Positions 1 through 64,000 are shown, counted from the stretch's first letter. The stretch is 64,000 nt of DNA from Pelagibius litoralis (GCF_011683915.1 NZ_JAAQPH010000023.1:1-64000); one strand, 5' to 3'. The notes: generated from the letters alone by a model not told the origin. Numbers and translations are program-made.

Positions 1-125
1 CATGTTCTGTCGGCTCAAAGATTTCCGAAGAATCGCCACCCGATACGACAAACGCGCAGATACTTTCCTATCTGCCGTCTTCATCGCCGCAATCATCACA
101 TGGTGGCTCAATTGAGTCCTGACCC
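1..125 (+). mobile_element. 3' end of an IS5-family insertion sequence (transposase C-terminus)
   Basis: The first 115 bases read in frame as the last 37 residues of a DDE transposase of the IS5 type: F-C-R-L-K-D-F-R-R followed by A-T-R-Y-D-K and a hydrophobic tail ending in W-W-L-N, with TGA at 113-115. The bases after the stop (gagtcctgaccc) look like the terminal inverted repeat of the IS427 subgroup, and the CTAG at 125-128 is that subgroup's preferred target. The rest of the element lies outside the window. Family from the conserved C-terminal motif; exact end inferred. Confidence 0.7.
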
Positions 126-298
126 TAGATCGGATCTAATCAAAAATTATCAGCGGTACCATTGGCGATACGCACATCTTTGTCGAGATGAGCAACGGCA
201 CGCAGGTGCATCTGGCAGAACTTGGCGTGGCGATCGGAGAACTGTACGCCTTTTTATCCAGCCACCTGGATCATGGTGAAGAGTTCATCTCCGTCTGG
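126..298. other. Non-coding spacer beside the IS end
   Basis: No convincing gene. The first bases (ctagatcggatc, 125-136) match the reverse complement of the right end of the palindromic repeat at 35881-36020, so a fragment of that repeat may abut the IS. A 60-codon ORF starting at 188 has no recognisable features and runs into the 3' end of the next gene. Confidence 0.4.
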
Positions 299-1549
299 CT
301 ATTCAGCGATATCGTGCATCGCGGCCAGGAACTGCGCTACTTCGTGTTCGGTGTTGTAGTGACACATTGACACCCTGATGCAGGAGGCAAGCCCTAGGGG
401 GCGCAGGATGTTGCCGGAGTAGTGGTCGGCCTTGCGCGTGTGTACCCGGATGCCGTTCTCGCGCAGGCGCGTCACAACGTCTTCTGAGGCCGCACCGTCG
501 ACGACCATTGAGACAAGCCCCTCGCGGCGCGGGTTATCGACGCCGCCAATGATCCGAACGCGCGGCATGTCGGCCAGTCCCTTAAGATTGCCGGTGCCGT
601 AAAGCATCGCGTCGGTCAGCCGCTTCTCATGGGCATGAATCGCTTCCCCGGCGGCCTGGATGCGCTCTCGCCGGTCGGACGAAGCGGTGAAGTGTTCGCC
701 CAGCCATTCGAAATAACGCACGACCTCTGAGAAGGTTGCATAGGCGCCGGTGTCCCTTGTGCCGAGTTCCCAGGGCGCGCCCGGGGCGTCCAGCAGGTGA
801 TCATGGGGCAGGGCGGCAAGCCTGTCCGATATCCAAGCCAGTCCATAGCCATGACGGGAGAACACTTTGTATGGCGAGATCACATAACCGTCGATGTCGT
901 AGCTGTCGACGTTAAGCCGGCCGTGAGCTGCGTGCTGAATGCCATCGACGATGATCAAGCAGTCCGGCGCCACAGCGCGGATTGCAGCGGCAATCGCGGC
1001 TACGTCCACCGACATTCCAGTGACGGGCGAGGTATGAAGGATCGTGGCGACGCGGGTGTCCGGGGTGAGATAGGGCAGATAGGCCTCTGGCCCCACGGAT
1101 CCGCTGTTCGAATCATGAGGGGCAACGAAATAGCCCTTACCGGTCTCGCGGGTCCAGCGGTCGCAGGCGCTGCGTGTGGCCGGATGCTCCAGCGAGCTGC
1201 CAACGACCCGGCCGCCGCCTGGGCTGCCGAGGCAGGCGGCGCTGATCAGCCGGAACAACAGCTCGGTTCCGCTTTCGCCCACGAAGATCTGGCCTTCCGG
1301 TGCGTTGAAGAAAATCCGGGTATCGCGTTTGGCTTCATCGATCATGGACTGAAGCGCGTGGGATGCCGGATTGTCCCGTCCCTGATTGTCAGGGATGGCG
1401 GCCATCTCGGCGGACTTCGTGACCACGGCATTCAGGGTAAGCGCGCCGCCGGCATTTTCGAAGAACACGCGTGGGCCGTCAAACGGGCAACTGTCCACAT
1501 GGGCAAAGCGGCTGCGAATCTCTTCGAGCAGCCTGGGATCTATATTCAC
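299..1549 (-). CDS. PLP-dependent class V aminotransferase-like protein
   Basis: A 416-residue fold-type I PLP enzyme of the aminotransferase class V / cysteine desulfurase-like family. The N-terminal region has the FFENAGG signature, the middle carries the cofactor-binding Asp in IVDGIQHAAHG, and SPYKVF contains the likely Schiff-base lysine. The ending RVSMCHYNTEHEV is typical of the family. The start is GTG preceded by GAGAGAC. It is the last gene of a minus-strand operon with a thioesterase, an enoyl-CoA hydratase and a CoA transferase, so it probably acts in the same catabolic route, on an amino or sulfur compound. The lyase/desulfurase/aminotransferase distinction cannot be made from sequence. 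Confidence 0.8.
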   Translation of the reverse strand: MNIDPRLLEEIRSRFAHVDSCPFDGPRVFFENAGGALTLNAVVTKSAEMAAIPDNQGRDNPASHALQSMIDEAKRDTRIFFNAPEGQIFVGESGTELLFRLISAACLGSPGGGRVVGSSLEHPATRSACDRWTRETGKGYFVAPHDSNSGSVGPEAYLPYLTPDTRVATILHTSPVTGMSVDVAAIAAAIRAVAPDCLIIVDGIQHAAHGRLNVDSYDIDGYVISPYKVFSRHGYGLAWISDRLAALPHDHLLDAPGAPWELGTRDTGAYATFSEVVRYFEWLGEHFTASSDRRERIQAAGEAIHAHEKRLTDAMLYGTGNLKGLADMPRVRIIGGVDNPRREGLVSMVVDGAASEDVVTRLRENGIRVHTRKADHYSGNILRPLGLASCIRVSMCHYNTEHEVAQFLAAMHDIAE

Positions 1550-1576
1550 TGTCTCTCAATCCTTGCTGTGCCGTGG

Positions 1577-2041
1577 TTATGGCATTTTCCAGGTGGCCGT
1601 CGCAAGCGCGGCCAGCTTGCCGTCCTCACCCCAGAGCCGGCTTTCCATGAAAGAGATGCTGCGTCCGCGGCGGGTGAAGCGTCCTTCGCACGTTGCCTGG
1701 CCCGGAGGTACCGGGCGCATGAATTGAATCTTCAGCTCGATCGTCGCACCGGCGTCGGCCACTTTTTTGACGAGATGGCCCATCGAGATATCCATCGCGC
1801 TGGCCATCGCGCCGCCGTGCAGACTGCCCTGTGGGTTCATCACCATTTCACTGACCGGAAAGGTCACACGGCAGATTTCCTTTTCCGTATCCGGAGCGTC
1901 CTCGGGCAGGTACTCGAATGAAAGGCCGAGAAACCGCGCCAGAAAGAACGTCTCGAAATCCTGGCTGTGTTCGGCCAGCGCTGTTTCGAAATGAGCGCGG
2001 GCCGCGTCGGCATCGATCCGCCGGGGTCTGACCGCCATCAT
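1577..2041 (-). CDS. PaaI-family hotdog-fold acyl-CoA thioesterase
   Basis: 154 residues with a single hotdog domain. The segment around NPQGSLHGGAMASAMD is the PaaI/4HBT signature: the H-G-G turn followed by an acidic residue in the central helix. Such proteins hydrolyse small or aromatic acyl-CoA esters in the cytoplasm. Its start overlaps the stop of the enoyl-CoA hydratase gene by 4 bp, so translation is probably coupled. It may release an end product or relieve stalled CoA thioesters. The substrate is not predictable. Confidence 0.85.
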   Translation of the reverse strand: MMAVRPRRIDADAARAHFETALAEHSQDFETFFLARFLGLSFEYLPEDAPDTEKEICRVTFPVSEMVMNPQGSLHGGAMASAMDISMGHLVKKVADAGATIELKIQFMRPVPPGQATCEGRFTRRGRSISFMESRLWGEDGKLAALATATWKMP

Positions 2042-2838
2042 GAGCCCGCGAAGAGCGGCTTGCGCTTTTCCAGAAAGGCGCGGCGTCCCTCAATGTAGTC
2101 GGAACTGTCGAAGCATTCCTTCACCCGTTGTTCGCAGGCGGCGAGGTCGCGCGCGCTTTCGTCCTTGAGCGTTTCGCCGATGATGAACTTCACCGAGCCG
2201 ACGGTCATTGGCGCATTGGCGGCGATCATCGCGGCCGTTTCCTCGGCGGCCTGCCTTACCGCACCATCCGGCACGATCCGATTGACGAGACCCATGATGC
2301 GGGCATCCTCGGCGTCGAAGCGGCGGGCGGTGAAGAAGATCTCCTTTGCAAAGGCGGGCCCCACGATATTGACAAGGCGGTTGATTCCGGCAAAACCATA
2401 GCCCAGCCCGAGCTTCGCCGCCGGGATGGCGAATTGCGAGCCTTCGCCGCAAATCCGAAGGTCGCAACACAGTGCCAGTGCGACACCGCCGCCGACGCAA
2501 AACCCGTCAATCTGCGCGATTGTCGGTTTTGGAAACCCCTCGACCGCAGTGTAGACGCGCTTTGTGGTCGTATTGTAGTGGGCGACGGCCTTTTCATCTG
2601 CGCGTTCAGTTTCGAATTTTGAGATATCGGCACCCGAAACGAACGCCTTGCCGCCCGCGCCTGAGAGAATGAGGATGCGCACCGAGGGGTCTTCGGCAAA
2701 CGCCTCCAGCGCCGTCTCGACGGCCTCCCACATCTCCAGGGAAACCGCGTTGCGCTTCTCCGGCTGGTTGAAGATGATCCGGGCGATGTCGCCGTTGCGT
2801 TCCGTGAGTACTTTGTCGGTCATGGAAGTTTGTCCCAT
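2038..2838 (-). CDS. Enoyl-CoA hydratase/isomerase family protein
   Basis: 266 residues of the crotonase fold. SGAGGKAFVSGADI forms the first oxyanion-hole loop and DGFCVGGGVALALCCDLRIC is the second conserved block. The position usually holding the first catalytic Glu is not clear-cut, so hydratase, isomerase or hydrolase are all possible. The start abuts the stop of the upstream CoA transferase; an in-frame ATG at 2823 is an alternative. It belongs to the four-gene minus-strand operon and presumably acts on the CoA thioester made by that transferase. Confidence 0.9.
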   Translation of the reverse strand: MGQTSMTDKVLTERNGDIARIIFNQPEKRNAVSLEMWEAVETALEAFAEDPSVRILILSGAGGKAFVSGADISKFETERADEKAVAHYNTTTKRVYTAVEGFPKPTIAQIDGFCVGGGVALALCCDLRICGEGSQFAIPAAKLGLGYGFAGINRLVNIVGPAFAKEIFFTARRFDAEDARIMGLVNRIVPDGAVRQAAEETAAMIAANAPMTVGSVKFIIGETLKDESARDLAACEQRVKECFDSSDYIEGRRAFLEKRKPLFAGS

Positions 2839-4089
2839 TTAGATCGCGCCATCGCGCTTCATGTCCCTGATATCGTCCTTTGTGTAGCCGAGCTCGGCGA
2901 GAATCTCGTTGCTGTGCTGGCCGGCCGTGGGCGGCGGGGCGACGATCCGGCTTGGCGTCCGGCTCATGATGATCGGTTGGCCGATCAGATGGGTGTTGCC
3001 GCGCTCGTGGCTGGTGACCGGCTGAGCCAGGCCCAGGTGGCGGACCTGTGGGTCGCGAAACACCTGACCGATGTCGTTGATCTCGCCGGCCGGGACGCCT
3101 GCGGCGTTCATGATCTCTATCCATTCGGCGGTGGATTTAGACTGTGTGATCGTTTCGATCTCGGCGCCAAGAGCGTCGCGGTTTTCTGACCGGGCAGGGG
3201 CGGTCTCAAAGCGCTCATCGGTTGTCCAGTTCTCGCGCCCCAGCGCTCTGGCGAACCGCTTCCAGATATCTTCGCCTGCGACGGCGAGGTTCATATGGCC
3301 GTCGCCGGTGCGGAACACGCCCGTCGGGATCGAGGTGGGGTGATTGTTGCCGGCCTGTTTCGGCACGTCATTGTCGACAAGATAGCGTGCACCCTGAAAA
3401 TCCAGCATGAAGACCTGCGCCTGCAACAGGGAGGTCTGAACCCATTGACCTTGTCCCGACACCGCGCGTTCGAGCAGCGCAAGCAGAATGCCTTGCGCAG
3501 CCAGAAGCCCCGCACTGAGATCGGCGATCGGGATGCCTACCCGCATCGGCCCTTCGCCGGGTTTTCCGGTGATCGACATCAGCCCGCCCATGCCCTGGGC
3601 AATCTGGTCGAAGCCGGGGCGTTCCGCGTAGGGTCCGTCCTGGCCGAACCCGGAAATTGAGGCGTAGACGAGGCCGGGGTTGGTTACCGCAAGCGTGTCG
3701 TAGTCGATGCCCAGGCGCTTTTTGACATTGGGCCGAAAGTTCTCGACCACCACATCGGCGGTATCGGTAAGGCGTCGGAACGCCGCTTTCCCGGCGGGCG
3801 ATTTCAAATTCAGCGTCAGGCTGCGCTTGTTGCGGTGGAGATTCTGGAAGTCGGGACCGCTACGCGGGCCGCCCAGCTGTGCAGCATCCACCGGCGTCTC
3901 GATCTTGATGACATCGGCCCCCCAATCGGCAAGCTGCCGCACGCAGGTCGGTCCTGAGCGCACGCGGGTTAGATCAAGCACCCGGATATTCTGGAGCGCC
4001 GAGCTTGCCGGTGGGGTCCGGGATGGGGCCCGCGCCGGTTCCGTCTCTGCGCCGTTTTCCGCCTGATTTGCGGCCGTTGGGTTGGTCAT
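2839..4089 (-). CDS. CaiB/BaiF-type (family III) CoA transferase
   Basis: 416 residues of the family III CoA-transferase fold. VLDLTRVRSGPTCVRQLADWGADVIKIE is the typical N-terminal nucleotide-binding segment and NLKSPAGKAAF with NFRPN follows as in formyl-CoA and carnitine CoA transferases. The catalytic Asp is expected around residues 170-180, after the GGLMSITG block. The first 30 residues are a low-complexity Pro/Ala-rich lead. It is the promoter-proximal gene of the minus-strand catabolic operon and faces the GntR regulator across a 115-bp gap. Probable role: activation of a carboxylate imported by the adjacent TctABC system. Confidence 0.9.
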   Translation of the reverse strand: MTNPTAANQAENGAETEPARAPSRTPPASSALQNIRVLDLTRVRSGPTCVRQLADWGADVIKIETPVDAAQLGGPRSGPDFQNLHRNKRSLTLNLKSPAGKAAFRRLTDTADVVVENFRPNVKKRLGIDYDTLAVTNPGLVYASISGFGQDGPYAERPGFDQIAQGMGGLMSITGKPGEGPMRVGIPIADLSAGLLAAQGILLALLERAVSGQGQWVQTSLLQAQVFMLDFQGARYLVDNDVPKQAGNNHPTSIPTGVFRTGDGHMNLAVAGEDIWKRFARALGRENWTTDERFETAPARSENRDALGAEIETITQSKSTAEWIEIMNAAGVPAGEINDIGQVFRDPQVRHLGLAQPVTSHERGNTHLIGQPIIMSRTPSRIVAPPPTAGQHSNEILAELGYTKDDIRDMKRDGAI

Positions 4090-4141
4090 CGGCTTGCTCC
4101 GGCCGTGGTTTGGACTTCCCTATTTAATAGGCACTGCCATT

Positions 4142-4174
4142 AATGTTGACAATATAAATGTTAAATGTTGACAA
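4142..4174. promoter_or_regulatory. Candidate GntR/FCD operator: two direct repeats in the divergent promoter
   Basis: The 11-mer aatgttgacaa occurs at 4142-4152 and again at 4164-4174, exactly 22 bp apart (two helical turns), in an otherwise AT-rich gap between the CoA-transferase operon and the GntR gene. Read on the other strand it is TTGTCAACATT, which resembles the T-G-T..A-C-A cores bound by FadR/FCD-type regulators. Each copy also contains TTGACA, so regulator binding could block a -35 element. Assignment is inference from position and spacing. Confidence 0.5.
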
Positions 4175-4204
4175 AATGAGGCAAGCCGCGTTTTCTATGG
4201 TGTC

Positions 4205-4933
4205 ATGATGACAGTGTCTAAAATCATCGGCGCCCGCCGTGAGACGCTTGCCGGGGAGGTGCGCTCTGAGATCGAGCGCTGGATTCTCGCCGGCGAACTC
4301 GAGCCCGGCCAGAAGCTCAATGAAGTTGCGTTGGCGAACGTGATGGGCGTGAGCCGCGGGACGGTGCGCGAGGCGATTCGCTCGCTTGCGGATTCGGGAC
4401 TTATCGTCCTGGTGGCAAACCGGGGCGCCTTTGTGCATCAGCTCACGGTAGACGACATCTGCAATCTCTACGATCTGCGAGGCGCGATCTTTGCCATGGG
4501 CTGTGCTGCGGTGGCGCGGCGGATGGCGGGCGAGTGGGACGAGGCGCTGATCGCGGCACTGCAGAAAAATCTTGAGGATATGCGCAAGGCATATGACCGC
4601 GACGATCGCCCGGCATACTACGATTTGAACATCGCCTTCCATGACATGATTCTTGCGGGTGCGCAGAACCCGAAGGCCAAGGGCGTCTACGATGGGTTGG
4701 TCAAGGAAATGCATCTTTTCCGCCGTCGTGGGCTGTCCGTGTCGCCGAATATCGCCCAGTCGATAAATGAACATGCCAACATCGTGGCCGCCATCGCGGC
4801 GGGAGATTCAGGTGCGGCGCGGAGGGCTGCGACGCATCACGTCGAATCAGGTCTCGACCGGTTCCTGAAGACCCTTTCCGATGGCAGCACGGCAGAAGAG
4901 CACCCCAAAAGCGATATCGCGAGGTCGAACTAG
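4205..4933 (+). CDS. GntR-family transcriptional regulator, FCD subfamily
   Basis: 242 residues. An N-terminal winged helix (about 10-75, with GQKLNEVALANVMGVSRGTV and EAIRSLADSGL) precedes an all-helical FCD effector domain with the metal-binding pattern D..F H in YYDLNIAFHDMI and the later H..I..AI..GD and H residues. FCD regulators usually sense carboxylates and repress neighbouring catabolic operons. It sits between the two divergent catabolic operons, 87 bp before the transporter gene. Start at the first of two consecutive ATGs. Confidence 0.92.
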   Translation: MMTVSKIIGARRETLAGEVRSEIERWILAGELEPGQKLNEVALANVMGVSRGTVREAIRSLADSGLIVLVANRGAFVHQLTVDDICNLYDLRGAIFAMGCAAVARRMAGEWDEALIAALQKNLEDMRKAYDRDDRPAYYDLNIAFHDMILAGAQNPKAKGVYDGLVKEMHLFRRRGLSVSPNIAQSINEHANIVAAIAAGDSGAARRAATHHVESGLDRFLKTLSDGSTAEEHPKSDIARSN

Positions 4934-5019
4934 GACTGCAATGAAGGCGCCGACCCATGTCGCGCAGATCAAACAAGGCTCGCAGAACAAGGGCCGGTCA
5001 TTCACTAAGGGAGGAAGAC

Positions 5020-6015
5020 ATGAGAGACTTATCGAACCCCACGCGCCGTGATTTCCTTGGCGTTACCGCGGCACTTGGCAGCGTTGCTGCAGGTATATCA
5101 CTTCCGACAGCCGCTTTCGCTCAGGACGCGTTTCCCAGCAAGACACTGAACGTTGTCACCCATGCCGGACCCGGCGGCGGGACCGATATCACGACAAGGA
5201 TGATGATGCTGCGTGCGCGCCGCGTCTTCGACCAGGATATGGTTGTCGTCAGCAAGCGTGGCGGCAGCGGCGCGGCGGCGCTGATGTACGCCAACGGGCA
5301 ACCGCGCGACGGCCATACCTTTCTGACCATCACCCAGAGTCACATCTTCCAGATCATTCAGAAGAAGGTGCCTTTGACCATCGACCAGATCGCGGGCATT
5401 GCACGCGCGACCGATGATCCCACGGTGATTGCGGTACCGACAAACAGTCCGATCAGCTCGCTGCAGGATGTGATCCGCGCCTCCGCCGAAGCCAGTGGCG
5501 GTCTGAAGTGGGGCACGACCTTTGCCGGTGGAGCGGACCATGTCGGCATCCACAATTTCTGCAAGAAAGCCGAAGGCATTCCCTACACGATCGTGCCGTT
5601 CCAGGGCGGTGGCGATATCGTCACCAGCCTGGTGGGCGGCAATGTCGATCTTGCGATCCTCAACTATGCCGAAGGGGAAAGCCAGTTCGCTGCAGGCGAT
5701 CTAAAGCCAGTCGTTGCGTTGTCCGCAGAGCGTATTTCCGGCATCCCGGACGTTCCGACGGCGGCCGAGCAGGGGATCGCTGCCTATGCCTCGACGGTGC
5801 GGGGGTTCGCCGCGCTGTCGGGCGTGCCGGAGGATCGCATGAAGGTCCTCGAAGAAGGCCTCATCGCCGCAATGGGCCATTCGGCCTATCAGAGCTATCT
5901 TCAAAGTGGCGGCATGACCTCGAGTTCGGTCGTTGGCATGGACGAATGGAACGCCCATATCGAGCGTATTTTTGTTGAGAGCGAGACGGCTCTTAAGGAA
6001 CTCGGCCTGATCTGA
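5020..6015 (+). CDS. Tripartite tricarboxylate transporter substrate-binding protein (TctC/Bug family)
   Basis: A periplasmic solute receptor of the TctC/Bug family. The ATG at 5020 is chosen over an upstream ATG at 4957 because a strong ribosome site (aagggaggaag) lies just before it and the N-terminus then begins directly with a Tat signal, PTRRDFLG, followed by a hydrophobic stretch ending near AFA. The mature part has the family's GGGTD anion-binding loop and a domain-II block around FQGGGDIVTSLVGGNVD. It is cotranscribed with tctB and tctA and should determine substrate choice, a di- or tricarboxylate. Confidence 0.92.
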   Translation: MRDLSNPTRRDFLGVTAALGSVAAGISLPTAAFAQDAFPSKTLNVVTHAGPGGGTDITTRMMMLRARRVFDQDMVVVSKRGGSGAAALMYANGQPRDGHTFLTITQSHIFQIIQKKVPLTIDQIAGIARATDDPTVIAVPTNSPISSLQDVIRASAEASGGLKWGTTFAGGADHVGIHNFCKKAEGIPYTIVPFQGGGDIVTSLVGGNVDLAILNYAEGESQFAAGDLKPVVALSAERISGIPDVPTAAEQGIAAYASTVRGFAALSGVPEDRMKVLEEGLIAAMGHSAYQSYLQSGGMTSSSVVGMDEWNAHIERIFVESETALKELGLI

Positions 6016-6521
6016 TGAGCGCGGAAACCGAGAGCGGGCGGCCTGTGGAAACGGGCCGTCTGCCGCGCGACTTCCTTGTCGGCGTGGTGCTGTTGGCCTT
6101 CTGCGCTGTCACGTACTGGGCCTCGTTGGGGATCGCGGAAGCGCCGGCGGCTCTTGCGCAGAACGTGCAGCCCGCAACCTTTCCAAGGCTTGTCCTGACG
6201 ATTATTGCCGTGCTGACGATGTTGATGATGGCCCTGGGATTCGGCCAGACCGAACCGGCCCGGCGCACACCGAAACTCGTCATGCTGATGACGGGAGCAC
6301 TCATGATCACCTTCGTCATCGCTTTCGGGACGCTCGGGTCCTTGGCGGCGATGATGCTGTTTTGCCTGGTGATGCCCATCGTCTGGGGAGAAAAGCCGTC
6401 GGCAAAGCTTGTCGTTTATGCGCTGACCTTTCCGCTGGCGGTGTATCTGATCTTCGATGTCGGGCTCGGCGTCTACTTTCCACCCGGTGTGATCGAAAAT
6501 CTCATCGATTCAATATTCTGA
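6015..6521 (+). CDS. TctB-family small membrane subunit of tripartite tricarboxylate transporter
   Basis: 168 residues with four predicted hydrophobic segments (about 20-40, 60-80, 95-115, 130-160), the size and layout expected of TctB. Its ATG overlaps the stop codon of the receptor gene (TGATGA), indicating translational coupling. TctB proteins assist the large TctA channel; sequence conservation in the family is poor, so the call rests mainly on size, topology and position between tctC and tctA. Confidence 0.85.
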   Translation: MSAETESGRPVETGRLPRDFLVGVVLLAFCAVTYWASLGIAEAPAALAQNVQPATFPRLVLTIIAVLTMLMMALGFGQTEPARRTPKLVMLMTGALMITFVIAFGTLGSLAAMMLFCLVMPIVWGEKPSAKLVVYALTFPLAVYLIFDVGLGVYFPPGVIENLIDSIF

Positions 6522-6570
6522 AACTCGGCGCCGACTGAATGGTGCCGGCAGAACAAGGACGACAGCCCGG

Positions 6571-8064
6571 ATGGAGGCTTTTCTTACAGCACTATCGGCG
6601 TTTTCCGATCCCTATCTTCTGGGCGTCGTGATCCTCGGAACCCTTGGCGGTGTCCTGGTGGGGGCGATGCCGGGGCTGAGTTCGACCATGGCGACCGCAC
6701 TACTGCTGCCGTTCACGCTCACCATGGAACCGATCCCGGCAATCGCCCTGCTGTCGGCACTTTACTGCGCCGGGACCTTCGGGGGTTCGATCACGGCGAT
6801 CCTGGTGAACGCGCCGGGTGCGCCGCCGGCGGCGGCCACGGCTTTCGACGGCTATCCGCTTGCCCAGAAAGGCTATGCCGGGAAGGCGCTGGGCCTGGCC
6901 GCCGTATCAAGCGTGATCGGCGGCATTTTTTCAGTCATCGTGTTGATTGTCGCCGCGCCGCTGCTGTCGCGTGTTGCTTATAACTTCGGCCCGCCGGAAT
7001 ACTTTGCGCTGGCGGTGTTCGGCCTGTCGATGCTGGCCACGATCAGCGGCGAAAGCGCGCTCAAGAATCTCATCGGCGGCGCCATCGGCGTGCTGATCGC
7101 AACGGTCGGCATGGATTTTACCACGGGGATTGAGCGCTTCACCTTCGGCAATTGGGCGTTGTCGGAGGGTATCCACTTTATCCCGGTGATGATCGGCCTC
7201 TTTGCCGGTGCGGAGTTCATCAAGCAATCCGGCAAGCTGGATCAAAAGCGCTTCCGTGTGCCTTTGAATGCCGTAAAGCTGCCCACGCGCCAGGATATCA
7301 AATACTGTCTGGGCACCATCGCACGGTCTTGCGGTATCGGCTCGTTCATCGGGCTTTTGCCGGCTGAAGGCGGCACGGTGGCTGCAATGATGGGCTACAA
7401 TGAGGCCAAGCGTTTTGCCAAGGACAAGTCGCAGTTCGGCAAAGGCGACCTGCGCGGAATCGCGGGTCCCGAGGCGGCCAACAACGCCGCAACCGGCGCG
7501 GCGATGGTGCCTACGCTGGCGTTGGGCATCCCCGGCAGCGCCACGACGGCCATCATTCTCGGAGCGCTCCTGGTGCACGGGCTGCGTCCGGGTCCGCATC
7601 TCTTCACCGAGCAGCCGGCGCTGCTCTATTCGATCTTCCTGGCGATGCTGATCGCCAATTTCGCCTTCGCGGCCTTCGGATTCCTCGGGGCCAAGGTCTT
7701 TGCGCGCATCACCCTGATCCCGACCGAATACCTCTGGCCCGCGGTGTTCATCCTTGCCTGCGTCGGTTCCTATGCCCTTGAACAGGCGATGCTGGATATC
7801 TGGGTCATGATCACCGCCGGGGTCCTGGGTTTCATCATGCAGCGCTTCGGATTTTCGGCAGCGCCGATTATCATGGGGCTGATCCTTGGTAAGCTTGTCG
7901 AAGGAACGCTAAAGCAGTCGCTGATCATTTTCGATCATTCCTGGTTCGGCTTTCTCGAGCGGCCGATCGTGTTGACCTTCCTGTTTTTGACAATGCTCTC
8001 CATCTCGCTGCCGTTCATCAGTGAAATGCGTGCCCGCCGGCGGCGGACGGCGCCGGAACGGTAA
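6571..8064 (+). CDS. TctA-family large permease of tripartite tricarboxylate transporter
   Basis: 497 residues with about ten to twelve membrane segments. It has the two characteristic internal-repeat glycine-rich motifs: GVLVGAMPGLSSTMATALLLP near the N-terminus and the related block after the central loop, plus GPEAANNAATGAAMVPTLALGIPGS. These are diagnostic for TctA. With the receptor and TctB it forms an ion-driven importer of a carboxylate across the inner membrane. Its stop overlaps the start of the enolase-superfamily gene, tying import to metabolism. Confidence 0.95.
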   Translation: MEAFLTALSAFSDPYLLGVVILGTLGGVLVGAMPGLSSTMATALLLPFTLTMEPIPAIALLSALYCAGTFGGSITAILVNAPGAPPAAATAFDGYPLAQKGYAGKALGLAAVSSVIGGIFSVIVLIVAAPLLSRVAYNFGPPEYFALAVFGLSMLATISGESALKNLIGGAIGVLIATVGMDFTTGIERFTFGNWALSEGIHFIPVMIGLFAGAEFIKQSGKLDQKRFRVPLNAVKLPTRQDIKYCLGTIARSCGIGSFIGLLPAEGGTVAAMMGYNEAKRFAKDKSQFGKGDLRGIAGPEAANNAATGAAMVPTLALGIPGSATTAIILGALLVHGLRPGPHLFTEQPALLYSIFLAMLIANFAFAAFGFLGAKVFARITLIPTEYLWPAVFILACVGSYALEQAMLDIWVMITAGVLGFIMQRFGFSAAPIIMGLILGKLVEGTLKQSLIIFDHSWFGFLERPIVLTFLFLTMLSISLPFISEMRARRRRTAPER

Positions 8065-9164
8065 TGCCGGGCATTGCGGCTGTCGAGGCCAGGGTTCACA
8101 GGCCCCCCGCGGCGGCTGAAGATCCCGAGCCCTATGCGGGCGCTGATAGTTTCGTGTTCGTGCGGCTGCGGCTGCGTCTGTCGGACGGCTGCGAAGGCGA
8201 GGGCTATACTGGTAGGTTTTTGGCCGCCGAAGTGGCGCATTTCCTTAACGGGTCGGTCGCAGAGGCGCTGGTCGGATGTGATCCGCTGGCCGAACCGAAT
8301 TTTTCATCGAACCTCATGCGGCGTTTCAATCCACGGCAGATGACCGGCGTCGTGGTGTCGGCGTTCTCGACGCTCGATATTGCGTTGCACGATCTGCGCG
8401 CCAAGTCGGCGGGTGTCTCGCTTGCGGCCCTGCTCGGTGGGCGTCGGGCGGCGGCGCCTGTGCACGTGACCTGCGGGTTTCCGGCTCTCAGCACCGAAGC
8501 GCTGGCCGCCGCCTGCGCAAAAGAGATAGCGGGCGGAGCCGCCGGTGTAAAAGTGCTCGTTGCCGCCAGGGGGCGCAGCGTCGCGGAAGATGCGGATCGG
8601 GTGCGCGCGGTACGGGCGGCGATTGGAGACCGGGCCGATCTGATCGTCGACGCCAATTGCGGCTATGATCTCGATGCTGCGCGTAACTTTCAAAGGCGGA
8701 CGGCCGATCTGGGACTGGCCTGGTTCGAAGAACCGGTACACGGCAATAACCCGGGTGCGCTGGCGGCGTTGGCAGCGGACAGGGTCCATCCGATCGGGGC
8801 CGGGCAGATGGAGCAGTCGATGGAGCGGTTTCGTCAGCTGGAGGTTGCCGGGGTCTCTGTCTTGCAGCCGAACGCGGTGTTCGCCGGTGGGATCGGGGCC
8901 GCGATCACGGTGGCCCAAAAAGCCCGGCGGAGTGGCAGGACGGTCAGTCCGGCCGGCGGCTGGGATATCGTGAATATCCATTGGATGTGCGGCGCCGTCG
9001 ATCAGGGGCCGGTGGAGTTGCACCGCGCGCAAAACCGCATCACGAGGCTGCTGAGGGGAGGGGCGCCATCGTTGCCGATCGCCGATGGCTGTCTTGCCCC
9101 GCCGGGTGGGATGGGCTTGGGTCTTTTACCGGATGAAGCTGCGCTTGCGGCCTGTGCCCTATGA
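8064..9164 (+). CDS. Enolase-superfamily (mandelate racemase/muconate lactonizing-like) protein with altered active site
   Basis: 366 residues with the capping domain and modified barrel of the MR/MLE group. Metal ligands Asp196 (DAN) and Glu222 (FEEP) are present. Compared with mandelate racemase, the usual K-x-K is K163-V-L165, the third metal ligand is Gln248 (GAGQ instead of GE), and the D-x-x region reads QPN. It is translationally coupled to tctA, so it probably acts on the imported carboxylate. The substitutions argue against standard 1,1-proton-transfer racemase chemistry; function is open. Confidence 0.75.
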   Translation: MPGIAAVEARVHRPPAAAEDPEPYAGADSFVFVRLRLRLSDGCEGEGYTGRFLAAEVAHFLNGSVAEALVGCDPLAEPNFSSNLMRRFNPRQMTGVVVSAFSTLDIALHDLRAKSAGVSLAALLGGRRAAAPVHVTCGFPALSTEALAAACAKEIAGGAAGVKVLVAARGRSVAEDADRVRAVRAAIGDRADLIVDANCGYDLDAARNFQRRTADLGLAWFEEPVHGNNPGALAALAADRVHPIGAGQMEQSMERFRQLEVAGVSVLQPNAVFAGGIGAAITVAQKARRSGRTVSPAGGWDIVNIHWMCGAVDQGPVELHRAQNRITRLLRGGAPSLPIADGCLAPPGGMGLGLLPDEAALAACAL

Positions 9165-9263
9165 GGCAGGGGAACGAAGGGTAGATCCTTCTTCGGCGAT
9201 CTTGCGGTGGTCGGATTGTCGCGACCGCGCAGCGACCGCACCTTCAGCAGCTTGGCTTTGGAC

Positions 9264-10073
9264 GGCACTGTCAGACAAACCTGATTCGGCCAGTGAGCGG
9301 CGCCGATCCGAGGCGTTCAGGCCGCCAACTGGCGCCACTCCGCCAGGCATCAGACCGGTTCTTTTTGAAGTTGTCGCGGCGATTGAGATGGCGGTCCTGA
9401 TTGAAATGATTGTGGATCGAGGCGTGGACAGCGGCAAACTTCTGGGGCGCCCTAACGTCCCTGAACCTGGTCATCGCCATCTCTCGTCGTCGGAACGGTT
9501 TATGTGAGTTCTCAGCCCGGTTATTGAGCCAACGGCCGCACTCCCGCCGCGCCACAATTCCCATAGCTTTCATCGCTGCGCCGTAAGATCGAAGCCGGTT
9601 TGTCACGATTGCCTTCGTCTGACCATAACGTTTCATCAAACGCTTAAGAAACTTCAGAGCAGTCTTGTGATCCCGACGCTTCGAGGCAAAGACTTCCAAC
9701 ACCTCGCCTTCGTGGTCCACGGCGCGCCAAAGGTAATGGGTCTGCCCATTGATCCGCACGAACACCTCGTCCAGATGCCAGCACCAATGCGAATACAATC
9801 GTTGATGAACGCGCCGCTTTCTGATCTCCGCGGCGAACATCGGCCCAAACCGGTTCCACCGGAACCGCACAGTCTCATGACAAATATCGATGCCACGCTC
9901 GAACAGCAAATCTTCGACCTGCCGCAGCGACAGCGGATAACGGATATACATCATCATCATCACTGCCAGGGGGATGACCTCGGGCGACATCTTGGAGTAT
10001 CGGAACGGATTTCTCATCCGAGGACGCTACGAGACGCGCTTTCGACGCTCAAGCAATTTGCTCTGACACTGCC
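9264..10073. mobile_element. IS6-family insertion sequence, 810 bp
   Basis: Bounded by imperfect terminal inverted repeats: ggcactgtcagacaaac at 9264-9280 and, on the other strand, ggcagtgtcagagcaaa ending at 10073. The length and the transposase stop codon lying inside the left repeat are typical of IS6 elements. The flanking octamers (ctttggac left, ttacgccg right) do not match, so no target duplication remains; this suggests recombination between copies or a deleted flank. It lies directly against a remnant of another transposase. Confidence 0.85.
9271..10017 (-). CDS. IS6-family transposase with mutated catalytic triad
   Basis: 248 residues. The N-terminal helix-turn-helix region (YIRYPLSLRQVEDLL..RGIDICHETVRFRW) and the catalytic core are typical of IS6. 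The first catalytic Asp is D83 (WHLDEVFV) and the Glu is E169 (NNRAENSH). The second Asp, normally in a VTDKL..YGAA motif, is Asn140 (VTNRLRSYGAA; codon AAC at 9598-9600). This single change should abolish transposition unless complemented in trans. The C-terminal tail after about residue 205 is slightly longer than usual. Confidence 0.88.
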   Translation of the reverse strand: MRNPFRYSKMSPEVIPLAVMMMMYIRYPLSLRQVEDLLFERGIDICHETVRFRWNRFGPMFAAEIRKRRVHQRLYSHWCWHLDEVFVRINGQTHYLWRAVDHEGEVLEVFASKRRDHKTALKFLKRLMKRYGQTKAIVTNRLRSYGAAMKAMGIVARRECGRWLNNRAENSHKPFRRREMAMTRFRDVRAPQKFAAVHASIHNHFNQDRHLNRRDNFKKNRSDAWRSGASWRPERLGSAPLTGRIRFV

Positions 10074-10209
10074 TTACGCCGAGTACTACAACGGTAGGCG
10101 AACGCACCTTTCCCTGAGAAAAGAGGCTCCATTCCATCGAGCGATCCGACGAAAAGGCCAGATCCATCCCCTAGCCGCTCTGTTTACAGGGTCAAGGCAC
10201 GTAGTATAA
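10074..10209 (+). pseudogene. C-terminal remnant of an integrase-core (rve) transposase
   Basis: Starting exactly at the right edge of the IS6 element, the plus strand reads YAEYYNGRRTHLSL then KEAPFHRAIRRKGQI and ends at a stop at 10207-10209. The E-Y-Y-N-x-x-R-T-H-L-S-L pattern is the end of the catalytic domain in IS3/IS481-like integrase-core transposases. No upstream part remains on the left side of the IS6 copy, so this is a decayed fragment of an older element cut by the IS6-associated event. Confidence 0.75.
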
Positions 10210-10655
10210 CAGTCCGGCCGCTAGGCGCTGTTCCCGGCACGCCCCGCGCCGGCAGGCTACAGTGGAACTTTGTCCAAACAGTTATTGATCTTCAAAGGCT
10301 ATGATCATATGTCACAGGATTGAAACTTTCGCCGCAAGTGCGGCATCCTTTTATAGGCTGTGCAGGCGACTGCTTGCAGCAACGTTCAAAAGAACGGGAT
10401 TCGCCCGTCTAAATGCATATAGAGCTGCTTTTGAGAGGTTGAGGGGCGCGACGCGGTCATTTGGCTGGGACTTCCCGAACTAAACGGACTATCTCGAATT
10501 TCTCAGTGGTCCCTTTCTGTCCGCTGGAAATACACAGTATCAATGCGCGCCCAGTAGTGCAGGGTGGTGAGTGTTTTGTGAGAGTTATAGTTGTTTTCAG
10601 AAGAGTAAAAACAGCTCAACTGTCCAAATAAAAATAGGCCGATGCAAGAGTTTAT
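10210..10655. other. Lower-GC intergenic region before the sphingolipid locus
   Basis: About 450 bp with no gene I can support. From roughly 10260 onward it is clearly richer in A and T than the surrounding genome, and the low-GC character continues into the first codons of the acyl-ligase gene. A 60-codon ORF at 10301-10483 has no recognisable domain and no clear ribosome site. The stretch presumably contains the promoter of the aasR-cerR-acpR-spt operon; I could not place -35/-10 boxes with confidence. Confidence 0.5.
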
Positions 10656-12440
10656 ATGGTGAACGCCGCAGAATCCATAAATGAGAACTTGCCTATCGTT
10701 GTGTCAGACTTTGAATCTTTGGTCGAAGGTTTGGATTATGCAGCTAAAGGGCGGACTGGTTATAATTTTTTCTCATCTAGAGGTGAGCTTCAACAGGCTT
10801 TAACTTATCGAGAGTTGCGAGAGCGGGCGGTTGTGCTTGCGCAGCGTTTCGACAAGGCAGGATTGCAGCCTGGCGCCCGGGTGGCGATTGTTGCCGACAC
10901 GGTTCCAGATTTCCCGATTTTCTTTTTCGCTTGCCAGTACGCCGGCCTGATTCCCGTTCCCCTGCCTTTACCGATCCATCTCGGCAGCCATGAGGCCTAT
11001 GTCGAGCGTCTGCGTTCCATGATTACAAGGGCGGGGGCGGAGGTCGCTGTCGGTCCGCCGGAGATGATCCACTACCTGACCGAGGCGGCCGGTACCCTCA
11101 AGATGATCGGCACGCCGGCGGACTTTTACGCGCTGCCGCACGCGGGCGGTGATCTCCGGCCTTTGGCCGCGCATGAGCCTTGCTACGTCCAATACTCCTC
11201 CGGCAGTACCAGCCTACCGCGCGGCGTCTTCGTCTCCCAGCGGGCTATCACCGCCAATGCGCGCGGCATCAGCCGGCACGGTTTGAAACTGCGTAGCGGC
11301 GATCGCAGCACTTCCTGGCTGCCGCTCTATCACGACATGGGGTTGGTCGGCTTCTGCCTCACGCCGATGTTGAGCCAGATCACCGTTGACTACCTTTCTA
11401 CCAAGAGTTTCGCGCTGCGGCCGCTCACCTGGCTCAAACTGTTGTCACAGTACGGCGGAACGATTTCCTTCAGCCCAACCTTTGGCTACGAGCTTTGTGT
11501 ACGCCGTGGACTCAACGGCTCGGCCAAGGACCTCGATCTCGAGCGTTGGCGCATTGCCGGTATCGGCGGCGATATGGTGCGTGCGGAGATCCTAAAGCGC
11601 TTTGCCGATACTTTTGGCGTAACGGGGTTCTCATCCAAGGCCTTTTTGCCAAGTTATGGCTTAGCGGAGTCGACCTTGGCGGTAACCTTTGCCGCCTTGG
11701 ACAAGGGAGCAGAGATCGACCGTGTCAACCAGGATCATTACGCGTCCAATGGTGGCGTGACGACGGTCAGGCGCGACCCTGACGGATCAAATCGGGCGGT
11801 GCGATCTTTTGTGAACTGCGGGACCGCACTGCCCGGTCATGCGGTGGAGGTCCGCAGCGAGAAGAACGATATGCTGCCGGATCGCTACGTTGGCCGAGTT
11901 GTGGTCAAGGGGCCGAGTGTTATGGACGGCTACTTCAACGATCCGGCGGCGACTGCAGCGGTGATGACGGATGATGGCTGGCTGGATACCGGCGACCTTG
12001 GCTACATGGCCGAAGGGCGCCTGATCGTGACCGGTCGCCGCAAGGACTTGGTGATTCTGAATGGCCGCAACATCTGGCCGCAGGACGTGGAGTGGGCTGT
12101 GGAGGCGCTTGAGGACGTCAGGGACGGCGATGTCGCTTGCTTCTCGGTCATCGGGCCCGACGGCGGTGAGCAAATGGTTGCTGTCCTGCAATGCCGACTG
12201 CATGATCCGGCCGCGCGCGAAAACCTGCGCAAACAGGCGGCCGCGACGGTCCGTAAAACCTGTGGTGCCGACTGCCGTATTGTCCTGGTGCCGCCGAAGA
12301 CCTTGAGGTTCACCTCTTCCGGCAAGCTCAGCCGCACGGCTGTGCGCCAGGACTACATCGCCGGCGAAATCTTCGATGTAAGCTACCCGGTCGATCAAAA
12401 ACCACTTACCGGCTCTGCTGCCGCGCAGTCAGGCGATTGA
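10656..12440 (+). CDS. aasR: Fatty acyl-AMP ligase / acyl-ACP synthetase of ceramide synthesis
   Basis: 594 residues of the ANL superfamily, fatty-acyl-AMP-ligase type. The ATP-binding loop YSSGSTSLPRG spans about 180-190, followed by WLPLYHDMGLVG as in FAALs, then GYFNDP, DTGDLGY and GRRKDLVILNGRNIWPQDVE near the C-terminal hinge. In Caulobacter the corresponding gene loads a fatty acid onto the dedicated carrier protein AcpR for ceramide synthesis. Here it leads a four-gene operon with cerR, acpR and spt in the same relative order. The first 70 or so codons are unusually AT-rich. Confidence 0.88.
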   Translation: MVNAAESINENLPIVVSDFESLVEGLDYAAKGRTGYNFFSSRGELQQALTYRELRERAVVLAQRFDKAGLQPGARVAIVADTVPDFPIFFFACQYAGLIPVPLPLPIHLGSHEAYVERLRSMITRAGAEVAVGPPEMIHYLTEAAGTLKMIGTPADFYALPHAGGDLRPLAAHEPCYVQYSSGSTSLPRGVFVSQRAITANARGISRHGLKLRSGDRSTSWLPLYHDMGLVGFCLTPMLSQITVDYLSTKSFALRPLTWLKLLSQYGGTISFSPTFGYELCVRRGLNGSAKDLDLERWRIAGIGGDMVRAEILKRFADTFGVTGFSSKAFLPSYGLAESTLAVTFAALDKGAEIDRVNQDHYASNGGVTTVRRDPDGSNRAVRSFVNCGTALPGHAVEVRSEKNDMLPDRYVGRVVVKGPSVMDGYFNDPAATAAVMTDDGWLDTGDLGYMAEGRLIVTGRRKDLVILNGRNIWPQDVEWAVEALEDVRDGDVACFSVIGPDGGEQMVAVLQCRLHDPAARENLRKQAAATVRKTCGADCRIVLVPPKTLRFTSSGKLSRTAVRQDYIAGEIFDVSYPVDQKPLTGSAAAQSGD

Positions 12441-12527
12441 TCTGAGAACGCGCGCTGGCTAAGTAGACCGTCCAACCCGCTTGCAATAGGGTTTCTTGTC
12501 GGGATGCCACGAGAAGCCCGAGAGGCC

Positions 12528-13487
12528 ATGAACGGAACCACGCCTGTGGCAGGATGCGTTGCTCTTACCGGTGCCACGGGGTTTGTCGGTGGACATATCC
12601 TGCGGCAATTGGTCGATGCCGGCTGGCGGGTCAAGGCACTGACGCGGCGTAGCGACGGCTTGGCGGACTTCGGGTCTGCTGTGACGCCGGTGGTTGGGTC
12701 GCTCGAATCGCAGGCAGCGCTCACCGAACTGGTGACTGATGTCGATGCGGTGGTGCACTGTGCCGGATTGGTGGCGGCGCGTCGCCGGCGCGATTTCGAT
12801 GCGGTGAACCGGGTTGGAACGGCGCGTCTGGTCGATGTTGCCGCAGCCGGCACCAAATCGCCGCAATTCGTTCTGATCTCCTCTCTGGCCGCGCGCGAAC
12901 CACAGGTCTCGCCCTACGCCGAGAGCAAACGGTTGGGTGAGGATTGCCTGCGGCGGCAGGGGGAAGGTCTGGATTGGCAGATACTGCGTCCGCCGGTGGT
13001 CTATGGGCCGGGGGATCGGGCGACTTTCGACCTATTTCGCCAGCTTTCCCGGGGATTTGCCCTGCTGCCGCGTGGCGATGGACGTTTTTCGATGATTTAT
13101 GTCGAGGACCTTGCCGCGGGCGTGGTGGCGTTGTTGCAGGATGGCGGTTTGCGATCTTGTGTTGCGGAGGTTCATGATGGCCGGGCGGGTGGTTACAGCT
13201 GGGACGAGATGCTTGCTATGGCTGAGCATCAATTGGGTCGCCCGTTGCGTGGCATTGCCGTACCGCGCCCTCTGCAGCGGCTGGTTGCGGCGGCCAGCGT
13301 TTTTGCCGCTGCTGTAACCGGCAGCGCGCCTATCCTCTCCCAGGGCAAGGTGAACGAAATTGCTCATCCGGACTGGGTCTGTCGGAATGAACTGCTCGAT
13401 GAGCTAATTTCCTGGCAGCCGCGCGTAGGCTTCGAGGAGGGTTTCTCAAAGACTCTCGCATGGTATAAGGCTGCAGGCTGGCTCTGA
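12528..13487 (+). CDS. cerR: NAD(P)-dependent epimerase/dehydratase-type ceramide reductase
   Basis: An extended short-chain dehydrogenase: N-terminal Rossmann motif TGATGFVGG, VVHCAGLVAARR, SSLAA, and the active-site Y-x-x-x-K in YAESKRL. The ATG at 12528 is preferred over 12504 because GAGAGG lies just upstream of it. In Caulobacter the syntenic CerR reduces the 3-keto group of the sphingoid base or of oxidized ceramide. Location between the acyl ligase and the ACP/SPT pair supports the same job here. The C-terminal third carries a hydrophobic segment (LVAAASVFAAAV), possibly a membrane-associating region. Confidence 0.82.
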   Translation: MNGTTPVAGCVALTGATGFVGGHILRQLVDAGWRVKALTRRSDGLADFGSAVTPVVGSLESQAALTELVTDVDAVVHCAGLVAARRRRDFDAVNRVGTARLVDVAAAGTKSPQFVLISSLAAREPQVSPYAESKRLGEDCLRRQGEGLDWQILRPPVVYGPGDRATFDLFRQLSRGFALLPRGDGRFSMIYVEDLAAGVVALLQDGGLRSCVAEVHDGRAGGYSWDEMLAMAEHQLGRPLRGIAVPRPLQRLVAAASVFAAAVTGSAPILSQGKVNEIAHPDWVCRNELLDELISWQPRVGFEEGFSKTLAWYKAAGWL

Positions 13488-13596
13488 CGGACCGGTCGTG
13501 AGTGGAGAGGAACGCCGCATAGTCGTTTCGTTTAACGTCAGGCGATGAGTCCCGGGCTTTCATTCTGAGCCAGATCACGCAAAGAGGTGGGGATAT

Positions 13597-13869
13597 ATGC
13601 AGTGGGCTGCAGAACAGGTCCATGTGGAGGTCGTAAAGCTGCTTGAGCCTTTTAATCCGAAAGGTGTCGAGTTAAAGCCGGAAACAGATCTTTCCGAGGA
13701 TCTCTTTATGGACTCCGTCGCGGCCATGAATCTGGTCATGGAGGTCGAAGACCGATTTGAAATCGACATTCCCATCAGCCTGCTTCCAGACGTGAATTCG
13801 CTGCAGGATTTGGCGGACGTGGTGCTTGTTCAGCTCAACAAGAAACAGACCAATGAGCCTATTAGATAA
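13597..13869 (+). CDS. acpR: Dedicated acyl carrier protein for sphingolipid synthesis
   Basis: 90 residues, acidic, four-helix ACP fold. The phosphopantetheine attachment serine is Ser40 in DLFMDSVAAMN (the canonical D-S-L appears as D-S-V). A good ribosome site (agaggtgggg) precedes the ATG. The gene overlaps the start of serine palmitoyltransferase by 17 bp, so ACP and SPT are probably made in step. In Caulobacter and Sphingomonas an ACP next to spt supplies acyl-ACP rather than acyl-CoA to SPT. Confidence 0.93.
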   Translation: MQWAAEQVHVEVVKLLEPFNPKGVELKPETDLSEDLFMDSVAAMNLVMEVEDRFEIDIPISLLPDVNSLQDLADVVLVQLNKKQTNEPIR

Positions 13870-15067
13870 ATACGATCAGGTTTCCGCGCGTCACAAGCGG
13901 CTTTTAGCCCTTGGCCGGGACCCTTTTGATGTCTGTATGGATCGTATTGTCTCGGCGACAGAGGCGATTATTGGCGGTCGAGACGTCATCCTGGTCGGTA
14001 CCAACAATTATCTGGGGCTGACCTTCGATCCTGATTGTATCGCCGCCGCGGCCGATGCGCTGGCCCGTGAAGGTACCGGCACGACTGGGTCGCGTATCGC
14101 TAACGGTACCTATGCGAGCCACCGGGAATTGGAGGAGGAGATCGCCGCATTTCTGGGGCGGCGCTCGGCGATGGTCTTTCCCACCGGCTATCAGGCCAAC
14201 CTCGGAATTCTGGCCGGCCTGGCGGGTCCCAAAGATATCATCCTGCTTGATGCGGACTCTCACGCCAGCATCTACGACGGCTGCCGGCTGAGCGGCGCCA
14301 CCCTTGTCCGCTTTCGGCACAATTCCCCGGCCGATCTGGACAAGCGTCTTGAGCGCCTCGATGGCGAGGCGGCAAGCAAGCTTGTGGTGGTTGAGGGCAT
14401 CTACAGCATGCTTGGTGATCAGGCGCCGCTCGACGAGTTTGTCGACGTCAAGCAGCGCCACGGTGTAGAGCTTCTGGTCGATGAGGCGCATTCTCTGGGC
14501 GTGTTCGGTGAACGCGGTCGAGGCCTTGCAGAGGCGGCAGGCGTCGAGGAAGAGGTCGACTACGTCGTCGGTACCTTCAGCAAAAGCCTGGGCGCCGTCG
14601 GCGGCTTCGGGGCGTCCGACAACCCTGGATTCGAGCGACTGCGTTATACGAGCCGGCCTTACATGTTCACGGCGTCCTCCTCGCCGTCGAGCATCGCCAC
14701 GGTGTTGGCGACCCTCGAAAAGGTCCGCTCCCGCCCCGAACTGCGCCGACAGCTATGGGAGAATGCGCGGGCGCTCTATAAGGGTCTGATGGATCTCGGC
14801 TTTTCTGTCTGTGCGGAGGCCAGCCCCATCATTGCCCTTAAGATGCCGAACGAAACCGCTGCGGTCTTCATGTGGAATGCGCTGCTGGAAGCGGGCGTCT
14901 ACGTCAATCTGGCCCTTCCACCGGGCACGCCGGACGGCAGCTGTCTGCTGCGGTGCAGTCTCTCGGCGTCGCACACGCCCCAGCAGGTCAAGCGGATCTG
15001 TGAGGTCTTTGAACAATCCCTTCACGCCCTTAAAGGCTGGCAGGCTGCGCAGTCGGCGGCTGAGTAG
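13853..15067 (+). CDS. spt: Serine palmitoyltransferase (alpha-oxoamine synthase)
   Basis: 404 residues of the alpha-oxoamine synthase family. GTGTTGSRIANGTY, the substrate-stacking His in DADSHASIYDG, the cofactor Asp in VDEAHSLGVFG and the Schiff-base lysine K244 in FSKSLGAVGG are all in place. The ATG at 13853 is chosen over an in-frame TTG at 13826. SPT condenses serine with a long-chain acyl thioester to 3-ketosphinganine, the committed step to sphingolipids. KBL or AONS are alternatives for the family, but the ACP, CerR, acyl ligase and CerS in the same locus decide for SPT. Confidence 0.92.
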   Translation: MSLLDKYDQVSARHKRLLALGRDPFDVCMDRIVSATEAIIGGRDVILVGTNNYLGLTFDPDCIAAAADALAREGTGTTGSRIANGTYASHRELEEEIAAFLGRRSAMVFPTGYQANLGILAGLAGPKDIILLDADSHASIYDGCRLSGATLVRFRHNSPADLDKRLERLDGEAASKLVVVEGIYSMLGDQAPLDEFVDVKQRHGVELLVDEAHSLGVFGERGRGLAEAAGVEEEVDYVVGTFSKSLGAVGGFGASDNPGFERLRYTSRPYMFTASSSPSSIATVLATLEKVRSRPELRRQLWENARALYKGLMDLGFSVCAEASPIIALKMPNETAAVFMWNALLEAGVYVNLALPPGTPDGSCLLRCSLSASHTPQQVKRICEVFEQSLHALKGWQAAQSAAE

Positions 15068-15085
15068 CGGGTTTTGCCGGCGGGC

Positions 15086-16042
15086 TTACTTGAAGGCTCC
15101 CTTGCGGTACAATCGCCAGAACAGAAAGCTTGAGGCGAGAATTGGGTGGCGCCGCTGCCAGGGTGTCAGGGTCACGGCGACCCCGGAATGCCGTTCAATC
15201 TTCCACAGCAAATAGTCGGGGCCTCCGACGAATGTGAAGGCCGCTTTCATCAGGCGCAGCACCGACAACAGCTTGCCTTGCGCGCGGCGCAGCAGCCACC
15301 TGGCCCGAACCGCCGTGCGCGCCTGCTCCAGCGGCATCCATTGCAGGGGCGACGGCCCTGCAGGTGGGGCGGCAGTGGCCGCCGCCGGCACCCGCAGGGT
15401 TGCGAGCACCGCGTTGCCGACCTGCTCAAAATAGCCCTGGTTTGCGTCGTAAAGCTTATCGGCCCGATCGGGCGCTTCTGCCCGTAACTCGGTCCGGTAC
15501 GTTTCCCGAAACACCGCGGTCCAGAGGTCGCGGGTGCTGAAGTTCTGCTCCATCAGCATCAGGCCCTCTTCTACCATCTTCCTTGCGGCCCTTGCCAGGA
15601 TCGCCGTTATGGCCGTTCGGGTCGCTTCGTTCCGGCAATACGCCAGTCTGCTCGGCTGGGCGAAACGAGCCCAGAGATAAGGATGAAACCAACGCCCGCC
15701 GGCGCCGGCTGCAAAGTCGGCGAGAGAGCATACGGCATACTTGGCGCGCAAGACGACAGCGTCGCCGTAAGCTGTCTCCAGGTAGTAAACGTTGGGTGGC
15801 AGTGCCCGGTTGAACAGCGCACTCAGGCGTCCGCCGTGGGCCTCCTTATAGCTGTCGACTATCAGATAGAGGTCGACCACCTTGTTCTGGACGCTGCTTT
15901 CGCGCAGGCAGGAGCCATAGAACAACACAGCCGCAACAGCGCCGTGACGGTGCTCCGCGGCTGCGGCGATGGCCGCGATCTGCTCCCCGACGGGTTGGGC
16001 GATCTCCGCGCGCAGCAGTGGCCCCAGGTCGTCGTCAGACAC
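15086..16042 (-). CDS. Uncharacterised protein with degenerate nucleotidyltransferase motif
   Basis: 318 residues, soluble. Residues about 37-62 read AVLFYGSCLRES..VVDLYLIVD, matching the minimal nucleotidyltransferase pattern G-S-x(n)-D-h-D, except that the second Asp is replaced by Tyr. The rest is helical with many Arg/Trp residues and no other motif I recognise. It is convergent with spt (18 bp apart) and lies 4 bp downstream of the lipid-kinase gene, so it belongs to the putative head-group operon. It may handle a nucleotide-activated head group. Function unproven. Confidence 0.6.
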   Translation of the reverse strand: MSDDDLGPLLRAEIAQPVGEQIAAIAAAAEHRHGAVAAVLFYGSCLRESSVQNKVVDLYLIVDSYKEAHGGRLSALFNRALPPNVYYLETAYGDAVVLRAKYAVCSLADFAAGAGGRWFHPYLWARFAQPSRLAYCRNEATRTAITAILARAARKMVEEGLMLMEQNFSTRDLWTAVFRETYRTELRAEAPDRADKLYDANQGYFEQVGNAVLATLRVPAAATAAPPAGPSPLQWMPLEQARTAVRARWLLRRAQGKLLSVLRLMKAAFTFVGGPDYLLWKIERHSGVAVTLTPWQRRHPILASSFLFWRLYRKGAFK

Positions 16043-16046
16043 CGGC

Positions 16047-17045
16047 TCAGATCCTCAGGAACTTTGCCTGGTCATCCGCAGTAAGGATGACCGGCTTGCC
16101 GGGCTCGGGCTCGAAGAGTTCGCCGTCCAGGGTAAAGGGGCAGTCCATTGTGAGGGCGATGCGGTCTGCCCGGCGGCTGAGATAGCTGTCTGACGGAAGA
16201 CTGCGGTTTTCCTTGCCGTAGAGCAGGCGCCAGGCGTAGCGAAAGATGCGCTCGGGCGGATAGGCGATGCTGGTGAACCGAAAGTGTCCTTCGCCACCGT
16301 TCCAAAAGGGGCGGCTGCCAAGCACCAGTCGTTCCAGGGTGGTTGCCAGGATCACCAAGCTGTTGAGCTCCAGCGCCGCCTGGTTGTCGAACGCGACTTC
16401 TATTCTGTCGCCGGAGAGTATCTTTTGGGTGGCTTCACCGTCGTCTCCGGCATCCTCGTGTGAACGCCCGCCACGCAGCAGCCACCCCCCCAGGATACCG
16501 GCCAGGGTAACCGCGGCGGCCGTATCGGCCTTGATCTTAAGAGGATGCACCTTGGCGCGGCAGGCTATAATAGCGCGATAGATGGCAGCGCCGCCGAAGA
16601 ACATGCCGTACTGCGGGTCTTTGCCGTGGGCATTCTCGAGTCGCAGCACCCGCCGCGTCAGTGTGGCGCTGTCGAGTTCATCATCGTCTGCCTTGCCCAA
16701 CAGGCGACCAAGGCCGCTCAGGTTTCCGCGCAGGCCGATGTCGTTGGCGATCATGTTGGTCATCCCGCAAGGGACCACCGCCAGGTGCGGCTGTATCTCG
16801 TAGGGGCGGTGGCCCAACAGAGCGGTGAGTGTGGCCTGTACCGTCCCGTCTCCGCCCGCGATAGCGACGATGCCTATTTCCTGTCGGGCGAAGTCCGCCA
16901 GGATTTCCGGAATGTCCGCCACGGAGTCGAGAACGGCATGGCGCGCCTGAGGGGCGTCGGCCAGCATCTTGCTGAGCTGGTCCAGGCCTTGTTTGTTTTT
17001 CTGGCTTCTTGGATTGGTGATAACGCCGGTTTTTGCCATGCTCAA
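16047..17045 (-). CDS. Diacylglycerol-kinase-fold lipid kinase, candidate ceramide kinase
   Basis: 332 residues. The DAGK catalytic fold is shown by the N-terminal NPRSQKN, the nucleotide-binding GGDGT at 64-68, VVPCGMTNMIANDIGL, and a C-terminal beta domain ending LDGELFEPEPGKPV, as in DAGK/YegS/sphingosine-kinase relatives. In Caulobacter a protein of this fold, CpgB, is a ceramide kinase in ceramide phosphoglycerate synthesis. The position 1 kb from spt and beside a CDP-alcohol phosphotransferase makes ceramide the best substrate guess. The start overlaps the upstream stop by 4 bp; a second in-frame ATG lies two codons in. Confidence 0.78.
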   Translation of the reverse strand: MSMAKTGVITNPRSQKNKQGLDQLSKMLADAPQARHAVLDSVADIPEILADFARQEIGIVAIAGGDGTVQATLTALLGHRPYEIQPHLAVVPCGMTNMIANDIGLRGNLSGLGRLLGKADDDELDSATLTRRVLRLENAHGKDPQYGMFFGGAAIYRAIIACRAKVHPLKIKADTAAAVTLAGILGGWLLRGGRSHEDAGDDGEATQKILSGDRIEVAFDNQAALELNSLVILATTLERLVLGSRPFWNGGEGHFRFTSIAYPPERIFRYAWRLLYGKENRSLPSDSYLSRRADRIALTMDCPFTLDGELFEPEPGKPVILTADDQAKFLRI

Positions 17046-18184
17046 TCGGGCTCTGTCATCCAGGATCGCAGCTTCTGGCCGTTACGGGTCGCCCACCAAG
17101 CCTGTACCAGCTGCAGGCCGTGCAGCAGCAGGCAGACTGCAGTCCATACCGCCACCGCCGCAAGCCCGACATCCGGCCATCCGGCGACAGTGGCAAGGGT
17201 AAGGAGAACAAGGTTTGGGTTGCGTCGCGCGGTCACCAGGCGGAACCAGGTATCAACGCGTCGCCATATGTGAATCTCAAGCCTGAAGCGCCAGATGGAA
17301 ATCCCTTCGATAACCCGTTGCAGCAGATATCCGCCGACAATGACCGTGAGCACAATCGCCAGGTCGTCCGGGGCAAGTGCGAGCGGGCCCTGTTGGAGAC
17401 CGATGCCCCAGGCCAGGTACCAGAAAGGGGGATGGATGAGATCGATCGAGTGGTCGAAGAAATTCCCGAACTTGCTGGATCTGAGTGTGATCCGGGCCAG
17501 TTTGCCGTCGACGGTATCGAGAAATGTCATCAGCCACCCGGCCAGCAGGCCGAGCCACCAACTGCCTTGCCAGAACCAATAGAAGGCGGCAATCACCGAT
17601 ACCAGGCTGAGCGCTGTTATCTGATTGGGTGTGATCCCGAGCCGCGCACAGAGCCTTGTGACGTAAAAGGCCGGGCGCGGCCATAACCATTTTGTAACGA
17701 AGTCGGTAGCGCCCTTGTAGGTGCCCATGAACATGCGCCACTCGGTCTGTGCGAGATCGTGGGGGCTTGGCAGCAGGGCGTAAGGCTCTTCGCGCTTGCG
17801 CAGCGCCTTCCAGTAAGACGCACCCAGTTCGGCGGCGCGGACCGGTTGCAGGCCCGTCGGCATCGCGACGCCGGGTTCTTCCCGCAACACCGCCGCCGCG
17901 GCGGGGAAGTCAGAGGTGGCGTGCGCGGCCAGCGGCGTGCCTTGGTGAGGCCCGTTGGCGAGCAGAACCGACCCCGGTGCTTCCAGCAGCGCCTTTACGA
18001 GGGGACCATCGATGACGGCGTCGGCGCGGACCAGTATCACGGGTCCACGCTGATCGGGGAGTGCCTGTTCATCGATGAATTGGGTGATGCCCACTGCAGC
18101 GAAACTTCGCCGCAGGCGCTCTGCCGAGCCCTCGAACCAGATCACCAGATCGCCGTGTCCAATCAGGCAGGCGGTCTTGGGCAT
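17042..18184 (-). CDS. CDP-alcohol phosphatidyltransferase with an N-terminal nucleotidyltransferase-like domain
   Basis: About 380 residues counted from ATG 18184; a GTG at 18247 would add a Ser-rich lead. The C-terminal half is a CDP-alcohol phosphotransferase with a perfect signature: D223-x2-D226-G-x2-A230-R231-x8-G240-x3-D244-x3-D248, in multiple membrane helices. Residues 1-150 form a soluble domain reminiscent of degenerate sugar-nucleotidyltransferases, an arrangement like archaeal/bacterial IPCT-DIPPS fusions. It should join a CDP-activated alcohol to a hydroxyl or phosphate acceptor at the inner membrane. In this locus ceramide or ceramide phosphate is the likely lipid partner. Confidence 0.8.
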   Translation of the reverse strand: MPKTACLIGHGDLVIWFEGSAERLRRSFAAVGITQFIDEQALPDQRGPVILVRADAVIDGPLVKALLEAPGSVLLANGPHQGTPLAAHATSDFPAAAAVLREEPGVAMPTGLQPVRAAELGASYWKALRKREEPYALLPSPHDLAQTEWRMFMGTYKGATDFVTKWLWPRPAFYVTRLCARLGITPNQITALSLVSVIAAFYWFWQGSWWLGLLAGWLMTFLDTVDGKLARITLRSSKFGNFFDHSIDLIHPPFWYLAWGIGLQQGPLALAPDDLAIVLTVIVGGYLLQRVIEGISIWRFRLEIHIWRRVDTWFRLVTARRNPNLVLLTLATVAGWPDVGLAAVAVWTAVCLLLHGLQLVQAWWATRNGQKLRSWMTEPD

Positions 18185-18375
18185 TTGAGAGCCGCTCGAA
18201 GACGAGGAACTCTCTTGGGACGTCCGTGGGTTGGTTTCAGCGCGCACTTAAATTCTCTTCGTCGTTATCTGTGGGCGCGGGAGCGGCCGTAGCGCTCCAC
18301 CGGTCGGACCTGCCCCGCCTTTTCAAGCGGACCGCGGCGGGGCGGTGGCTGGTATGGATTGTGTCTGATCATGGT

Positions 18376-19464
18376 CTAGGCCGGACGCTGCTTCAGCTCG
18401 TACCAGTAGGCGATGCTGGCCGCAACCATGGCGAACACGGCGAGGGGCGCGCCGCTAGCGATCAGCGGCGGCAACAAGCCGACTTCTCCCATCGCCAAGG
18501 TAATGCCGTTGAAGATGAAAAAGGAGAAGCCGATGGCGACACCACCCAGGAGAAGAATCCCCAAACGACCGGCGCGCTGCGACTGCTGCGCCAGGACCAC
18601 GCTCAGGCTCAGCATCAATAAAGGAACCAGGCACTGAGCCAGCTTTGCATAGAGCCAGGTTTCATAGAGATAGGGGGCCCAGGTACCCTGACCCTGGCCG
18701 CCGGTGAAACGATGGGTCTGACTGAGCGAGAGCTCTCTTGGATGTACCAGCAAGTGCTTCAGGCTGGACGTATCCAGATCGACAAGCCAGTCGCGTGTGT
18801 CCTCATGGACCGCCCGCCCTCCGGCGGAATTCATAGTGGTGATGTCGAAGAGCTGCCAGGTTCCGTCGTCATGATAGCGGGCGCTACCGACGTCCAGGCG
18901 TGCGATCAGCCGGCCCCGCGTGTCGCGGTCAAAGAGCGTGAAATCGCTCAGGCTATCGACCCCGATGTTGTCAGAGGGAATGCGGACGATGTCGTCGCCA
19001 AGGTGGATCCAGGTTATCCCGTCGGCCTTCTGTGGGCCTGGTCTGCCGGTATCGTTCACGCCCCCCCATTCACGAAGGGCATCCACGCTGGCGGGGACGA
19101 GCCGGTCGTCGACGACAAACTGCAGGCCGCCGAGCACAACAGCCAAAGGGATCAGGCGGCCCACCAGACCGAACTGTGAAACACCCGAGTTCCAAATCGC
19201 TGTCAGTTCGCCATGCCTGATAAGGAAAGTGAGAGTCAGGAGGCCCGCCAGTAGGGTCGCGATCTTGATCAGGTCGGAAACGATGGTCGGCGAGCGGAGC
19301 AGGGCGTAGCGGACGAGGGCTCGGACCCCACCGTCGTCGTGCGCTATTACGGCGTTCGCATTGGCCATCAGATCGAGCCCGATCAGGAATGCCGTCAAGC
19401 CACAGAGCAGGAGCGCGAAGCGTATCAGCAGCAGCCGCATCAGATATCGCGTGAGCAGGCTCAT
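18376..19464 (-). CDS. lptG: LptF/LptG-family permease (LptG position)
   Basis: About 362 residues counted from ATG 19464, which overlaps the stop of the lptF gene in an ATGA; a longer ORF start lacks support. It has three N-terminal membrane helices, a periplasmic beta-jellyroll-like domain (WIHLGDDIVRIPSDNI..) and three C-terminal helices (SLSVVLAQQSQRAGRL, GGVAIGFSFFIFNGITLAMG). LptF and LptG are the permease pair that extracts LPS from the inner membrane with LptB. Here the pair is embedded among sphingolipid genes and not beside lptD/surA, so a paralogous role in sphingolipid transport is possible. Confidence 0.85.
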   Translation of the reverse strand: MSLLTRYLMRLLLIRFALLLCGLTAFLIGLDLMANANAVIAHDDGGVRALVRYALLRSPTIVSDLIKIATLLAGLLTLTFLIRHGELTAIWNSGVSQFGLVGRLIPLAVVLGGLQFVVDDRLVPASVDALREWGGVNDTGRPGPQKADGITWIHLGDDIVRIPSDNIGVDSLSDFTLFDRDTRGRLIARLDVGSARYHDDGTWQLFDITTMNSAGGRAVHEDTRDWLVDLDTSSLKHLLVHPRELSLSQTHRFTGGQGQGTWAPYLYETWLYAKLAQCLVPLLMLSLSVVLAQQSQRAGRLGILLLGGVAIGFSFFIFNGITLAMGEVGLLPPLIASGAPLAVFAMVAASIAYWYELKQRPA

Positions 19465-20675
19465 TCCGGACGCTGCCCCCCGGCGGCGTTGGTTCCGGGC
19501 CGGACAGTCTGCAGCAATGACCTGAAGATATCCGTGGGAGAAGGCCAACCAATGCCGCGCGTAACCTGAAAGGCCCGCCGGTAAAACAGCGCGGTGCTGA
19601 CAGTGGCCAGCAGCGCGAGGGGCAACCACTGTCCGATGAGGGGCGAAATCTCTCCGGTCGACGTCAGCGACTTGCCGACGCTGAGTGCCTGATTGTAGAT
19701 GATCAGGATCAGCAGGCCGGCGGCAATGCCGTAGGCTTGGTGCGTGCGCCGAGGACCGATCGCGAAGGATACGGCCAGAAAGGGAAGGAAGAGGAGCGAG
19801 AAGGTCCGCACCAGCCGGTCATGAAACTCGCCAACCATCTGGTCGTAAGTGGCCCCGGGTGGCGGGGTCGAGCGGTACTCCCAGAGTTCGTGAAGGGTCA
19901 GTTCGCGTTCGTCTTCGCCGCGGGGCCTAAAGGCTTCCTGGCCAACCAGATTGGTGGGGATCTGCAATTGACTGAAGCTCAGGACGTCGAAGTTCGGCAG
20001 CCTTTCGCTCTTGGTCTTGTCGAGAGCATCCACCTCCAGACGAACACCGTTTGAAAGGACGAGGGTCGAGCGCTCGCCCTGGGGCGCCACGACCAGGCTG
20101 CCCTGGTCCGCCGTCGTCACAATGGTGCCGCCATCGCCGGTTTCCTCGTAGACGAATACGCCGCCGAAATCGCGGCTGCCGCGCCGGACTGTGTTGGCCA
20201 TGAAGGTGGCGCCGTTCACCTCAATAAAGGTGCGTTCCTGCAGATAGGTATTCACGGCTGCCGCGGCGACTTCGTGCACCATGGCGCGGTAAGTATAGCG
20301 GGCGTAAGGTTGTCCGATGCTGAAGTTGACGGCTGAGACGACGGTGAGGCCCAGGGCGAGAAGCAGGATCGGCCGCAGCATCTGTGCAAGGCCGATCCCG
20401 GCCGACCCCAGCGCATCCAGCTCGCGACCTTGGTGCAGCCGGCTGAAGGCGAGCAGCACGCCGAGAAAGAAGGCCGCCGGCAGAGCGAGAGCCATGTAGT
20501 GAGGGATCAGATAAGCAAGCATCTGTAAGAGGACGGTCAAGCCGCCTTGGGAATCCAGTACCAAGTCGAGCAGTCGCAGCATCCGCTCGGTAAGCAGCAC
20601 CAGCAGCGCAATGCCGATGCTGATCAGCAGGGGCATCATGGTCTGTCTTAGAAGATAGCTGCTGATCGTCGACAT
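19461..20675 (-). CDS. lptF: LptF/LptG-family permease (LptF position)
   Basis: 404 residues with the YjgP/YjgQ fold: helices near 10-30, 50-75 and 95-120, a large periplasmic domain (about 130-270, with FNGATF-like EVNGATFMANTV) and three C-terminal helices preceded by FHDRLVRTFSLLFLPFLAVSFAIGPRR. The coupling-helix region LGVLLAFSRLHQGRELDALGSAGIG matches the LptF site that docks the LptB ATPase. It is first in an lptF-lptG pair with 4-bp overlap. No LptB-like ATPase is in the vicinity. Confidence 0.88.
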   Translation of the reverse strand: MSTISSYLLRQTMMPLLISIGIALLVLLTERMLRLLDLVLDSQGGLTVLLQMLAYLIPHYMALALPAAFFLGVLLAFSRLHQGRELDALGSAGIGLAQMLRPILLLALGLTVVSAVNFSIGQPYARYTYRAMVHEVAAAAVNTYLQERTFIEVNGATFMANTVRRGSRDFGGVFVYEETGDGGTIVTTADQGSLVVAPQGERSTLVLSNGVRLEVDALDKTKSERLPNFDVLSFSQLQIPTNLVGQEAFRPRGEDERELTLHELWEYRSTPPPGATYDQMVGEFHDRLVRTFSLLFLPFLAVSFAIGPRRTHQAYGIAAGLLILIIYNQALSVGKSLTSTGEISPLIGQWLPLALLATVSTALFYRRAFQVTRGIGWPSPTDIFRSLLQTVRPGTNAAGGQRPE

Positions 20676-20702
20676 GGGCCTTCTCGTTTGCGGTCCGTGT
20701 CT

Positions 20703-21131
20703 CTAGGCCGATGCGTCGGGCCAAGCCGCTTTTACGGCGGCGGCGAGGTCGGCCAGCGTGGCGGCATCCGGTGTCGTTCCGGACGATAGCAGCGGCGCGC
20801 CGGGCCAACCTTCGTCTTGGTATACCGTTCCGTCGAACAGCTGGTCGCTGTCGTAGCGGGGCAGAACGTGAAAGTGTACATCCGGGTCGACCATCATGAG
20901 CATCAGGTAGTTCATCTTCTGGTAGGGTCGAAAAGCGCTGAGTCCGGCTTCGATATCCTGGATAACCTGTTGCAGTTCGCCAAAGGCGGCGGCGCTGATA
21001 TCGCCGAAAGCTCGGGCATGGTCCTTGCAGACCAGAACCAAGGCCCCCAGGGTCGCTTGATGCGGGCGTAGCAGAACGACCCAGTGCCGGTGGTCGCGGA
21101 CCAGGGTTTCGGGGAAGCCGAACTTCGTCAT
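20703..21131 (-). CDS. HIT-family protein
   Basis: About 142 residues from ATG 21131, chosen because the longer ORF adds a charged, non-homologous lead. The HIT fold is shown by RDHRHWVVLLRPHQATLGALVLVCKDH and the motif VDPDVHFHVLPRY, which retains the first two His of the histidine triad; the third, normally catalytic position is less clear. HIT proteins cleave nucleotide phosphoanhydride or phosphoramidate bonds. It lies 27 bp upstream of lptF on the same strand and may be cotranscribed. Confidence 0.8.
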   Translation of the reverse strand: MTKFGFPETLVRDHRHWVVLLRPHQATLGALVLVCKDHARAFGDISAAAFGELQQVIQDIEAGLSAFRPYQKMNYLMLMMVDPDVHFHVLPRYDSDQLFDGTVYQDEGWPGAPLLSSGTTPDAATLADLAAAVKAAWPDASA

Positions 21132-21299
21132 CGTGGCATTGGGTGGACTTGACAAACTCACGGTAGGGTCATACCTCGCTGAGATTGGCGTAACGCACGC
21201 TGGCGGCGGTAAATGGGGATATCTCTGCCACTTCGTTCGTACTATCCGACGCTGCCTGGGACGAGCAACCTTGTGTTGGAACATGTAAAGGGCGATGTG

Positions 21300-21818
21300 A
21301 TGACGGCTCTCCGCTTTTTAAAGACAAGGTTGGGATGCGCAAGCTTGGTCATACTTCTTGCGTTTACGCTGGGCCTCGTCTCCGCGGGGCTGCTGCCGGG
21401 CCGCGCTGTTGCAGCGGACCAACCGGCCTGTTCTGCGGAGACCGCCGCGTCGATTGAGGTAAAAGTCGAAAATGTACGCAATTCCAAAGGGTTGATAACA
21501 GCGGTTCTGTACGGCGACAACCCAGAGGCATTCCTGAAGAGGGGACAGCGGCTGGATCGAATAAGGGTAGCAGCCAAAGAGGGCGAGACTCTCCTCTGCC
21601 TGCAGGCACCGGTCGAGGGGCGTTATTCGATCGCACTCTATCACGATGAGAACGGCAACAAGAAATTCGATCGGAATTTCCTTGGGATTCCCTCGGAAGG
21701 CTATGGTTTCTCGAACAACCCCGGTTTCCGCTTCGGCAAGCCAGAGCAGAAGGAAACGCTGTTCACAATCGTTGAAGATGGCCCGACCAGCCTGCGGATT
21801 TCGATCCTCTACCTCTAG
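21300..21818 (+). CDS. DUF2141 secreted protein
   Basis: 172 residues. Start at ATG 21300, preceded by aaagggcg. A Sec signal peptide occupies about 1-33 (hydrophobic core SLVILLAFTLGLVSAGLL, cleavage near AVA-AD). The mature part has the DUF2141 signature: IEVKVENVRNSKGLI, YSIALYHDENGN with a following acidic loop, and FLGIPSEGYGFSNN. The D-E-N-G-N-K-K-F-D loop could bind calcium. DUF2141 proteins have no established function. It is divergent from the HIT/lptFG operon. Confidence 0.85.
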   Translation: MTALRFLKTRLGCASLVILLAFTLGLVSAGLLPGRAVAADQPACSAETAASIEVKVENVRNSKGLITAVLYGDNPEAFLKRGQRLDRIRVAAKEGETLLCLQAPVEGRYSIALYHDENGNKKFDRNFLGIPSEGYGFSNNPGFRFGKPEQKETLFTIVEDGPTSLRISILYL

Positions 21819-21853
21819 CCGCTATCTCCGGCTCTTGTTTCTGGCCCCTGCCT

Positions 21854-22822
21854 CTAGATCGTGTAGCGCCGGGCCTCTGCGAAGCGCCCGCTGACAGGGT
21901 CGAGGCCGCGTGCGGTAACCTCAATGCGCCAGTGGCCGTCCTCACGCGCAATCGCGTAGGTTTGATAGTGAGCCTGGGGTTTTTTGCCGCTGTGGGCTGC
22001 CGACGCAGAGGGGACGCCAAGCACTGGCACCGACTGTCTGCCGGCAGGGATTCGCACGTCGGCGAACTTGTGGTCGTGACCATGCAGGATCAGTTCGGCG
22101 CCGTGTTCGGCAATGACCTTGCGGAAAGGCTCCGCATCGACGAGGCGTTTGCGCCGGGCGATGCCCTCGAGGCTCGGGGGGTGGTGGAGCAGCACGACCC
22201 GGAACCATCCCTCCTGGCCTAATTTTTGCAAATGTTGGCCGAGGCGGTGCAATTGCGCTTCTCCCAGGGTGCCGTGGGCACAGAACAGCGGCGTCGGCTG
22301 TGCCGAACTCAGGCCGAGGATGGCGGCCGGTCCACGAAAGCGCACAAAGGGAAAGGCATCGGGCCCAGTCGGCGGCCTGGGCTGCCCACCGGCATTCGGC
22401 TCGTCGGCCATGAAGGCCTGCCATTTGGCGAGTGTCGTTTCCCAGGGAACGGCCACATAGGCGTCGTGGTTTCCGGGGATCACGGTGACCCGGTCGGCAC
22501 TGCCCAGGCTCTGCAGCCATACCTCGACCTGGGCGAATTCCTCAATGAGGGCGATATTCGTCAAGTCACCGGTGATCACCAGATGATCGGCGTTCGAGAC
22601 CGCAAGGTCCTTGGCCAGCGCCGCCAGAACCTCCGGGCGGTGCAGCGCGCGGCGTCGGCGCAACCACGACAGGTAGCCGAAAAAGCGCTTGTTCAGCAGA
22701 TCCGCCACCCGGATGGGCGGAAGGGGACCCAAATGGGGATCTGATAGATGAGCAAGGGTAAAGCTTGCCAAGGCGTCGGTCCCGGCTGGCTGCGCTAGTG
22801 GTTGACGTGACAGTTGGAACAT
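21854..22822 (-). CDS. Calcineurin-like metallophosphoesterase
   Basis: 322 residues from ATG 22822. All metal-binding motifs of the family are visible in order: D-x-H in LSDPHLG, GD in VITGDLTN, GNHD in VIPGNHDAY, a His in VVLLHHPP and G-H-D-H in LILHGHDHKF. Such enzymes hydrolyse phosphomono- or diesters; relatives include cyclic-nucleotide and UDP-diacylglucosamine phosphodiesterases. No signal peptide, so probably cytoplasmic or membrane-peripheral. Divergent from the cytidylyltransferase-like gene with about 60 bp between. A role in processing a phospholipid or nucleotide intermediate is plausible but unproven. Confidence 0.88.
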   Translation of the reverse strand: MFQLSRQPLAQPAGTDALASFTLAHLSDPHLGPLPPIRVADLLNKRFFGYLSWLRRRRALHRPEVLAALAKDLAVSNADHLVITGDLTNIALIEEFAQVEVWLQSLGSADRVTVIPGNHDAYVAVPWETTLAKWQAFMADEPNAGGQPRPPTGPDAFPFVRFRGPAAILGLSSAQPTPLFCAHGTLGEAQLHRLGQHLQKLGQEGWFRVVLLHHPPSLEGIARRKRLVDAEPFRKVIAEHGAELILHGHDHKFADVRIPAGRQSVPVLGVPSASAAHSGKKPQAHYQTYAIAREDGHWRIEVTARGLDPVSGRFAEARRYTI

Positions 22823-22880
22823 GTGATCAAAACGGCCTTCAGGGTCAAAGGTAAAATCGTCGCAAGGGGTTCTTTCTGCG

Positions 22881-23654
22881 TTGAAAGCATTGGTTATCGG
22901 GGCCGGCCAGGGCCGGCGCCTGCTCCCGCTCACTGAAATCGAGCCCAAGGCGCTTCTCAACGTTGGCGGCAAAAGCCTGCTTGCGTGGCAGGCCGAAGCA
23001 CTGGTCGACTGTGGCGTCGACGAGATCGTGTTTCTGGCCGGCTTCAACCTGCCGGCGGTCGAGCGCGCCCTTAAGCATTTCGCGGCGCGTTGGCCGCAAA
23101 CGGATTTCCGTGCGGTCTATAATCCTTTCTACGGGGTCGCCGACAACCTGGCGACCTGTTGGATGGCCCGACAGGAGATGGATAGCGACTTTCTGCTGCT
23201 GAACAGTGATACTTTGTTCAGTCAGCCGGTGCTTCAGACGCTGTTGTCCAGCCCATCCGCGCCGATCAGCTTGGCCGTGGATCACAAAGCCAAATACGAC
23301 GACGATGACATGAAGGTCGAACTGCAGGGGGCCAGGCTGTTGGACATCGGCAAGACCCTGCCGCCCGAGAGGGTCCAGGGCGAGTCCATCGGCATGTTGT
23401 TTTTTCGCGGCGAAGGCCCGCAGCGTTTCGTCGCAGCCCTGGAAGCGGCCATGCTCGAACCCAGGGCGATCCGGCAGTGGTATCTTTCCGTGATCGCGGC
23501 GTTGGCGTCGGAGATCGAAATACAGGCGGTGACCATCAGCGGTCACGACTGGTGTGAGATCGATTATCCTGTGGATCTGCAGACCGCGCGCCGTATGGTG
23601 GCGTCCTGGCGGCGCAAGCCGGACGACACCTTGATTTCAGTCATGTCCTCTTAA
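22881..23654 (+). CDS. Nucleotidyltransferase, sugar/alcohol-phosphate (LicC/IPCT-like)
   Basis: 257 residues. The N-terminus has the signature G-A-G-Q-G-R-R-L-L-P-L-T with PKALLNVGGKSLL. VYNPFYGVADNLATCW and LLLNSDTLFS place the metal-binding Asp, and WCEIDYPVDL is the C-terminal substrate/metal site seen in phosphocholine and inositol-phosphate cytidylyltransferases. Start is TTG at 22881. It would make a CDP-alcohol, the donor needed by the CDP-alcohol phosphotransferase at 17042-18184. The 3' end overlaps the convergent NTP-transferase gene by 18 bp. Confidence 0.82.
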   Translation: MKALVIGAGQGRRLLPLTEIEPKALLNVGGKSLLAWQAEALVDCGVDEIVFLAGFNLPAVERALKHFAARWPQTDFRAVYNPFYGVADNLATCWMARQEMDSDFLLLNSDTLFSQPVLQTLLSSPSAPISLAVDHKAKYDDDDMKVELQGARLLDIGKTLPPERVQGESIGMLFFRGEGPQRFVAALEAAMLEPRAIRQWYLSVIAALASEIEIQAVTISGHDWCEIDYPVDLQTARRMVASWRRKPDDTLISVMSS

Positions 23655-24449
23655 GGCCTTCTCGACGAGTTCCAGATCCTCGGGCTTGTCTACATCGATT
23701 GCCGCTTCGGCAAACGGCATCTTGATGGCCGCCACCGAGACGCCGAGGCGCTCAGAAACGCGCGCCATGACGGTATCAAGGCTGAACCGCCTCAGCAGAT
23801 AGCTTAGCAGGAGAGCGGGTCCAAAGAGGGCGGCGATACGCCAAGGCCGTTTGCGTTGCTGCTCAACCTTGCGCCACAGCTCTATGACCGCAACACCGGC
23901 CTCGGCCCTCAGGGCAAAAATGTTGCTGCCGGAATAACGTTCGTTGCGAAAAGCGAGGTAGGTGCGCTTGGTGTGTGGATAGCGAGCCAGAATCACCTCG
24001 GCGGCCGTCACGCCCGCCGTGAGATCGGCATCGCAACGCAGACTCTCTGTGCAGAAATGATCGATCATCTCGGTGGTCAGCAGGGCATGGTCCGCCGTTG
24101 TGATCAGCAAGGGAAGGGGATGGTTCAGTTCGGCGACAGCCTGCAGCACGCTTTGGCTGGGCGTATCCTCTGCCTGCAGCGGCACAACGCGCCCGCTGTC
24201 GCAGAGCCGGACAAGCCCTTCGAGCTGTGTGATCAGGGCCGGATCACGCAGAGAGACGGCGATCGAGCCTATCCAAGGGCTCGCCGCCAGGGTCTCGATC
24301 ACCCGTTCCAGCATCGGTTTGCCCGCAACCGGCGCCAGGCACTTGTGATCGACCCCTGCGGCGCGCGATACCGGGTCGTCCGGGCCCCGGTCAGCCGCCA
24401 GCACCAATGCGGTGAAGCGCCCGTCGGGGCCATTCGCCTCCGCCGTCAT
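23637..24449 (-). CDS. MobA-like NTP transferase domain protein
   Basis: 270 residues. The glycine-rich loop at the N-terminus is atypical (LVLAADRGPDDPVSRAAG) but is followed by KCLAPVAGKPMLERVIETL, LLITTADHALLT (metal site) and AIDVDKPEDLELVEKAL, the normal NTP-transferase C-terminus. A hydrophobic/basic segment near 185-205 (RPWRIAALFGPALLLSYLLRR) might touch the membrane. Its start overlaps the stop of the ceramide synthase gene by 4 bp, so it belongs to the hydroxylase-cerS operon. Possible role: activation of a polar head group. Substrate unknown. Confidence 0.75.
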   Translation of the reverse strand: MTAEANGPDGRFTALVLAADRGPDDPVSRAAGVDHKCLAPVAGKPMLERVIETLAASPWIGSIAVSLRDPALITQLEGLVRLCDSGRVVPLQAEDTPSQSVLQAVAELNHPLPLLITTADHALLTTEMIDHFCTESLRCDADLTAGVTAAEVILARYPHTKRTYLAFRNERYSGSNIFALRAEAGVAVIELWRKVEQQRKRPWRIAALFGPALLLSYLLRRFSLDTVMARVSERLGVSVAAIKMPFAEAAIDVDKPEDLELVEKALRGHD

Positions 24450-25603
24450 GGGCTGAGTTCGCGCTGATAGAGGCGATAGGTTTTGTAGACGACACCGCCT
24501 AAATGCTCGATCAAACGGCGCATTGGCTGGTTATCTTCGAGAATCCACGACAGCTCCGCACTTTCCACGCCGAGGGATCTCTGTGCCTGCAGAATCCTGT
24601 CGATCACCGCGAATGCCAAAGTCGCGCCCAGCATGCTTCCGTGATACTCGCGGCGCACCCCCATCAACGGCACGCGGACGGTCTTGGTCGTCTTCACCTT
24701 CAGCCGCCAAAGCAGCTTGGCCCAGCCAAATGGCAGCAAGCGGCCGTCTAAGTCGGTGATCGCTTCATTCACGTTGGGCACCCCGATTGCCATGGCGACC
24801 GGCGCGCCGTTCAGTTCGGCTATGGCGATCGACTGGGGGCGTATGATGGGTTTCAGGTCCTTGGCCAGGCGGTGAATCTCGGCCTGGGACATGGGCACGA
24901 AGCCCCAGTTTTCGGCCCAGGCATCGTTGAAGACCTCCATGATATTGTTCAGGTCCTGCGCGTAGCGGCGCATGTCGAGTGACCGGACCGTCAATTTCTC
25001 CGTTGTGTCGGCCTTGCGCAGGAGAACGGCAACGGCGGCGGGCTGCTCGTTCTTCGCATCGTAGTGGTAGCACAGCAGGTCCTTGTTTTTGCGATATCCC
25101 AAGGCCTCCAGCTGTGCCGCGTAGTAGGGGCGGGCATGTCCCATCATCAATGAGGGTGGATATTCGAAGCCATCCACCAGAAGGCCGGATTCCTCGTTGA
25201 TCGACAGGCTGAAGGGGCCGACGGCCTGCTGCATGCCATGGCCGCGAAGCCAGGTCTCGGCGGTGGTCAGGAGCGTCCGGAAGGTTTCTGTTCGATCCTC
25301 GGCTTCAAGCATACCGAAGTGGCCGGTGGCGTCGTGATGCCTGGCCAAATGGGCCTGGTTGACCTGGGCCGAGATGCGGCCGACTGCCCGGCCGCCGCGC
25401 AGAGCCAGCCAGAAACGCGCCTCGGCCCTATCGAAGAAGGGGTTCTTGCGGGGGTTCAGATGGTCACGGCGCTCCTGAAGCAGCGGCGGAACCCAGGCGG
25501 GGTCGTCGCGGTAGAGCGTCCAGGGCAGACGGATGAAGGCTTCCCTGTCGGCCGCAGACTCCACAGCCTTGACGACCAGCGGTTGTTTTGAATCGCTGTT
25601 CAT
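24446..25603 (-). CDS. cerS: Bacterial ceramide synthase (GNAT-fold N-acyltransferase)
   Basis: 385 residues. The N-terminus FIRLPWTLYRDDPAWVPPLL and NPFFDRAEARFWLALRGGRAVGRI, together with GPFSLSINEESGLLVDGF and a C-terminal GNAT-like domain (SAELSWILEDNQPMRRLIEHLGG), match the protein family whose Caulobacter member (CC_1154, CerS/bCerS) acylates the sphingoid base. It is usually annotated only as an N-acetyltransferase. The occurrence of spt, acpR, cerR and aasR within 15 kb makes this the missing fifth ceramide gene. It is cotranscribed with an upstream sterol-desaturase-type hydroxylase. Confidence 0.85.
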   Translation of the reverse strand: MNSDSKQPLVVKAVESAADREAFIRLPWTLYRDDPAWVPPLLQERRDHLNPRKNPFFDRAEARFWLALRGGRAVGRISAQVNQAHLARHHDATGHFGMLEAEDRTETFRTLLTTAETWLRGHGMQQAVGPFSLSINEESGLLVDGFEYPPSLMMGHARPYYAAQLEALGYRKNKDLLCYHYDAKNEQPAAVAVLLRKADTTEKLTVRSLDMRRYAQDLNNIMEVFNDAWAENWGFVPMSQAEIHRLAKDLKPIIRPQSIAIAELNGAPVAMAIGVPNVNEAITDLDGRLLPFGWAKLLWRLKVKTTKTVRVPLMGVRREYHGSMLGATLAFAVIDRILQAQRSLGVESAELSWILEDNQPMRRLIEHLGGVVYKTYRLYQRELSP

Positions 25604-25688
25604 GCCGTCTCGTCTTTCGTCGGCCGGTCAGACTGCGGGCTTGTCGGATAGGGCGCGGGACCTGCCGACAGTCGCTTTGCGCAGCGGG

Positions 25689-26453
25689 TCATTCACTCCT
25701 GCTGCGCCGCGGTACTGTGCTGCCGTCGGCGGCGAGGCCGGAGAGCAGAGCCACCCAGGGAAAGCGGGCCGTCTCCGGGCCTGTATAGCCCAGGTTGAAT
25801 ACCGTCTGGCTGCGCGGAACCTGTTTGGCATCGGCATAGAAAGTATTGAAAACCCGGTCCCAGAAGAAGTTCGTGATGCCGAAATTACCATGCTCGCTAT
25901 GGAAATGATGCGCCAGGTGGTGTCGCTTGATCCGCCGCAGGAAAGCTGTCTTCGGTTTGAAGGGCAAGTGCTGGATGCAGTGGCAGAATTCGTAGAAGCA
26001 AGTGATGATTACGCCGGTGGCCGCCGCCGCGGCCGCCGTGCCCGGTCCGCCGATCAGCCAGCCGATCGGAACGGCAACCGCCAGGATCGTCGGCAGTGTG
26101 GTGTAGAGGGCGCCAAACAGCACCCCGAGGTCATGGGGATCCTGATGATGGTCGAAATGAATGCGCTTCCACAGCGCCGCCGTCTGCGGATACTTGTAGA
26201 GCAGGCGCCCATGCAGCACGAACCGGTGCAGCAGATACCAAACGACAGGGTAGACGAGGGCTGTGGCAGCGACAGCGCCGATCATTGCAAGCGGATGAGC
26301 GCCCCAGTAAGCCGCAAGTACGATCCCAGCGATACTGAAAAGCGCGTAAGCCTGGATGGCCGGGTAGGTCACGTAGGCCCAGACCAGATCCCGGAGAGTC
26401 ATCTTGTCGAGAAAATACTTTCGATCTGACCAGGGCGTTCTGCCAAACAGCAC
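25689..26453 (-). CDS. Sterol desaturase/fatty acid hydroxylase superfamily protein, candidate ceramide hydroxylase
   Basis: 254 residues with four or more membrane segments and the di-iron histidine boxes of the superfamily: HRFVLHGR, HFDHHQDPHDLG and HHLAHHFHSEHGNFG, in the order and spacing of FA2H-like hydroxylases. These enzymes insert oxygen into acyl chains at the membrane. It is the first gene of the operon containing cerS, so hydroxylation of the ceramide acyl chain or sphingoid base is the natural inference. C-5 sterol-type desaturation is the generic alternative but no sterol gene is near. Confidence 0.85.
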   Translation of the reverse strand: MLFGRTPWSDRKYFLDKMTLRDLVWAYVTYPAIQAYALFSIAGIVLAAYWGAHPLAMIGAVAATALVYPVVWYLLHRFVLHGRLLYKYPQTAALWKRIHFDHHQDPHDLGVLFGALYTTLPTILAVAVPIGWLIGGPGTAAAAAATGVIITCFYEFCHCIQHLPFKPKTAFLRRIKRHHLAHHFHSEHGNFGITNFFWDRVFNTFYADAKQVPRSQTVFNLGYTGPETARFPWVALLSGLAADGSTVPRRSRSE

Positions 26454-26554
26454 GATAACTTGCTTTCCAAATTGACAGGAATCGAGACAAAGCTAGGACC
26501 AAGAAGCCTAAGAATCAATGTCTCGGCCAGCATTCCTCTATCTTCCAAGCAGGA

Positions 26555-27313
26555 TCAGATCCAGGAAATACCTTTGCCCGGCTTGTGGCGATTCAACAGC
26601 TGACGCAGCCGTCCGCGCCAGCCCGCCGTCAGTTCGCGCTTTTCCAGCACCTTCAGGCTATCGTCCAGCCGATACACCAGGGGGGTTGCCGTCGCAATCC
26701 GAAAAGCAGCGGCGGTGGCATCGTCCAGGCCCTCGATCTGCCTGGCAAGGCCGCGAATGCTGCTGGTATGGGCAGTGACCAGGGCGTTCTGGCCATCGCT
26801 CAGCCGGGGCGCCAGGGTGTCGTGCCACCAGGGCGCGACCCGGGCACTGGCCTGCTGCAGGCTCTCACTGCGTGGCAGAAGATGCGAATCGATGCCCGCA
26901 TAGAGCGGGTCCTTGCAAGGCAGACGTGGATCGTTGTCGCCGAGTGGTGGCGGCTCGGCATCGAAGCTGCGCCGCCAGCGGGCGACCTGCTGATTGCCGT
27001 ACCGCAGTGCCATTTTGGCCCGATTCTCGCCTTGGAGGGCGCCATAGTGCCGTTCATTCAACCGCCACGTGTGGACTGTCGAGATAGACGGTTGATTGAT
27101 TATCTGAAGAACGAGTTCCAGGGTCTCTGACGCGCGCTCCAGATAAGATGTTGCACAGAGGTCGAAGCGCAGACCCATGGCGGCGACGAGCCGACCGGCA
27201 GCCTGGGCTTCGCGGCGGCCTGCCATACTGAGGGGTGCGTCGGCCCAGCCGGCGAAACGGTTCTGGCTGGACCATTCGGTTTTGCCGTGCCGCACCAAAA
27301 CGAGTGTAGGCAT
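26555..27313 (-). CDS. Histidine phosphatase, 2,3-bisphosphoglycerate-dependent phosphoglycerate mutase-like
   Basis: 252 residues. VLVRHGKTEWSSQNRFAGWADAPLS carries the catalytic RHG; the conserved Arg (YLERASETL), the general-acid Glu (RLNERHYGALQGEN), WRRSFD and the second catalytic His (TAHTSSIRG, where GpmA has A-H-G-N-S-L-R) are present. The GpmA-type 2,3-BPG site is therefore largely kept. The C-terminal 40 residues are basic and differ from GpmA. It may be the glycolytic enzyme or may feed a phosphoglycerate head group, since Caulobacter ceramides carry phosphoglycerate. Divergent from the ELM1-type gene. Confidence 0.8.
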   Translation of the reverse strand: MPTLVLVRHGKTEWSSQNRFAGWADAPLSMAGRREAQAAGRLVAAMGLRFDLCATSYLERASETLELVLQIINQPSISTVHTWRLNERHYGALQGENRAKMALRYGNQQVARWRRSFDAEPPPLGDNDPRLPCKDPLYAGIDSHLLPRSESLQQASARVAPWWHDTLAPRLSDGQNALVTAHTSSIRGLARQIEGLDDATAAAFRIATATPLVYRLDDSLKVLEKRELTAGWRGRLRQLLNRHKPGKGISWI

Positions 27314-27459
27314 TATCTCCCCTGTTTCCCAAGAGCGCGCCGTGACAAGCGGGCCCTTTACCGCGTCGGCCAGGGGATATAAACCCTAGAACGGGTCGTC
27401 GGCAATTGTCCCTGTGCGGGAGCGGTCAGCGCCGACCCTTTGATCCGAAGGTGACACGT

Positions 27460-28611
27460 TTGCCAAACTCCATGTCGTTGATGCAGCCCCACGCCGAGGT
27501 GGCCGACGGTTCGCTGCCCCTGGACAAGGGTCAGCTGCGATCTCCCCTGGTTTGGCTTTTGCTGGACGATCGCCCCGGCCATACAACCCAGGTTGTCGGC
27601 TTGGCGGAGGCCCTGGGCTGGGACTATGAGAGCAAAGCGCTGTACTTCAATTTCCTGAATCGGATCAGCAACCGCTTGCTTGCAAGCAAGCGCCTCTCGC
27701 TCGACACCGGTCGCTCATCCGAACTAGCGCCGCCCTGGCCGGACATCGTCATCGCGATGGGGCGTCGTACAGCGCCGATCGCCCGCTGGGTGAAGCGGCA
27801 GAGCGGCAACCGAACACGATTGGTGCAGCTAGGGCGCAAGGCCGCTAATGTTGCCGGCGATTTCGATCTTGCGGTGGCCTGCGCGCACTTCCAGCTACCC
27901 CCGCATCCTCGGCGAATCGACGTTCTTTTGCCCCCCACCCAGGTCACGACGGCCCGCTTGAAAAAAGCCCGCGACCAGTGGCCCGGCCTCTTCGGCGACA
28001 GCCCGCGGCCAAGAATCGCGATGCTGATCGGTGGTACGACGGCACACCATCGTTTGACGCCACAGACTGCAAAGCGCATGGCCGTCGAGGTCCAGGCCTT
28101 CGCTGAGTCGCTTGGTGGCACGCTGATCTGCGTGACCAGCCGGCGCAGCGGGGCGGCGGTGGAAGAGGCCCTAAAGAAGGGAGCGCCTGAGGCGCGTCAG
28201 CATTTCTGGCGTCGGGACGCGCGTGAAAACCCCTATCTGGGTTATCTCGCTCAAGCCGATATCCTGGTGGTCACCGGCGAGAGCGAGTCCATGCTGGCGG
28301 AAGCCGCCGATGCAGCGGGGCTGCTGTACATCTATCCGATTCCGGCGCGTCCGGCCTCTCTACGAGACCGTCTTGCCGGGCAAGTCTCGGCGGCTTCGCG
28401 CGGCGATGGCGTATTGGCCGGTTTCTGCCGGAAGCTTATCCATGGCGGTCTGGTCGTGCCGCCACGCGACCTCAACCTCATGCACCGCGGCATGATCGAG
28501 GCTGGTATCGCCCAGCGCTTTGGCAGCCCGCCGGCGCCCGCCGCCACCGAGCCGGGGCCCGGCCTGAGCGATCTCATCCAGCGAATTCGTCTGCTTTTGG
28601 AAGTGCGCTAG
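27460..28611 (+). CDS. ELM1-family (DUF1022) glycosyltransferase-like protein
   Basis: About 383 residues. Start at TTG 27460, which has GAAGGTG at good spacing; ATG 27472 is the alternative. Features of the Mito_fiss_Elm1 family are clear: WLLLDDRPGHTTQVVGLAEALGW at the N-terminus, PDIVIAMGRRTAP, LIGGTTAHHRLTP and LVVTGESESMLAEAADAAG. The fold is GT-B-like, related to MurG/LpxB-type enzymes, and bacterial members commonly lie in envelope polysaccharide or lipid A loci. It opens a plus-strand run of glycan-type genes and is 2 bp from the next gene. Confidence 0.82.
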   Translation: MPNSMSLMQPHAEVADGSLPLDKGQLRSPLVWLLLDDRPGHTTQVVGLAEALGWDYESKALYFNFLNRISNRLLASKRLSLDTGRSSELAPPWPDIVIAMGRRTAPIARWVKRQSGNRTRLVQLGRKAANVAGDFDLAVACAHFQLPPHPRRIDVLLPPTQVTTARLKKARDQWPGLFGDSPRPRIAMLIGGTTAHHRLTPQTAKRMAVEVQAFAESLGGTLICVTSRRSGAAVEEALKKGAPEARQHFWRRDARENPYLGYLAQADILVVTGESESMLAEAADAAGLLYIYPIPARPASLRDRLAGQVSAASRGDGVLAGFCRKLIHGGLVVPPRDLNLMHRGMIEAGIAQRFGSPPAPAATEPGPGLSDLIQRIRLLLEVR

Positions 28612-28613
28612 CC

Positions 28614-29978
28614 TTGCCCAGAAATGCTGCCAGTTCAGCCAACGAGGGCTTTCTCGCGCGCTGCGGCCGCGTCAGGGGCCTGGGCGAGCGCAGCTTTTGG
28701 ATCATCGGCCGGAAGCAGCAGGACTTTGAGTCGGCAGGCGATCTGGTCGAAGGACTGATGGCTAAGTATCAACGTCTGGATATTGTCTTCAGTGCACCGG
28801 AGTTGACGGTCCGCCAATGGTTGCGAAGCCGCTTTCCGAAGGCTCTTGTTTTGCCGCCCCCTTTGGCGTCGCGCTATGTGGCCAACCGTTTTCTGATAAA
28901 CCTCAACGTTCGTGCCCTGATGTTTGTCGGCGACCTGGCGCCGGGCGACCGATTTATCCTGCGCGCCGCCAACCGGCGGGCGGCGCCGGCGGCTATTGTC
29001 CAGGCGACAGTCCCTGATATCACAAGCCAGGCTAGGGCTGTGCCGGCGGCATCCGCCCTTGGCGCCGTTGCCGAGCGTTTGGAACATCACTTTGTTACGA
29101 CATCTGCCGCGCAGGACTGTCTGGTTGAGGCCGGCATTCCCATCGAGCGGATTTCGCGGCTTGAGAGCGCGCCGCTGGCCCGTAGCGCGACCTTCATGAC
29201 CGTGATTGCCCATCTGCTGACGCAGGACTTGAAGCTGATTCGAAGCAGGGAGCGGCCAATCCGCCGCCGGCTTGAGAGCCTGGCGCTATGGTGCATGGCG
29301 CAACCCCGCCTGCGCCAACTGCTCGCCGCCAGGGTGGAGCGCATCGGCAGTGTTGCGGAGTTGCGCAAGACGCTGGGCAATCCGCAGGTCCTTCTTTGTT
29401 TGGGAAACGGGCCTTCCTCGGAAGCGCCAGAGGTGGCTGACGTCAAGCATGATTGTCTGTTCAGGGTCAATCACGTCTGGCTGAGCCGCGGTTTCCTGAC
29501 CGGACCGGATATGGTCTTTACCGGGGCCAAGGTCACCCTGTCATTGGTCAAGGGACCGATCTTCGGCCTGCAAAGCGTCAAGTCAGAGGCGAGGCTGCTG
29601 GTGACCCGCTTGCTGCGGCCGCGGTTCAGACGGGTGCGCTACGCCACCATAGAGCGCTTCGGCCTTTATCTCTCAGAGTCGCGTTGGCAGGGCATCAGGC
29701 CGACCAACGGTGCCGCGATGCTGGCAACGGCCGTGGCCCTGCAACCGCCGCGCCTGGTGATTTCGGGTATTGATCTCTTCAGTCATCCGGCGGGAACCTA
29801 CCCGGGTGACACGGCGACGCCGAACGCCTACTCGCCGGGGCATGAAGCCGAATCCGAGTTGGCGTTGCTCCTGGAAGCCCTGAGCCGCTATGAGGGCGAA
29901 CTGACTATCCTCAGCCCCGCTCTCAAAGCCCGATGGGACGAGCACCGGGCCACGCGAAGCCGGCAGGCGTCGATATGA
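28614..29978 (+). CDS. Two-domain glycosyltransferase: Kdo-transferase-like N-terminus, GT29 sialyltransferase-like C-terminus
   Basis: 454 residues from a TTG start with GGAAG upstream. Residues about 25-210 resemble the N-terminal domain of Kdo transferase-type GT-B enzymes (SFWIIG, LDIVFSAPELTVRQWL, LMFVGDLAPGD). Residues about 255-445 match GT29: LCLGNGPSSEAPEV with DCLFRVNHVW (sialylmotif L-like) and RPTNGAAMLATAVALQPPRLVISGIDLF (motif S-like). GT29-type enzymes transfer sialic or Kdo-like ulosonic acids from CMP donors. No CMP-sugar synthesis gene lies in the window. Both domain calls are by motif recognition only. Confidence 0.6.
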   Translation: MPRNAASSANEGFLARCGRVRGLGERSFWIIGRKQQDFESAGDLVEGLMAKYQRLDIVFSAPELTVRQWLRSRFPKALVLPPPLASRYVANRFLINLNVRALMFVGDLAPGDRFILRAANRRAAPAAIVQATVPDITSQARAVPAASALGAVAERLEHHFVTTSAAQDCLVEAGIPIERISRLESAPLARSATFMTVIAHLLTQDLKLIRSRERPIRRRLESLALWCMAQPRLRQLLAARVERIGSVAELRKTLGNPQVLLCLGNGPSSEAPEVADVKHDCLFRVNHVWLSRGFLTGPDMVFTGAKVTLSLVKGPIFGLQSVKSEARLLVTRLLRPRFRRVRYATIERFGLYLSESRWQGIRPTNGAAMLATAVALQPPRLVISGIDLFSHPAGTYPGDTATPNAYSPGHEAESELALLLEALSRYEGELTILSPALKARWDEHRATRSRQASI

Positions 29979-30205
29979 TGCCCGATTGCGGCAACCGCCG
30001 GTCCCGGCAAGCTTCGTCCAGCTGTGTCTTGTCTAGGGGGAGCAGGTCTGATTTAAAGGCATTTGGTTGGCACTGGATTTCGGCCGGGGATATACCGGCC
30101 GGTGCTATCGTCGCCCGCCGTTGTTGCCGGTGCCGACGCTGAAGGGTTAACCTTTGATATGCCGCTTTTCCGTTGAGCCCCCCCTCTGGTGAGAGAGTAG
30201 AGTCC
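29979..30205. other. Spacer between glycosyltransferase genes
   Basis: About 230 bp with no supportable gene. It includes a GC-rich inverted stretch (ggccggggatataccggccgg, near 30083-30103) that could form a small hairpin, and a weak purine-rich ribosome site (gagagagtagag) just before the chosen TTG of the next gene. It could hold an internal promoter. Confidence 0.4.
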
Positions 30206-31609
30206 TTGCCCGCTGTCCAAACCAGTTTCAAAACCAAGTACTACCACAAGCGCATCGGACACCTGCTGCGTCTGGAGCGTGACAGACCGCCAGGGACACG
30301 CGAAGAGCCGGAGCTGATGGCGATCGAGCCGGAACCGGGCATCACGCCCAGCGATAAGCCGCCGGTGCGGATTTTCCTTGGCTCCGAGCCGGCGCAACAC
30401 CGCGCCGAGCGGATTTTCGTCTGGTCGATCCTGCAGGTGCGAGACCCGGCGCGCCGTTATGAAATATACTTGATGAAGGATTTGAAGGGCTTTGACCGCC
30501 TGAAATGGAAGACCGGCTTCACCGCCTACCGCTACGGCATCCCGGATTTCGCCGGTAAGACAGGCCGGGCGATCTACAATGATGTCGACCAGATCTATCT
30601 GGCCGATCCGGCTGAACTCTTCGATATGGACATGAAGGGCTGCGGCCAGCTTTGCATTACCGAGAAAGAAACGGCGGTGATGCTGCTGGATTGCGAGAAG
30701 ATGGCAAAGATCTGGCATCGCGAGGATGCCGAACGCAGCGAGCGCCACAAGTTTTTTCGCCGCCGCGTGCAGGCCATTGACGGGATGTGGGGCCGACTGT
30801 CCGGGGTCTGGAACGCCCGGGACCACGAATATGAGCCCGGCGTCTCCAAGCTGCTGCACTATACCACGCTGCAGATGCAGCCCTGGCGGCCGTTCCCCAA
30901 GGTGCTGAAATACAAAGAAAATCCCAACGGCAAGATCTGGTTCGAAATGGAACGTGCGGCTGATGCTGCCGGTTTCACTCTGTTCACCGAAGAACGGCCC
31001 AGCGGCCGCTACCGCAAGATGGTCGAGATGTACAAGACCATGCACCAGGAAGGTTCGCCTGAGGTCGGCCGGCCGCCGGAAAAAACCTTTTCTGGGAAGT
31101 CGCTGATCGAACATGTCGGGCCGATTGCCACGCTCATCGAAGAGACGGGAACCAGAGAACTGCTGGACTACGGCGCCGGCAAAGCCACATTCTATGCTCC
31201 CTTCCCGGGTGAGGACGTCAGCTCCCGTTTCAAGTCGATGAAGGAATGGGGTGATACCAGGGTCACCTGCTATGACCCTGGCTATGAGCCCTTTTCAGGA
31301 CTGATCGAGTCGGCTTACGACGGTGTTATCTGCACTGATGTGCTGGAGCACATCACCGAAGAGGATATCCCCTGGGTTCTGGATAAGCTGTTCCGACATG
31401 CGCGGTACTTCGTTTATGCGGTTGCGGCCTGTTATCCGGCGAAAAAATTCCTGCCGGACGGCCGGAATGCCCATTGCACGCTACAGCCGCCGGAGTGGTG
31501 GCGAGAACAGTTGGAAGCTGCTGCGCGCCGCAACCCGGGGAAGAAGTGGCAGCTCTGCGCCCAACTGAAGGGGAGACTGGGGAAAAGCGACCGGGTCTTC
31601 CGTGGTTGA
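30206..31609 (+). CDS. Fusion of a GT8-like glycosyltransferase domain and a SAM-dependent methyltransferase domain
   Basis: About 467 residues; TTG 30206 is preferred over TTG 30173 because a purine-rich site precedes it. The N-terminal half has a nucleotide-sugar GT-A core: VRIFLGSEPAQHRAERIFVWSI, AYRYGIPDF, and the metal-binding AIYNDVDQIYLADPAEL with a D-x-D. The C-terminal half is a class I methyltransferase: ELLDYGAGKATFY (glycine loop), TCYDPGYEPF and YDGVICTDVLEHI. The pairing suggests transfer of a sugar and methylation of the product by one polypeptide. Confidence 0.78.
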   Translation: MPAVQTSFKTKYYHKRIGHLLRLERDRPPGTREEPELMAIEPEPGITPSDKPPVRIFLGSEPAQHRAERIFVWSILQVRDPARRYEIYLMKDLKGFDRLKWKTGFTAYRYGIPDFAGKTGRAIYNDVDQIYLADPAELFDMDMKGCGQLCITEKETAVMLLDCEKMAKIWHREDAERSERHKFFRRRVQAIDGMWGRLSGVWNARDHEYEPGVSKLLHYTTLQMQPWRPFPKVLKYKENPNGKIWFEMERAADAAGFTLFTEERPSGRYRKMVEMYKTMHQEGSPEVGRPPEKTFSGKSLIEHVGPIATLIEETGTRELLDYGAGKATFYAPFPGEDVSSRFKSMKEWGDTRVTCYDPGYEPFSGLIESAYDGVICTDVLEHITEEDIPWVLDKLFRHARYFVYAVAACYPAKKFLPDGRNAHCTLQPPEWWREQLEAAARRNPGKKWQLCAQLKGRLGKSDRVFRG

Positions 31610-31639
31610 CCCGCAACGTCACTGAACCGGCGAAACACA

Positions 31640-32497
31640 ATGGCAGAACTGGGGCACGCAAAACTCAAGGGCGCGCGGCAACGCGCTGCTAAGCTGCGCT
31701 TCAGCCTGGCGCGCCGGCTTATGGGCCGCTATCGCCTGCATGACGAAGGGCATACTTACCGCTTCGATCCGGCATCCTTCCGCGAACTCTGGCGGATAAG
31801 CAGCATCTATCTGAAGGAAACCGGTACGGTCGAGCTAATCCGCAGCGAGTTGCGTGAAGGCGATGTGTTCTGCGATATCGGCGCCAATATCGGCCTCTAC
31901 AGCCTGATGGCGGCAGCGCGGACGGGGACATCCGGACAGGTTTACGCGTTTGAGCCTTTGGCCGCCAATTTCGCCAGCCTGGTAGAGAACATCCGTTTGA
32001 ACGGTTACTGCGACCGCATCACGCCCTTCTCGCTTGCCTTGACCGATGGCCCGGGGGTTTTCCCCTTCCACTATCTTAGTACGGAGCCGGGCTCCTCCGG
32101 CAGCCAGTTGCATGAAGCCATCGACGTCGACGAGGCCCGCTATCTGCCTTTGGTCACCGAGATGAAATACGGAACCAGCCTCGACCAATTGATCCGCAGC
32201 GGCAGCACACGTGCACCCACTGTTATCAAGATCGACGTTGACGGCAACGAGGCGCGCATCCTGCGCGGAATGCAAAGCTTGCTGGCTGGCAGCCACCGTC
32301 CTCGGGTTATAAGCGTGGAGGTCAATGCACGCGAGAAGGCGGCCCTCTTCGGCTTCATGGAATCGCAAGGCTATGCCTTTTCAGGACGCAACGATACCAT
32401 GGGCGGCCTGCGCCGGATCAGGGCGGGGGCCGATCCGGAAATGATTGCCTACAATGCTGTTTTCAAGCCAGCTGAGATCGTTGCGGCGGCATGCTGA
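31640..32497 (+). CDS. FkbM-family methyltransferase
   Basis: 285 residues. The SAM-binding motif is VFCDIGANIGLYSLMAA, followed by VYAFEPLAANFASLVENIRLNG and the FkbM signature KIDVDGNEARILRGM. FkbM enzymes O-methylate sugars or polyketides and are common in surface-glycan loci. The stop overlaps the next start by 7 bp, so it is cotranscribed with the 2OG oxygenase. The N-terminal 60 residues are basic and precede the catalytic domain. Confidence 0.9.
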   Translation: MAELGHAKLKGARQRAAKLRFSLARRLMGRYRLHDEGHTYRFDPASFRELWRISSIYLKETGTVELIRSELREGDVFCDIGANIGLYSLMAAARTGTSGQVYAFEPLAANFASLVENIRLNGYCDRITPFSLALTDGPGVFPFHYLSTEPGSSGSQLHEAIDVDEARYLPLVTEMKYGTSLDQLIRSGSTRAPTVIKIDVDGNEARILRGMQSLLAGSHRPRVISVEVNAREKAALFGFMESQGYAFSGRNDTMGGLRRIRAGADPEMIAYNAVFKPAEIVAAAC

Positions 32498-33237
32498 ATT
32501 TCGACGATATCAAGTTCGACTATGACCCCTATCCCATCGGCCGGGCGCGGGGTGCGCTGGCGCCTGACCTCTACGAAGAACTGGTCGATACCTTTCCCGA
32601 CGATGATGCTTTCGTCTCCATGGACTTCAACGGCGTTAAGCATTCCCTGTCGCAACACAATAACGAGCCGGGCTATCGCGAACACCTGCGCAAGAATGCT
32701 GCCTGGGGCCGATTTTACAATTACATCAAGAGCGAAAGCTTCATAGCCGATACCATGACGATGCTGGCGGCCCATCACATCAATCTGGGTCTTGCGAACA
32801 TCTCCACCAGAGAACGCGCCCGCAAGCGCCTGAAGGCGCTCGTGAAAGGAAAGCCGCAACCCCATTTACCGCGTTTACGCTCAAAGTTTGAATTCTCCTC
32901 CATGCCGGTGACCGGCGGCAGCATCCGCCCGCACACCGACATACCCTCCAAGGTCGTGACCATGGTGATCCCGATCCTCCGGAAAAACGAGTGGAACGAT
33001 GACTACGGTGGCGGCACCAGCGTGGTTTGGCCGAAGGACCGTACCCGCAGCTACAACCGTACCAACGCCTATATGGACTTCGACGAGGTCGACTGCGTCA
33101 GGACCTATCCTTTTGAGCCCAATCAGTGTCTGGTCTTTGTGAAGACCTACAATTCCTGGCATGCGGTCTGGCCAATGACAGGCAACGACTCGTCGATCCT
33201 GCGACGCACGCTGACAATCAACATCGAGAGCAGCTGA
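32491..33237 (+). CDS. 2-oxoglutarate/Fe(II)-dependent oxygenase
   Basis: 248 residues with a double-stranded beta-helix core. The iron triad is H148-x-D150 (IRPHTDIPSK) and H224 (NSWHAVWPM); the 2-oxoglutarate arginine is R238 or R239 (ILRRTLTINI). YGGGTSVVWPKD and NQCLVFVKTYNSWH fit the prolyl-4-hydroxylase-like subgroup seen in polysaccharide loci. It could hydroxylate a sugar, lipid or peptide; the neighbouring FkbM and GT/methyltransferase genes favour a glycan or glycolipid. Ends 34 bp from the convergent ABC exporter gene. Confidence 0.85.
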   Translation: MLNFDDIKFDYDPYPIGRARGALAPDLYEELVDTFPDDDAFVSMDFNGVKHSLSQHNNEPGYREHLRKNAAWGRFYNYIKSESFIADTMTMLAAHHINLGLANISTRERARKRLKALVKGKPQPHLPRLRSKFEFSSMPVTGGSIRPHTDIPSKVVTMVIPILRKNEWNDDYGGGTSVVWPKDRTRSYNRTNAYMDFDEVDCVRTYPFEPNQCLVFVKTYNSWHAVWPMTGNDSSILRRTLTINIESS

Positions 33238-33270
33238 CCGGTCTTCTACAGACGCGTGGACCGGGCAGAT

Positions 33271-34989
33271 TCAGGCCGGCCGTTTGAAGTCCCGGCCGTC
33301 TTTCACCAGCTCAATGCTGCCGCCGTCCAGGCGATAGGTCCGCTCGGCGATTTCGGTCCAGGCCTCCCGGTGGGTAATGGCCAGAACAGTCATGTCGCGG
33401 CTCAACGCATCGATGTTGCGGCAGATGTCGCGCTCGGTGCGCGGATCAAGTGCCGAGGTTACTTCATCGAGAATCAGCAGCTTGGGCTTTCCGGCCAGGG
33501 CACGGGCCAGGGCGATACGCTGACGCTGTCCGCCCGAGAGCTTGGCGCCCTTTTCTCCGACAATGCTTTGCAGACCTTCCGGCTGAGCCTCAACGAAATC
33601 CAAGGCGCCGGCCGCCTGCAGGGCCTGCTTTGCTTCCTCTTCGCCGATCCGGGGGTCGCCAAGCGTGACGTTTGCCAGGATGGTGTCATGGAACAGGATA
33701 AGGTCCTGCGGGACGTAGCCGATAATGTCCCGCCAGGCTTGCAGGTCGATCTCGCTGAGCGCGATGCCGTCGACCAGGATACGCCCTTCCAAGGGCTGAT
33801 AGAGCCCCAGCAGGAGGTCGGTGAGCGTGGTCTTGCCGGATCCGGAGCTTCCGGTGATTACCGTCAAGCCGCGTGCCGGGATGTCTAGGGTTACCCGGTC
33901 CAGTACCTTGTCACCAACATGGGCGAAGCTAACGTCCTGGAACCGGCAGCCTTGCTCCAGAGTCGGAACGGTGCTGCCCGGATTGGGCTCCCGGGCGACC
34001 TCGGCCTCATCGATCAGCTTACGCATGGACCAATAGGGGCTTTCAAGCAAGACGGCTTTCTGGAACTGGCGTTGCATCTTGCCGACACTGGAAACCGTCT
34101 GGAACAGCAGGGCGCCCATCACGAGCAGTTGCGACACTGGCACATTCCAGTTGCTGATCGCGACAAAGAAACCGACGCCGACCGCCATGGCGACCAGCAT
34201 CTCCTCAAGGTTCTTCAGGGCATACTGGCTGACAATCTGACGGCGCAGGGCGCGCCGCAACTGGCCGATCTTGCGATCGAAGAGATTGGCGAACTTGCCT
34301 GCCTTGGCCATGGCCTTCAGCGGCTTGATGTTGCTGAGGGCGTCGCTGAGATAGATAACCAGCTCCGAGGTGCGCTCAGTCTGGCGGCGGCCGGCTTTTT
34401 TGCTGACCCGAACCAGGACATGCAGCGACAATGCAATCGTTCCGCCGAGTGCCAGGGCTGCCAGGGCCAGCTGCCAGGAGACCAGCGCGGCGATGAGGCT
34501 GTAGACTACCGTCTGGATGATGTTTACCTGGAAATTGGCCGCCATGAGATAGGCGTGACCGGAGCGCGTCGCATCGACGCTGATGGCGTTGGCGATGCGC
34601 CCGACCGGCTGGTGGGTGAAGTAACCCCAGCGCACGTTCAGCAGGCGTGTAATGAGCTGCGCGCGCAGGCCTGTGGCAACCTCCGCCACGGCGTAGCCGA
34701 CATAGAACATAGCCGCCATGGTCAACAGGCACTTGAGGACGATGCCCCCGACAACGAGAAGCAGTAAGACCCCGAGGCCCGGCTCCAGGCCGACCCAACC
34801 AAGCGCCGTATCGACATAGCCGATAATGGGCGAGGTCGCGCCCGCGCCGTCGTTGATGGCCAGGGAGAGCAAGGGCAGCAGAGACGCCAAGCCGATACCC
34901 TCAAAAATGCCCGCCAGCAGCAGGCATGTGAGAACGAGCCCGGGCCGCGTGCCCTCGGCACCGTAGAAGATACGCAGAATTCCGATCAT
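33271..34989 (-). CDS. MsbA-like ABC exporter (fused permease-ATPase half transporter)
   Basis: 572 residues. The N-terminal 310 hold a six-helix ABC type I exporter domain. The ATPase follows with Walker A GSSGSGKTT at 380-388, YVPQDLILFHDTILANVTLG (Q-loop), signature LSGGQRQRIALARAL at 484-498 and Walker B LLILDEVTSAL at about 504. It functions as a homodimer in the inner membrane. Convergent with the glycan genes, it is a good candidate flippase for the lipid or oligosaccharide-lipid they make, as MsbA does for lipid A. Confidence 0.92.
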   Translation of the reverse strand: MIGILRIFYGAEGTRPGLVLTCLLLAGIFEGIGLASLLPLLSLAINDGAGATSPIIGYVDTALGWVGLEPGLGVLLLLVVGGIVLKCLLTMAAMFYVGYAVAEVATGLRAQLITRLLNVRWGYFTHQPVGRIANAISVDATRSGHAYLMAANFQVNIIQTVVYSLIAALVSWQLALAALALGGTIALSLHVLVRVSKKAGRRQTERTSELVIYLSDALSNIKPLKAMAKAGKFANLFDRKIGQLRRALRRQIVSQYALKNLEEMLVAMAVGVGFFVAISNWNVPVSQLLVMGALLFQTVSSVGKMQRQFQKAVLLESPYWSMRKLIDEAEVAREPNPGSTVPTLEQGCRFQDVSFAHVGDKVLDRVTLDIPARGLTVITGSSGSGKTTLTDLLLGLYQPLEGRILVDGIALSEIDLQAWRDIIGYVPQDLILFHDTILANVTLGDPRIGEEEAKQALQAAGALDFVEAQPEGLQSIVGEKGAKLSGGQRQRIALARALAGKPKLLILDEVTSALDPRTERDICRNIDALSRDMTVLAITHREAWTEIAERTYRLDGGSIELVKDGRDFKRPA

Positions 34990-35265
34990 CGCTCATCTAT
35001 TTGCGCGAATCTGCCTAGGGTCAAGGCTAAACAGTCTGCCGTTTTGGCCGGCCCCTCCGCCGTTGTCCGCAGAAATAGGCGGTTTGCGTCCTTCCTTGCG
35101 GCGCTCACTGTTTGCTCCAGCGCTTTCTGAGACGCCGGCCGCTCGCTATAGTCGGTCCGTCAATGAGGGCCTGTGCGATATGCCCGGGGGCGGTGCAAGT
35201 TTACCCGGCCGGACGTGCTTGACTACTATGGTGTCGGTTCTGAGATGGCGTTTGGATACAAGTGA

Positions 35266-36299
35266 ATGAGGCTGCTTTTTACCGGTCGTGGCGGTACCGC
35301 CGCTTGGATCATGCGCGGCGAACAGATGGCGGCGGCGCGGCCACATTGGCGCGCCGTAGCGAACGCCACGAAAGACGACTGCGAAGGTTTCGACGCCGTT
35401 GTTGTGGTCAAGCATGTGTCGGACCCTGGCTTGAGCGAACTGAAAATCTGGGGAGGGCCGATTATCTATGACGCTCTTGATTTTTGGTCTCAGCAGCCGA
35501 GCACCCGGGAGAACCCTAACCCCGCCCTGAATATCGCCAGCGCCGATGCAGCGAGAGATCTGTTCAAACCTGTTTTTGCGCGCATCGACCCGGACAGGGT
35601 TCTCCGCCCGACTGAAGCGATGAAGCGTGACTTGGCGCCCTTGGGGTGGAAGACCGAGGTGTTCTATCATCACTTTGATCCGCGGATGGTCGTCAGCGAA
35701 GCCGCCGGCGGTGAACGCAAGTGCGTCCTCTATCATGGCAAGCGCAAGCATCTTGGCCGCTGGAAGCTGGCTGCGCGGATTTCATGCTGGATTTATGGAG
35801 CCGATTTTAAAACCTCTAACGGCCCGCAACCGGCGCCGGCCGATGTCATGCTGGCGGCCCGCGCCGGCCGTCACGGTACCTAGAGCAGATCCCGATCGGA
35901 TGGAATCGCCGAAGGCGATCCATCGACCGGGTGAATCTGCTCTAACTGTTTGATGGCGATCGGATTCACATGTTTTGGCGCAACCACGAAGTGGTTCCGT
36001 CAAAACATGATCCGATCTAGCTGTCACGCAGCTGGAAGTCGAACATCAAAGCAGCGATCGCAGGACGGATGGGGGTGCCCTTCGTGGCATGGTCGGAGGC
36101 CGCCTATGTTGAGACCCATCCGCAGGGCTTATGGTTCACCTCTGCGTGGGGGCTGCATCGCGCCATAGGCCGGGCGCTGAAGATGGAGCGGCGTGATCCG
36201 GAAACCGTGCTCCATTCGGTCGATTGGTGCGCGGATCAGCTCGAACGCATTGTCGCAGAGCATCTCTCCAAGGCAACGAAAGCTACCCCTGCTCTCTGA
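35266..36299 (+). pseudogene. Glycosyltransferase-like gene interrupted by a palindromic repeat
   Basis: The first part (35266-35880) encodes 205 residues starting MRLLFTGRGGTAAWIMRGEQ, with LYHGKRKHLGRW, typical of a small GT-B-like protein. A TAG then appears at the first base of the 140-bp palindromic repeat 35881-36020. After the repeat the plus strand continues, from 36021, LSRSWKSNIKAAIAGRMGVPFVAWSEAAYVET, the expected C-terminal nucleotide-sugar region, to a stop at 36297-36299. Removing 140 bp leaves one frame of about 298 codons. The gene is therefore probably inactivated by the insertion. Confidence 0.75.
35881..36020. repeat. Palindromic repeat element, copy 1 (two consecutive hairpins)
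   Basis: Hairpin 1 spans 35881-35944 with outer arms TAGAGCAGAT and ATCTGCTCTA and an inner stem ATCGCC-gaag-GGCGAT. A spacer (actgtttga) leads to hairpin 2, 35958-36017, with outer arms GATCGGAT / ATCCGATC and inner arms around AACCAC-gaa-GTGGTT. Both ends lie in CTAG (35880-35883 and 36017-36020). A shortened relative is at 48311-48397. It resembles the small palindromic intergenic elements frequent in alphaproteobacteria but here sits inside a gene. Confidence 0.85.
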
Positions 36300-36522
36300 G
36301 AGCCGGCGCCCTTTTTGCGGCGAATGATGTGTCCCTTCTTGGTGAATGGCTGGTTTCGGGGCTGAGGCAGGCTCTCAAAACCTGCAGCTCAGAAGGCCTG
36401 AGATGTGTCAGTTGTGGACCTGGCGCCAATCTGGCGACGTGACGGGCCGTGATACGCTTGACAACTCTCCCTACCTTCTGAGACTGAACAGAGGGAGATT
36501 CGCACGAGAGGGCGACACCCGG
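36300..36522. other. Spacer between the broken glycosyltransferase and the liv operon end
   Basis: 223 bp between two converging units. I see no gene with a plausible start or domain, and no hairpin followed by a T-run. Confidence 0.4.
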
Positions 36523-37229
<707 letters not shown>

Positions 37230-37230
<1 letters not shown>

Positions 37231-37997
37231 CAGTGGTCGCCTTGGCCCAGGTAGACCCGGCGGACCTCGTCGTTGGCGCGCACCGCGTCCGGCGTCCCCT
37301 CGGCCAGGAGTTCGCCGTGGTGCAGCACGATGAGATGGTTGGAAATGCCCATGATCAGTTTCATTTTGTGTTCGACCAGGATCACCGTGCGCTCCCCGGC
37401 GAGCCGGATGATGAGATCCATCATCACCGTGGTCTCTTCCGGGCTCATACCCGCCGTCGGCTCGTCGAGCAGTAACAACGAGGGGTCGCAAGCCAGCGCC
37501 AGGGCGATCTCCAGCGCGCGCTGCTCGCCATGCGCCAGGTTCATGGCAAGGCGGTGATGGTGCTGGTGCAGTTCGACCATTTCAAGCAAGGCGGCGGCCT
37601 GCTCCTCCATGGCGCGGTAACGGCTGCGCGGCGTCCAGACGTTGAAGCGCTGGCTCATGCACTGGATCGCAAAGCGCACATTCTCCAGCGCTGTGAGTTG
37701 GGGAAAGACGTTGGTGATCTGGAACGACTTGGCAATTCCCAGGCGCGCGAAGCGGTGCTGGGGCGTGCCGGTGATCTCGCGCCCGCGGAAGAAGATCCGC
37801 CCTTCGCTCGGCGGGAAAGCGCCGGAGATGATGTTGAAGAAGGTACTTTTGCCCGCGCCGTTTGGTCCGATGATCGCAGTCAACTGCCCCTCCGGAAAGG
37901 CCACCGAGACATCGTTCAAGGCGGTGAAGCCGCCGAAGCGCATGGAGATCTTGTCTGCGCGCAGGATGTGGCTTTCTCCGGCTGTCATATCGGTCAT
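37230..37997 (-). CDS. livG: Branched-chain amino acid-type ABC transporter ATPase LivG
   Basis: 255 residues. Walker A GPNGAGKSTFFNIISG, LivG-type FARLGIAKSFQITNVFPQLTALENV, signature AHGEQRALEIALAL and Walker B LLLLDEPTAGMSPEE are all present; the signature lacks the usual leading L-S-H/G. The long insertion after Walker A and the C-terminal extension are normal for LivG. It is 12 bp downstream of livM. Confidence 0.93.
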
Positions 37998-38009
37998 TCC
38001 GGGCCGGCC

Positions 38010-39002
38010 CTAGCGCGAGGCCCAGCGGAGGAGGGTGCCCCAGATCCCCCGCGGGAAAAACAGGATGAAAAACACGAAGAGAGCGCCGACGAAGAGCTGC
38101 CAGTGGACCGTCACCAGGGTGATCACGTCTTCCAGAACCAGGAAGGTCAAGGCCCCCACGAAGGGCCCGAAGAAGGTGCCCATGCCGCCGAGCAGCGACA
38201 TCATCACCGCCAGACCGGAGGTGTGATAGTGCAGCGATTCGATGGGAACGATGGTCAGGTGAATGGCGTTCAGCGCGCCCGCAAGGCCGCAGAACAGGCC
38301 GGAGATCACGAAGGCCAGCCATTTCGACATCGCCACATTGGTGCCGCAGGCACGGGCGCGGCTCTCATTCTCACGCAGCGCCTCGAGCACCGCGCCGAAA
38401 GGCGAAGCGAGGATGCGCGAGAACATCCAGACCGCCAGCGCCACGAAGACAAAGACGAAGTAGTATTTGGTCAGCGGGTCAAGCAGCGTGAGTTCGAGTC
38501 CGGGCAGGCCCAGGTCATAGACATCGACCCCGCGCAGGCCGTTCTCACCGCCAGAGAGGTCCTCCAACTGATAGACCAGGTAGTAGACGCACTGGGACAG
38601 TGCCAGGGTGACCATGGCGAAGTAGATGCCGCGGGTGCGGGTCGCCAGCGCACCGATGACCGCGGCGCCGATACCGGCGGCAACGACGCCGATCACAATG
38701 GCAGGAAGCCAGTGTATCCCGTAGTGAACGATAACGATGCCGGTGGCATAGCTGCCCAGGCCGAAGAAGGCGGCATGGCCGAAAGACAGGACGCCCATAT
38801 AGCCGAACACCATGTTGAAGCCGAGGGCGAAGAGGCCGTAGATCAGGATGTTGACCGCGAGCGCCTCATAAGGAAGCAGAAAGGGGAAAATCAACAGGAA
38901 GCCGAGCACCGCGGCCACACGGTGACGCGCCATCAGGGCGACCGCGGCGGCCAGGCGCCGCCCCGAGACGTTGAGCTCTTCCTGGGGATTACTCAGGGTC
39001 AT
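38010..39002 (-). CDS. livM: Branched-chain amino acid-type ABC transporter permease LivM
   Basis: 330 residues from ATG 39002, overlapping the livH stop (ATGA). Eight or more membrane helices; GLFALGFNMVFGYMGVLSFGHAAFFGLGSYATG is the conserved LivM block, and ENESRARACGTNVAMSKWLAFVISG contains the E-A/ATPase-coupling loop. Together with LivH it makes the transmembrane channel of a HAAT-family importer. Confidence 0.94.
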   Translation of the reverse strand: MTLSNPQEELNVSGRRLAAAVALMARHRVAAVLGFLLIFPFLLPYEALAVNILIYGLFALGFNMVFGYMGVLSFGHAAFFGLGSYATGIVIVHYGIHWLPAIVIGVVAAGIGAAVIGALATRTRGIYFAMVTLALSQCVYYLVYQLEDLSGGENGLRGVDVYDLGLPGLELTLLDPLTKYYFVFVFVALAVWMFSRILASPFGAVLEALRENESRARACGTNVAMSKWLAFVISGLFCGLAGALNAIHLTIVPIESLHYHTSGLAVMMSLLGGMGTFFGPFVGALTFLVLEDVITLVTVHWQLFVGALFVFFILFFPRGIWGTLLRWASR

Positions 39003-39886
39003 CCCATCAGCCCTTTCTTGCCGAACAGTCCCTGCGGGCGCACCAACAACACCAGGGCCATGAGGGCGAACATTGAAACCTCGGCCATGGCGGGGGCGAA
39101 AAGCGAGGTCATGCTGACCACGATGCCGACGAGCAGGCCGGCTACTACGGCGCCTGCCAGCGACCCCATGCCGCCGACGACGGTCACAACGAAAGCCTCC
39201 ACGAGCACGGTGGTGCCCATATCGGGAAACACGCTGCGCATGGGCGCGGAGAGTACACCGGCCAGCCCGGCAACGGCGGTGCCCAGGCCGAAGACGAGGA
39301 GCCACACCTGCGAGATGTCGATGCCGAGTACCCGCACGATCTCTGAATCACGTGCGCCGGCGCGAATCACCAAGCCGTAGGAAGTCTTTTCGAGAAACAA
39401 CCAGATCGCGATCACCAGAACGGCGGTGGCGGCAATGACGAAGAGGCGGTAGGCCGGAAAGTAGCCGACGCCGATGTTCACCGCGCCCATGAGCGCGTCC
39501 GGCGCGTCGAATGGCATGCCCTCCGCCCCGAAGAGGATACGCACGACCTCAACCAGGATATACGCGAGGCCGAAGGTCAGCATCAGTGGATAGTCGATAC
39601 CGCGCCCGTAGAGCGGCCGCACCAGCCAGCGCTCGACCCCCAGGCCGACGGCCCCGACGGCGAAAGGGACCACCGCGAGGGTGAGCCAGAAGTTGCCCAG
39701 GTAACCGATGAAGAACACACCGGCATAGGCGCCCAGCATATAGAAAGCCCCGTGTGCGAAGTTGACCACGGTCAGCAGGCCGAAAATCAGGGACAGGCCG
39801 ACGGCGAGCAGGACGAACACGGAGCCGAGGGCAAGGCCCGTGAACAGTTGCAGCGCCAGCAGTTCGATGGGAAAACCACCTATCAC
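38999..39886 (-). CDS. livH: Branched-chain amino acid-type ABC transporter permease LivH
   Basis: 295 residues, eight predicted helices. LALGSVFVLLAVGLSLIFGLLTVVNFAHGAFYMLGAY is the LivH hallmark and GTAVAGLAGVLSAPMRSVFPDMG precedes the coupling loop. Start is GTG at 39886 with a GGAAG purine run immediately upstream, so spacing is tight. It lies 118 bp downstream of the receptor gene livK. Confidence 0.93.
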   Translation of the reverse strand: MIGGFPIELLALQLFTGLALGSVFVLLAVGLSLIFGLLTVVNFAHGAFYMLGAYAGVFFIGYLGNFWLTLAVVPFAVGAVGLGVERWLVRPLYGRGIDYPLMLTFGLAYILVEVVRILFGAEGMPFDAPDALMGAVNIGVGYFPAYRLFVIAATAVLVIAIWLFLEKTSYGLVIRAGARDSEIVRVLGIDISQVWLLVFGLGTAVAGLAGVLSAPMRSVFPDMGTTVLVEAFVVTVVGGMGSLAGAVVAGLLVGIVVSMTSLFAPAMAEVSMFALMALVLLVRPQGLFGKKGLMG

Positions 39887-40004
39887 CTTCCGCTACTCTC
39901 TCTTGCCGGTCGCATCCTGGGGTTCCCATAGCCGGAGAAAAGACCCCGACCGGCCCCCCGCAAGCGCACAACGCGGCGAAGCGGGAGCCGGTCGGGAAAT
40001 CCGG

Positions 40005-41279
40005 TCATGCCTCATGACCCAAATCGGCACAGGAACGCAAGACGGTCTCGGAGGCTTCGTCGGTATGCACGATATCAAAGACATCGTACTCGTTCGCCAT
40101 ATCCTTTTTCGACTTCGACTTGATGATGAAGACCGACTGCACCGACTGGTGATCGCACTTCCGGTAGTACTGGGTGCCTTTGTACTTGTCGTACTTGAGC
40201 GCTTCCAGGGCCGCGATCACCGGGTCGCTATCCGTGGTCCCGGCCTTCATGACGCCGTCGAGAAGGGCACCGACGCCGGCGTAGCCATAGGCACCGTAAT
40301 CTGACGGCGGCGCACCTTTGTTCTCCTTGCGGTAGACGTCGTTGAACGCCTTGGCACTGGCGACCGAATTCTCCAGGGTCCAGTGGTAGTTGGTGCCACC
40401 GATCACGCCTTCATAGGCCGCGGCGCCACCGGCCCGGCGCTGATTGTACAGCAGAGCCGGGGCCAGCATCTGCATCTGCTGTTTCAGGCCGAAGCCGGTC
40501 GCCTGCTTCAGCGAGTTCATCTGGTCATAGCCGAAGTTGCAGAGGCAGAGGACGTCGGGCCTGGCCGCCTGGATCTGCGGCAGGAAGGGCGAGAAGTCCT
40601 TGCTCGCAAGTGGATGGGTTACCTCTGCCACCACTTCGATGCCATGCGCTTCGCCGGCCCGCTTGAAGCCGCGCACCATCTCGTGGCCATAGGCATAGTC
40701 GGCGATCAGGAAGGCGACGCGCTTGCCGAACTTGGGAAAGGCATAGCGACCGACGGCACCCGCGGTCATATGCGGGTTCATCGCCTCGTGGAAGGTGTAC
40801 TTGGAGAAGTCCTTGGCCTCATTGATGGCGTCGGATTGTGAGATCGAGACGTAGATGATCCCGCGCGCCTTGGTGACGGCGTTGACGGACAACTGCACCG
40901 AGGCTGAGAGGGAACCGCATACGAAGTGGACCTTGTCCTTCTCGATCAGCTCCAGCGTGCGGGTTGCCGCCTCGCCGGGCTTGAGCTTGTCGTCGCGCAC
41001 CAAGAGCTCGGCCATTCGGCCATTCAAGCCGCCGGCGGCATTGAACTGATCGACCGCGATCTGGGCACAGCGGGCCTGCTCCTGGGCTTCGGAACCGTAA
41101 GGGCCGGTTAAGGGTACCGGAAAACCGATTCGGATCGGCTCATCCGCCGCTTTGGCGATGTTGAACATCAACGGGCCAGCGCCGATCGCCGTCGCCCCCA
41201 CGGCAGCGCTTTTAAGAACTGAACGCCGACTTACTCTTGGCAGCTTGCTACTCAGCTTGCTCTTCACGTTGTCACCCAT
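40005..41279 (-). CDS. livK: Periplasmic substrate-binding protein of the Liv-type transporter
   Basis: 424 residues. A strong ribosome site (aaggaggg) precedes the ATG. The N-terminus has a Tat signal (SRRSVLKSAAVG) with cleavage expected after NIAKA-A. The mature protein is a peripheral-binding-protein type I receptor: IRIGFPVPLTGPYGSEAQEQARCAQIAVDQFNAAGGLNG and LLVRDDKLKPGEAATRTLELIEKDKV. These receptors bind amino acids, amides, urea or aromatic acids. Placed 77 bp after coxL, it likely binds the substrate of the molybdenum hydroxylase. Confidence 0.92.
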   Translation of the reverse strand: MGDNVKSKLSSKLPRVSRRSVLKSAAVGATAIGAGPLMFNIAKAADEPIRIGFPVPLTGPYGSEAQEQARCAQIAVDQFNAAGGLNGRMAELLVRDDKLKPGEAATRTLELIEKDKVHFVCGSLSASVQLSVNAVTKARGIIYVSISQSDAINEAKDFSKYTFHEAMNPHMTAGAVGRYAFPKFGKRVAFLIADYAYGHEMVRGFKRAGEAHGIEVVAEVTHPLASKDFSPFLPQIQAARPDVLCLCNFGYDQMNSLKQATGFGLKQQMQMLAPALLYNQRRAGGAAAYEGVIGGTNYHWTLENSVASAKAFNDVYRKENKGAPPSDYGAYGYAGVGALLDGVMKAGTTDSDPVIAALEALKYDKYKGTQYYRKCDHQSVQSVFIIKSKSKKDMANEYDVFDIVHTDEASETVLRSCADLGHEA

Positions 41280-41356
41280 CTTTCCCTCCTTGGACTGATT
41301 TCATTCCCAATGCCGGGCTTCGTTGTGGTGTTGTGGTTTGCCCGGTTGCTTTTCTG

Positions 41357-43738
41357 CTAGGTCTTGCCCAATGCCCTCAAGATCTTGTCAGGCGTGAACG
41401 GCATGTGAGACAGCCGCGCATCCAAAGGTCCAAGGGCATCGTTGATGGCGTTCATCACCGCGCCTGGCGCACCGGCCGTGCCGGCCTCGCCCACGCCCTT
41501 GGCGCCGAGCTCGCTCGTCTCGGTCGGTGTTGTTACGTGATCGACGAAGATTTCCGGCATCTCGGCCGCCATCGGCAAGAGGTAGTCCGCCATCGACCCG
41601 TTGATCATCTGGCCTTCCGGCGAGTAGAGACATTCCTCGTAGAGGGCAGCGCCAATGCCCTGCACCACGCCGCCACGGGTCTGCTCCGCCACCAGCAGCG
41701 GATTGATCACCGTGCCGCAGTCCTCCACCACCCAATACTTCAGCAGCTTCACCAGGCCGGTCTCGACATCGACTTCCAGCAGGCAGGCATGTGCCGCATT
41801 GGTGAAGGCGAAGGGATAGCTGCGGGAAACGTAGTGCTTGGTGGCGACCAGCTCCGGCTGCAGGCCTTCAGGCAGCGTATCGCCCCGGAAGTAGACCAAC
41901 CGCCCCAGCTCGGCCAAAGGCATACGTTCGTTGCCGCTCTTGGCGTCGACGATCTCGCCGTCGCGGATATCCAGGCTCTCAGGCGCGCTTTGCAGGATGG
42001 CGCCGGCGACCTCAAGAATGTTGCGACGCAGTTCCTTGCCGGCCTGCAGGGCCGCTTCGCCGCCGATGCCCGCGCCGCGCGACGCCCAGGTGCCGCCGCC
42101 GTAGGGCACCACGTCGGTATCTCCTGTGATCACCCGCACCTGCCCCGGCGCGACGCCGACGGCCGATGCCGCGATCTGTGCAATGATGGTTTCCGTGCCC
42201 TGTCCCTGCTCGGTCACGCCGGTGGCGCAGGTGATGCCGCCGGTGGGGTCCAGGCGGATGGTGCAGCCGTCCTGCGAGGCGATGCGGGCGCCGCCGACCC
42301 CATAGAAGGCGGGACTGGGGTTGGTGACCTCGATCAGACTGGCGAATCCGATGCCTCGGTAGATTCCGCGCTCGCGCAGTACGCGCTGCTCGCGGCGCAG
42401 TGCCTCGTAGTCCATGACCGCAACCAGCTTGTCGAGGCTCTGGCGATGGGACTGACGCTCGTAGATCGCCCCGGACGGAGAGGTATAGGGGTAGGCGTCA
42501 TCGGGGATGAAACTGCGGCGCCGAACCTCTGCGGGGTCCATGCCCAGCGCCGCGGCGCCCTTGTCGATCAGCGCTTCGCCGACGGCAACCGCGATCGGAT
42601 GACCCACACCGCGATACTGGCACATCACACCCTTATTCTGAAAGACCACGCGGGCCCGTACCCGGTAATTGAGATGCTTGTAGGGCCCGGCGGTGAGATT
42701 GGCCACCTGGTTCATCTCGATGCCACTGGTGCGCGGATAGACCGAATAGGGGCCGATGCCGGTGATGTCGTCCATCTCGACGGCGGTGATTTCGCCGTCC
42801 TGGGTGAAGGCCATTTTGGCGGTCACCCGGTGGTCGCGGGCATGGATATCGGTCGTGAAGGACTCCAGCCGGTCGGCGATGAACTTGACCGGCCGGCCGA
42901 GCATGACGGTCAGCGCGCCGGCGGCCATCTCGTCCGAATAGGTGTGGATCTTGAGGCCGAAGGACCCGCCGACGTCCTTGCAGATCACCCGCACCTTGTC
43001 TTCGTCGAGGCCGAGGTGCTTGGCATAGAGGTTTTTGGACATGTGCGGGCATTGCACGGACATGTGCAGCGTCAGCGTCTCGTCGGCAGGATTGTAGTCG
43101 CAGATGATCGAGCGCGGCTCCAGAGTGACACCGGTATGGCGATTGAAGTGAAAAGTCTCCTCGACCACCACCGCCGCCTCGGCGAAGGCCGCATCGACAT
43201 CGCCGGAATCGATACTGCGCTCGAAACAGAGATTGTCGCCAAGCTCCGGGTGGATCACCGGTGTGTCCGGGTCCAACGCCGTTTCCATGTCGGTAACCGG
43301 CGGTAGCTCCTTGTAGTCGACCTCGATCAGGTCGACGGCATCCTCGGCGATCGCGCGGCTGGTGGCGGCGACGGCCACGATCGGCTCGCCTTGAAAGAAC
43401 GCCTTGCCGTTGGCCAGCGGCCATTGCGGCGCCGATTTGATTCCCTTCAAGTGATCGAGCACGCCGACCCAGGGGGTGCAGTAGTCCTGGAGGTCCGCCA
43501 TCGTCACGACACGCAGGACGCCCGGCAAAGCCAAGGCAGCGGTGCTGTCGATCGAGAGGATCTCGGCGTGAGCATAGGGGCTGCGGCAGAACGCCAGGTG
43601 CACCATTCGCGGCAACACGATGTCGTCGACATAGGTGGCGCGCCCCTGAGCCAGGCGTTTGGCGTTGGGCCGTGGTACGCTGCGGCCGATGTAGGAATTC
43701 GGTTTGTCGAGCACCGACATGGCGGAACGGTCGTTCAT
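41357..43738 (-). CDS. Molybdenum hydroxylase large subunit (CoxL/xanthine dehydrogenase family)
   Basis: 793 residues. N-terminal region YIGRSVPRPNAKRLAQGRATYVDDI, central molybdopterin-binding blocks, and the C-terminal catalytic-Glu motif ELGAKGVGEAGTAGAPGAVMNAI are typical of the CoxL/CutL group. The active-site loop reads MCQYRGVGHP: not the AYRCSFR of true form I CO dehydrogenase and not exactly the AYRGAGR of form II. The enzyme should hydroxylate an organic molecule, probably an N-heterocycle or aromatic. Start overlaps the small-subunit stop (ATGA). Confidence 0.9.
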   Translation of the reverse strand: MNDRSAMSVLDKPNSYIGRSVPRPNAKRLAQGRATYVDDIVLPRMVHLAFCRSPYAHAEILSIDSTAALALPGVLRVVTMADLQDYCTPWVGVLDHLKGIKSAPQWPLANGKAFFQGEPIVAVAATSRAIAEDAVDLIEVDYKELPPVTDMETALDPDTPVIHPELGDNLCFERSIDSGDVDAAFAEAAVVVEETFHFNRHTGVTLEPRSIICDYNPADETLTLHMSVQCPHMSKNLYAKHLGLDEDKVRVICKDVGGSFGLKIHTYSDEMAAGALTVMLGRPVKFIADRLESFTTDIHARDHRVTAKMAFTQDGEITAVEMDDITGIGPYSVYPRTSGIEMNQVANLTAGPYKHLNYRVRARVVFQNKGVMCQYRGVGHPIAVAVGEALIDKGAAALGMDPAEVRRRSFIPDDAYPYTSPSGAIYERQSHRQSLDKLVAVMDYEALRREQRVLRERGIYRGIGFASLIEVTNPSPAFYGVGGARIASQDGCTIRLDPTGGITCATGVTEQGQGTETIIAQIAASAVGVAPGQVRVITGDTDVVPYGGGTWASRGAGIGGEAALQAGKELRRNILEVAGAILQSAPESLDIRDGEIVDAKSGNERMPLAELGRLVYFRGDTLPEGLQPELVATKHYVSRSYPFAFTNAAHACLLEVDVETGLVKLLKYWVVEDCGTVINPLLVAEQTRGGVVQGIGAALYEECLYSPEGQMINGSMADYLLPMAAEMPEIFVDHVTTPTETSELGAKGVGEAGTAGAPGAVMNAINDALGPLDARLSHMPFTPDKILRALGKT

Positions 43739-44220
43739 CGCCCGAGGGCTCCGCGTTTGCGCGCCGTCGTTTCGATGGCGTCGACGATCGCCTGATAACC
43801 AGTGCAGCGGCAGTAGTTGCCCGAAAGCTGCTCGCGGATCTCCTCGCGGCTCGGCATGGCGTTGCGCTCCAGCAGTTCAGCCGCGCTCATCAGCATTCCC
43901 GGGGTGCAATAGCCGCACTGCAAGGCATTGCGTTCGACGAATTCATCCTGAAGATCTTTCATCGCACCGCTCTCGGTCATGCCTTCAATGGTCTCGACCG
44001 TGGCGCCCTCGCACTGTACGGCAAGGGTGAGACAGCCACGTACCGTGACACCGTCGAGGCGCAGCGTACAGGCGCCGCAGACGCCGTGCTCGCAACCGAC
44101 GTGGGTACCCTTCAGGCCGATCGCCTCGCGCAGAAAATCGACCAGGGTGAGCCGTGGTTCCACAGCCTGGCTGACCGGTTCCCCGTTGACAGTAAGGGTG
44201 ACGATTATCGGCGCCGTCAT
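43735..44220 (-). CDS. Molybdenum hydroxylase 2Fe-2S small subunit (CoxS-like)
   Basis: 161 residues with both iron-sulfur clusters of the family: the plant-ferredoxin type CEHGVCGACTL (with a further Cys in GCLTLAVQCEG) and the alpha-helical type CGYCTPGMLM..CRCTGYQ. It passes electrons from the molybdenum centre to the FAD subunit. It sits between the FAD and Mo subunit genes, the standard M-S-L order, with a 3-bp gap upstream and a 4-bp overlap downstream. Confidence 0.96.
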   Translation of the reverse strand: MTAPIIVTLTVNGEPVSQAVEPRLTLVDFLREAIGLKGTHVGCEHGVCGACTLRLDGVTVRGCLTLAVQCEGATVETIEGMTESGAMKDLQDEFVERNALQCGYCTPGMLMSAAELLERNAMPSREEIREQLSGNYCRCTGYQAIVDAIETTARKRGALGR

Positions 44221-44223
44221 GTC

Positions 44224-45087
44224 TCAGGCCTCCTTGCCGGCAAAGTCGGTAAGCGCACGCCGCGTCAGGACCTTCATTAGATGCAGCTTGGTCGCGCTCG
44301 ACGTGGTGAGGTCTTCCAGGGGCACAATGGTCTGCGCCAGGGCTTCGCAGACCACCTCTGCGTCGAAGCTGCCGGGCGCCTTGCCTTCCAGCAGCGCAGA
44401 CGCTGCGGAAGCCGCAAGGGGCATATCCGAGACGGCGAAGAAGACCAGCCGAGCATCGGCCAGCACCCCGCCGCGGACCTCGGCGCGGGCCGCCAGCCCG
44501 GCCATCGCATAGTCGCCTTGGCGGCGCGCCACCTCGTCGAAGTAGAAGAGGCTGCCTGGTCCGGTCAGCGGAACTTCCACCGACACCAGGACCTCGTTGG
44601 GCTCCAGGGCCGTCGTGTAGGTGCCGAGGAAGAAGTCGCTCGCCGCGATCTTCCGCTCTCCGGCCGAACTGCTGATATTGAACACCGCCTTCAATGCCAA
44701 GGCGCAGGCGGGCAGTTCCGAGGCTGGGTCGGCGTTGCACAGCGACCCGCCGAAGGTGCCGCGATTGCGGATCGCCGTGTGGGCAATGTAGGGAATGGCA
44801 CGGGCGATCATAGGCGCGTGGCGAGCGACCAGATCGGAGGTGGCAACCTCGATATAGCGGCTCATGGCGCCGATCCGCAGCACGTCGTCGACCACGGTGA
44901 TTCCGGACAGCGCTTCCACGGCGCTTACGTCGACGACGATCTCGGGGGCCGCCAGGCGCAGGTTCAGGGCCGGCACCAGACTTTGTCCACCGGCGAGAAT
45001 CTTGGCTTCGTCCCCATGCGCGTCGAGGACGCTGAAGACATCCTGCAGGGATCTCGCCCTAACGTATTCGAATGCGCGCGGCTTCAA
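44224..45087 (-). CDS. Molybdenum hydroxylase FAD-binding subunit (CoxM-like)
   Basis: About 287 residues of the FAD_binding_5/CO_deh_flav_C family. ILAGGQSLVPALNLRLA (FAD loop), IRNRGTFGGSLCNADPASELPA and VEVPLTGPGSLFYFDEVARRQGDYAMAG are diagnostic. The ATG at 45093 directly touches the ribosome site gggggagg, so the TTG two codons later (45087) has the better spacing and gives the usual family start M-K-P-R-A-F. First gene of the operon, divergent from the TetR regulator. Confidence 0.93.
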   Translation of the reverse strand: MKPRAFEYVRARSLQDVFSVLDAHGDEAKILAGGQSLVPALNLRLAAPEIVVDVSAVEALSGITVVDDVLRIGAMSRYIEVATSDLVARHAPMIARAIPYIAHTAIRNRGTFGGSLCNADPASELPACALALKAVFNISSSAGERKIAASDFFLGTYTTALEPNEVLVSVEVPLTGPGSLFYFDEVARRQGDYAMAGLAARAEVRGGVLADARLVFFAVSDMPLAASAASALLEGKAPGSFDAEVVCEALAQTIVPLEDLTTSSATKLHLMKVLTRRALTDFAGKEA

Positions 45088-45140
45088 GCGCATCCTCCCC
45101 CTGTCAACAAGGGCATCCTAAGCGGGATGCCTCATTATTT

Positions 45141-45173
45141 ATCATTTGATTATTAAATATCTATCGGTTGATA
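45141..45173. promoter_or_regulatory. Candidate TetR operator in the divergent promoter
   Basis: The gap between coxM and the TetR gene contains a strongly AT-rich block. Inside it TATCTATCGGTTGATA (45158-45173) matches its reverse complement at 12 of 16 positions, and ATCATTTGAT (45141-45150) has perfect ATCA/TGAT arms. Such paired palindromes next to a divergent TetR gene are typical operator positions. Assignment is inference. Confidence 0.4.
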
Positions 45174-45341
45174 ATTATCCTGTCAACAAATAACACCTCC
45201 CAGTTGGATGGGCCGAGGCGGAGGGGGCCGCGCAAGGGTCATGCCTTGCGCCCCGTCAGCGAAGCTCTAATCTGGGTCAGCGATAGGATTCCGCTCCTTG
45301 GAACCGGCACTAGTGACAAAGCGTGTAGGCGGATAGACCGG

Positions 45342-46037
45342 ATGCTCGACAGCCCGAAACCCCAAGCAAAATCCGCTCCCGAAAGGCCGCAAAAAAAGCG
45401 GATGAATCCGGACGCGCGGGAAGCGCACATCGTCGCCGAAGCTGTGCTTTTTTTTGCCGAGCATGGATTCGAGGGCAAGACCCGCGACCTCGCCAAGCGC
45501 ATCGGCATCACCCAGCCTTTGCTCTACCGCTATTTCCCCAGCAAGGAGAGCCTGATCGAACGGGTCTATCAGGAGGTCTACGTGCAGCGCTGGAACCCGG
45601 CGTGGGAGGATCTCATCACCGACAGGCGAGCCCCGTTGCCCGATCGTCTTTGCAGGTTCTACAAGGAGTACTCGCGCGCCGTGTACGATTACGTCTGGGT
45701 CAGGATGTTCGTCTATTCCGGCCTCAAGGGCGTGGACATCAACGACCGCTATCTTCGAGGCATCAAGGAAAAGGTATTGCGCCCGGTGTGTGGGGAATTG
45801 CGCCATGCCAATGGGCTCCCCACGCCGGGCGCAGTCCCCATCGGCGAGCAGGAACTCGAACTCGCCTGGGGCCTGCACGGCAGTTTCTTTTACCGTGCGA
45901 TCCGCCGCTATATCTATAATCTGACGACAACAGCGGACAGCGACACCGCGATCGAGAACGAAGTCCGGGTGTTCCTTTCCGGCGTCGGGCCGGTTCAGCG
46001 GCAACTGGTGGAAGCGCAAGACAAGCAGGATTCGTAG
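45342..46037 (+). CDS. TetR/AcrR-family transcriptional regulator
   Basis: About 231 residues from ATG 45342; an upstream ATG at 45168 would add 58 residues without homology and would place the start inside the operator region. The DNA-binding domain is IVAEAVLFFAEHGFEGKTRDLAKRIGITQPLLYRYFPSKESLIERVY (about 25-75). The C-terminal ligand domain is helical with several aromatic residues and is unassigned. Divergent to the coxMSL-liv operon, it probably represses it until the substrate is present. Confidence 0.9.
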   Translation: MLDSPKPQAKSAPERPQKKRMNPDAREAHIVAEAVLFFAEHGFEGKTRDLAKRIGITQPLLYRYFPSKESLIERVYQEVYVQRWNPAWEDLITDRRAPLPDRLCRFYKEYSRAVYDYVWVRMFVYSGLKGVDINDRYLRGIKEKVLRPVCGELRHANGLPTPGAVPIGEQELELAWGLHGSFFYRAIRRYIYNLTTTADSDTAIENEVRVFLSGVGPVQRQLVEAQDKQDS

Positions 46038-46311
46038 CCAGCCACACTTACGTGTTCCATCACCTTGTCCAAAGCAATCATCGTCCAAAGCAATCATCTG
46101 TCTGACCGATGGGCGTTAGCGTTGGCGAGGGTTGGATGTATGGACTTACCTAAAGATCTGTCTGATCTGCCGAACTCTCTGGAGAAAAGGACGGGTTGTT
46201 TGCGCTTGCCGGCATCGGCTCCGTGGTCATTTGCTTCAGAACCTTTTGTTCCGGAGTCTTTCGACTGGCGTCGAAGTCGGCTGGGACCGCCTGCCTCGAA
46301 AGCGACTCTAT
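46038..46311. other. Intergenic region after the TetR gene
   Basis: 274 bp with no supportable gene. A short direct repeat (tccaaagcaatcatc) occurs twice near 46069-46098. Plus-strand ORFs here lack domains and ribosome sites. Confidence 0.4.
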
Positions 46312-46809
46312 CTAGTACAGATTATAGCTGCCGGCCTGCAGCACCCCTTGCCAGGCTGTCTTGGCGGCGGCCCGCGCAGCTGGCCCCGCCTGTGGCTCCA
46401 GGTGCCCGGGCCAGTTGGCGACGATGTCGCCCTGACTGTCGATAGGCTCGTGATAGGCGATCAGGGTCAATAGCTCGTAGCAGAGCTGGCCGAGAGGGAC
46501 CGGTTTCCCGGCCAGAGAGACCTTGGCCGGCGTGTCCGCGTCCAGGCAGTGCACCAGCAATGGCAGGTGCCGCTCCGGTTCGGCGTCATCAGCCAGTTTT
46601 GCCAGGGCCGACCGTTCGGAGAAGGCGTAAACACCCCTGCTCTGATTCCAGCCGTAGTGACCTTAAAGCTGGCGAAGTGCATCGATCATGGGATCGACGA
46701 GGCGCCGAGCCTGGGCAGAGGCCAGGTGAACCGATGTAACCTGGACCAACGCAAGGGCCGCAAGGACAAGGACGAGCGACCGGCGTTTGGATCTGCATGA
46801 CCGTGACAT
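46312..46809 (-). pseudogene. Secreted protein gene with one in-frame stop codon
   Basis: From ATG 46809 the minus strand encodes a clear signal peptide (basic SKRRS, hydrophobic LVLVLAALALVQV, cleavage near ASAQA), then RRLVDPMIDALRQL, then TAA at 46663-46665. The same frame continues without any frameshift for 116 more codons (GHYGWNQSRGVYAFSERSALAKL .. LAYHEP .. AGSYNLY) to the stop at 46312-46314. One base change would restore a 165-residue exported protein. I do not recognise the family. Either a young pseudogene or an error in the sequence. Confidence 0.65.
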
Positions 46810-47080
46810 CTTTGTTCCCTTTCCTGAACAGAATTGTTCCTCTTATGGGTCGTTGCTCAACCGCAGAACGTTCAAGTTGACGAATTGCCGGAAAACCAGG
46901 CGAAGCCCGCTGATACCGCCCTATTTTTCACACGCTCTCAAGGGGTTCGAAGAGTTGAACCGCTTTCATCGGCTGCGATAATGGGCCTATGGAACCGTCC
47001 GGAGAGGCGGCGGATGGCTGCTGTCGATGGCGGCCTTGGGCCGGGTCTTGAGAAGGCCCCGCCAAAATGGGGATTGGGAC

Positions 47081-47299
47081 ATGTCGCGAATGATGGCCGG
47101 AGCCACGGTGCGGGTCGGTGAGCGTTTCCAGGAGATGCGGGCGACCGCACGGCAGTGGGAAGTGGAATCGTTTTTCACCGATGCCCGCGCCATCAATCAC
47201 GTCTCCCTGCGCGACACCCTGGATCCGTCACGGCGGGTGACCCTCTCCTGTTCCGTTCTGATGGACCGCAGCCGCTTTCGGCCGCTGGGCCCGGCCTGA
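47081..47299 (+). CDS. Small conserved-looking protein, 72 residues
   Basis: Start at ATG 47081 with the purine-rich ggggattggga upstream, chosen over an ATG at 47027. The product is MSRMMAGATVRVGERF.., a compact beta-rich protein with VGERFQEM, WEVESFF, HVSLRDTLDPSRRVTLSCSVLMDRSRF. The pattern (a W-x-V strand followed by a paired-strand R-x-V-T-L-S-x-S-x-L-x-D) looks like a small single-domain SH3-like or barrel protein common in Rhodospirillales, but I cannot name a family. Followed at about 120 bp by the PilZ gene. Confidence 0.55.
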   Translation: MSRMMAGATVRVGERFQEMRATARQWEVESFFTDARAINHVSLRDTLDPSRRVTLSCSVLMDRSRFRPLGPA

Positions 47300-47420
47300 C
47301 CGCCACTGGTTGACCGGCCTCTGGCCTGAAGGGCTGGGCTTTTGCGCGAATCCTCGCAAATTGCCGCAATTTCACAGAATCGTTAACGAAAGCTTCAGGC
47401 TGATGGGGCATTAGTAGGTC

Positions 47421-47825
47421 ATGGTTTTCGGATTTTTGTCGCGTCTCTCCAGTCCCCGTTCTGATCGCCGCAGCGAACCGCGTGGCTCGCGTATGAGTGG
47501 GTTGGTCTCGATCGACGGCCGGGACTATCCCCTGAAAGACTGGTCGCGACGCGGGTTCTCCGCCTCACGTTACAGGGCCGAGCACTATCCCGGCGACAAG
47601 GTCGAGATGACGGTGCGTGTCGATCTGGATGAGGAGCCGCTCGTCTTCGCCTGCCAGGCTGTGGTGGTCTGGGTTGACAGGGATCGCCGGGAACTGGCCG
47701 GCGTCTTCACCCGCCTGGACATTCAGATCCAGGAGCAGATCATGTCGACAATCTTTGCGCGGGCGGCCCGGAATCAGGACGGCAGCGCCGAAAGCACCCG
47801 CGAAAACGCCACTCTTCACGTCTGA
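47421..47825 (+). CDS. PilZ-domain protein, likely cyclic-di-GMP binding
   Basis: 134 residues with one PilZ domain. The R-x-x-x-R element is in DRRSEPRGSR and the D-x-S-x-x-G element appears as LKDWSRRGFS, close to the canonical D/N-x-S-x-x-G. The beta-barrel continues with GDKVEMTVRVDL and CQAVVVWVDRDRRELAGVFTRLD. Single-domain PilZ proteins transmit c-di-GMP levels to motility or surface polysaccharide systems. Both binding motifs look usable. Confidence 0.88.
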   Translation: MVFGFLSRLSSPRSDRRSEPRGSRMSGLVSIDGRDYPLKDWSRRGFSASRYRAEHYPGDKVEMTVRVDLDEEPLVFACQAVVVWVDRDRRELAGVFTRLDIQIQEQIMSTIFARAARNQDGSAESTRENATLHV

Positions 47826-47863
47826 ACGCGCTCCGGGCGACCGCAGTCCGCTGACCGTTTTCC

Positions 47864-48169
47864 TCAGATCTTTGAGATTCTTCTTTCCGGCAGAAGCGCC
47901 AGCACCGCCCGCTTCTCGTCCGCCGAGAGAATAGGCCAATCCCTGATCTCGTCGATGTTACGGCTGCAGCCGATGCAGGTATCGTCCTTCGGATCGATCT
48001 GGCAGACGGTGATGCAGGGCGAGGGCACGGAGGTATCGAGCTGCTGGCGGGCGCGGGCGCGCCTTCTTGCCCGCCGCGCGGCACGTTCTTCATCCGCCCC
48101 CGCCGACACACCGGGGTCAGGCCGGGAAGCGGGGATAGAACGGGTCTTCGTTTGCTTGTCTTCGCTCAA
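47864..48169 (-). CDS. DUF1289 domain protein
   Basis: 101 residues. The basic N-terminal half is low complexity (AARRARRRARARQQ). The C-terminal half has the DUF1289 signature: SPCITVCQIDPKDDTCIGCSRNIDEIRDWPILSADEKRAVL, with cysteines C-x3-C..C-x2-C that probably bind a metal. Function unknown in the family, often annotated as Fe-S-like. Stands alone, convergent with the PilZ gene. Confidence 0.92.
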   Translation of the reverse strand: MSEDKQTKTRSIPASRPDPGVSAGADEERAARRARRRARARQQLDTSVPSPCITVCQIDPKDDTCIGCSRNIDEIRDWPILSADEKRAVLALLPERRISKI

Positions 48170-48310
48170 GACGGTTCCGATCCGGGATTGTGGCGCCGCC
48201 CCTCGGACGTCGCGTTTAGTTTCCTCTCAAGCCCAATAGCAGAGGCTCATGGCCGTTTTCAAGCGGCAAAGCCCCGCCTATGATTACGCGCCGCGCCGCC
48301 TTGCGCCGTC

Positions 48311-48397
48311 TAGAGCAGATCCTGGTCGGATAGGATCACCCCTAAGAAATTGCCTGGGGCGATCCATCTAGCAGGTAAATCTGCGCTTACTGTTTGA
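48311..48397. repeat. Palindromic repeat element, copy 2 (first hairpin only)
   Basis: Begins TAGAGCAGATCC as in the copy at 35881 and closes with ATCTGC..TTA near 48379-48389, then the same spacer actgtttga (48389-48397). The inner stem is different (GGATCacCCC .. GGGgcGATCC). The second hairpin of copy 1 is missing. It lies immediately upstream of the adenylate cyclase gene, and an in-frame GTG at 48399 starts right at its edge. Confidence 0.75.
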
Positions 48398-48437
48398 GGT
48401 GGAACGGATCATTGGCTTGGGTGTTGAAGGGAACGAA

Positions 48438-50147
48438 ATGGTCCGGCGACTGCGGTTGATCAGCGGCTTGATTCTCTTCTGCTATGTGCTGACCCATCTT
48501 TTGAACCTGGTTTTGGGCTTGGTGTCTTTTGACGCCCTGGAGGCGGGGCGCGCGGTTTTCATCGCGTTCTGGCGCTCCTGGCCTCTGACGGGGCTGCTCT
48601 ATGGCGCCTTGCTGGTCCATCTGGTCCTGGCGCTCTATGCCATTTTTGCCCGCGAGCGCTGGGCCATGCCGACGGTCGAGGCGCTGCGCTATCTGCTGGG
48701 CGTGCTGATCGTGCCGCTGGCGATGCTGCATGTTCTGGGCACCCGCTTTGCCCATGAGATCTACGGCGTGGCGGACAGCTACCTCTATATCGTCACTGTG
48801 CAGTGGGCCTTCGATATCACCACCGCGATACAGCAAACCAGCTTGGTCCTCGTCGTTTGGCTGCACGGTTGTATCGGCCTGCATCTCTGGTTGCGTCTCA
48901 AGGGCTGGTATGGCGCTGTCGCCGCACCCGGCTTGGCGTTTGCGGTTCTGATCCCGACCCTGGCCCTGGGCGGATACCTGGTGTCCGGCCGGGACGTCCT
49001 GCGCCTCGCCCAGGACAGCGATTGGCTGTCGGCCGTGATGCAGGAGGCCAATGCGCTTTCGCGCGAGCAGATCGCCGAAGTCTTGGGCCTGCGCGACCTC
49101 CTGGTGATCGGCTTCTTCGTCCTGCTGCTGGCGACGGTGCTGCTGCGCCTGGCGTGGCGCTTTTGGAAGCAGCGGCGCGGCATGGCCAGGCTGACCTATC
49201 CCGGCAACCGCCAGGTCGCCGTCGCCAAGGGCACGACGGTGCTGGAGGCCAGCCGGATCGGCGGCATCGCCCATGCGTCGGTCTGCGGCGGCCGCGGGCG
49301 TTGCTCGACCTGCCGGGTGCGCGTTGGCCGTGGCGGGGTCGCGCTGCCGCCGCCCGACGCCGACGAGCGCCGGGTTCTGGCCCGGGTCGGGGCCGCCCCA
49401 AACGTGCGACTGGCCTGCCAGACAGCGGTCTTCGCCGACTGCGAGGTGATACCATTGCTGCCGGCGGCGGCCGGCCCCCGCCAGGCAAGGCCGCGGCCGG
49501 GCTATCTGCAGGGCGACGAACGCGAGATAGCGATCCTCTTTGCCGATCTGCGGGGTTTCACGACACTGTCGGAAGACCGCCTGCCTTACGACGTGGTCTT
49601 TGTGCTCAACCGGTATTTCACCGCCATGGGCACGGCCGTGGAAGAGGCTGGAGGGCGCATCGACAAGTTCATCGGCGACGGCGTGATGGCGCTCTTTGGG
49701 ATCGAGCGGGGGGTCGTCATCGGCAGCCGTAACGCCCTGGAGGCGGCGCGGCGCATGGCCCAGCATCTGGACGAACTGAACGAAAGCCTCGCCTCAGACT
49801 TGGCGCAGCCTCTGCGCATCGGTATCGGTCTCCACTCCGGCTCGGTGATCGTGGGTGAGATGGGCTATGGCCGCGCGACCTCGGTGACGGCGATCGGCGA
49901 TGCGGTCAACACCGCCAGCAGGCTGGAGGCCCTGACCAAGGATTTCAACGCACAACTCATCGTGTCGGCGCCCCTGGCCGGTCACGCGGGTGTGGATCTC
50001 AGCGCCTTCGCCAGCCACCAGATCGATGTACGCGGTCGCTCAGCACCGCTCGACATTCATGTGCTGGACGACGCCCGGGCCTTGCCAACAGGGGCCGTGC
50101 CGGTCGAGGCAATACAAGCAAAGGCAAGTCAGGCGGAAAAAATCTAG
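48438..50147 (+). CDS. Membrane-anchored redox-type adenylate cyclase: six helices, 2Fe-2S domain, class III cyclase
   Basis: 569 residues from ATG 48438 (gaaggga upstream, preferred over GTG 48399). Residues 1-240 form six membrane helices with several in-membrane His (H20, H61, H97, H144, H149), reminiscent of SdhC-type diheme cytochrome b. Residues about 250-335 are a ferredoxin with C283-x5-C289-x2-C292 and C327. Residues 360-550 are a class III cyclase with metal Asp D370 (FADLRGF) and D414 (GDGVMALF) and the ATP-site DAVNTASRLE. Sinorhizobium CyaC, a quinone-responsive cyclase, is the closest described analogue I know of. It should couple quinone-pool redox state to cAMP. Confidence 0.85.
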   Translation: MVRRLRLISGLILFCYVLTHLLNLVLGLVSFDALEAGRAVFIAFWRSWPLTGLLYGALLVHLVLALYAIFARERWAMPTVEALRYLLGVLIVPLAMLHVLGTRFAHEIYGVADSYLYIVTVQWAFDITTAIQQTSLVLVVWLHGCIGLHLWLRLKGWYGAVAAPGLAFAVLIPTLALGGYLVSGRDVLRLAQDSDWLSAVMQEANALSREQIAEVLGLRDLLVIGFFVLLLATVLLRLAWRFWKQRRGMARLTYPGNRQVAVAKGTTVLEASRIGGIAHASVCGGRGRCSTCRVRVGRGGVALPPPDADERRVLARVGAAPNVRLACQTAVFADCEVIPLLPAAAGPRQARPRPGYLQGDEREIAILFADLRGFTTLSEDRLPYDVVFVLNRYFTAMGTAVEEAGGRIDKFIGDGVMALFGIERGVVIGSRNALEAARRMAQHLDELNESLASDLAQPLRIGIGLHSGSVIVGEMGYGRATSVTAIGDAVNTASRLEALTKDFNAQLIVSAPLAGHAGVDLSAFASHQIDVRGRSAPLDIHVLDDARALPTGAVPVEAIQAKASQAEKI

Positions 50148-50614
50148 CTTCCCGCTTTTGCCTTGTAGGCCGCGATCGCGTTCTTCAACTCGGTGTATTC
50201 CTCGCAACCGAAGAAACAGGCCCCGTCCAGAACATCCAGTCGTTCTTCTGCCTTGGCCAGGTCGCCCAGGGTCAGATAAAGCTCACCCAGGTATTCGTTG
50301 GCGCCGCGATGCTTCGGTTTCAGCTTCAGCGCCGCTTCGTAGTGGCTCAGCGCAACGTCGTTGTTTTTGAGCTGCCGGTTGCTGTAGCCCAGCAGATTGA
50401 ACGCGTCGGCATTTTCCTTGTCGGAAGCGACGACCTGTTCCAGCAGGGGGATGGCGCCGGCGTACTGGCCGTCGTCGATCATCTGCTTGGCGCGGGTGTA
50501 GTTCGGATCCAACGGCTTATCCGGCGTGGAATCGCTGCCTGCGGCCAGCGCCGATCCGGTGGCGAGGGCAAAAGTGAGGGCAAAAGGCGTGATCAATCGG
50601 GTGAATCTATTCAT
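50144..50614 (-). CDS. Periplasmic TPR-repeat protein
   Basis: 156 residues. Signal peptide 1-25 (LITPFALTFALATGSALA-AG), then about three tetratricopeptide repeats (YTRAKQMIDDGQYAGAIPLLEQVV, ADAFNLLGYSNRQLKNNDVALSHYEAAL, GANEYLGELYLTLGDLAKAEERL). The end has an unusual C-F-F-G-C motif that may form a disulfide. Such proteins scaffold protein-protein contacts. Its 3' end overlaps the cyclase gene end by 4 bp, convergent. Confidence 0.85.
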   Translation of the reverse strand: MNRFTRLITPFALTFALATGSALAAGSDSTPDKPLDPNYTRAKQMIDDGQYAGAIPLLEQVVASDKENADAFNLLGYSNRQLKNNDVALSHYEAALKLKPKHRGANEYLGELYLTLGDLAKAEERLDVLDGACFFGCEEYTELKNAIAAYKAKAGS

Positions 50615-50790
50615 CGCGTCTCAAATCCTTCCAGCATCTTCCAAGAAAGGGGTTTTGCTTGCGCAGAAACCTTCCTTCCCGATGTCGTTCACACGGCGCG
50701 TCACCAATATGGCCAGGACTCCCGGCGGAACCAAGTCAAAAGCCGTTGATCGGCGGGGCGTTCCAGGCAAGGGTGCTGCCGTCGCCTTGG

Positions 50791-51360
50791 TTATTTGCCG
50801 GGTGGGACGGGCAGGATCTGCTCCACGGCGGCGATGATTTTCCGGTCCAGCGGGGGCGTCCGGGTGCTCCATCCCGCAACCACCGCGCCATCGGGCGCGA
50901 TCAGGAACTTGTGGAAGTTCCAGCGTGGCCGACCTTCGCGGCCCAACTCCCCCTCAATCCAGCGATAGAGCGGATGGGCCTCGCGCCCGATCACCCGCTG
51001 CTTTTCCGTCATCGGAAAGTTGATGCCGAAGTTGACCTCGCAGAATTCCTTGATTTCCTTGGCGCTGCCCGGCTCCTGATTCATGAAATCGTTGGATGGC
51101 ACGCCCAGAACCACGAGGCCGCGCTCGCCATAGCGCTCCCATAGGCTTTGCAGGCCGGCATATTGATGGGTGAAACCGCAGCGCGAGGCCGTGTTTACCA
51201 GCAAGATGGCTTTCCCCGCATAGGTAGAGAGCGGCAGGGCCTCTCCTTCGATCGAGGTGAAGCCGAAGTCGTGCGCCGAGGTTGCGCCGGCCGGTGCCGG
51301 GCCGCTGGACAGCAGTCCGGCGACGGCGAGGGTGGCAAGGGCAAGACCGCGCAGGCGCAT
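50791..51360 (-). CDS. Glutathione peroxidase family protein, exported
   Basis: About 189 residues from ATG 51360, which has ggaagg upstream and gives a clean signal peptide (MRLRGLALATLAVAGLL). The peroxidatic Cys lies in VNTASRCGFTHQY, followed by GVPSNDFMNQEPG and the Trp/Asn motif RWNFHKFLI. The Cys replaces selenocysteine, as is usual in bacteria; many such enzymes use thioredoxin. The signal peptide places it in the periplasm. Upstream ATGs at 51405 and 51432 are less likely starts. Confidence 0.88.
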   Translation of the reverse strand: MRLRGLALATLAVAGLLSSGPAPAGATSAHDFGFTSIEGEALPLSTYAGKAILLVNTASRCGFTHQYAGLQSLWERYGERGLVVLGVPSNDFMNQEPGSAKEIKEFCEVNFGINFPMTEKQRVIGREAHPLYRWIEGELGREGRPRWNFHKFLIAPDGAVVAGWSTRTPPLDRKIIAAVEQILPVPPGK

Positions 51361-51489
51361 AAAAAGAGACCTTCCGGCAGGCTCGGCAGGGGCGTTGTTC
51401 TGCATCAGGGGACGTCTCGCGCAACCATACATGATCTATTGTACGCAAGATGTCTGGGAGCGGATGTTGGAAAAAGGGGTGGATTGCGA

Positions 51490-52086
51490 TCAGTCCGAAG
51501 CGTATTCGCTCAGCAATTGGGCCGGATCTTCGCAATCGATTACCCGTTTTGCGATCTCGTAGTCGAAACCCTGGCGGCCGAGGGCGGCCAGATCGCGGTC
51601 GCGCCGCCCGGCGCGGTCTTCTTGGCGGAAGGGGCCGAGACGGCGGCGTTTGGCGTAGGTCAGGGCCGCGGCCAGATCCGGGTTCGGGCCCGAAGCTTCC
51701 TGCGCATCGAACGCCTGGTCGATCAGCGCCGCGGCCACCCCCTTGGCCCGCAGGCGGGCGCGGATCATCGCTTGCGAGGTGCCGCGGGCGCGCAGGCTGC
51801 GCAGCCGCTCCCGGACGAAACGACTGTCATCGAGCACCCCCGCCGCGAGGAAGCGCTGGATCAACCGCTCCACGGCATCAGCGCCTTCGGCGGGATCGGT
51901 ACCGTAGAGCCGGGCTGAGAGCGTGACCTTGGCCATCAACAGACGCTTCAGATGGCCGCTCGCCGTATCGTAACGATCGAGATAGTAGAGGGCTGATCGC
52001 TCCAGCGCCTTCGGCGTTGCCTTCAGCGGCTGACGCCGCTTTTTCCGGCGCTTTTCAGGGCCCTGGCCGGACTCGTCCTCGGTCAT
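51490..52086 (-). CDS. recX: RecX-family regulatory protein
   Basis: About 198 residues from ATG 52086 (a longer start at 52140 is possible). After a basic N-terminal tail, three-helix RecX repeats follow: ALYYLDRYDTASGHLKRLL, LIQRFLAAGVLDDSRFVRERLRSLRARGTSQAMIRARLRAKGV and FDYEIAKRVI. RecX binds RecA filaments and moderates recombination. No recA lies nearby. The repeat ARGTSQAMIRARLRAKGV with a following acidic helix is diagnostic. Confidence 0.9.
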   Translation of the reverse strand: MTEDESGQGPEKRRKKRRQPLKATPKALERSALYYLDRYDTASGHLKRLLMAKVTLSARLYGTDPAEGADAVERLIQRFLAAGVLDDSRFVRERLRSLRARGTSQAMIRARLRAKGVAAALIDQAFDAQEASGPNPDLAAALTYAKRRRLGPFRQEDRAGRRDRDLAALGRQGFDYEIAKRVIDCEDPAQLLSEYASD

Positions 52087-52173
52087 CGCAGGCCCTGGTC
52101 CGCCGGGCAGGGGCCGGCTTCTTCGCAGATGCAGCAACATTTGCGTCGCTTGCGCCGGAAGGCGGCTGGGATT

Positions 52174-53001
52174 ATGTCATCGCCCATGGAACACCAAAAC
52201 GTCTCGCTTGCCTCCACCTCGGTCCGCCACATGGGGCCGGTCAATTGGCGTGGTCTTTGGACCCTCTACATGAAGGAAGTCCGGCGTTTCCTCAACGTCT
52301 TTACCCAGACGCTGCTGGCGCCGATGGTCACCACCCTTCTGTTTCTTGCCATTTTCAGTCTCGCCCTGGGCGGCGGCGGGCGCCAGGTCGGCGGAGTCGA
52401 TTTTGCGGTCTTCCTCGCCCCCGGGCTGATCATGATGGCGATGGTACAGAATTCCTTCGCCAACACCTCCTCCTCGCTGGTAATCGCCAAGGTTCAGGGC
52501 AATATCGTCGATATCCTGATGCCGCCGCTGTCGGCGGCCGAACTGACCCTGGGCATCGCCGCCGGCGGGATGACCCGCGGCCTGATGGTCGGGCTGGCGG
52601 TGGGGCTGGGGATGCTGTTCTTCGTACCTTTGCAGATTCATGCGCCGCTGTTCATCCTTTTCCATGCCGTCATGGCCTCGCTCATGCTGGCGCTGCTGGG
52701 CATGATCGGCGGCATCTGGTCGGAAAAGTTCGATCACATCGCAGCCGTCACCAACTTTGTCATCACGCCCTTCTCGTTCCTCTCCGGCACGTTCTACTCC
52801 ATTGAACGCCTGCCCCCGGTCTGGCAGACCGTGGCGCACTTCAATCCCTTCTTTTACATGATCGACGGGTTCCGCTACGGCTTCATAGGTCACGCCGACG
52901 GGTCCTTGACGATCGGCCTGGCGGTGATGGCGTTGTTCAATCTCTTCCTCTGGACCGTGGCTCACCGGATGTTCGCAACGGGCTATCGTCTGAAGCCATG
53001 A
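52174..53001 (+). CDS. ABC-2 type transporter permease
   Basis: About 275 residues from ATG 52174. Six membrane helices; LYMKEVRRFLNVFTQTLLAPMVTTLLFLAIFSLALG, FLAPGLIMMAMVQNSFANTSSSLVIAKVQGNIVDILMPPLS and FLSGTFYSIERLPPVWQTVAHFNPFFYMIDGFRYGFIG are the ABC2_membrane signatures of YadH/NodJ-type exporters. Its stop overlaps the start of a second permease by 4 bp. No ATPase partner is adjacent. Confidence 0.93.
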   Translation: MSSPMEHQNVSLASTSVRHMGPVNWRGLWTLYMKEVRRFLNVFTQTLLAPMVTTLLFLAIFSLALGGGGRQVGGVDFAVFLAPGLIMMAMVQNSFANTSSSLVIAKVQGNIVDILMPPLSAAELTLGIAAGGMTRGLMVGLAVGLGMLFFVPLQIHAPLFILFHAVMASLMLALLGMIGGIWSEKFDHIAAVTNFVITPFSFLSGTFYSIERLPPVWQTVAHFNPFFYMIDGFRYGFIGHADGSLTIGLAVMALFNLFLWTVAHRMFATGYRLKP

Positions 53002-53852
53002 GCGGACCCCACACGGTCGCACCCCAAACCGTCGCATCCAAAGCGCTGCTGTCGTTCCGCGCCTGGCGTCCGCCCTCCTATCGCCGCTTCAATGGGCGCG
53101 GCTTCTGGACCCACTACTATCATCGCGGGGTGCTGCGCTTTTTTCGTTTCGGCCTGGAACTGCTGGTCGGGCCGCTGGTTTCCAGCCTGCTTTTCGTCAT
53201 GGTTTTCGCGGTGGCTCAGAACGAGCGCGCCGCCATGGTGCCGGGAATCGATCTCATCCAGTTCATCGTGCCGGGCATTATTCTCTATGGCATTGCCCAC
53301 ACGGCCTTTGAGAACGCGGCGGCTATGCTGGTTTTCGAGAAGATGGAGGGCATGATCACCGATGTGCAGATGGCCCCGCTCAGCCCCTTGGAACTGCTGG
53401 CGGGCTATGCGCTTTCCTCTGCGACCTGCGGTCTTTCGGTCGGTCTTCTGGTCGGCGGTGCGGCGGCGATCTTTGTGGATTTTTCATCTTTCGATGCAAG
53501 CTTGGTTCTTGGTTTTGCCGTCGCAACGGCCCTGTTTTTCGGTCTGCTGGGCACCGTCGTCGGGCTTTGGGCCGAGCGATGGGACCATTACTCTGCGGTG
53601 GAAGGCTTTGTCGTGGTGCCGCTGGGCCTGCTGTCAGGGACCTTTTTTTCGATCGAGCGTTTGCCGGAGGCATTCAGGGAATGGATTTTCTACAACCCCG
53701 TTTTCTACGCAATCGATGGATTTCGCGCCGGACTCATCGGCCACGCGGAAAGCTCGCACAGCGTTGGTTTCGCGGTTTTGGGCGGACTGATCCTGGGGCT
53801 GGCCCTGCTTGGCTGGCGGCTTTTTGCAGTGGGTTACAAGATCAAACCCTGA
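52998..53852 (+). CDS. ABC-2 type transporter permease, paralogue of the preceding gene
   Basis: 284 residues, six helices. It shares the ends LSGTFFSIERLPEAFREWIFYNPVFYAIDGFRAGLIGHAE and GYKIKP with its neighbour's LSGTFYSIERLPPVW..DGFRYGFIGHAD and GYRLKP, so the two arose by duplication. They overlap by 4 bp and probably form a heterodimeric channel. The substrate is unknown; family members export polysaccharide, lipids or small molecules. Confidence 0.92.
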   Translation: MSGPHTVAPQTVASKALLSFRAWRPPSYRRFNGRGFWTHYYHRGVLRFFRFGLELLVGPLVSSLLFVMVFAVAQNERAAMVPGIDLIQFIVPGIILYGIAHTAFENAAAMLVFEKMEGMITDVQMAPLSPLELLAGYALSSATCGLSVGLLVGGAAAIFVDFSSFDASLVLGFAVATALFFGLLGTVVGLWAERWDHYSAVEGFVVVPLGLLSGTFFSIERLPEAFREWIFYNPVFYAIDGFRAGLIGHAESSHSVGFAVLGGLILGLALLGWRLFAVGYKIKP

Positions 53853-53854
53853 TC

Positions 53855-54778
53855 TTGTTTCGGTCTCTGCTGGCTTCCGGTGCGGTCCGCTTGGCGCTCA
53901 GCCCCCTGTTTCTGGCCGTCTTCCTGGCGGCCTCACTGGCAGATGCCGCCAGCGACCCGCGCTTCACCCAAGGTGTCTTCTGGAAGGTCGAACGCGACGG
54001 CGCCTCGGCCAGCCACATTTTCGGAACCATACATCTGAGCGATCCGCGCCTGCGTGAGCTGCCGGAACAGATCCGCCAGCCCTTCATCGCGGCGCACGAT
54101 GTCGTCTTCGAACTGCCGGACGATCCTGAGGGCCCGGCGCTCATGACCCAGGCCATGATCCTGTCCGACGGGCGTCGGCTCGACGATATCCTGGGGCCGG
54201 ACCTTTTCGCCCAGGTGGTCGGGGCCGCGGCCCGCTATGGACTGGCGCCCCAGGCTCTCAGGCCCCTGAAACCCTGGGCGCTGAGCGTGTTCCTGGTTGC
54301 GCCGCCTGCCGAATTGGCGCGCAAGGCCCAGGGCGAGCAAAGCCTGGATGAGTGGCTGCGCAGCGAGGCGCAGCGCCGCGGCAAAGCAGTCCACGGTCTG
54401 GAAAGCTTCCGCGAACAGATCGCGGTATTCAACGGAATGACCGAGGCTGAGCAGGTCGCCATGGTGCGTGATCTGGTGGCCGACAGCGCCAAGGCGGAAG
54501 CGGAGTTTGCAAAACTCCTGCAGGCCTACATGAAGAGCGATATCGGCGCGATCTTTGCCCAGATGAACGACATGTCGGGGGTCAGTGACCAGGCGGCTGC
54601 CCGGCGCTTCCTGCAGCGCCTGATCTACGACCGCAATGTCACCATGGTGTCGCGCATGCAGACCTATCTGACCAAGGGCAATGCCTTTGTCGCCATCGGC
54701 GCGGCCCATCTGCCGGGCGAGGGCGGGGTTCTCGACCTCCTGGAAAAGCAAGGCTACCGGGTGACGCGGGTCTACTAG
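53855..54778 (+). CDS. TraB/GumN-family protein, exported
   Basis: About 307 residues. The only sensible start is TTG 53855, two bases after the preceding stop; the ORF extends further upstream only as a shadow of the permease gene. A signal peptide (LALSPLFLAVFLAASLADA) is followed by HIFGTIHLSDPRL and the C-terminal GNAFVAIGAAHLPGEGGVLDLLEKQGYRVTRV, the two halves of the metal-dependent TraB/GumN (TIKI-like) fold. Conserved G-x-x-H motifs and Glu residues suggest a hydrolase. Confidence 0.85.
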   Translation: MFRSLLASGAVRLALSPLFLAVFLAASLADAASDPRFTQGVFWKVERDGASASHIFGTIHLSDPRLRELPEQIRQPFIAAHDVVFELPDDPEGPALMTQAMILSDGRRLDDILGPDLFAQVVGAAARYGLAPQALRPLKPWALSVFLVAPPAELARKAQGEQSLDEWLRSEAQRRGKAVHGLESFREQIAVFNGMTEAEQVAMVRDLVADSAKAEAEFAKLLQAYMKSDIGAIFAQMNDMSGVSDQAAARRFLQRLIYDRNVTMVSRMQTYLTKGNAFVAIGAAHLPGEGGVLDLLEKQGYRVTRVY

Positions 54779-54805
54779 AGTCCTTTCGATTTAGACGGCA
54801 CCGGC

Positions 54806-54877
54806 CCGCTCCCCCTCCCGGCCACCCATTGGGATAATCGACCCATGGGATATTGGGGGTGGCCGCGAGGGGAGCGG
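54806..54877. repeat. Long imperfect inverted repeat, 72 bp
   Basis: Arms CCGCTCCCC (54806-54814) and GGGGAGCGG (54869-54877), continuing inward with GGCCACCC (54820-54827) against GGGTGGCC (54857-54864). The loop contains tgggataat and tgggatatt. It starts 28 bp after the stop of the first TraB gene. There is no T-run, so a simple intrinsic terminator is not certain; a small palindromic element is as likely. Confidence 0.7.
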
Positions 54878-55033
54878 ACTGGAACCGCTTCGACGTAAGT
54901 CGAAAACGTTCCAGAGGCCCTAAACGGTTTGCCCGAATCTTAAGATTTCCGGCCCAGACTGGGTGTAACCGGCGGACGATCCCGGGGGATCGATCGCCGG
55001 GTTTGCGCATCGTCTGACAATCGGGAATCCGCC

Positions 55034-55966
55034 ATGACTGGAAATCGACCGGTAAAGCCGCTTTGCACCACCTTCGGCGCGCCGTTCCTGGCACTTTTCG
55101 TGGTGTTCTGGTCGGGTCTGGCCGCCGCTTCCGACGACCATCCGGTCAGGCATGGCGAGGGCCGCCTCTGGCGGATCGAGCGTGCCGACGCGCCGCCAAG
55201 CCATGTCATGGGCACCATCCACGTCACCGATCCGCGGGTGCGTGATCTGCCGGCGCCGATCCGCAAAGCCTTTGAGTCCTCCGAGCAAGCCGCCTTTGAG
55301 CTGCTGTTCGATCCGGAGGAAAGCCAGGCCATCAGCCGGGCCCAGCAACTGCCGGCGCAAAAGCCGCTGGCCAAGCTGTTGGACCGGGAGACTTACGAGA
55401 AAGTCGTTTCCCTGGCGGCGCAGTATGGCATCGCGAAAAGAGATCTGGAGCGCATGCAGCCTTGGGCCCTGGCGCTGCTCTTTCAGACACCGCCGGAGGA
55501 AGCCAAAAGGCGCCTGGATGGCGACCTCATCCTGGACCGCTGGCTCATCCAGTGGGCTTACGACCTCGGCATGCAGGTCGTGGCCCTGGAGAAAGTCGAG
55601 GAGCAGGTCGCCGCTTTGGAGTCCGCCCAGTCCAGCGATCAGACCGCGATGCTGCGCGAGGTTCTGGCGCAGTTGGACGAAGATCCGGGGGCTCATGCCG
55701 CCCTGGTGGAACAGTATCTGGCCGGCAACATGGCGATGGCCTACCGACGGGTCGAAAAGATGGCGTGGGAGGATAGCGAACCCGGCACCCGCGCCTTCAA
55801 GGAGGCCTTCCTCGATCTGCGCAACCGCACCATGGTCGAGCGTATGTTGCCGTTACTGAAGCGCGGCAAGGCCTTCGTTGCCGTCGGGGCCCTGCATATG
55901 CCGGGCGACGAGGGCATTCTCCACCTCTTGGAACAGCAGGGCTACCGGGTAACGCGGCTCCACTGA
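55034..55966 (+). CDS. TraB/GumN-family protein, second paralogue
   Basis: 310 residues with signal peptide (FLALFVVFWSGLAAA). HVMGTIHVTDPRVRDLPAPI and GKAFVAVGALHMPGDEGILHLLEQQGYRVTRL mirror the neighbour at 53855, with the same G-T-I-H and G-A-x-H metal motifs. The two are separated by 255 bp containing the 72-bp inverted repeat, so they are probably independent transcription units after duplication. Role unknown; extracytoplasmic hydrolase by family. Confidence 0.9.
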   Translation: MTGNRPVKPLCTTFGAPFLALFVVFWSGLAAASDDHPVRHGEGRLWRIERADAPPSHVMGTIHVTDPRVRDLPAPIRKAFESSEQAAFELLFDPEESQAISRAQQLPAQKPLAKLLDRETYEKVVSLAAQYGIAKRDLERMQPWALALLFQTPPEEAKRRLDGDLILDRWLIQWAYDLGMQVVALEKVEEQVAALESAQSSDQTAMLREVLAQLDEDPGAHAALVEQYLAGNMAMAYRRVEKMAWEDSEPGTRAFKEAFLDLRNRTMVERMLPLLKRGKAFVAVGALHMPGDEGILHLLEQQGYRVTRLH

Positions 55967-55972
55967 CGACTG

Positions 55973-57055
55973 TCAGGCGATCACGGCCTCCAACGGGCGG
56001 CGTAGCGATTTCGGCAGGCGCGGGCCGTAGCCGAAACGCACGACGAGGTTCGGCCGCCGACCGCCGATCCTGAGCAGTGTCTGCAGTTCGCCGCGCACAG
56101 CCGGAACCTCGACGGCTTGATTGACGAAGGCCTGCTTCAGTCCGTCCGCGGTTGCCTGCAGGGCGAAACGCTGATAAGCGCGGCCGGCATTGAACCAGCC
56201 TTCCCGGTCGTCGGTGCGCGCGACGAAAACGGCGACGCCGGCGGAGGAGCGGATCTGTGCGGCGTATTTGTCGTTCTCCGAATCCTTGTCGAAAAACAGG
56301 TCGAACAAAGGCGCCCCGATCCAGCGCGGCAATTCCGGATTGCCTGAGGTCGCGCTGTAAATACCGTCTCCTGCGGCAAGGGCGTGGCCGGGATTGAAGC
56401 GGATCCAGTGCTTCAGTTCGGCCAGGAAGGCCGGGTCATCCATCTGGCGGCTGTTGCCTTCGATGACCAGGGCCAGGATGTCCTCTCGGCTTTTGTCATC
56501 GGTAAGCAGGATCGTCTCCACCGCGTATCTTTTCGCCGCAAGGGGGAGCCGATCCAGTATCGCGCCCGGTACCGCTTTGCCGTCATAGGCGGCGCGGCTG
56601 CACTGCCGGGCCGGTATCGCCGCGAAGAGGCCTGTCTCTTCGCGCGGCGCTGGCGAGAGGTCGACCGAGATATGGCCTTGTCCAATGCTCTCGAAGATGA
56701 CGTCGCCGGCCATGCCCCTGGCTTTTGCCGCGATGGCCAGGTTTTCCGCAGCGCAGCCCAGGCTGGCGAAGAGATGATGGTCGTCCGGGTCGACGACCGG
56801 GGTGCGCCGTGTGAAGTCCGGCAGGATGTCGATACCCCGTTCCTGCAAACGGAATGTCCAGGGCTGGGTGTTGTGGCCATTTGCGGCCAGGGTGGCATAG
56901 CGGACCAGTTCGCGAAAATCCGGATTGACCGGCAAGGGCCGTGTCATCTCCGCCACCGCCGCCTGGTAGGCCGTGGGATCATAGGAGCAGCCGCCGAGCA
57001 AAAGCGCTGCACCGCCAAGGGCGGAACTGCCGATGAACCGGCGCCGGTCAAGCAT
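55973..57055 (-). CDS. Nitroreductase-fold lipoprotein (Acg-like) with Tat signal
   Basis: About 360 residues from the start at 57055, where LDRRRFIGSSALGGAALLLGGCS combines a twin-arginine motif and a lipobox Cys. A longer ORF to 57190 is not supported. The mature part has the tandem nitroreductase features of the Acg/Rv-type family: YATLAANGHNTQPWTF (FMN-binding), ENLAIAAKARGMAGDV and AGVAVFVARTDDREGWFNAGRAYQRFALQATADGL. Likely a flavoprotein tethered to the outer face of a membrane. Convergent with the second TraB gene. Confidence 0.82.
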   Translation of the reverse strand: MLDRRRFIGSSALGGAALLLGGCSYDPTAYQAAVAEMTRPLPVNPDFRELVRYATLAANGHNTQPWTFRLQERGIDILPDFTRRTPVVDPDDHHLFASLGCAAENLAIAAKARGMAGDVIFESIGQGHISVDLSPAPREETGLFAAIPARQCSRAAYDGKAVPGAILDRLPLAAKRYAVETILLTDDKSREDILALVIEGNSRQMDDPAFLAELKHWIRFNPGHALAAGDGIYSATSGNPELPRWIGAPLFDLFFDKDSENDKYAAQIRSSAGVAVFVARTDDREGWFNAGRAYQRFALQATADGLKQAFVNQAVEVPAVRGELQTLLRIGGRRPNLVVRFGYGPRLPKSLRRPLEAVIA

Positions 57056-57347
57056 GCCTTCCCGCTTCGCCTCCTTCTGTCTGCGCGATGGAGACTGCGG
57101 TGTCCGGGCGCCAGCGGCCATGATCTCGGTCAAGCAGGCCTGGCTTCCAGGCGGCGCGGGCCTGGCGATCCGGTTGACAGGGGGCCGCATTCTGCCAATA
57201 GTGTCGCCCCTTCAGCCTTTGGTGAAAGCCGCACAGGCTTTGAAAAGGCTTGAATACTCGCCCAAAGCCAAGTGATTCTAAGGTTTGACCCCTCTGGGCC
57301 GGACCGGGCGAAAGCTGTTGGTGGCCCTGAATTTAGGAGTTTGGTCC

Positions 57348-58526
57348 GTGAGTGACGCTTTGATGCCGACCTATGCGCGCGCCGACCTCGCTTTCGAGCG
57401 CGGCGAAGGCCCCTATCTCTACACGGCCGACGGGCGACGATTCCTGGATTTTGCCGCCGGCATCGCGGTCAATGCGCTGGGCCACAGCCATCCCCATCTG
57501 GTGCAGGCATTGCAGGAGCAGGCGGCCAAGCTGTGGCATGTCTCGAACCTCTACACCATTCCGGAAGGCCAGCGCCTGGCCGAGCGCCTGACGGCGAACA
57601 GCTTCGCCGAGCGGATATTCTTCTGCAATTCCGGCGCCGAGGCGGTGGAGGGCGCGTTGAAGATCGCCCGCCGCTATCACTTCGCCGCCGGTCATCCGGA
57701 AAAGACGCGGGTGATCTCCTGCGCCGGCGCGTTCCACGGCCGCACCCTGACGACCCTTTCGGCGGCGGGAAACCCCAAGTATCTCGACGGCTTCGGGCCG
57801 GTCAGCGAGGGTTTCGATTCCGTGCCTTTCGGCAACATGAACGAGCTGCGCAACGCCATCACGCCGGAAACGGCGGCGATCCTGGTGGAACCGATCCAGG
57901 GCGAGGGCGGCGTGCGCCCGGCCGATCTGGACTACCTGCGCGCCCTGCGGGCGGTCTGCGACGAATACGACCTGCTGCTGATCTTCGATGAGATCCAATG
58001 CGGCATGGGCCGGACCGGCAAGCTCTTCGCGCATCAATGGGCCGGCATGGCGCCCGATGTCATGGCGCTGGCCAAGGGCCTGGGCAGCGGCTTTCCGATC
58101 GGCGCCATACTGGCAACGGAAAAGGCCGCCGAGGCGATGCAGCCCGGCACCCACGGCAGCACCTTCGGGGGGAACCCGCTGGCCATGGCGGTCGCCAATG
58201 CGGTGCTGGATGTGATGCTGGAGGAAGGCTTCCTGCCGGAGGTCGACCGCATCGCCCGTCTGTTGTGGCAGGAACTGAACGATCTGGTGAAGCGCTACCC
58301 CCATGTCCTCGCCGGCGTGCGGGGCGCCGGCCTGATGCTGGGCCTGCAGTGCGTCGTGCCCAATACCGAGGTGATCGCCAAGCTGCGCGAAGAGGGCCTG
58401 CTGACAGTCGGTGCGGCGGAGAACGTCATCCGCCTCCTGCCGCCGCTGATCATCGACGAGACCCAGGTGAAAGAGGCGGTTCAGGCCATCGACCGGGCCT
58501 GTGCCAGTTGGGCCGAGGCGGCTTGA
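57348..58526 (+). CDS. argD: Acetylornithine transaminase
   Basis: 392 residues. The GTG at 57348 is chosen because ttaggag lies at good spacing and the product then begins [21 protein letters not shown] as in the family. Class III aminotransferase motifs: [35 protein letters not shown], the PLP Asp in [15 protein letters not shown] and the Schiff-base Lys in [15 protein letters not shown]. It converts N-acetylglutamate semialdehyde to N-acetylornithine. Followed at 1 bp by argF. Confidence 0.95.
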
Positions 58527-58527
58527 T

Positions 58528-59454
58528 ATGACATCGCAAACCGGAAACCAGCCGAAGCATTTCCTCGACCTCGACCGGCTCGATACCGCCGAGCTGCGCC
58601 TGATGCTCGATGCCGCCGGGCGCATGAAGCGCGGCGAAGCGGCGAACGGTGAAGCCAAGCTTCTGGCCGGCAAGACCCTGGCGATGATCTTCGAGAAGCC
58701 CTCGACCCGCACCCGGGTTTCCTTCGAGGTGGCGGCCAATCAGCTGGGCGGCCAGGCCGTGGTGCTGGAGCCGAGCGGCACCCAGCTCGGCCGCGGCGAG
58801 ACCGTTGCCGATACCGCCCGTGTGCTGTCGCGTTATGTCGATGCCATCATGATCCGTACCACCAAGGAAGAAATCCTTCTGGAGATGGCGGACTACGCCA
58901 CGGTGCCGGTGATCAACGGGCTGACCGACGTGACCCATCCCTGTCAGTTGATGGCCGATGTGCTGACCTTCGAGGAACACCTCGGCCGGATCGACGGCAA
59001 GGTGGTGACCTGGTGCGGCGACGGCAACAACATGGCGGTGTCCTGGATCCACGCCGCGGTGCGATTCAACTTCGAACTGCGCCTGGCCTGCCCCGAGCCG
59101 CTGCGTCCGCCCCAGGCGGTGCTGGACTGGGCCGCCGCCGAGGGCGGCAAGATCGTCGTTTCCCCCGATGTCGACAGCCTGGTGAAGGATGTCGATGCGG
59201 TGGTCACCGATACCTGGGTTTCCATGGGCGACGATGACGGCGAGAGCCGCCACAACCTGCTGCGGTCCTATCAGGTGGACGAGCACGTCATGGCGCTGGC
59301 CAAGCCGAATGCGATCTTCCTGCACTGCCTGCCGGCCCATCGCGGCGACGAGGTGACGGCGGCGGTCATCGACGGGCCCCAGTCGGTGGTCTGGGACGAA
59401 GCGGAAAACCGTCTTCATGCCCAAAAAGGTATCCTGGCGTGGTGTCTCACCTGA
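58528..59454 (+). CDS. argF: Ornithine carbamoyltransferase
   Basis: 308 residues from ATG 58528, one base after argD. The carbamoyl-phosphate site is [12 protein letters not shown], with [12 protein letters not shown], the ornithine site [11 protein letters not shown] and the catalytic [10 protein letters not shown]. It makes citrulline from ornithine. Gene order argD-argF-hslO is common in alphaproteobacteria. Confidence 0.97.
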
Positions 59455-60377
59455 TGCCGGAAGGCGACAGAACAGGCCGGCGTCTCGAAGCCGACCAAGT
59501 CCAGCCCTTTCTGCTCGAATCCTCCGACATCCGGGGGCGGCTTCTGAGGCTGGAGCGGGTCAGCAGCGAGATCCTGCGGCGCCACGATTATCCCGATCCC
59601 GTGGCGCAACTGCTGGCCGAGATGCTGGCGCTCTGCGGCGGGCTCTCCGCGATGCTGAAGTACGAGGGCATCTTCACCCTGCAGGCCAGCGGTGATGGCC
59701 CGATCAGGGTCATGGTCGTGGATGTGACGTCCGAGGGGGCCATGCGGGGTTATGCCGGTTTTGACCGGGAGAGGTTGGCGCAGGCCGTGACCGATGCCGG
59801 GGGCGACAGGCCGACGGTGCCGGCCCTGTTCGGCAAGGGCTCTCTGGCCTTCACCGTGGATCAGGGCGACTACAGCGATCGCTATCAGGGGATCGTGGCC
59901 TTGGACGGCGACACTCTGGCGGACTGCCTGCAGCACTACTTTATGCAATCGGAACAACTGCAGAGCGGGATCGTGCTGGCGGCGGGGCGGCGTGGCGACG
60001 GCTGGGTGTCGGCGGCACTGGTGCTGCAGCGCCTGCCGGAGGAGAGCGTCGGCGAGATCGATGATGAAGACGACTGGCGCCGGGCCATGGTGCTGCAGGC
60101 AAGCTGCCGGCCGGACGAACTGCTCGACGACGGCCTGCCGCTGAACGACCTGCTCTATCGCCTGTTTCACGAAGAGGGGGTCCGGGTCTTCGAGCCGCGC
60201 CCGCTGGTGGAGGCCTGCCGCTGTTCCGGGGAGCGGCTGGAAGCGGTTCTGGGCGCCATGCCGCGCCCGGAGATCGAAGAACTGAAGATCGACGGTGCGG
60301 TTGAGGTCACCTGTGAGTTCTGCACCCGGGTCTATCGCTTCGACGAAGACGACCTGGAGCGCATCTACGCGCCTTGA
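59454..60377 (+). CDS. hslO: Redox-regulated chaperone Hsp33
   Basis: About 307 residues. ATG 59454 overlaps the argF stop in TGATG; a GTG at 59439 is an alternative. The N-terminal substrate-binding domain includes LCGGLSAMLKYEGIFTLQASGDGPIRVMVVDV and LQHYFMQSEQL. The C-terminal zinc switch reads CRCSG..CEFC, keeping the four cysteines C-x-C..C-x2-C whose oxidation activates the holdase. Confidence 0.95.
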   Translation: MPEGDRTGRRLEADQVQPFLLESSDIRGRLLRLERVSSEILRRHDYPDPVAQLLAEMLALCGGLSAMLKYEGIFTLQASGDGPIRVMVVDVTSEGAMRGYAGFDRERLAQAVTDAGGDRPTVPALFGKGSLAFTVDQGDYSDRYQGIVALDGDTLADCLQHYFMQSEQLQSGIVLAAGRRGDGWVSAALVLQRLPEESVGEIDDEDDWRRAMVLQASCRPDELLDDGLPLNDLLYRLFHEEGVRVFEPRPLVEACRCSGERLEAVLGAMPRPEIEELKIDGAVEVTCEFCTRVYRFDEDDLERIYAP

Positions 60378-60442
60378 TCCTGCCCAATTCTCTCACTATG
60401 CCTGTCGTTTCGCTGTCATTGATCATTCAAGGAATGCCCGGT

Positions 60443-61033
60443 ATGCGCGCCTTGGTCAGGCCTTTCTTCGCCTTTGCAATCCTGGGCGGCCTTTTGGCTG
60501 CCTGCAGCTTCGATGAACCGCAAAACCGCTTTGCGGATATCACCTACGGCCATCTTCCCGAAATCGGGCTCGATGTCGGCGATGTTCGCATCGAACAGGC
60601 CTATGTGACGCCGGGCAAGGCCCCCAACGTGGAGCACCGTTTTCCGGTAAAGCCGAACGACGCGGCGGTGCGCTGGGCGCAGGACCGCCTGGAGGCCGAA
60701 GGCGACCGCTTGGTGTTCCGTTACATCGTGCGCGAAGCCTCGGCCGTCGAGACGCCCCTGCCGACCGAAAGCGGCGTTACCGGCCTGCTGACCACCGATC
60801 AGTCGGAGCGCTATGAGGCCCGTATCGTCGTTGATATGGAGATCCTCGACGGACGCCAGGTTCAAGCCACGGCCAGGGCCGAGGCGCGGCGCTCCATCAC
60901 CGTGCCGGAGGACATTACGCTGAAAGAGCGCGAGCAGATCTGGTACAAATTGACCGAGAACGCCATGAACGACCTCAACACACAGCTTGAGGACACCATC
61001 CGCAGTGCTTTTTTCCCCTACATCGTTCTGTAG
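60443..61033 (+). CDS. Putative lipoprotein of unknown function
   Basis: 196 residues from ATG 60443 (aagga upstream). Signal peptide with lipobox LLAACS, so the protein is probably lipid-modified. The rest (DVGDVRIEQAYVTPGKAPNVEHRFPVKPNDAAVRWAQDRLEAEG .. NAMNDLNTQLEDTIRSAFFPYIVL) is soluble with no domain I can name; it resembles a family of short alphaproteobacterial lipoproteins placed near hslO. Likely envelope-associated. Confidence 0.75.
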   Translation: MRALVRPFFAFAILGGLLAACSFDEPQNRFADITYGHLPEIGLDVGDVRIEQAYVTPGKAPNVEHRFPVKPNDAAVRWAQDRLEAEGDRLVFRYIVREASAVETPLPTESGVTGLLTTDQSERYEARIVVDMEILDGRQVQATARAEARRSITVPEDITLKEREQIWYKLTENAMNDLNTQLEDTIRSAFFPYIVL

Positions 61034-61048
61034 CGGAGCGCCGGGCGC

Positions 61049-61909
61049 ATGATCGGAGTCTTCGACTCCGGTCACGGCGGCCTCACCGTGCTGCATGCCC
61101 TGACCCAGCGCATGCCGGCGGCGTCTTTCACTTATTTCGGCGACCATGGCAACGCGCCCTATGGCCCGCGGCCGGAAGGGGAGATCTACACGCTGACCCT
61201 GGCCGCGGTTGAGCGCCTCTTCGCCGAGGGTTGCAGCCTGGTGCTGATTGCCTGCAATACCGCCTCCGCCGTCGCTCTGCGCAGGCTGCAGCAGGACTGG
61301 CTGCCCGATGCGGCGCCGGAGCGCCGGGTGCTCGGTGTTTTCGTACCCATGGTCGAGGCGCTCAGCGCGGTTTCCTGGCGCGACGGTGCGCCGGGGCCCA
61401 AGCGGGTGCCGGAGGACGGCATGGTTGCCGTCTTCGCCACCCAGCGCACCATTCATTCCGGGGCCTATCCCTTCGAGGTCGGCCTGCGCGCGCCGCGGAT
61501 GCGGGTGGTCAGTCAGGCCTGCCCCAATCTCGTCGCTGCCATAGAGGCGGATGAACCGGAAGATGTGCTGCACGACTTGGTCACCGGCTATGTCGCGGCA
61601 ATGCTGAAGCAGACGGAGGGCCGTGTGCCTGAGGCGGCGGTGCTCGGCTGTACGCATTATCCCCTGGTGGCGCACCTCTTCGCGGCGGTCCTGCCGTCTT
61701 CCGTACAGTTGCTAGACCAGCCGACCATTGTCGCCGACAGCCTGGCCGACTACCTGACCCGCCATCCGCGATTCGCAGTTGAGTCGGGGCAGACCGGCGC
61801 GCGGCGCTTCCTCACCTCGGGCGATCCGGCGCGGGTGGCCGCTTTCGCCAGCCGCTTCTTCGGGTCCGAGGTTACCTTCCAGGCGGTGGGCGAACTGAAC
61901 CTGCTTTAA
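61049..61909 (+). CDS. murI: Glutamate racemase
   Basis: 286 residues of the Asp/Glu racemase fold. GVFDSGHGGLTVL (here H where V is common), FGDHGNAPYG, the first catalytic Cys in LIACNTASAVALR and the second in VLGCTHYPLVAHLF are conserved. It supplies D-glutamate for peptidoglycan. An insertion around residues 105-130 (AVSWRDGAPGPKRVPEDG) is longer than in E. coli MurI, so a broader Asp/Glu racemase cannot be excluded. Confidence 0.88.
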   Translation: MIGVFDSGHGGLTVLHALTQRMPAASFTYFGDHGNAPYGPRPEGEIYTLTLAAVERLFAEGCSLVLIACNTASAVALRRLQQDWLPDAAPERRVLGVFVPMVEALSAVSWRDGAPGPKRVPEDGMVAVFATQRTIHSGAYPFEVGLRAPRMRVVSQACPNLVAAIEADEPEDVLHDLVTGYVAAMLKQTEGRVPEAAVLGCTHYPLVAHLFAAVLPSSVQLLDQPTIVADSLADYLTRHPRFAVESGQTGARRFLTSGDPARVAAFASRFFGSEVTFQAVGELNLL

Positions 61910-61925
61910 TTCAGGCCTGCTTCAG

Positions 61926-63083
61926 TCAGGCTGCGGCCCAGTCGCGCAGTTTCAGCATGAAGGCCTCGCAGGCCGCGACCTGTTCCAGGGCGATGTACTC
62001 GTTGGCCTGGTGGGCCTGGTCGATGGAGCCCGGCCCGAAGACAACGGTCGAGAGGCCGGCTGCCTGAAACAGACCTCCCTCGGTTCCGAAGGAAACGACG
62101 CCGCTGTCGTTGGCGCCGGTGAGGCGGCGAACCAGGGTCTCCGCCGCGCCGTCGCGTTCGGGGGAGAGGGGCAGAACGGTTGCCGGGCGCAGCGTTTCGA
62201 TGCTGGCCTCGGGCGCGAACTCGCGCAGTTTCGGCAGAACCTCGTCGCGGGCGAAACGGTCGACCTCGGCGATGATGGCCTCGGTGTCCTCGCCCGGAAC
62301 GGGCCGGAACTCCCAGGTGAAGCGACAGTCCTGCGCCACGATGTTGACTGCCTTGCCGCCGTTGACCTCACCCAGGTTGAAGGTTGTGTAGGGCGGGTTG
62401 AAGGGGTTGTTCGGATCGGCGGCCGCGCGCTTGGCCTCGGCGAGGCCTGCGATATGGGCGATGATCTTCCCGGCCGCCATGATGGCGTTGGCGCCGAGCT
62501 GCGGCAGGCTGGAATGGGCCGCCTGTCCCTTGATGCGGGTTTCGAAGAGAAAGCAGCCCTTGTGGCCGTTGACGATCTGCATGGAGGTCGGCTCGCCGAC
62601 GATGACCAGCGCCGGTTCTGGCAGATGCTGGGTCAGGTCGTCGATCAGGGCGGGAACGCCGGTACAGCCGACCTCTTCGTCGTAGGAAAAGGCCAGGTGG
62701 ATCGGCCGCTTCAAGGGGCGGGCGTTGAACTCGGGCACCAGCCCCATGGCAATGGCCAGGAAGCTTTTCATGTCGGCGGTGCCCCGGCCATAGAGATAGC
62801 CGCCGTCTTCGAAGAGGGTGAAGGGATCGCGGTCCCAGGGCTGCCCCTCGACCGGCACGACATCGCTGTGCCCCGACAGTACCACGCCGCCGGGAACACC
62901 CGGGCCCAGGCTGGCCAGAAGATTGGCCTTGCTGCCGTCGGCGTTGCTGCTGCGGCGGCAGCGCGCACCCTGGCTCTCCAGATAGTCCTGCGCAAAATCG
63001 ATCAACGCCGTGTTCGACTTGGCGGAGACGGTATCGAAGCCGACGAGGCGGGCGATCATGTCGCGAGAGGATTGGCGGATCAT
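61926..63083 (-). CDS. argE: Acetylornithine deacetylase (M20 peptidase family)
   Basis: 385 residues. The two-metal M20 site is complete: His/Asp in LSGHSDVVPVEG, Asp in YGRGTADMKSFLA, the Glu pair in FSYDEEVGCTG, Glu in VIVGEPTSM and the final His in IDQAHQANEYI. It releases ornithine from N-acetylornithine, the product of ArgD. The gene is on the opposite strand from argD-argF, convergent with murI. Confidence 0.93.
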   Translation of the reverse strand: MIRQSSRDMIARLVGFDTVSAKSNTALIDFAQDYLESQGARCRRSSNADGSKANLLASLGPGVPGGVVLSGHSDVVPVEGQPWDRDPFTLFEDGGYLYGRGTADMKSFLAIAMGLVPEFNARPLKRPIHLAFSYDEEVGCTGVPALIDDLTQHLPEPALVIVGEPTSMQIVNGHKGCFLFETRIKGQAAHSSLPQLGANAIMAAGKIIAHIAGLAEAKRAAADPNNPFNPPYTTFNLGEVNGGKAVNIVAQDCRFTWEFRPVPGEDTEAIIAEVDRFARDEVLPKLREFAPEASIETLRPATVLPLSPERDGAAETLVRRLTGANDSGVVSFGTEGGLFQAAGLSTVVFGPGSIDQAHQANEYIALEQVAACEAFMLKLRDWAAA

Positions 63084-63093
63084 CGCTCTTATT

Positions 63094-64000
63094 CTATCCG
63101 CGCCAGAATGAGGGAGCCAGCAGGATCAGAACCGTAAAGAGCTCGAGGCGCCCCAGCAGCATGCCGACGGACAGCAGCAGCTTGGCGCTGTCCGGCAGGG
63201 TTGCGTAGGTGCCGGACGGGCCGATGACGTCACCCAGGCCGGGGCCGACATTGGCGATGGCCGAGGCCGCGCCGGATACCGCGGTGACGAAGTCCAGCCC
63301 GGTCAGACCGAGCCCGATGGTCAGCAGGGCGAAACAGACGGCAAAGAGAAAGAAAAACGACATCACCGAAGAGGCAACGGCTTCGGGAATCGGTTTCTTG
63401 TTGTAGTAGGGAAAGAACACGCCGTTGGGCTGCATCAGCCGCTGAAGCTGAGCCCGGGCGGTGGAATGGAGCACCTGCAGGCGGAAGATCTTGATCCCGC
63501 AGGTGGTCGAGCCGGCGCAGCCGCCGACGAACATCAAGACGAACATGATGGAGAGCACGAAACTGCCCCAGGCATTGTAGTCGGCGGTGGAAAAGCCGCT
63601 GCCGGTCATCACCGATATCACGTTGAAGGTGGCGTAGCGCAGGGCGTCCAGCGGCCCCATCAACGATGTTGCCACCAGCCAGAGCGCGACCAGGACGATG
63701 GCGGCGCCCAGGATGCAGAAGAACCAGCGGACCTGGGCGTCGGCGAAGACCGGGCGCAGGTCGCCGCGGATCACCCGCAGGTACAGCACGAAGGGGATCG
63801 AGCCCAGCACCATCACGAAGCTCATGGTCCAATCGACCGCCGGGTTGGCGAAATGTCCGACCGAGGCGTCGTAGGTCGAGAAGCCGCCCGTTGCGATGGA
63901 GGTCATGGCATGGGCGACGGCATCGAAGGTGTTCATGCCCACCGACCAGAACAGGATCGCCGCCACCGCTGTCAGGAAAACGTAGATAATCGAAATGCCG
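63094..64000 (-). CDS. trkH: Trk-type potassium uptake protein TrkH, N-terminus outside the window
   Basis: The C-terminal 300 or so residues of TrkH. The reading frame continues past the first internal Met to the window edge (GISIIYVFLTAVAAI). Pore-loop segments are seen: DAVAHAMTSIATGGFSTYD, TFNVISVMTGSGFSTADYN and SGAASAIANVGPGLGDVIGP, each with the selectivity-filter Gly, and the C-terminal RLELFTVLILLAPSFWR. K+ is taken up with TrkA, which is not in the window. Confidence 0.95.
   Translation of the reverse strand, partial: GISIIYVFLTAVAAILFWSVGMNTFDAVAHAMTSIATGGFSTYDASVGHFANPAVDWTMSFVMVLGSIPFVLYLRVIRGDLRPVFADAQVRWFFCILGAAIVLVALWLVATSLMGPLDALRYATFNVISVMTGSGFSTADYNAWGSFVLSIMFVLMFVGGCAGSTTCGIKIFRLQVLHSTARAQLQRLMQPNGVFFPYYNKKPIPEAVASSVMSFFFLFAVCFALLTIGLGLTGLDFVTAVSGAASAIANVGPGLGDVIGPSGTYATLPDSAKLLLSVGMLLGRLELFTVLILLAPSFWRG

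What the first reader, a model, noticed from the sequence alone, without database searches (positions are those of the whole stretch)
15086..24449. Putative sphingolipid head-group module with CDP-alcohol chemistry
Around spt lie a DAGK-fold kinase, a CDP-alcohol phosphotransferase with a perfect catalytic signature fused to a nucleotidyltransferase-like domain, a LicC/IPCT-like cytidylyltransferase, a MobA-like protein and a degenerate nucleotidyltransferase. Together they could make ceramide phosphate, CDP-alcohol and a phosphodiester head group. The Caulobacter phosphoglycerate system uses a similar kinase, but the two extra nucleotidyltransferases point to a different or larger head group.
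Basis: inference. Interest (0 to 1): 0.78.

Follow-up and report, generated by a model that had tools for sequence, protein, structure and literature searches.

The report
Ceramide phosphoglycerate head-group gene cluster
This stretch holds the genes that put one or two phosphoglycerate groups on a bacterial ceramide, a pathway already known from Caulobacter, here with a probable enzyme of its own for handling phosphoglycerate.

Summary
The listed genes are there, but the chemistry is not new: they match the ceramide (di)phosphoglycerate (CPG/CPG2) pathway of Caulobacter, in a Pelagibius-group alphaproteobacterium. A Caulobacter-like genome carries the same genes. Window CpgD keeps 10 of 11 published residues. 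The 'degenerate' protein 15086-16042 is CpgC, a Tam41 relative, which favours CTP activation of ceramide-1-phosphate.

Beyond what I found in print: (1) CpgA and CpgD are absent together in 13 of 13 and present together in 7 of 7 classed genomes (2 of 22 unclassed). (2) A HIT protein tracks them (0 of 13 against 5 of 7). (3) A divergent phosphoglycerate mutase sits in the cluster in the window's genome and 6 of 6 congeners, all with gpmI elsewhere, and near CpgD in 40 of 40 Nitrosomonadaceae loci; 21 of 21 such genomes tested have a second, canonical mutase. Seven CpgD loci from other lineages lack it nearby. It is a candidate dedicated phosphoglycerate enzyme in these two lineages. No activity was tested.

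The parts
10656..12440 (+). AasR-like fatty acyl-AMP ligase (ceramide synthesis)
   Evidence: NF006624, 758 bits against cut-off 600; homologue in 48 of 80 CpgC loci
12504..13487 (+). CerR-like SDR reductase (ceramide synthesis)
   Evidence: Pfam Epimerase; homologue in 42 of 80 loci
13597..13869 (+). AcpR-like acyl carrier protein
   Evidence: ORF; homologue in 41 of 80 loci; no family scan was run on it
13853..15067 (+). Spt, serine palmitoyltransferase (start placed at the ATG at 13853)
   Evidence: NF047599, 632.6 bits against cut-off 500; homology begins at 13856
15086..16042 (-). CpgC (CC_1161) orthologue; Tam41-like nucleotidyltransferase, predicted CTP:ceramide-1-phosphate cytidylyltransferase
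   Evidence: 35% identity to the Caulobacter-like CpgC; profile hits Tam41 structures 6ig2/6ig4 at E about 7e-5; at least one family member above the Pfam Tam41 cut-off; AlphaFold model mean pLDDT 90.5
16047..17045 (-). CpgB (CC_1160) orthologue; DAGK-fold ceramide kinase
   Evidence: Pfam DAGK_cat E 1.5e-13; 31% identity to the Caulobacter-like CpgB; present in 74 of 80 CpgC loci
17042..18247 (-). CpgA (CC_1159) orthologue; CDP-alcohol phosphotransferase with an N-terminal domain of unproven ancestry (start uncertain)
   Evidence: Pfam CDP-OH_P_transf E 3e-10; motif invariant in 26 of 26; 43% identity to the Caulobacter-like CpgA
18376..19629 (-). LptG2-type permease (predicted sphingolipid export; ORF start uncertain)
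   Evidence: TIGR04408, 189.7 bits, below cut-off 240
19461..20675 (-). LptF2-type permease (predicted sphingolipid export)
   Evidence: TIGR04407, 227.2 bits, just below cut-off 230
20703..21284 (-). HIT-family protein that co-occurs with CpgA/CpgD (ORF start probably later)
   Evidence: Pfam HIT, 20.3 bits, just below the cut-off 21.5; VHFH motif invariant in 19 of 19; 0 of 13 type-B against 5 of 7 type-A genomes
21213..21818 (+). DUF2141 protein, role unknown
   Evidence: Pfam E 5.2e-29; in 11 of 80 loci
21854..23047 (-). Metallophosphoesterase, CC_1158-like (ORF start probably later in the reading direction)
   Evidence: Pfam Metallophos E 1.6e-14; 40% identity to the Caulobacter-like gene
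22881..23654 (+). CpgD (CC_1152) orthologue; CTP:phosphoglycerate cytidylyltransferase
   Evidence: 45% identity to the Caulobacter-like CpgD; 10 of 11 published residues identical
23637..24449 (-). CC_1153 orthologue; MobA/IspD/CofC-like nucleotidyltransferase, substrate unknown
   Evidence: 43% identity to the Caulobacter-like gene; profile hits TTHA0179 E 1.6e-39 and, weakly, 3-phospho-D-glycerate guanylyltransferase 7p97 E 0.0035
24446..25603 (-). CerS (CC_1154) orthologue; GNAT-type ceramide synthase
   Evidence: Pfam Acetyltransf_1; 45% identity to the Caulobacter-like CerS
25689..26453 (-). Fatty acid hydroxylase, candidate ceramide hydroxylase
   Evidence: Pfam FA_hydroxylase E 1.2e-20; in 35 of 80 CpgC loci
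26555..27313 (-). Divergent 2,3-BPG-dependent phosphoglycerate mutase; candidate dedicated phosphoglycerate enzyme of the pathway
   Evidence: TIGR01258, 260.2 bits against cut-off 81.7; syntenic in 6 of 6 congeners examined; gpmI elsewhere in 7 of 7; a related mutase near CpgD in 40 of 40 Nitrosomonadaceae loci; none near CpgD in 7 loci of other lineages
33271..34989 (-). MsbA/PglK-like ABC exporter, possible sphingolipid flippase (weakly linked)
   Evidence: the 25 of 187 HMM hits listed are all below their cut-offs; found in 15 of 80 CpgC loci

Best explanation
The locus makes ceramide, phosphorylates it and decorates it with one, then a second, phosphoglycerate group (CPG, CPG2), and probably exports it with its own LptF2/LptG2. 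Shown in Caulobacter by others: CpgB phosphorylates ceramide; CpgD makes CDP-glycerate from CTP and phosphoglycerate, preferring D-2-phosphoglycerate; CpgB and CpgC are needed for CPG, and CpgA, CpgD and CC_1153 for CPG2. Shown here: the window carries orthologues of all of these, with the CpgA motif, 10 of 11 CpgD residues and the conserved nucleotidyltransferase positions of CpgC and CC_1153 in place (CpgB residues were not checked). Inferred: CpgC is a Tam41-type cytidylyltransferase that turns ceramide-1-phosphate into CDP-ceramide (about 0.6), and CPG forms from it by a step not yet assigned. CpgA moves phosphoglycerate from CDP-glycerate onto CPG with loss of CMP. CpgA, CpgD and usually the HIT protein form an optional second-phosphoglycerate module, because they are present or absent together while CpgB/CpgC and mostly CC_1153 stay. 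The divergent phosphoglycerate mutase 26555-27313 belongs to the pathway (about 0.6), most likely feeding CpgD with 2-phosphoglycerate (about 0.4). Its pocket residues differ from glycolytic mutases, so it may instead act as a phosphatase or mutase on another phosphoglycerate compound. The overall confidence below is for the identification as a CPG/CPG2 locus.
For: Gene content matches CC_1152-CC_1162, and a Caulobacter-like locus, L243, is collinear with the published order; the window has the same genes in one run with two neighbouring blocks inverted. In L243 all 11 published CpgD residues sit at their published numbers, and the ORF begins MQPVKTL and ends EAEAV as the published cloning primers encode; 10 of the 11 are identical in the window, the exception being Gly111 to Ser. 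CpgC: profile against Tam41 6ig2/6ig4 E about 7e-5; 12 of 52 members hit Pfam Tam41 at E 0.1 or better; L030 scores 30.2 bits against the cut-off 24. CpgA/CpgD genome-wide: both absent in 13 of 13 type-B genomes, both present in 7 of 7 type-A genomes, 2 of 22 unclassed. HIT: 0 of 13 against 5 of 7. Mutase: the window's genome has no other close homologue (next best hit 32 bits); 6 of 6 congeners have it in the cluster as their only dPGM above cut-off; gpmI elsewhere in 7 of 7; 40 of 40 fetched Nitrosomonadaceae CpgD loci have HIT and dPGM nearby, 39 of 40 dPGMs within 5.3 kb; 21 of 21 Nitrosomonadaceae genomes with CpgD that were tested have exactly two dPGMs, the second one canonical and elsewhere.
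Against: No lipid or enzyme was measured. The Pfam Tam41 match of the window CpgC itself is below threshold (14.9 bits against 24), the Caulobacter-like CpgC hits no Pfam family at E 0.05, and a 12-sequence profile reached a Tam41 structure only at E 0.2. No structure comparison could be run. The transferase that would use CDP-ceramide is not identified, and loss of CpgA does not stop CPG. CC_1153 is published as needed for CPG2 but persists in most genomes without CpgA/CpgD, so its role is unresolved. Mutase: no mutase gene within the DNA held around CpgD in 7 of 7 loci from other lineages, the Caulobacter-like one included, and none in the 80 named CpgC loci; that second absence is weak, because the 10 kb flank also misses the mutase of the congeners L013-L017. 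The mutase is thus a lineage-limited addition. HIT is absent in two type-A Dongia genomes and from the held DNA of 4 of the 7 other CpgD loci, one of them, L239, with a nearly complete cluster. CC_1157 mutants show low cofitness with the cluster. Genomes within a clade are not independent, so the P values overstate the case.
Confidence: 0.85

Rival explanations
1. The module makes a head group different from, or larger than, the Caulobacter one.
For: A fatty acid hydroxylase, a mutase and glycan-type genes follow the cluster and are syntenic in 6 relatives, one gene missing in one of them. Two Dongia loci carry a second CDP-alcohol phosphotransferase.
Against: All nucleotidyltransferases of the window have Caulobacter-like counterparts, and the residues that contact glycerate in CpgD are kept.
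Confidence: 0.1
2. CpgC does not activate ceramide-1-phosphate but attaches glycerate to it directly, as first proposed from mass spectra in the Caulobacter work.
For: Published proposal. No transferase that would consume CDP-ceramide is known. The window CpgC is below the Pfam Tam41 threshold.
Against: The authors themselves call it energetically not very favourable. The family is related to Tam41-like nucleotidyltransferases and keeps the YGS and Asp motifs in 52 of 52.
Confidence: 0.25
3. The mutase gene at 26555-27313 is an unrelated glycolytic enzyme that happens to lie beside the cluster.
For: No mutase lies in the held DNA around CpgD in 7 of 7 loci of other lineages or in the 80 named CpgC loci (flank too short to exclude the window's arrangement). 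The two linked mutase clades may have separate origins.
Against: Linkage in the window's genome and 6 of 6 congeners and in 40 of 40 Nitrosomonadaceae loci, with another complete mutase (gpmI or a canonical dPGM) in all 28 genomes tested.
Confidence: 0.28
4. The genes act on glycerolipids or cell-wall precursors, for example phosphatidylinositol phosphate.
For: The best NCBIfam hit of CpgA is archaetidylinositol phosphate synthase, 53.3 bits against a cut-off of 180.
Against: That hit is far below cut-off. Ceramide genes are adjacent here and recur in the CpgC loci: Spt in 45, AasR in 48, CerS in 55 of 80.
Confidence: 0.03

Closest known systems
Caulobacter crescentus CPG/CPG2 locus CC_1152-CC_1168 (CpgA-CpgD, CC_1153, CC_1158, LptF2/LptG2)
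   Same: Same ceramide genes, kinase, CpgC, CpgA, CpgD, CC_1153, phosphoesterase and LptF2/G2 in one run.
   Different: Compared with the Caulobacter-like L243, two neighbouring blocks (phosphoesterase to LptG2, and CerS to CpgD) are inverted. The window adds a fatty acid hydroxylase and a divergent phosphoglycerate mutase on the strand of CerS; spt passes the SerpalmtaseBetaP model, not SerpalmtaseAlphaP.
Tam41 phosphatidate cytidylyltransferase (PF09139; PDB 6ig2, 6ig4, 7ecd)
   Same: CpgC shares the YGS...D-h-h-h-x-V-D stretch, the KYxVxS region, the RFxxP region and the Tyr/Arg stretch near residue 182.
   Different: Low identity; 40 of 52 members give no Pfam Tam41 match at E 0.1; predicted substrate ceramide-1-phosphate instead of phosphatidate.
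AF2299 / bifunctional IPCT-DIPPS CDP-alcohol phosphotransferases (PDB 4o6m, 4mnd)
   Same: Membrane CDP-alcohol phosphotransferase domain behind an N-terminal domain.
   Different: The CpgA N-domain has no detectable profile similarity to the pathway's own cytidylyltransferases and no Pfam hit; the donor is predicted to come from the separate protein CpgD.
2,3-BPG-dependent phosphoglycerate mutase GpmA (TIGR01258)
   Same: Arg8, His9, Arg60, Glu87, Arg88 and His182 are kept in 47 of 47 cluster mutases.
   Different: Several positions invariant in the housekeeping group are changed in both clades: Ser15, Ala21, Arg98, Thr183, Ser184 in 7 of 7 of the window clade; Arg114 to Gln in 40 of 40 of the Nitrosomonadaceae clade.

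Membership tests
CPG/CPG2 biosynthesis locus (Caulobacter type) | Ceramide genes spt, aasR, cerR, acpR and cerS present | tested here: met
   All five in the window, 10656-15067 and 24446-25603; acpR by ORF and homology only
CPG/CPG2 biosynthesis locus (Caulobacter type) | Orthologues of CpgA, B, C, D and CC_1153 together, as in CC_1152-CC_1162 | tested here: met
   Against the Caulobacter-like locus L243; gene order differs by two inverted blocks.
CPG/CPG2 biosynthesis locus (Caulobacter type) | CpgD residues that bind CTP and glycerate | tested here: met
   10 of 11 identical; Gly111 is Ser109 in the window, and in the paper Gly111 contacts through its backbone
CPG/CPG2 biosynthesis locus (Caulobacter type) | The organism makes CPG and CPG2 | not testable with these tools
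   Needs lipid mass spectrometry
Tam41-like cytidylyltransferase (CpgC) | Pfam PF09139 above the gathering score | tested here: inconclusive
   Window CpgC 14.9 bits against 24; relative L030 30.2 bits; 12 of 52 at E 0.1 or better; Caulobacter-like CpgC no hit
Tam41-like cytidylyltransferase (CpgC) | Profile similarity to solved Tam41 structures | tested here: met
   52-sequence profile: 6ig2 and 6ig4 E about 7e-5; the only other hit at E 1 or better is a nucleotidyltransferase-domain protein. The 12-sequence profile gave 7ecd at E 0.2 only
Tam41-like cytidylyltransferase (CpgC) | Same fold | not tested
Bifunctional IPCT-DIPPS | N-terminal cytidylyltransferase domain | tested here: not met
   No Pfam hit before residue 206; hhalign probability 0.1-0.2% to CpgD, CC_1153 and CpgC profiles; NF041135 matches only from residue 162. 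By sequence only; the structure job did not finish
CDP-alcohol phosphotransferase | DxxDGxxAR(8-9)GxxxDxxxD motif (motif recalled) | tested here: met
   Invariant in 26 of 26
2,3-BPG-dependent phosphoglycerate mutase | TIGR01258 above cut-off and catalytic residues | tested here: met
   260.2 bits against 81.7; six Arg/His/Glu columns kept in 47 of 47; which of them are catalytic is recalled
2,3-BPG-dependent phosphoglycerate mutase | Substrate-pocket residues of the glycolytic enzyme (recalled) | tested here: not met
   Several invariant positions of the housekeeping group are changed in both cluster clades

The most novel reading that the evidence does not exclude
Phosphoglycerate sphingolipid clusters have, in at least two bacterial lineages, taken in their own divergent phosphoglycerate mutase close to the CDP-glycerate synthase gene. 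This enzyme supplies or edits the phosphoglycerate of the head group. With it goes an all-or-none second-phosphoglycerate module (CpgA, CpgD, usually a HIT hydrolase that clears or recycles CDP-glycerate) on top of a core in which a bacterial Tam41 relative makes CDP-ceramide, a nucleotide-activated lipid for which one full-text search found no paper.
Probability: 0.42. Interest if true: 0.65.

Novelty: new variant of a known kind. Interest (0 to 1): 0.5.

Why it matters
CPG2 helps Caulobacter survive without LPS, and its head-group enzymology is half solved. The CpgD authors leave the in vivo phosphoglycerate substrate uncertain and raise the possibility of a dedicated, unidentified enzyme in C. 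crescentus. The mutase found here is a concrete candidate of that kind in two other lineages, though not near CpgD in a Caulobacter-like genome. The CpgC-Tam41 relation and the CpgA/CpgD/HIT co-occurrence turn open steps of the pathway into single-enzyme assays. The type-B loci predict organisms that should make CPG but not CPG2.

Tried and rejected
Rejected: a different or larger head group (the Caulobacter locus has the same nucleotidyltransferases). Rejected: 15086-16042 and 23637-24449 as degenerate enzymes (key positions conserved). Not supported: the CpgA N-domain as an IPCT domain; a weak AfCTD match is the only lead. Led nowhere: a primer pattern search for Caulobacter in 385 class genomes (0 matches); promoter and terminator scan (no excess over shuffles); search of the CpgB paper for residues (none found); clustering of type-B neighbourhoods for a replacement transferase (no clear candidate; ORFs in shadow frames were not removed). 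A single origin of the two mutase clades was neither shown nor rejected.

Papers seen: PMC12275187 parts 1-2 of 4; PMC11324152 outline, section 8 part 1 of 2, sections 9 and 13, and passages; PMC13228409 passages; PMC10331486 listing and a term search that returned no passage; all others only as search listings with abstract starts. Recalled, from no call: E. coli numbering and pocket residues of the mutase, the CDP-alcohol phosphotransferase motif, and AF2299's N-domain being called cytidylyltransferase-like.

Full report
What is there. Between 10656 and 27313 the window carries ceramide genes (AasR, CerR, AcpR, Spt, CerS), a DAGK-fold kinase, a CDP-alcohol phosphotransferase, three different nucleotidyltransferases, LptF2/LptG2-type permeases, a HIT protein, a DUF2141 protein, a metallophosphoesterase, a fatty acid hydroxylase and a phosphoglycerate mutase. 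Several neighbours are tightly packed on the minus strand: gaps of 4, -4 and -4 bases at CpgC/CpgB, CpgB/CpgA and CC_1153/CerS, and 85 and 101 bases at CerS/hydroxylase/mutase. The nearest named records are Pelagibius and Kiloniellaceae.

It is the Caulobacter CPG2 pathway. From PMC11324152, CC_1152-CC_1162 run CpgD, CC_1153, CerS, LptG2, LptF2, CC_1157, a phosphoesterase, CpgA, CpgB, CpgC and Spt. The window has the same genes but with two neighbouring blocks inverted in place: phosphoesterase to LptG2, and CerS to CpgD. All 11 published CpgD residues sit at their published numbers in L243. In the window 10 of 11 are identical (Gly111 is Ser), including Asn90 and Asn110 (hydrogen-bonded to the glycerate), Ser170 (water-bridged to it), and Met147 and Lys161 (van der Waals contacts that set the 2D preference). 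Window-to-L243 identities: CpgD 45%, CC_1153 43%, CerS 45%, CpgA 43%, HIT 46%, phosphoesterase 40%, CpgC 35%, CpgB 31%, LptF2 33%, LptG2 27%. In 80 named CpgC loci (the best 80 of 437 relatives; many cut by contig ends or the 10 kb flank) CpgB is present in 74, CC_1153 and CerS in 55 each, CpgA in 46, Spt in 45, CpgD in 33. CpgD is rare: 9 of 398 genomes drawn across the phylum have a strong match (one of the 9 seems to be a genome already counted).

CpgC. Published work notes an InterPro CDP-DAG synthase domain and leaves the mechanism open. Here the 52-sequence profile finds the Tam41 structures 6ig2 and 6ig4 at E about 7e-5. 12 of 52 members hit Pfam Tam41 at E 0.1 or better, and 4 hit Polbeta. 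L030 passes the gathering score. Against this, the window protein is below threshold, the Caulobacter-like one hits nothing, and a first profile of 12 sequences gave E 0.2. The most likely reaction is CTP + ceramide-1-phosphate to CDP-ceramide. The library holds no paper with that word (0 papers).

CpgA and the fusion. The CDP-alcohol phosphotransferase domain is clear. The N-terminal domain (residues 21-165) gives hhalign probabilities of 0.1-0.2% against the CpgD, CC_1153 and CpgC profiles, where CC_1153 against CpgD gives 91%. One short weak stretch aligns with the N-terminal part of an AfCTD fusion. The structure prediction meant to test it did not finish.

Two kinds of locus. Of 22 genomes searched whole, 13 (type B) have neither CpgD nor CpgA. 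Weaker paralogues do turn up in some: the best CpgD-model scores in type B are 91 bits or less against 324 or more in type A, and the best CpgA-model scores 89 or less against 449 or more. 7 (type A) have both. 2 were unclassed and dropped from the contrast: L085, which has neither, and L067, with scores of 128 and 95 bits. Type-B genomes were chosen because both genes were missing near CpgC, but absence from the whole genome was not guaranteed by that choice. In 20 type-B loci CpgB is present in 20, CC_1153 in 15 and the phosphoesterase in 14. This supports CpgA plus CpgD as an optional second-phosphoglycerate module. It sits awkwardly with the published placing of CC_1153 at the CPG2 step, which I leave open. 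CC_1153 resembles TTHA0179, IspD and, weakly, 3-phospho-D-glycerate guanylyltransferase.

HIT protein. Its subfamily is absent from 13 of 13 type-B genomes, present in 5 of 7 type-A genomes (two Dongia lack it), and absent from both unclassed ones; at loci, 0 of 20 against 16 of 29. It lies within 4.6 kb of CpgD, on the same strand, in 40 of 40 Nitrosomonadaceae loci. In seven further CpgD loci from other lineages it is in the held DNA of 3 and not of 4, among them L239, which has CpgA, CpgB and CpgC. By position it is probably CC_1157, which the authors call probably unrelated; the DUF2141 gene lies in the same gap, so this is not certain. They note that Z. mobilis lacks both CC_1159 and CC_1157, and that CC_1157 mutants show low cofitness with the cluster, which counts against a role.

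Phosphoglycerate mutase. 26555-27313 scores 260.2 bits to TIGR01258. The next best hit in its genome has 32 bits. In 6 of 6 congeners examined it is syntenic and the only dPGM above cut-off. All 7 genomes carry gpmI elsewhere. One more genome of the genus, G006, 86% complete, gave no CpgC hit and was not examined. In Nitrosomonadaceae, 44 of 61 genomes have CpgD. I fetched 40 of the 43 besides Nitrosospira multiformis Nl12. All 40 have a dPGM near CpgD, 39 within 5.3 kb and one at 10.1 kb on the other strand; Nl12 has it too. In 27 of 40 a gene lies between that in the one case scanned is a fatty acid desaturase. 21 of 21 CpgD-bearing genomes tested have exactly two dPGMs at E 1e-25 or better: one canonical (382-408 bits) elsewhere and one divergent (238-269 bits) by CpgD. 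Against a wider link: none of seven CpgD loci from other lineages, the Caulobacter-like L243 included, has a mutase in the held DNA, and none of the 80 named CpgC loci does. The second result is weak, because the 10 kb flank also misses the mutase of the congeners L013-L017. The two cluster clades each form one group on long stems (1.74 and 1.07 changes per column). A joint clade is not rejected on a subset of 36 of the 76 rows (p-AU 0.241). Six Arg/His/Glu columns are kept in 47 of 47, but other columns invariant in the housekeeping group differ in both clades, so a changed substrate is possible. PMC12275187 raises the possibility of a dedicated yet unidentified enzyme that produces phosphoglycerate for CPG2. 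Two searches found no paper linking a mutase to this pathway (of the 259 papers matching only 10 were listed).

Judgement. The finding is a real head-group module of a known kind, misread only in its claim of a different head group. The new content is the mutase link in two lineages, the module split and the Tam41 relation of CpgC, all comparative and untested at the bench.

Noticed in passing
L082:3088-4302 (-) and L066:3147-4373 (-): Dongia sphingolipid clusters carry a second CDP-alcohol phosphotransferase (about 34% identity to CpgA over its C-terminal part) beside CpgA, and whole-genome hits show a third about 16 kb from CpgA: a possible route to longer phosphoglycerate chains.
   Followed up: partly
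window 25689-26453: Fatty acid hydroxylase next to CerS, found in 35 of 80 CpgC loci including Nitrospirota; candidate ceramide hydroxylase at the locus, whereas Caulobacter's candidate CC_0202 lies elsewhere in the genome.
   Followed up: partly
L170:7784-8827 (-) and equivalents: A gene family lying between HIT and the mutase in 27 of 40 Nitrosomonadaceae CpgD loci; the one member scanned is a PF00487 fatty acid desaturase.
   Followed up: partly
window 27406-33237: ELM1-family, Kdo-transferase-like, GT8-like, FkbM methyltransferase and 2OG-oxygenase-like genes follow the cluster and are syntenic in 6 of 6 relatives, except that the FkbM gene was not found in one of them; several of these family matches are below the Pfam cut-off.
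   Followed up: partly
L027-L060 (various): CpgC/CpgB clusters occur in contigs labelled Nitrospirota and Deltaproteobacteria, beyond the alpha-, beta- and gammaproteobacteria discussed in the paper section I read.
   Followed up: no
window 9271-10017: IS6/IS240-type transposase gene just upstream of the ceramide genes (Pfam DDE_Tnp_IS240).
   Followed up: no
window 13853-15067: spt passes the NCBIfam model SerpalmtaseBetaP (632.6 bits against cut-off 500) but not SerpalmtaseAlphaP (498 against 670) although the host is an alphaproteobacterium.
   Followed up: no
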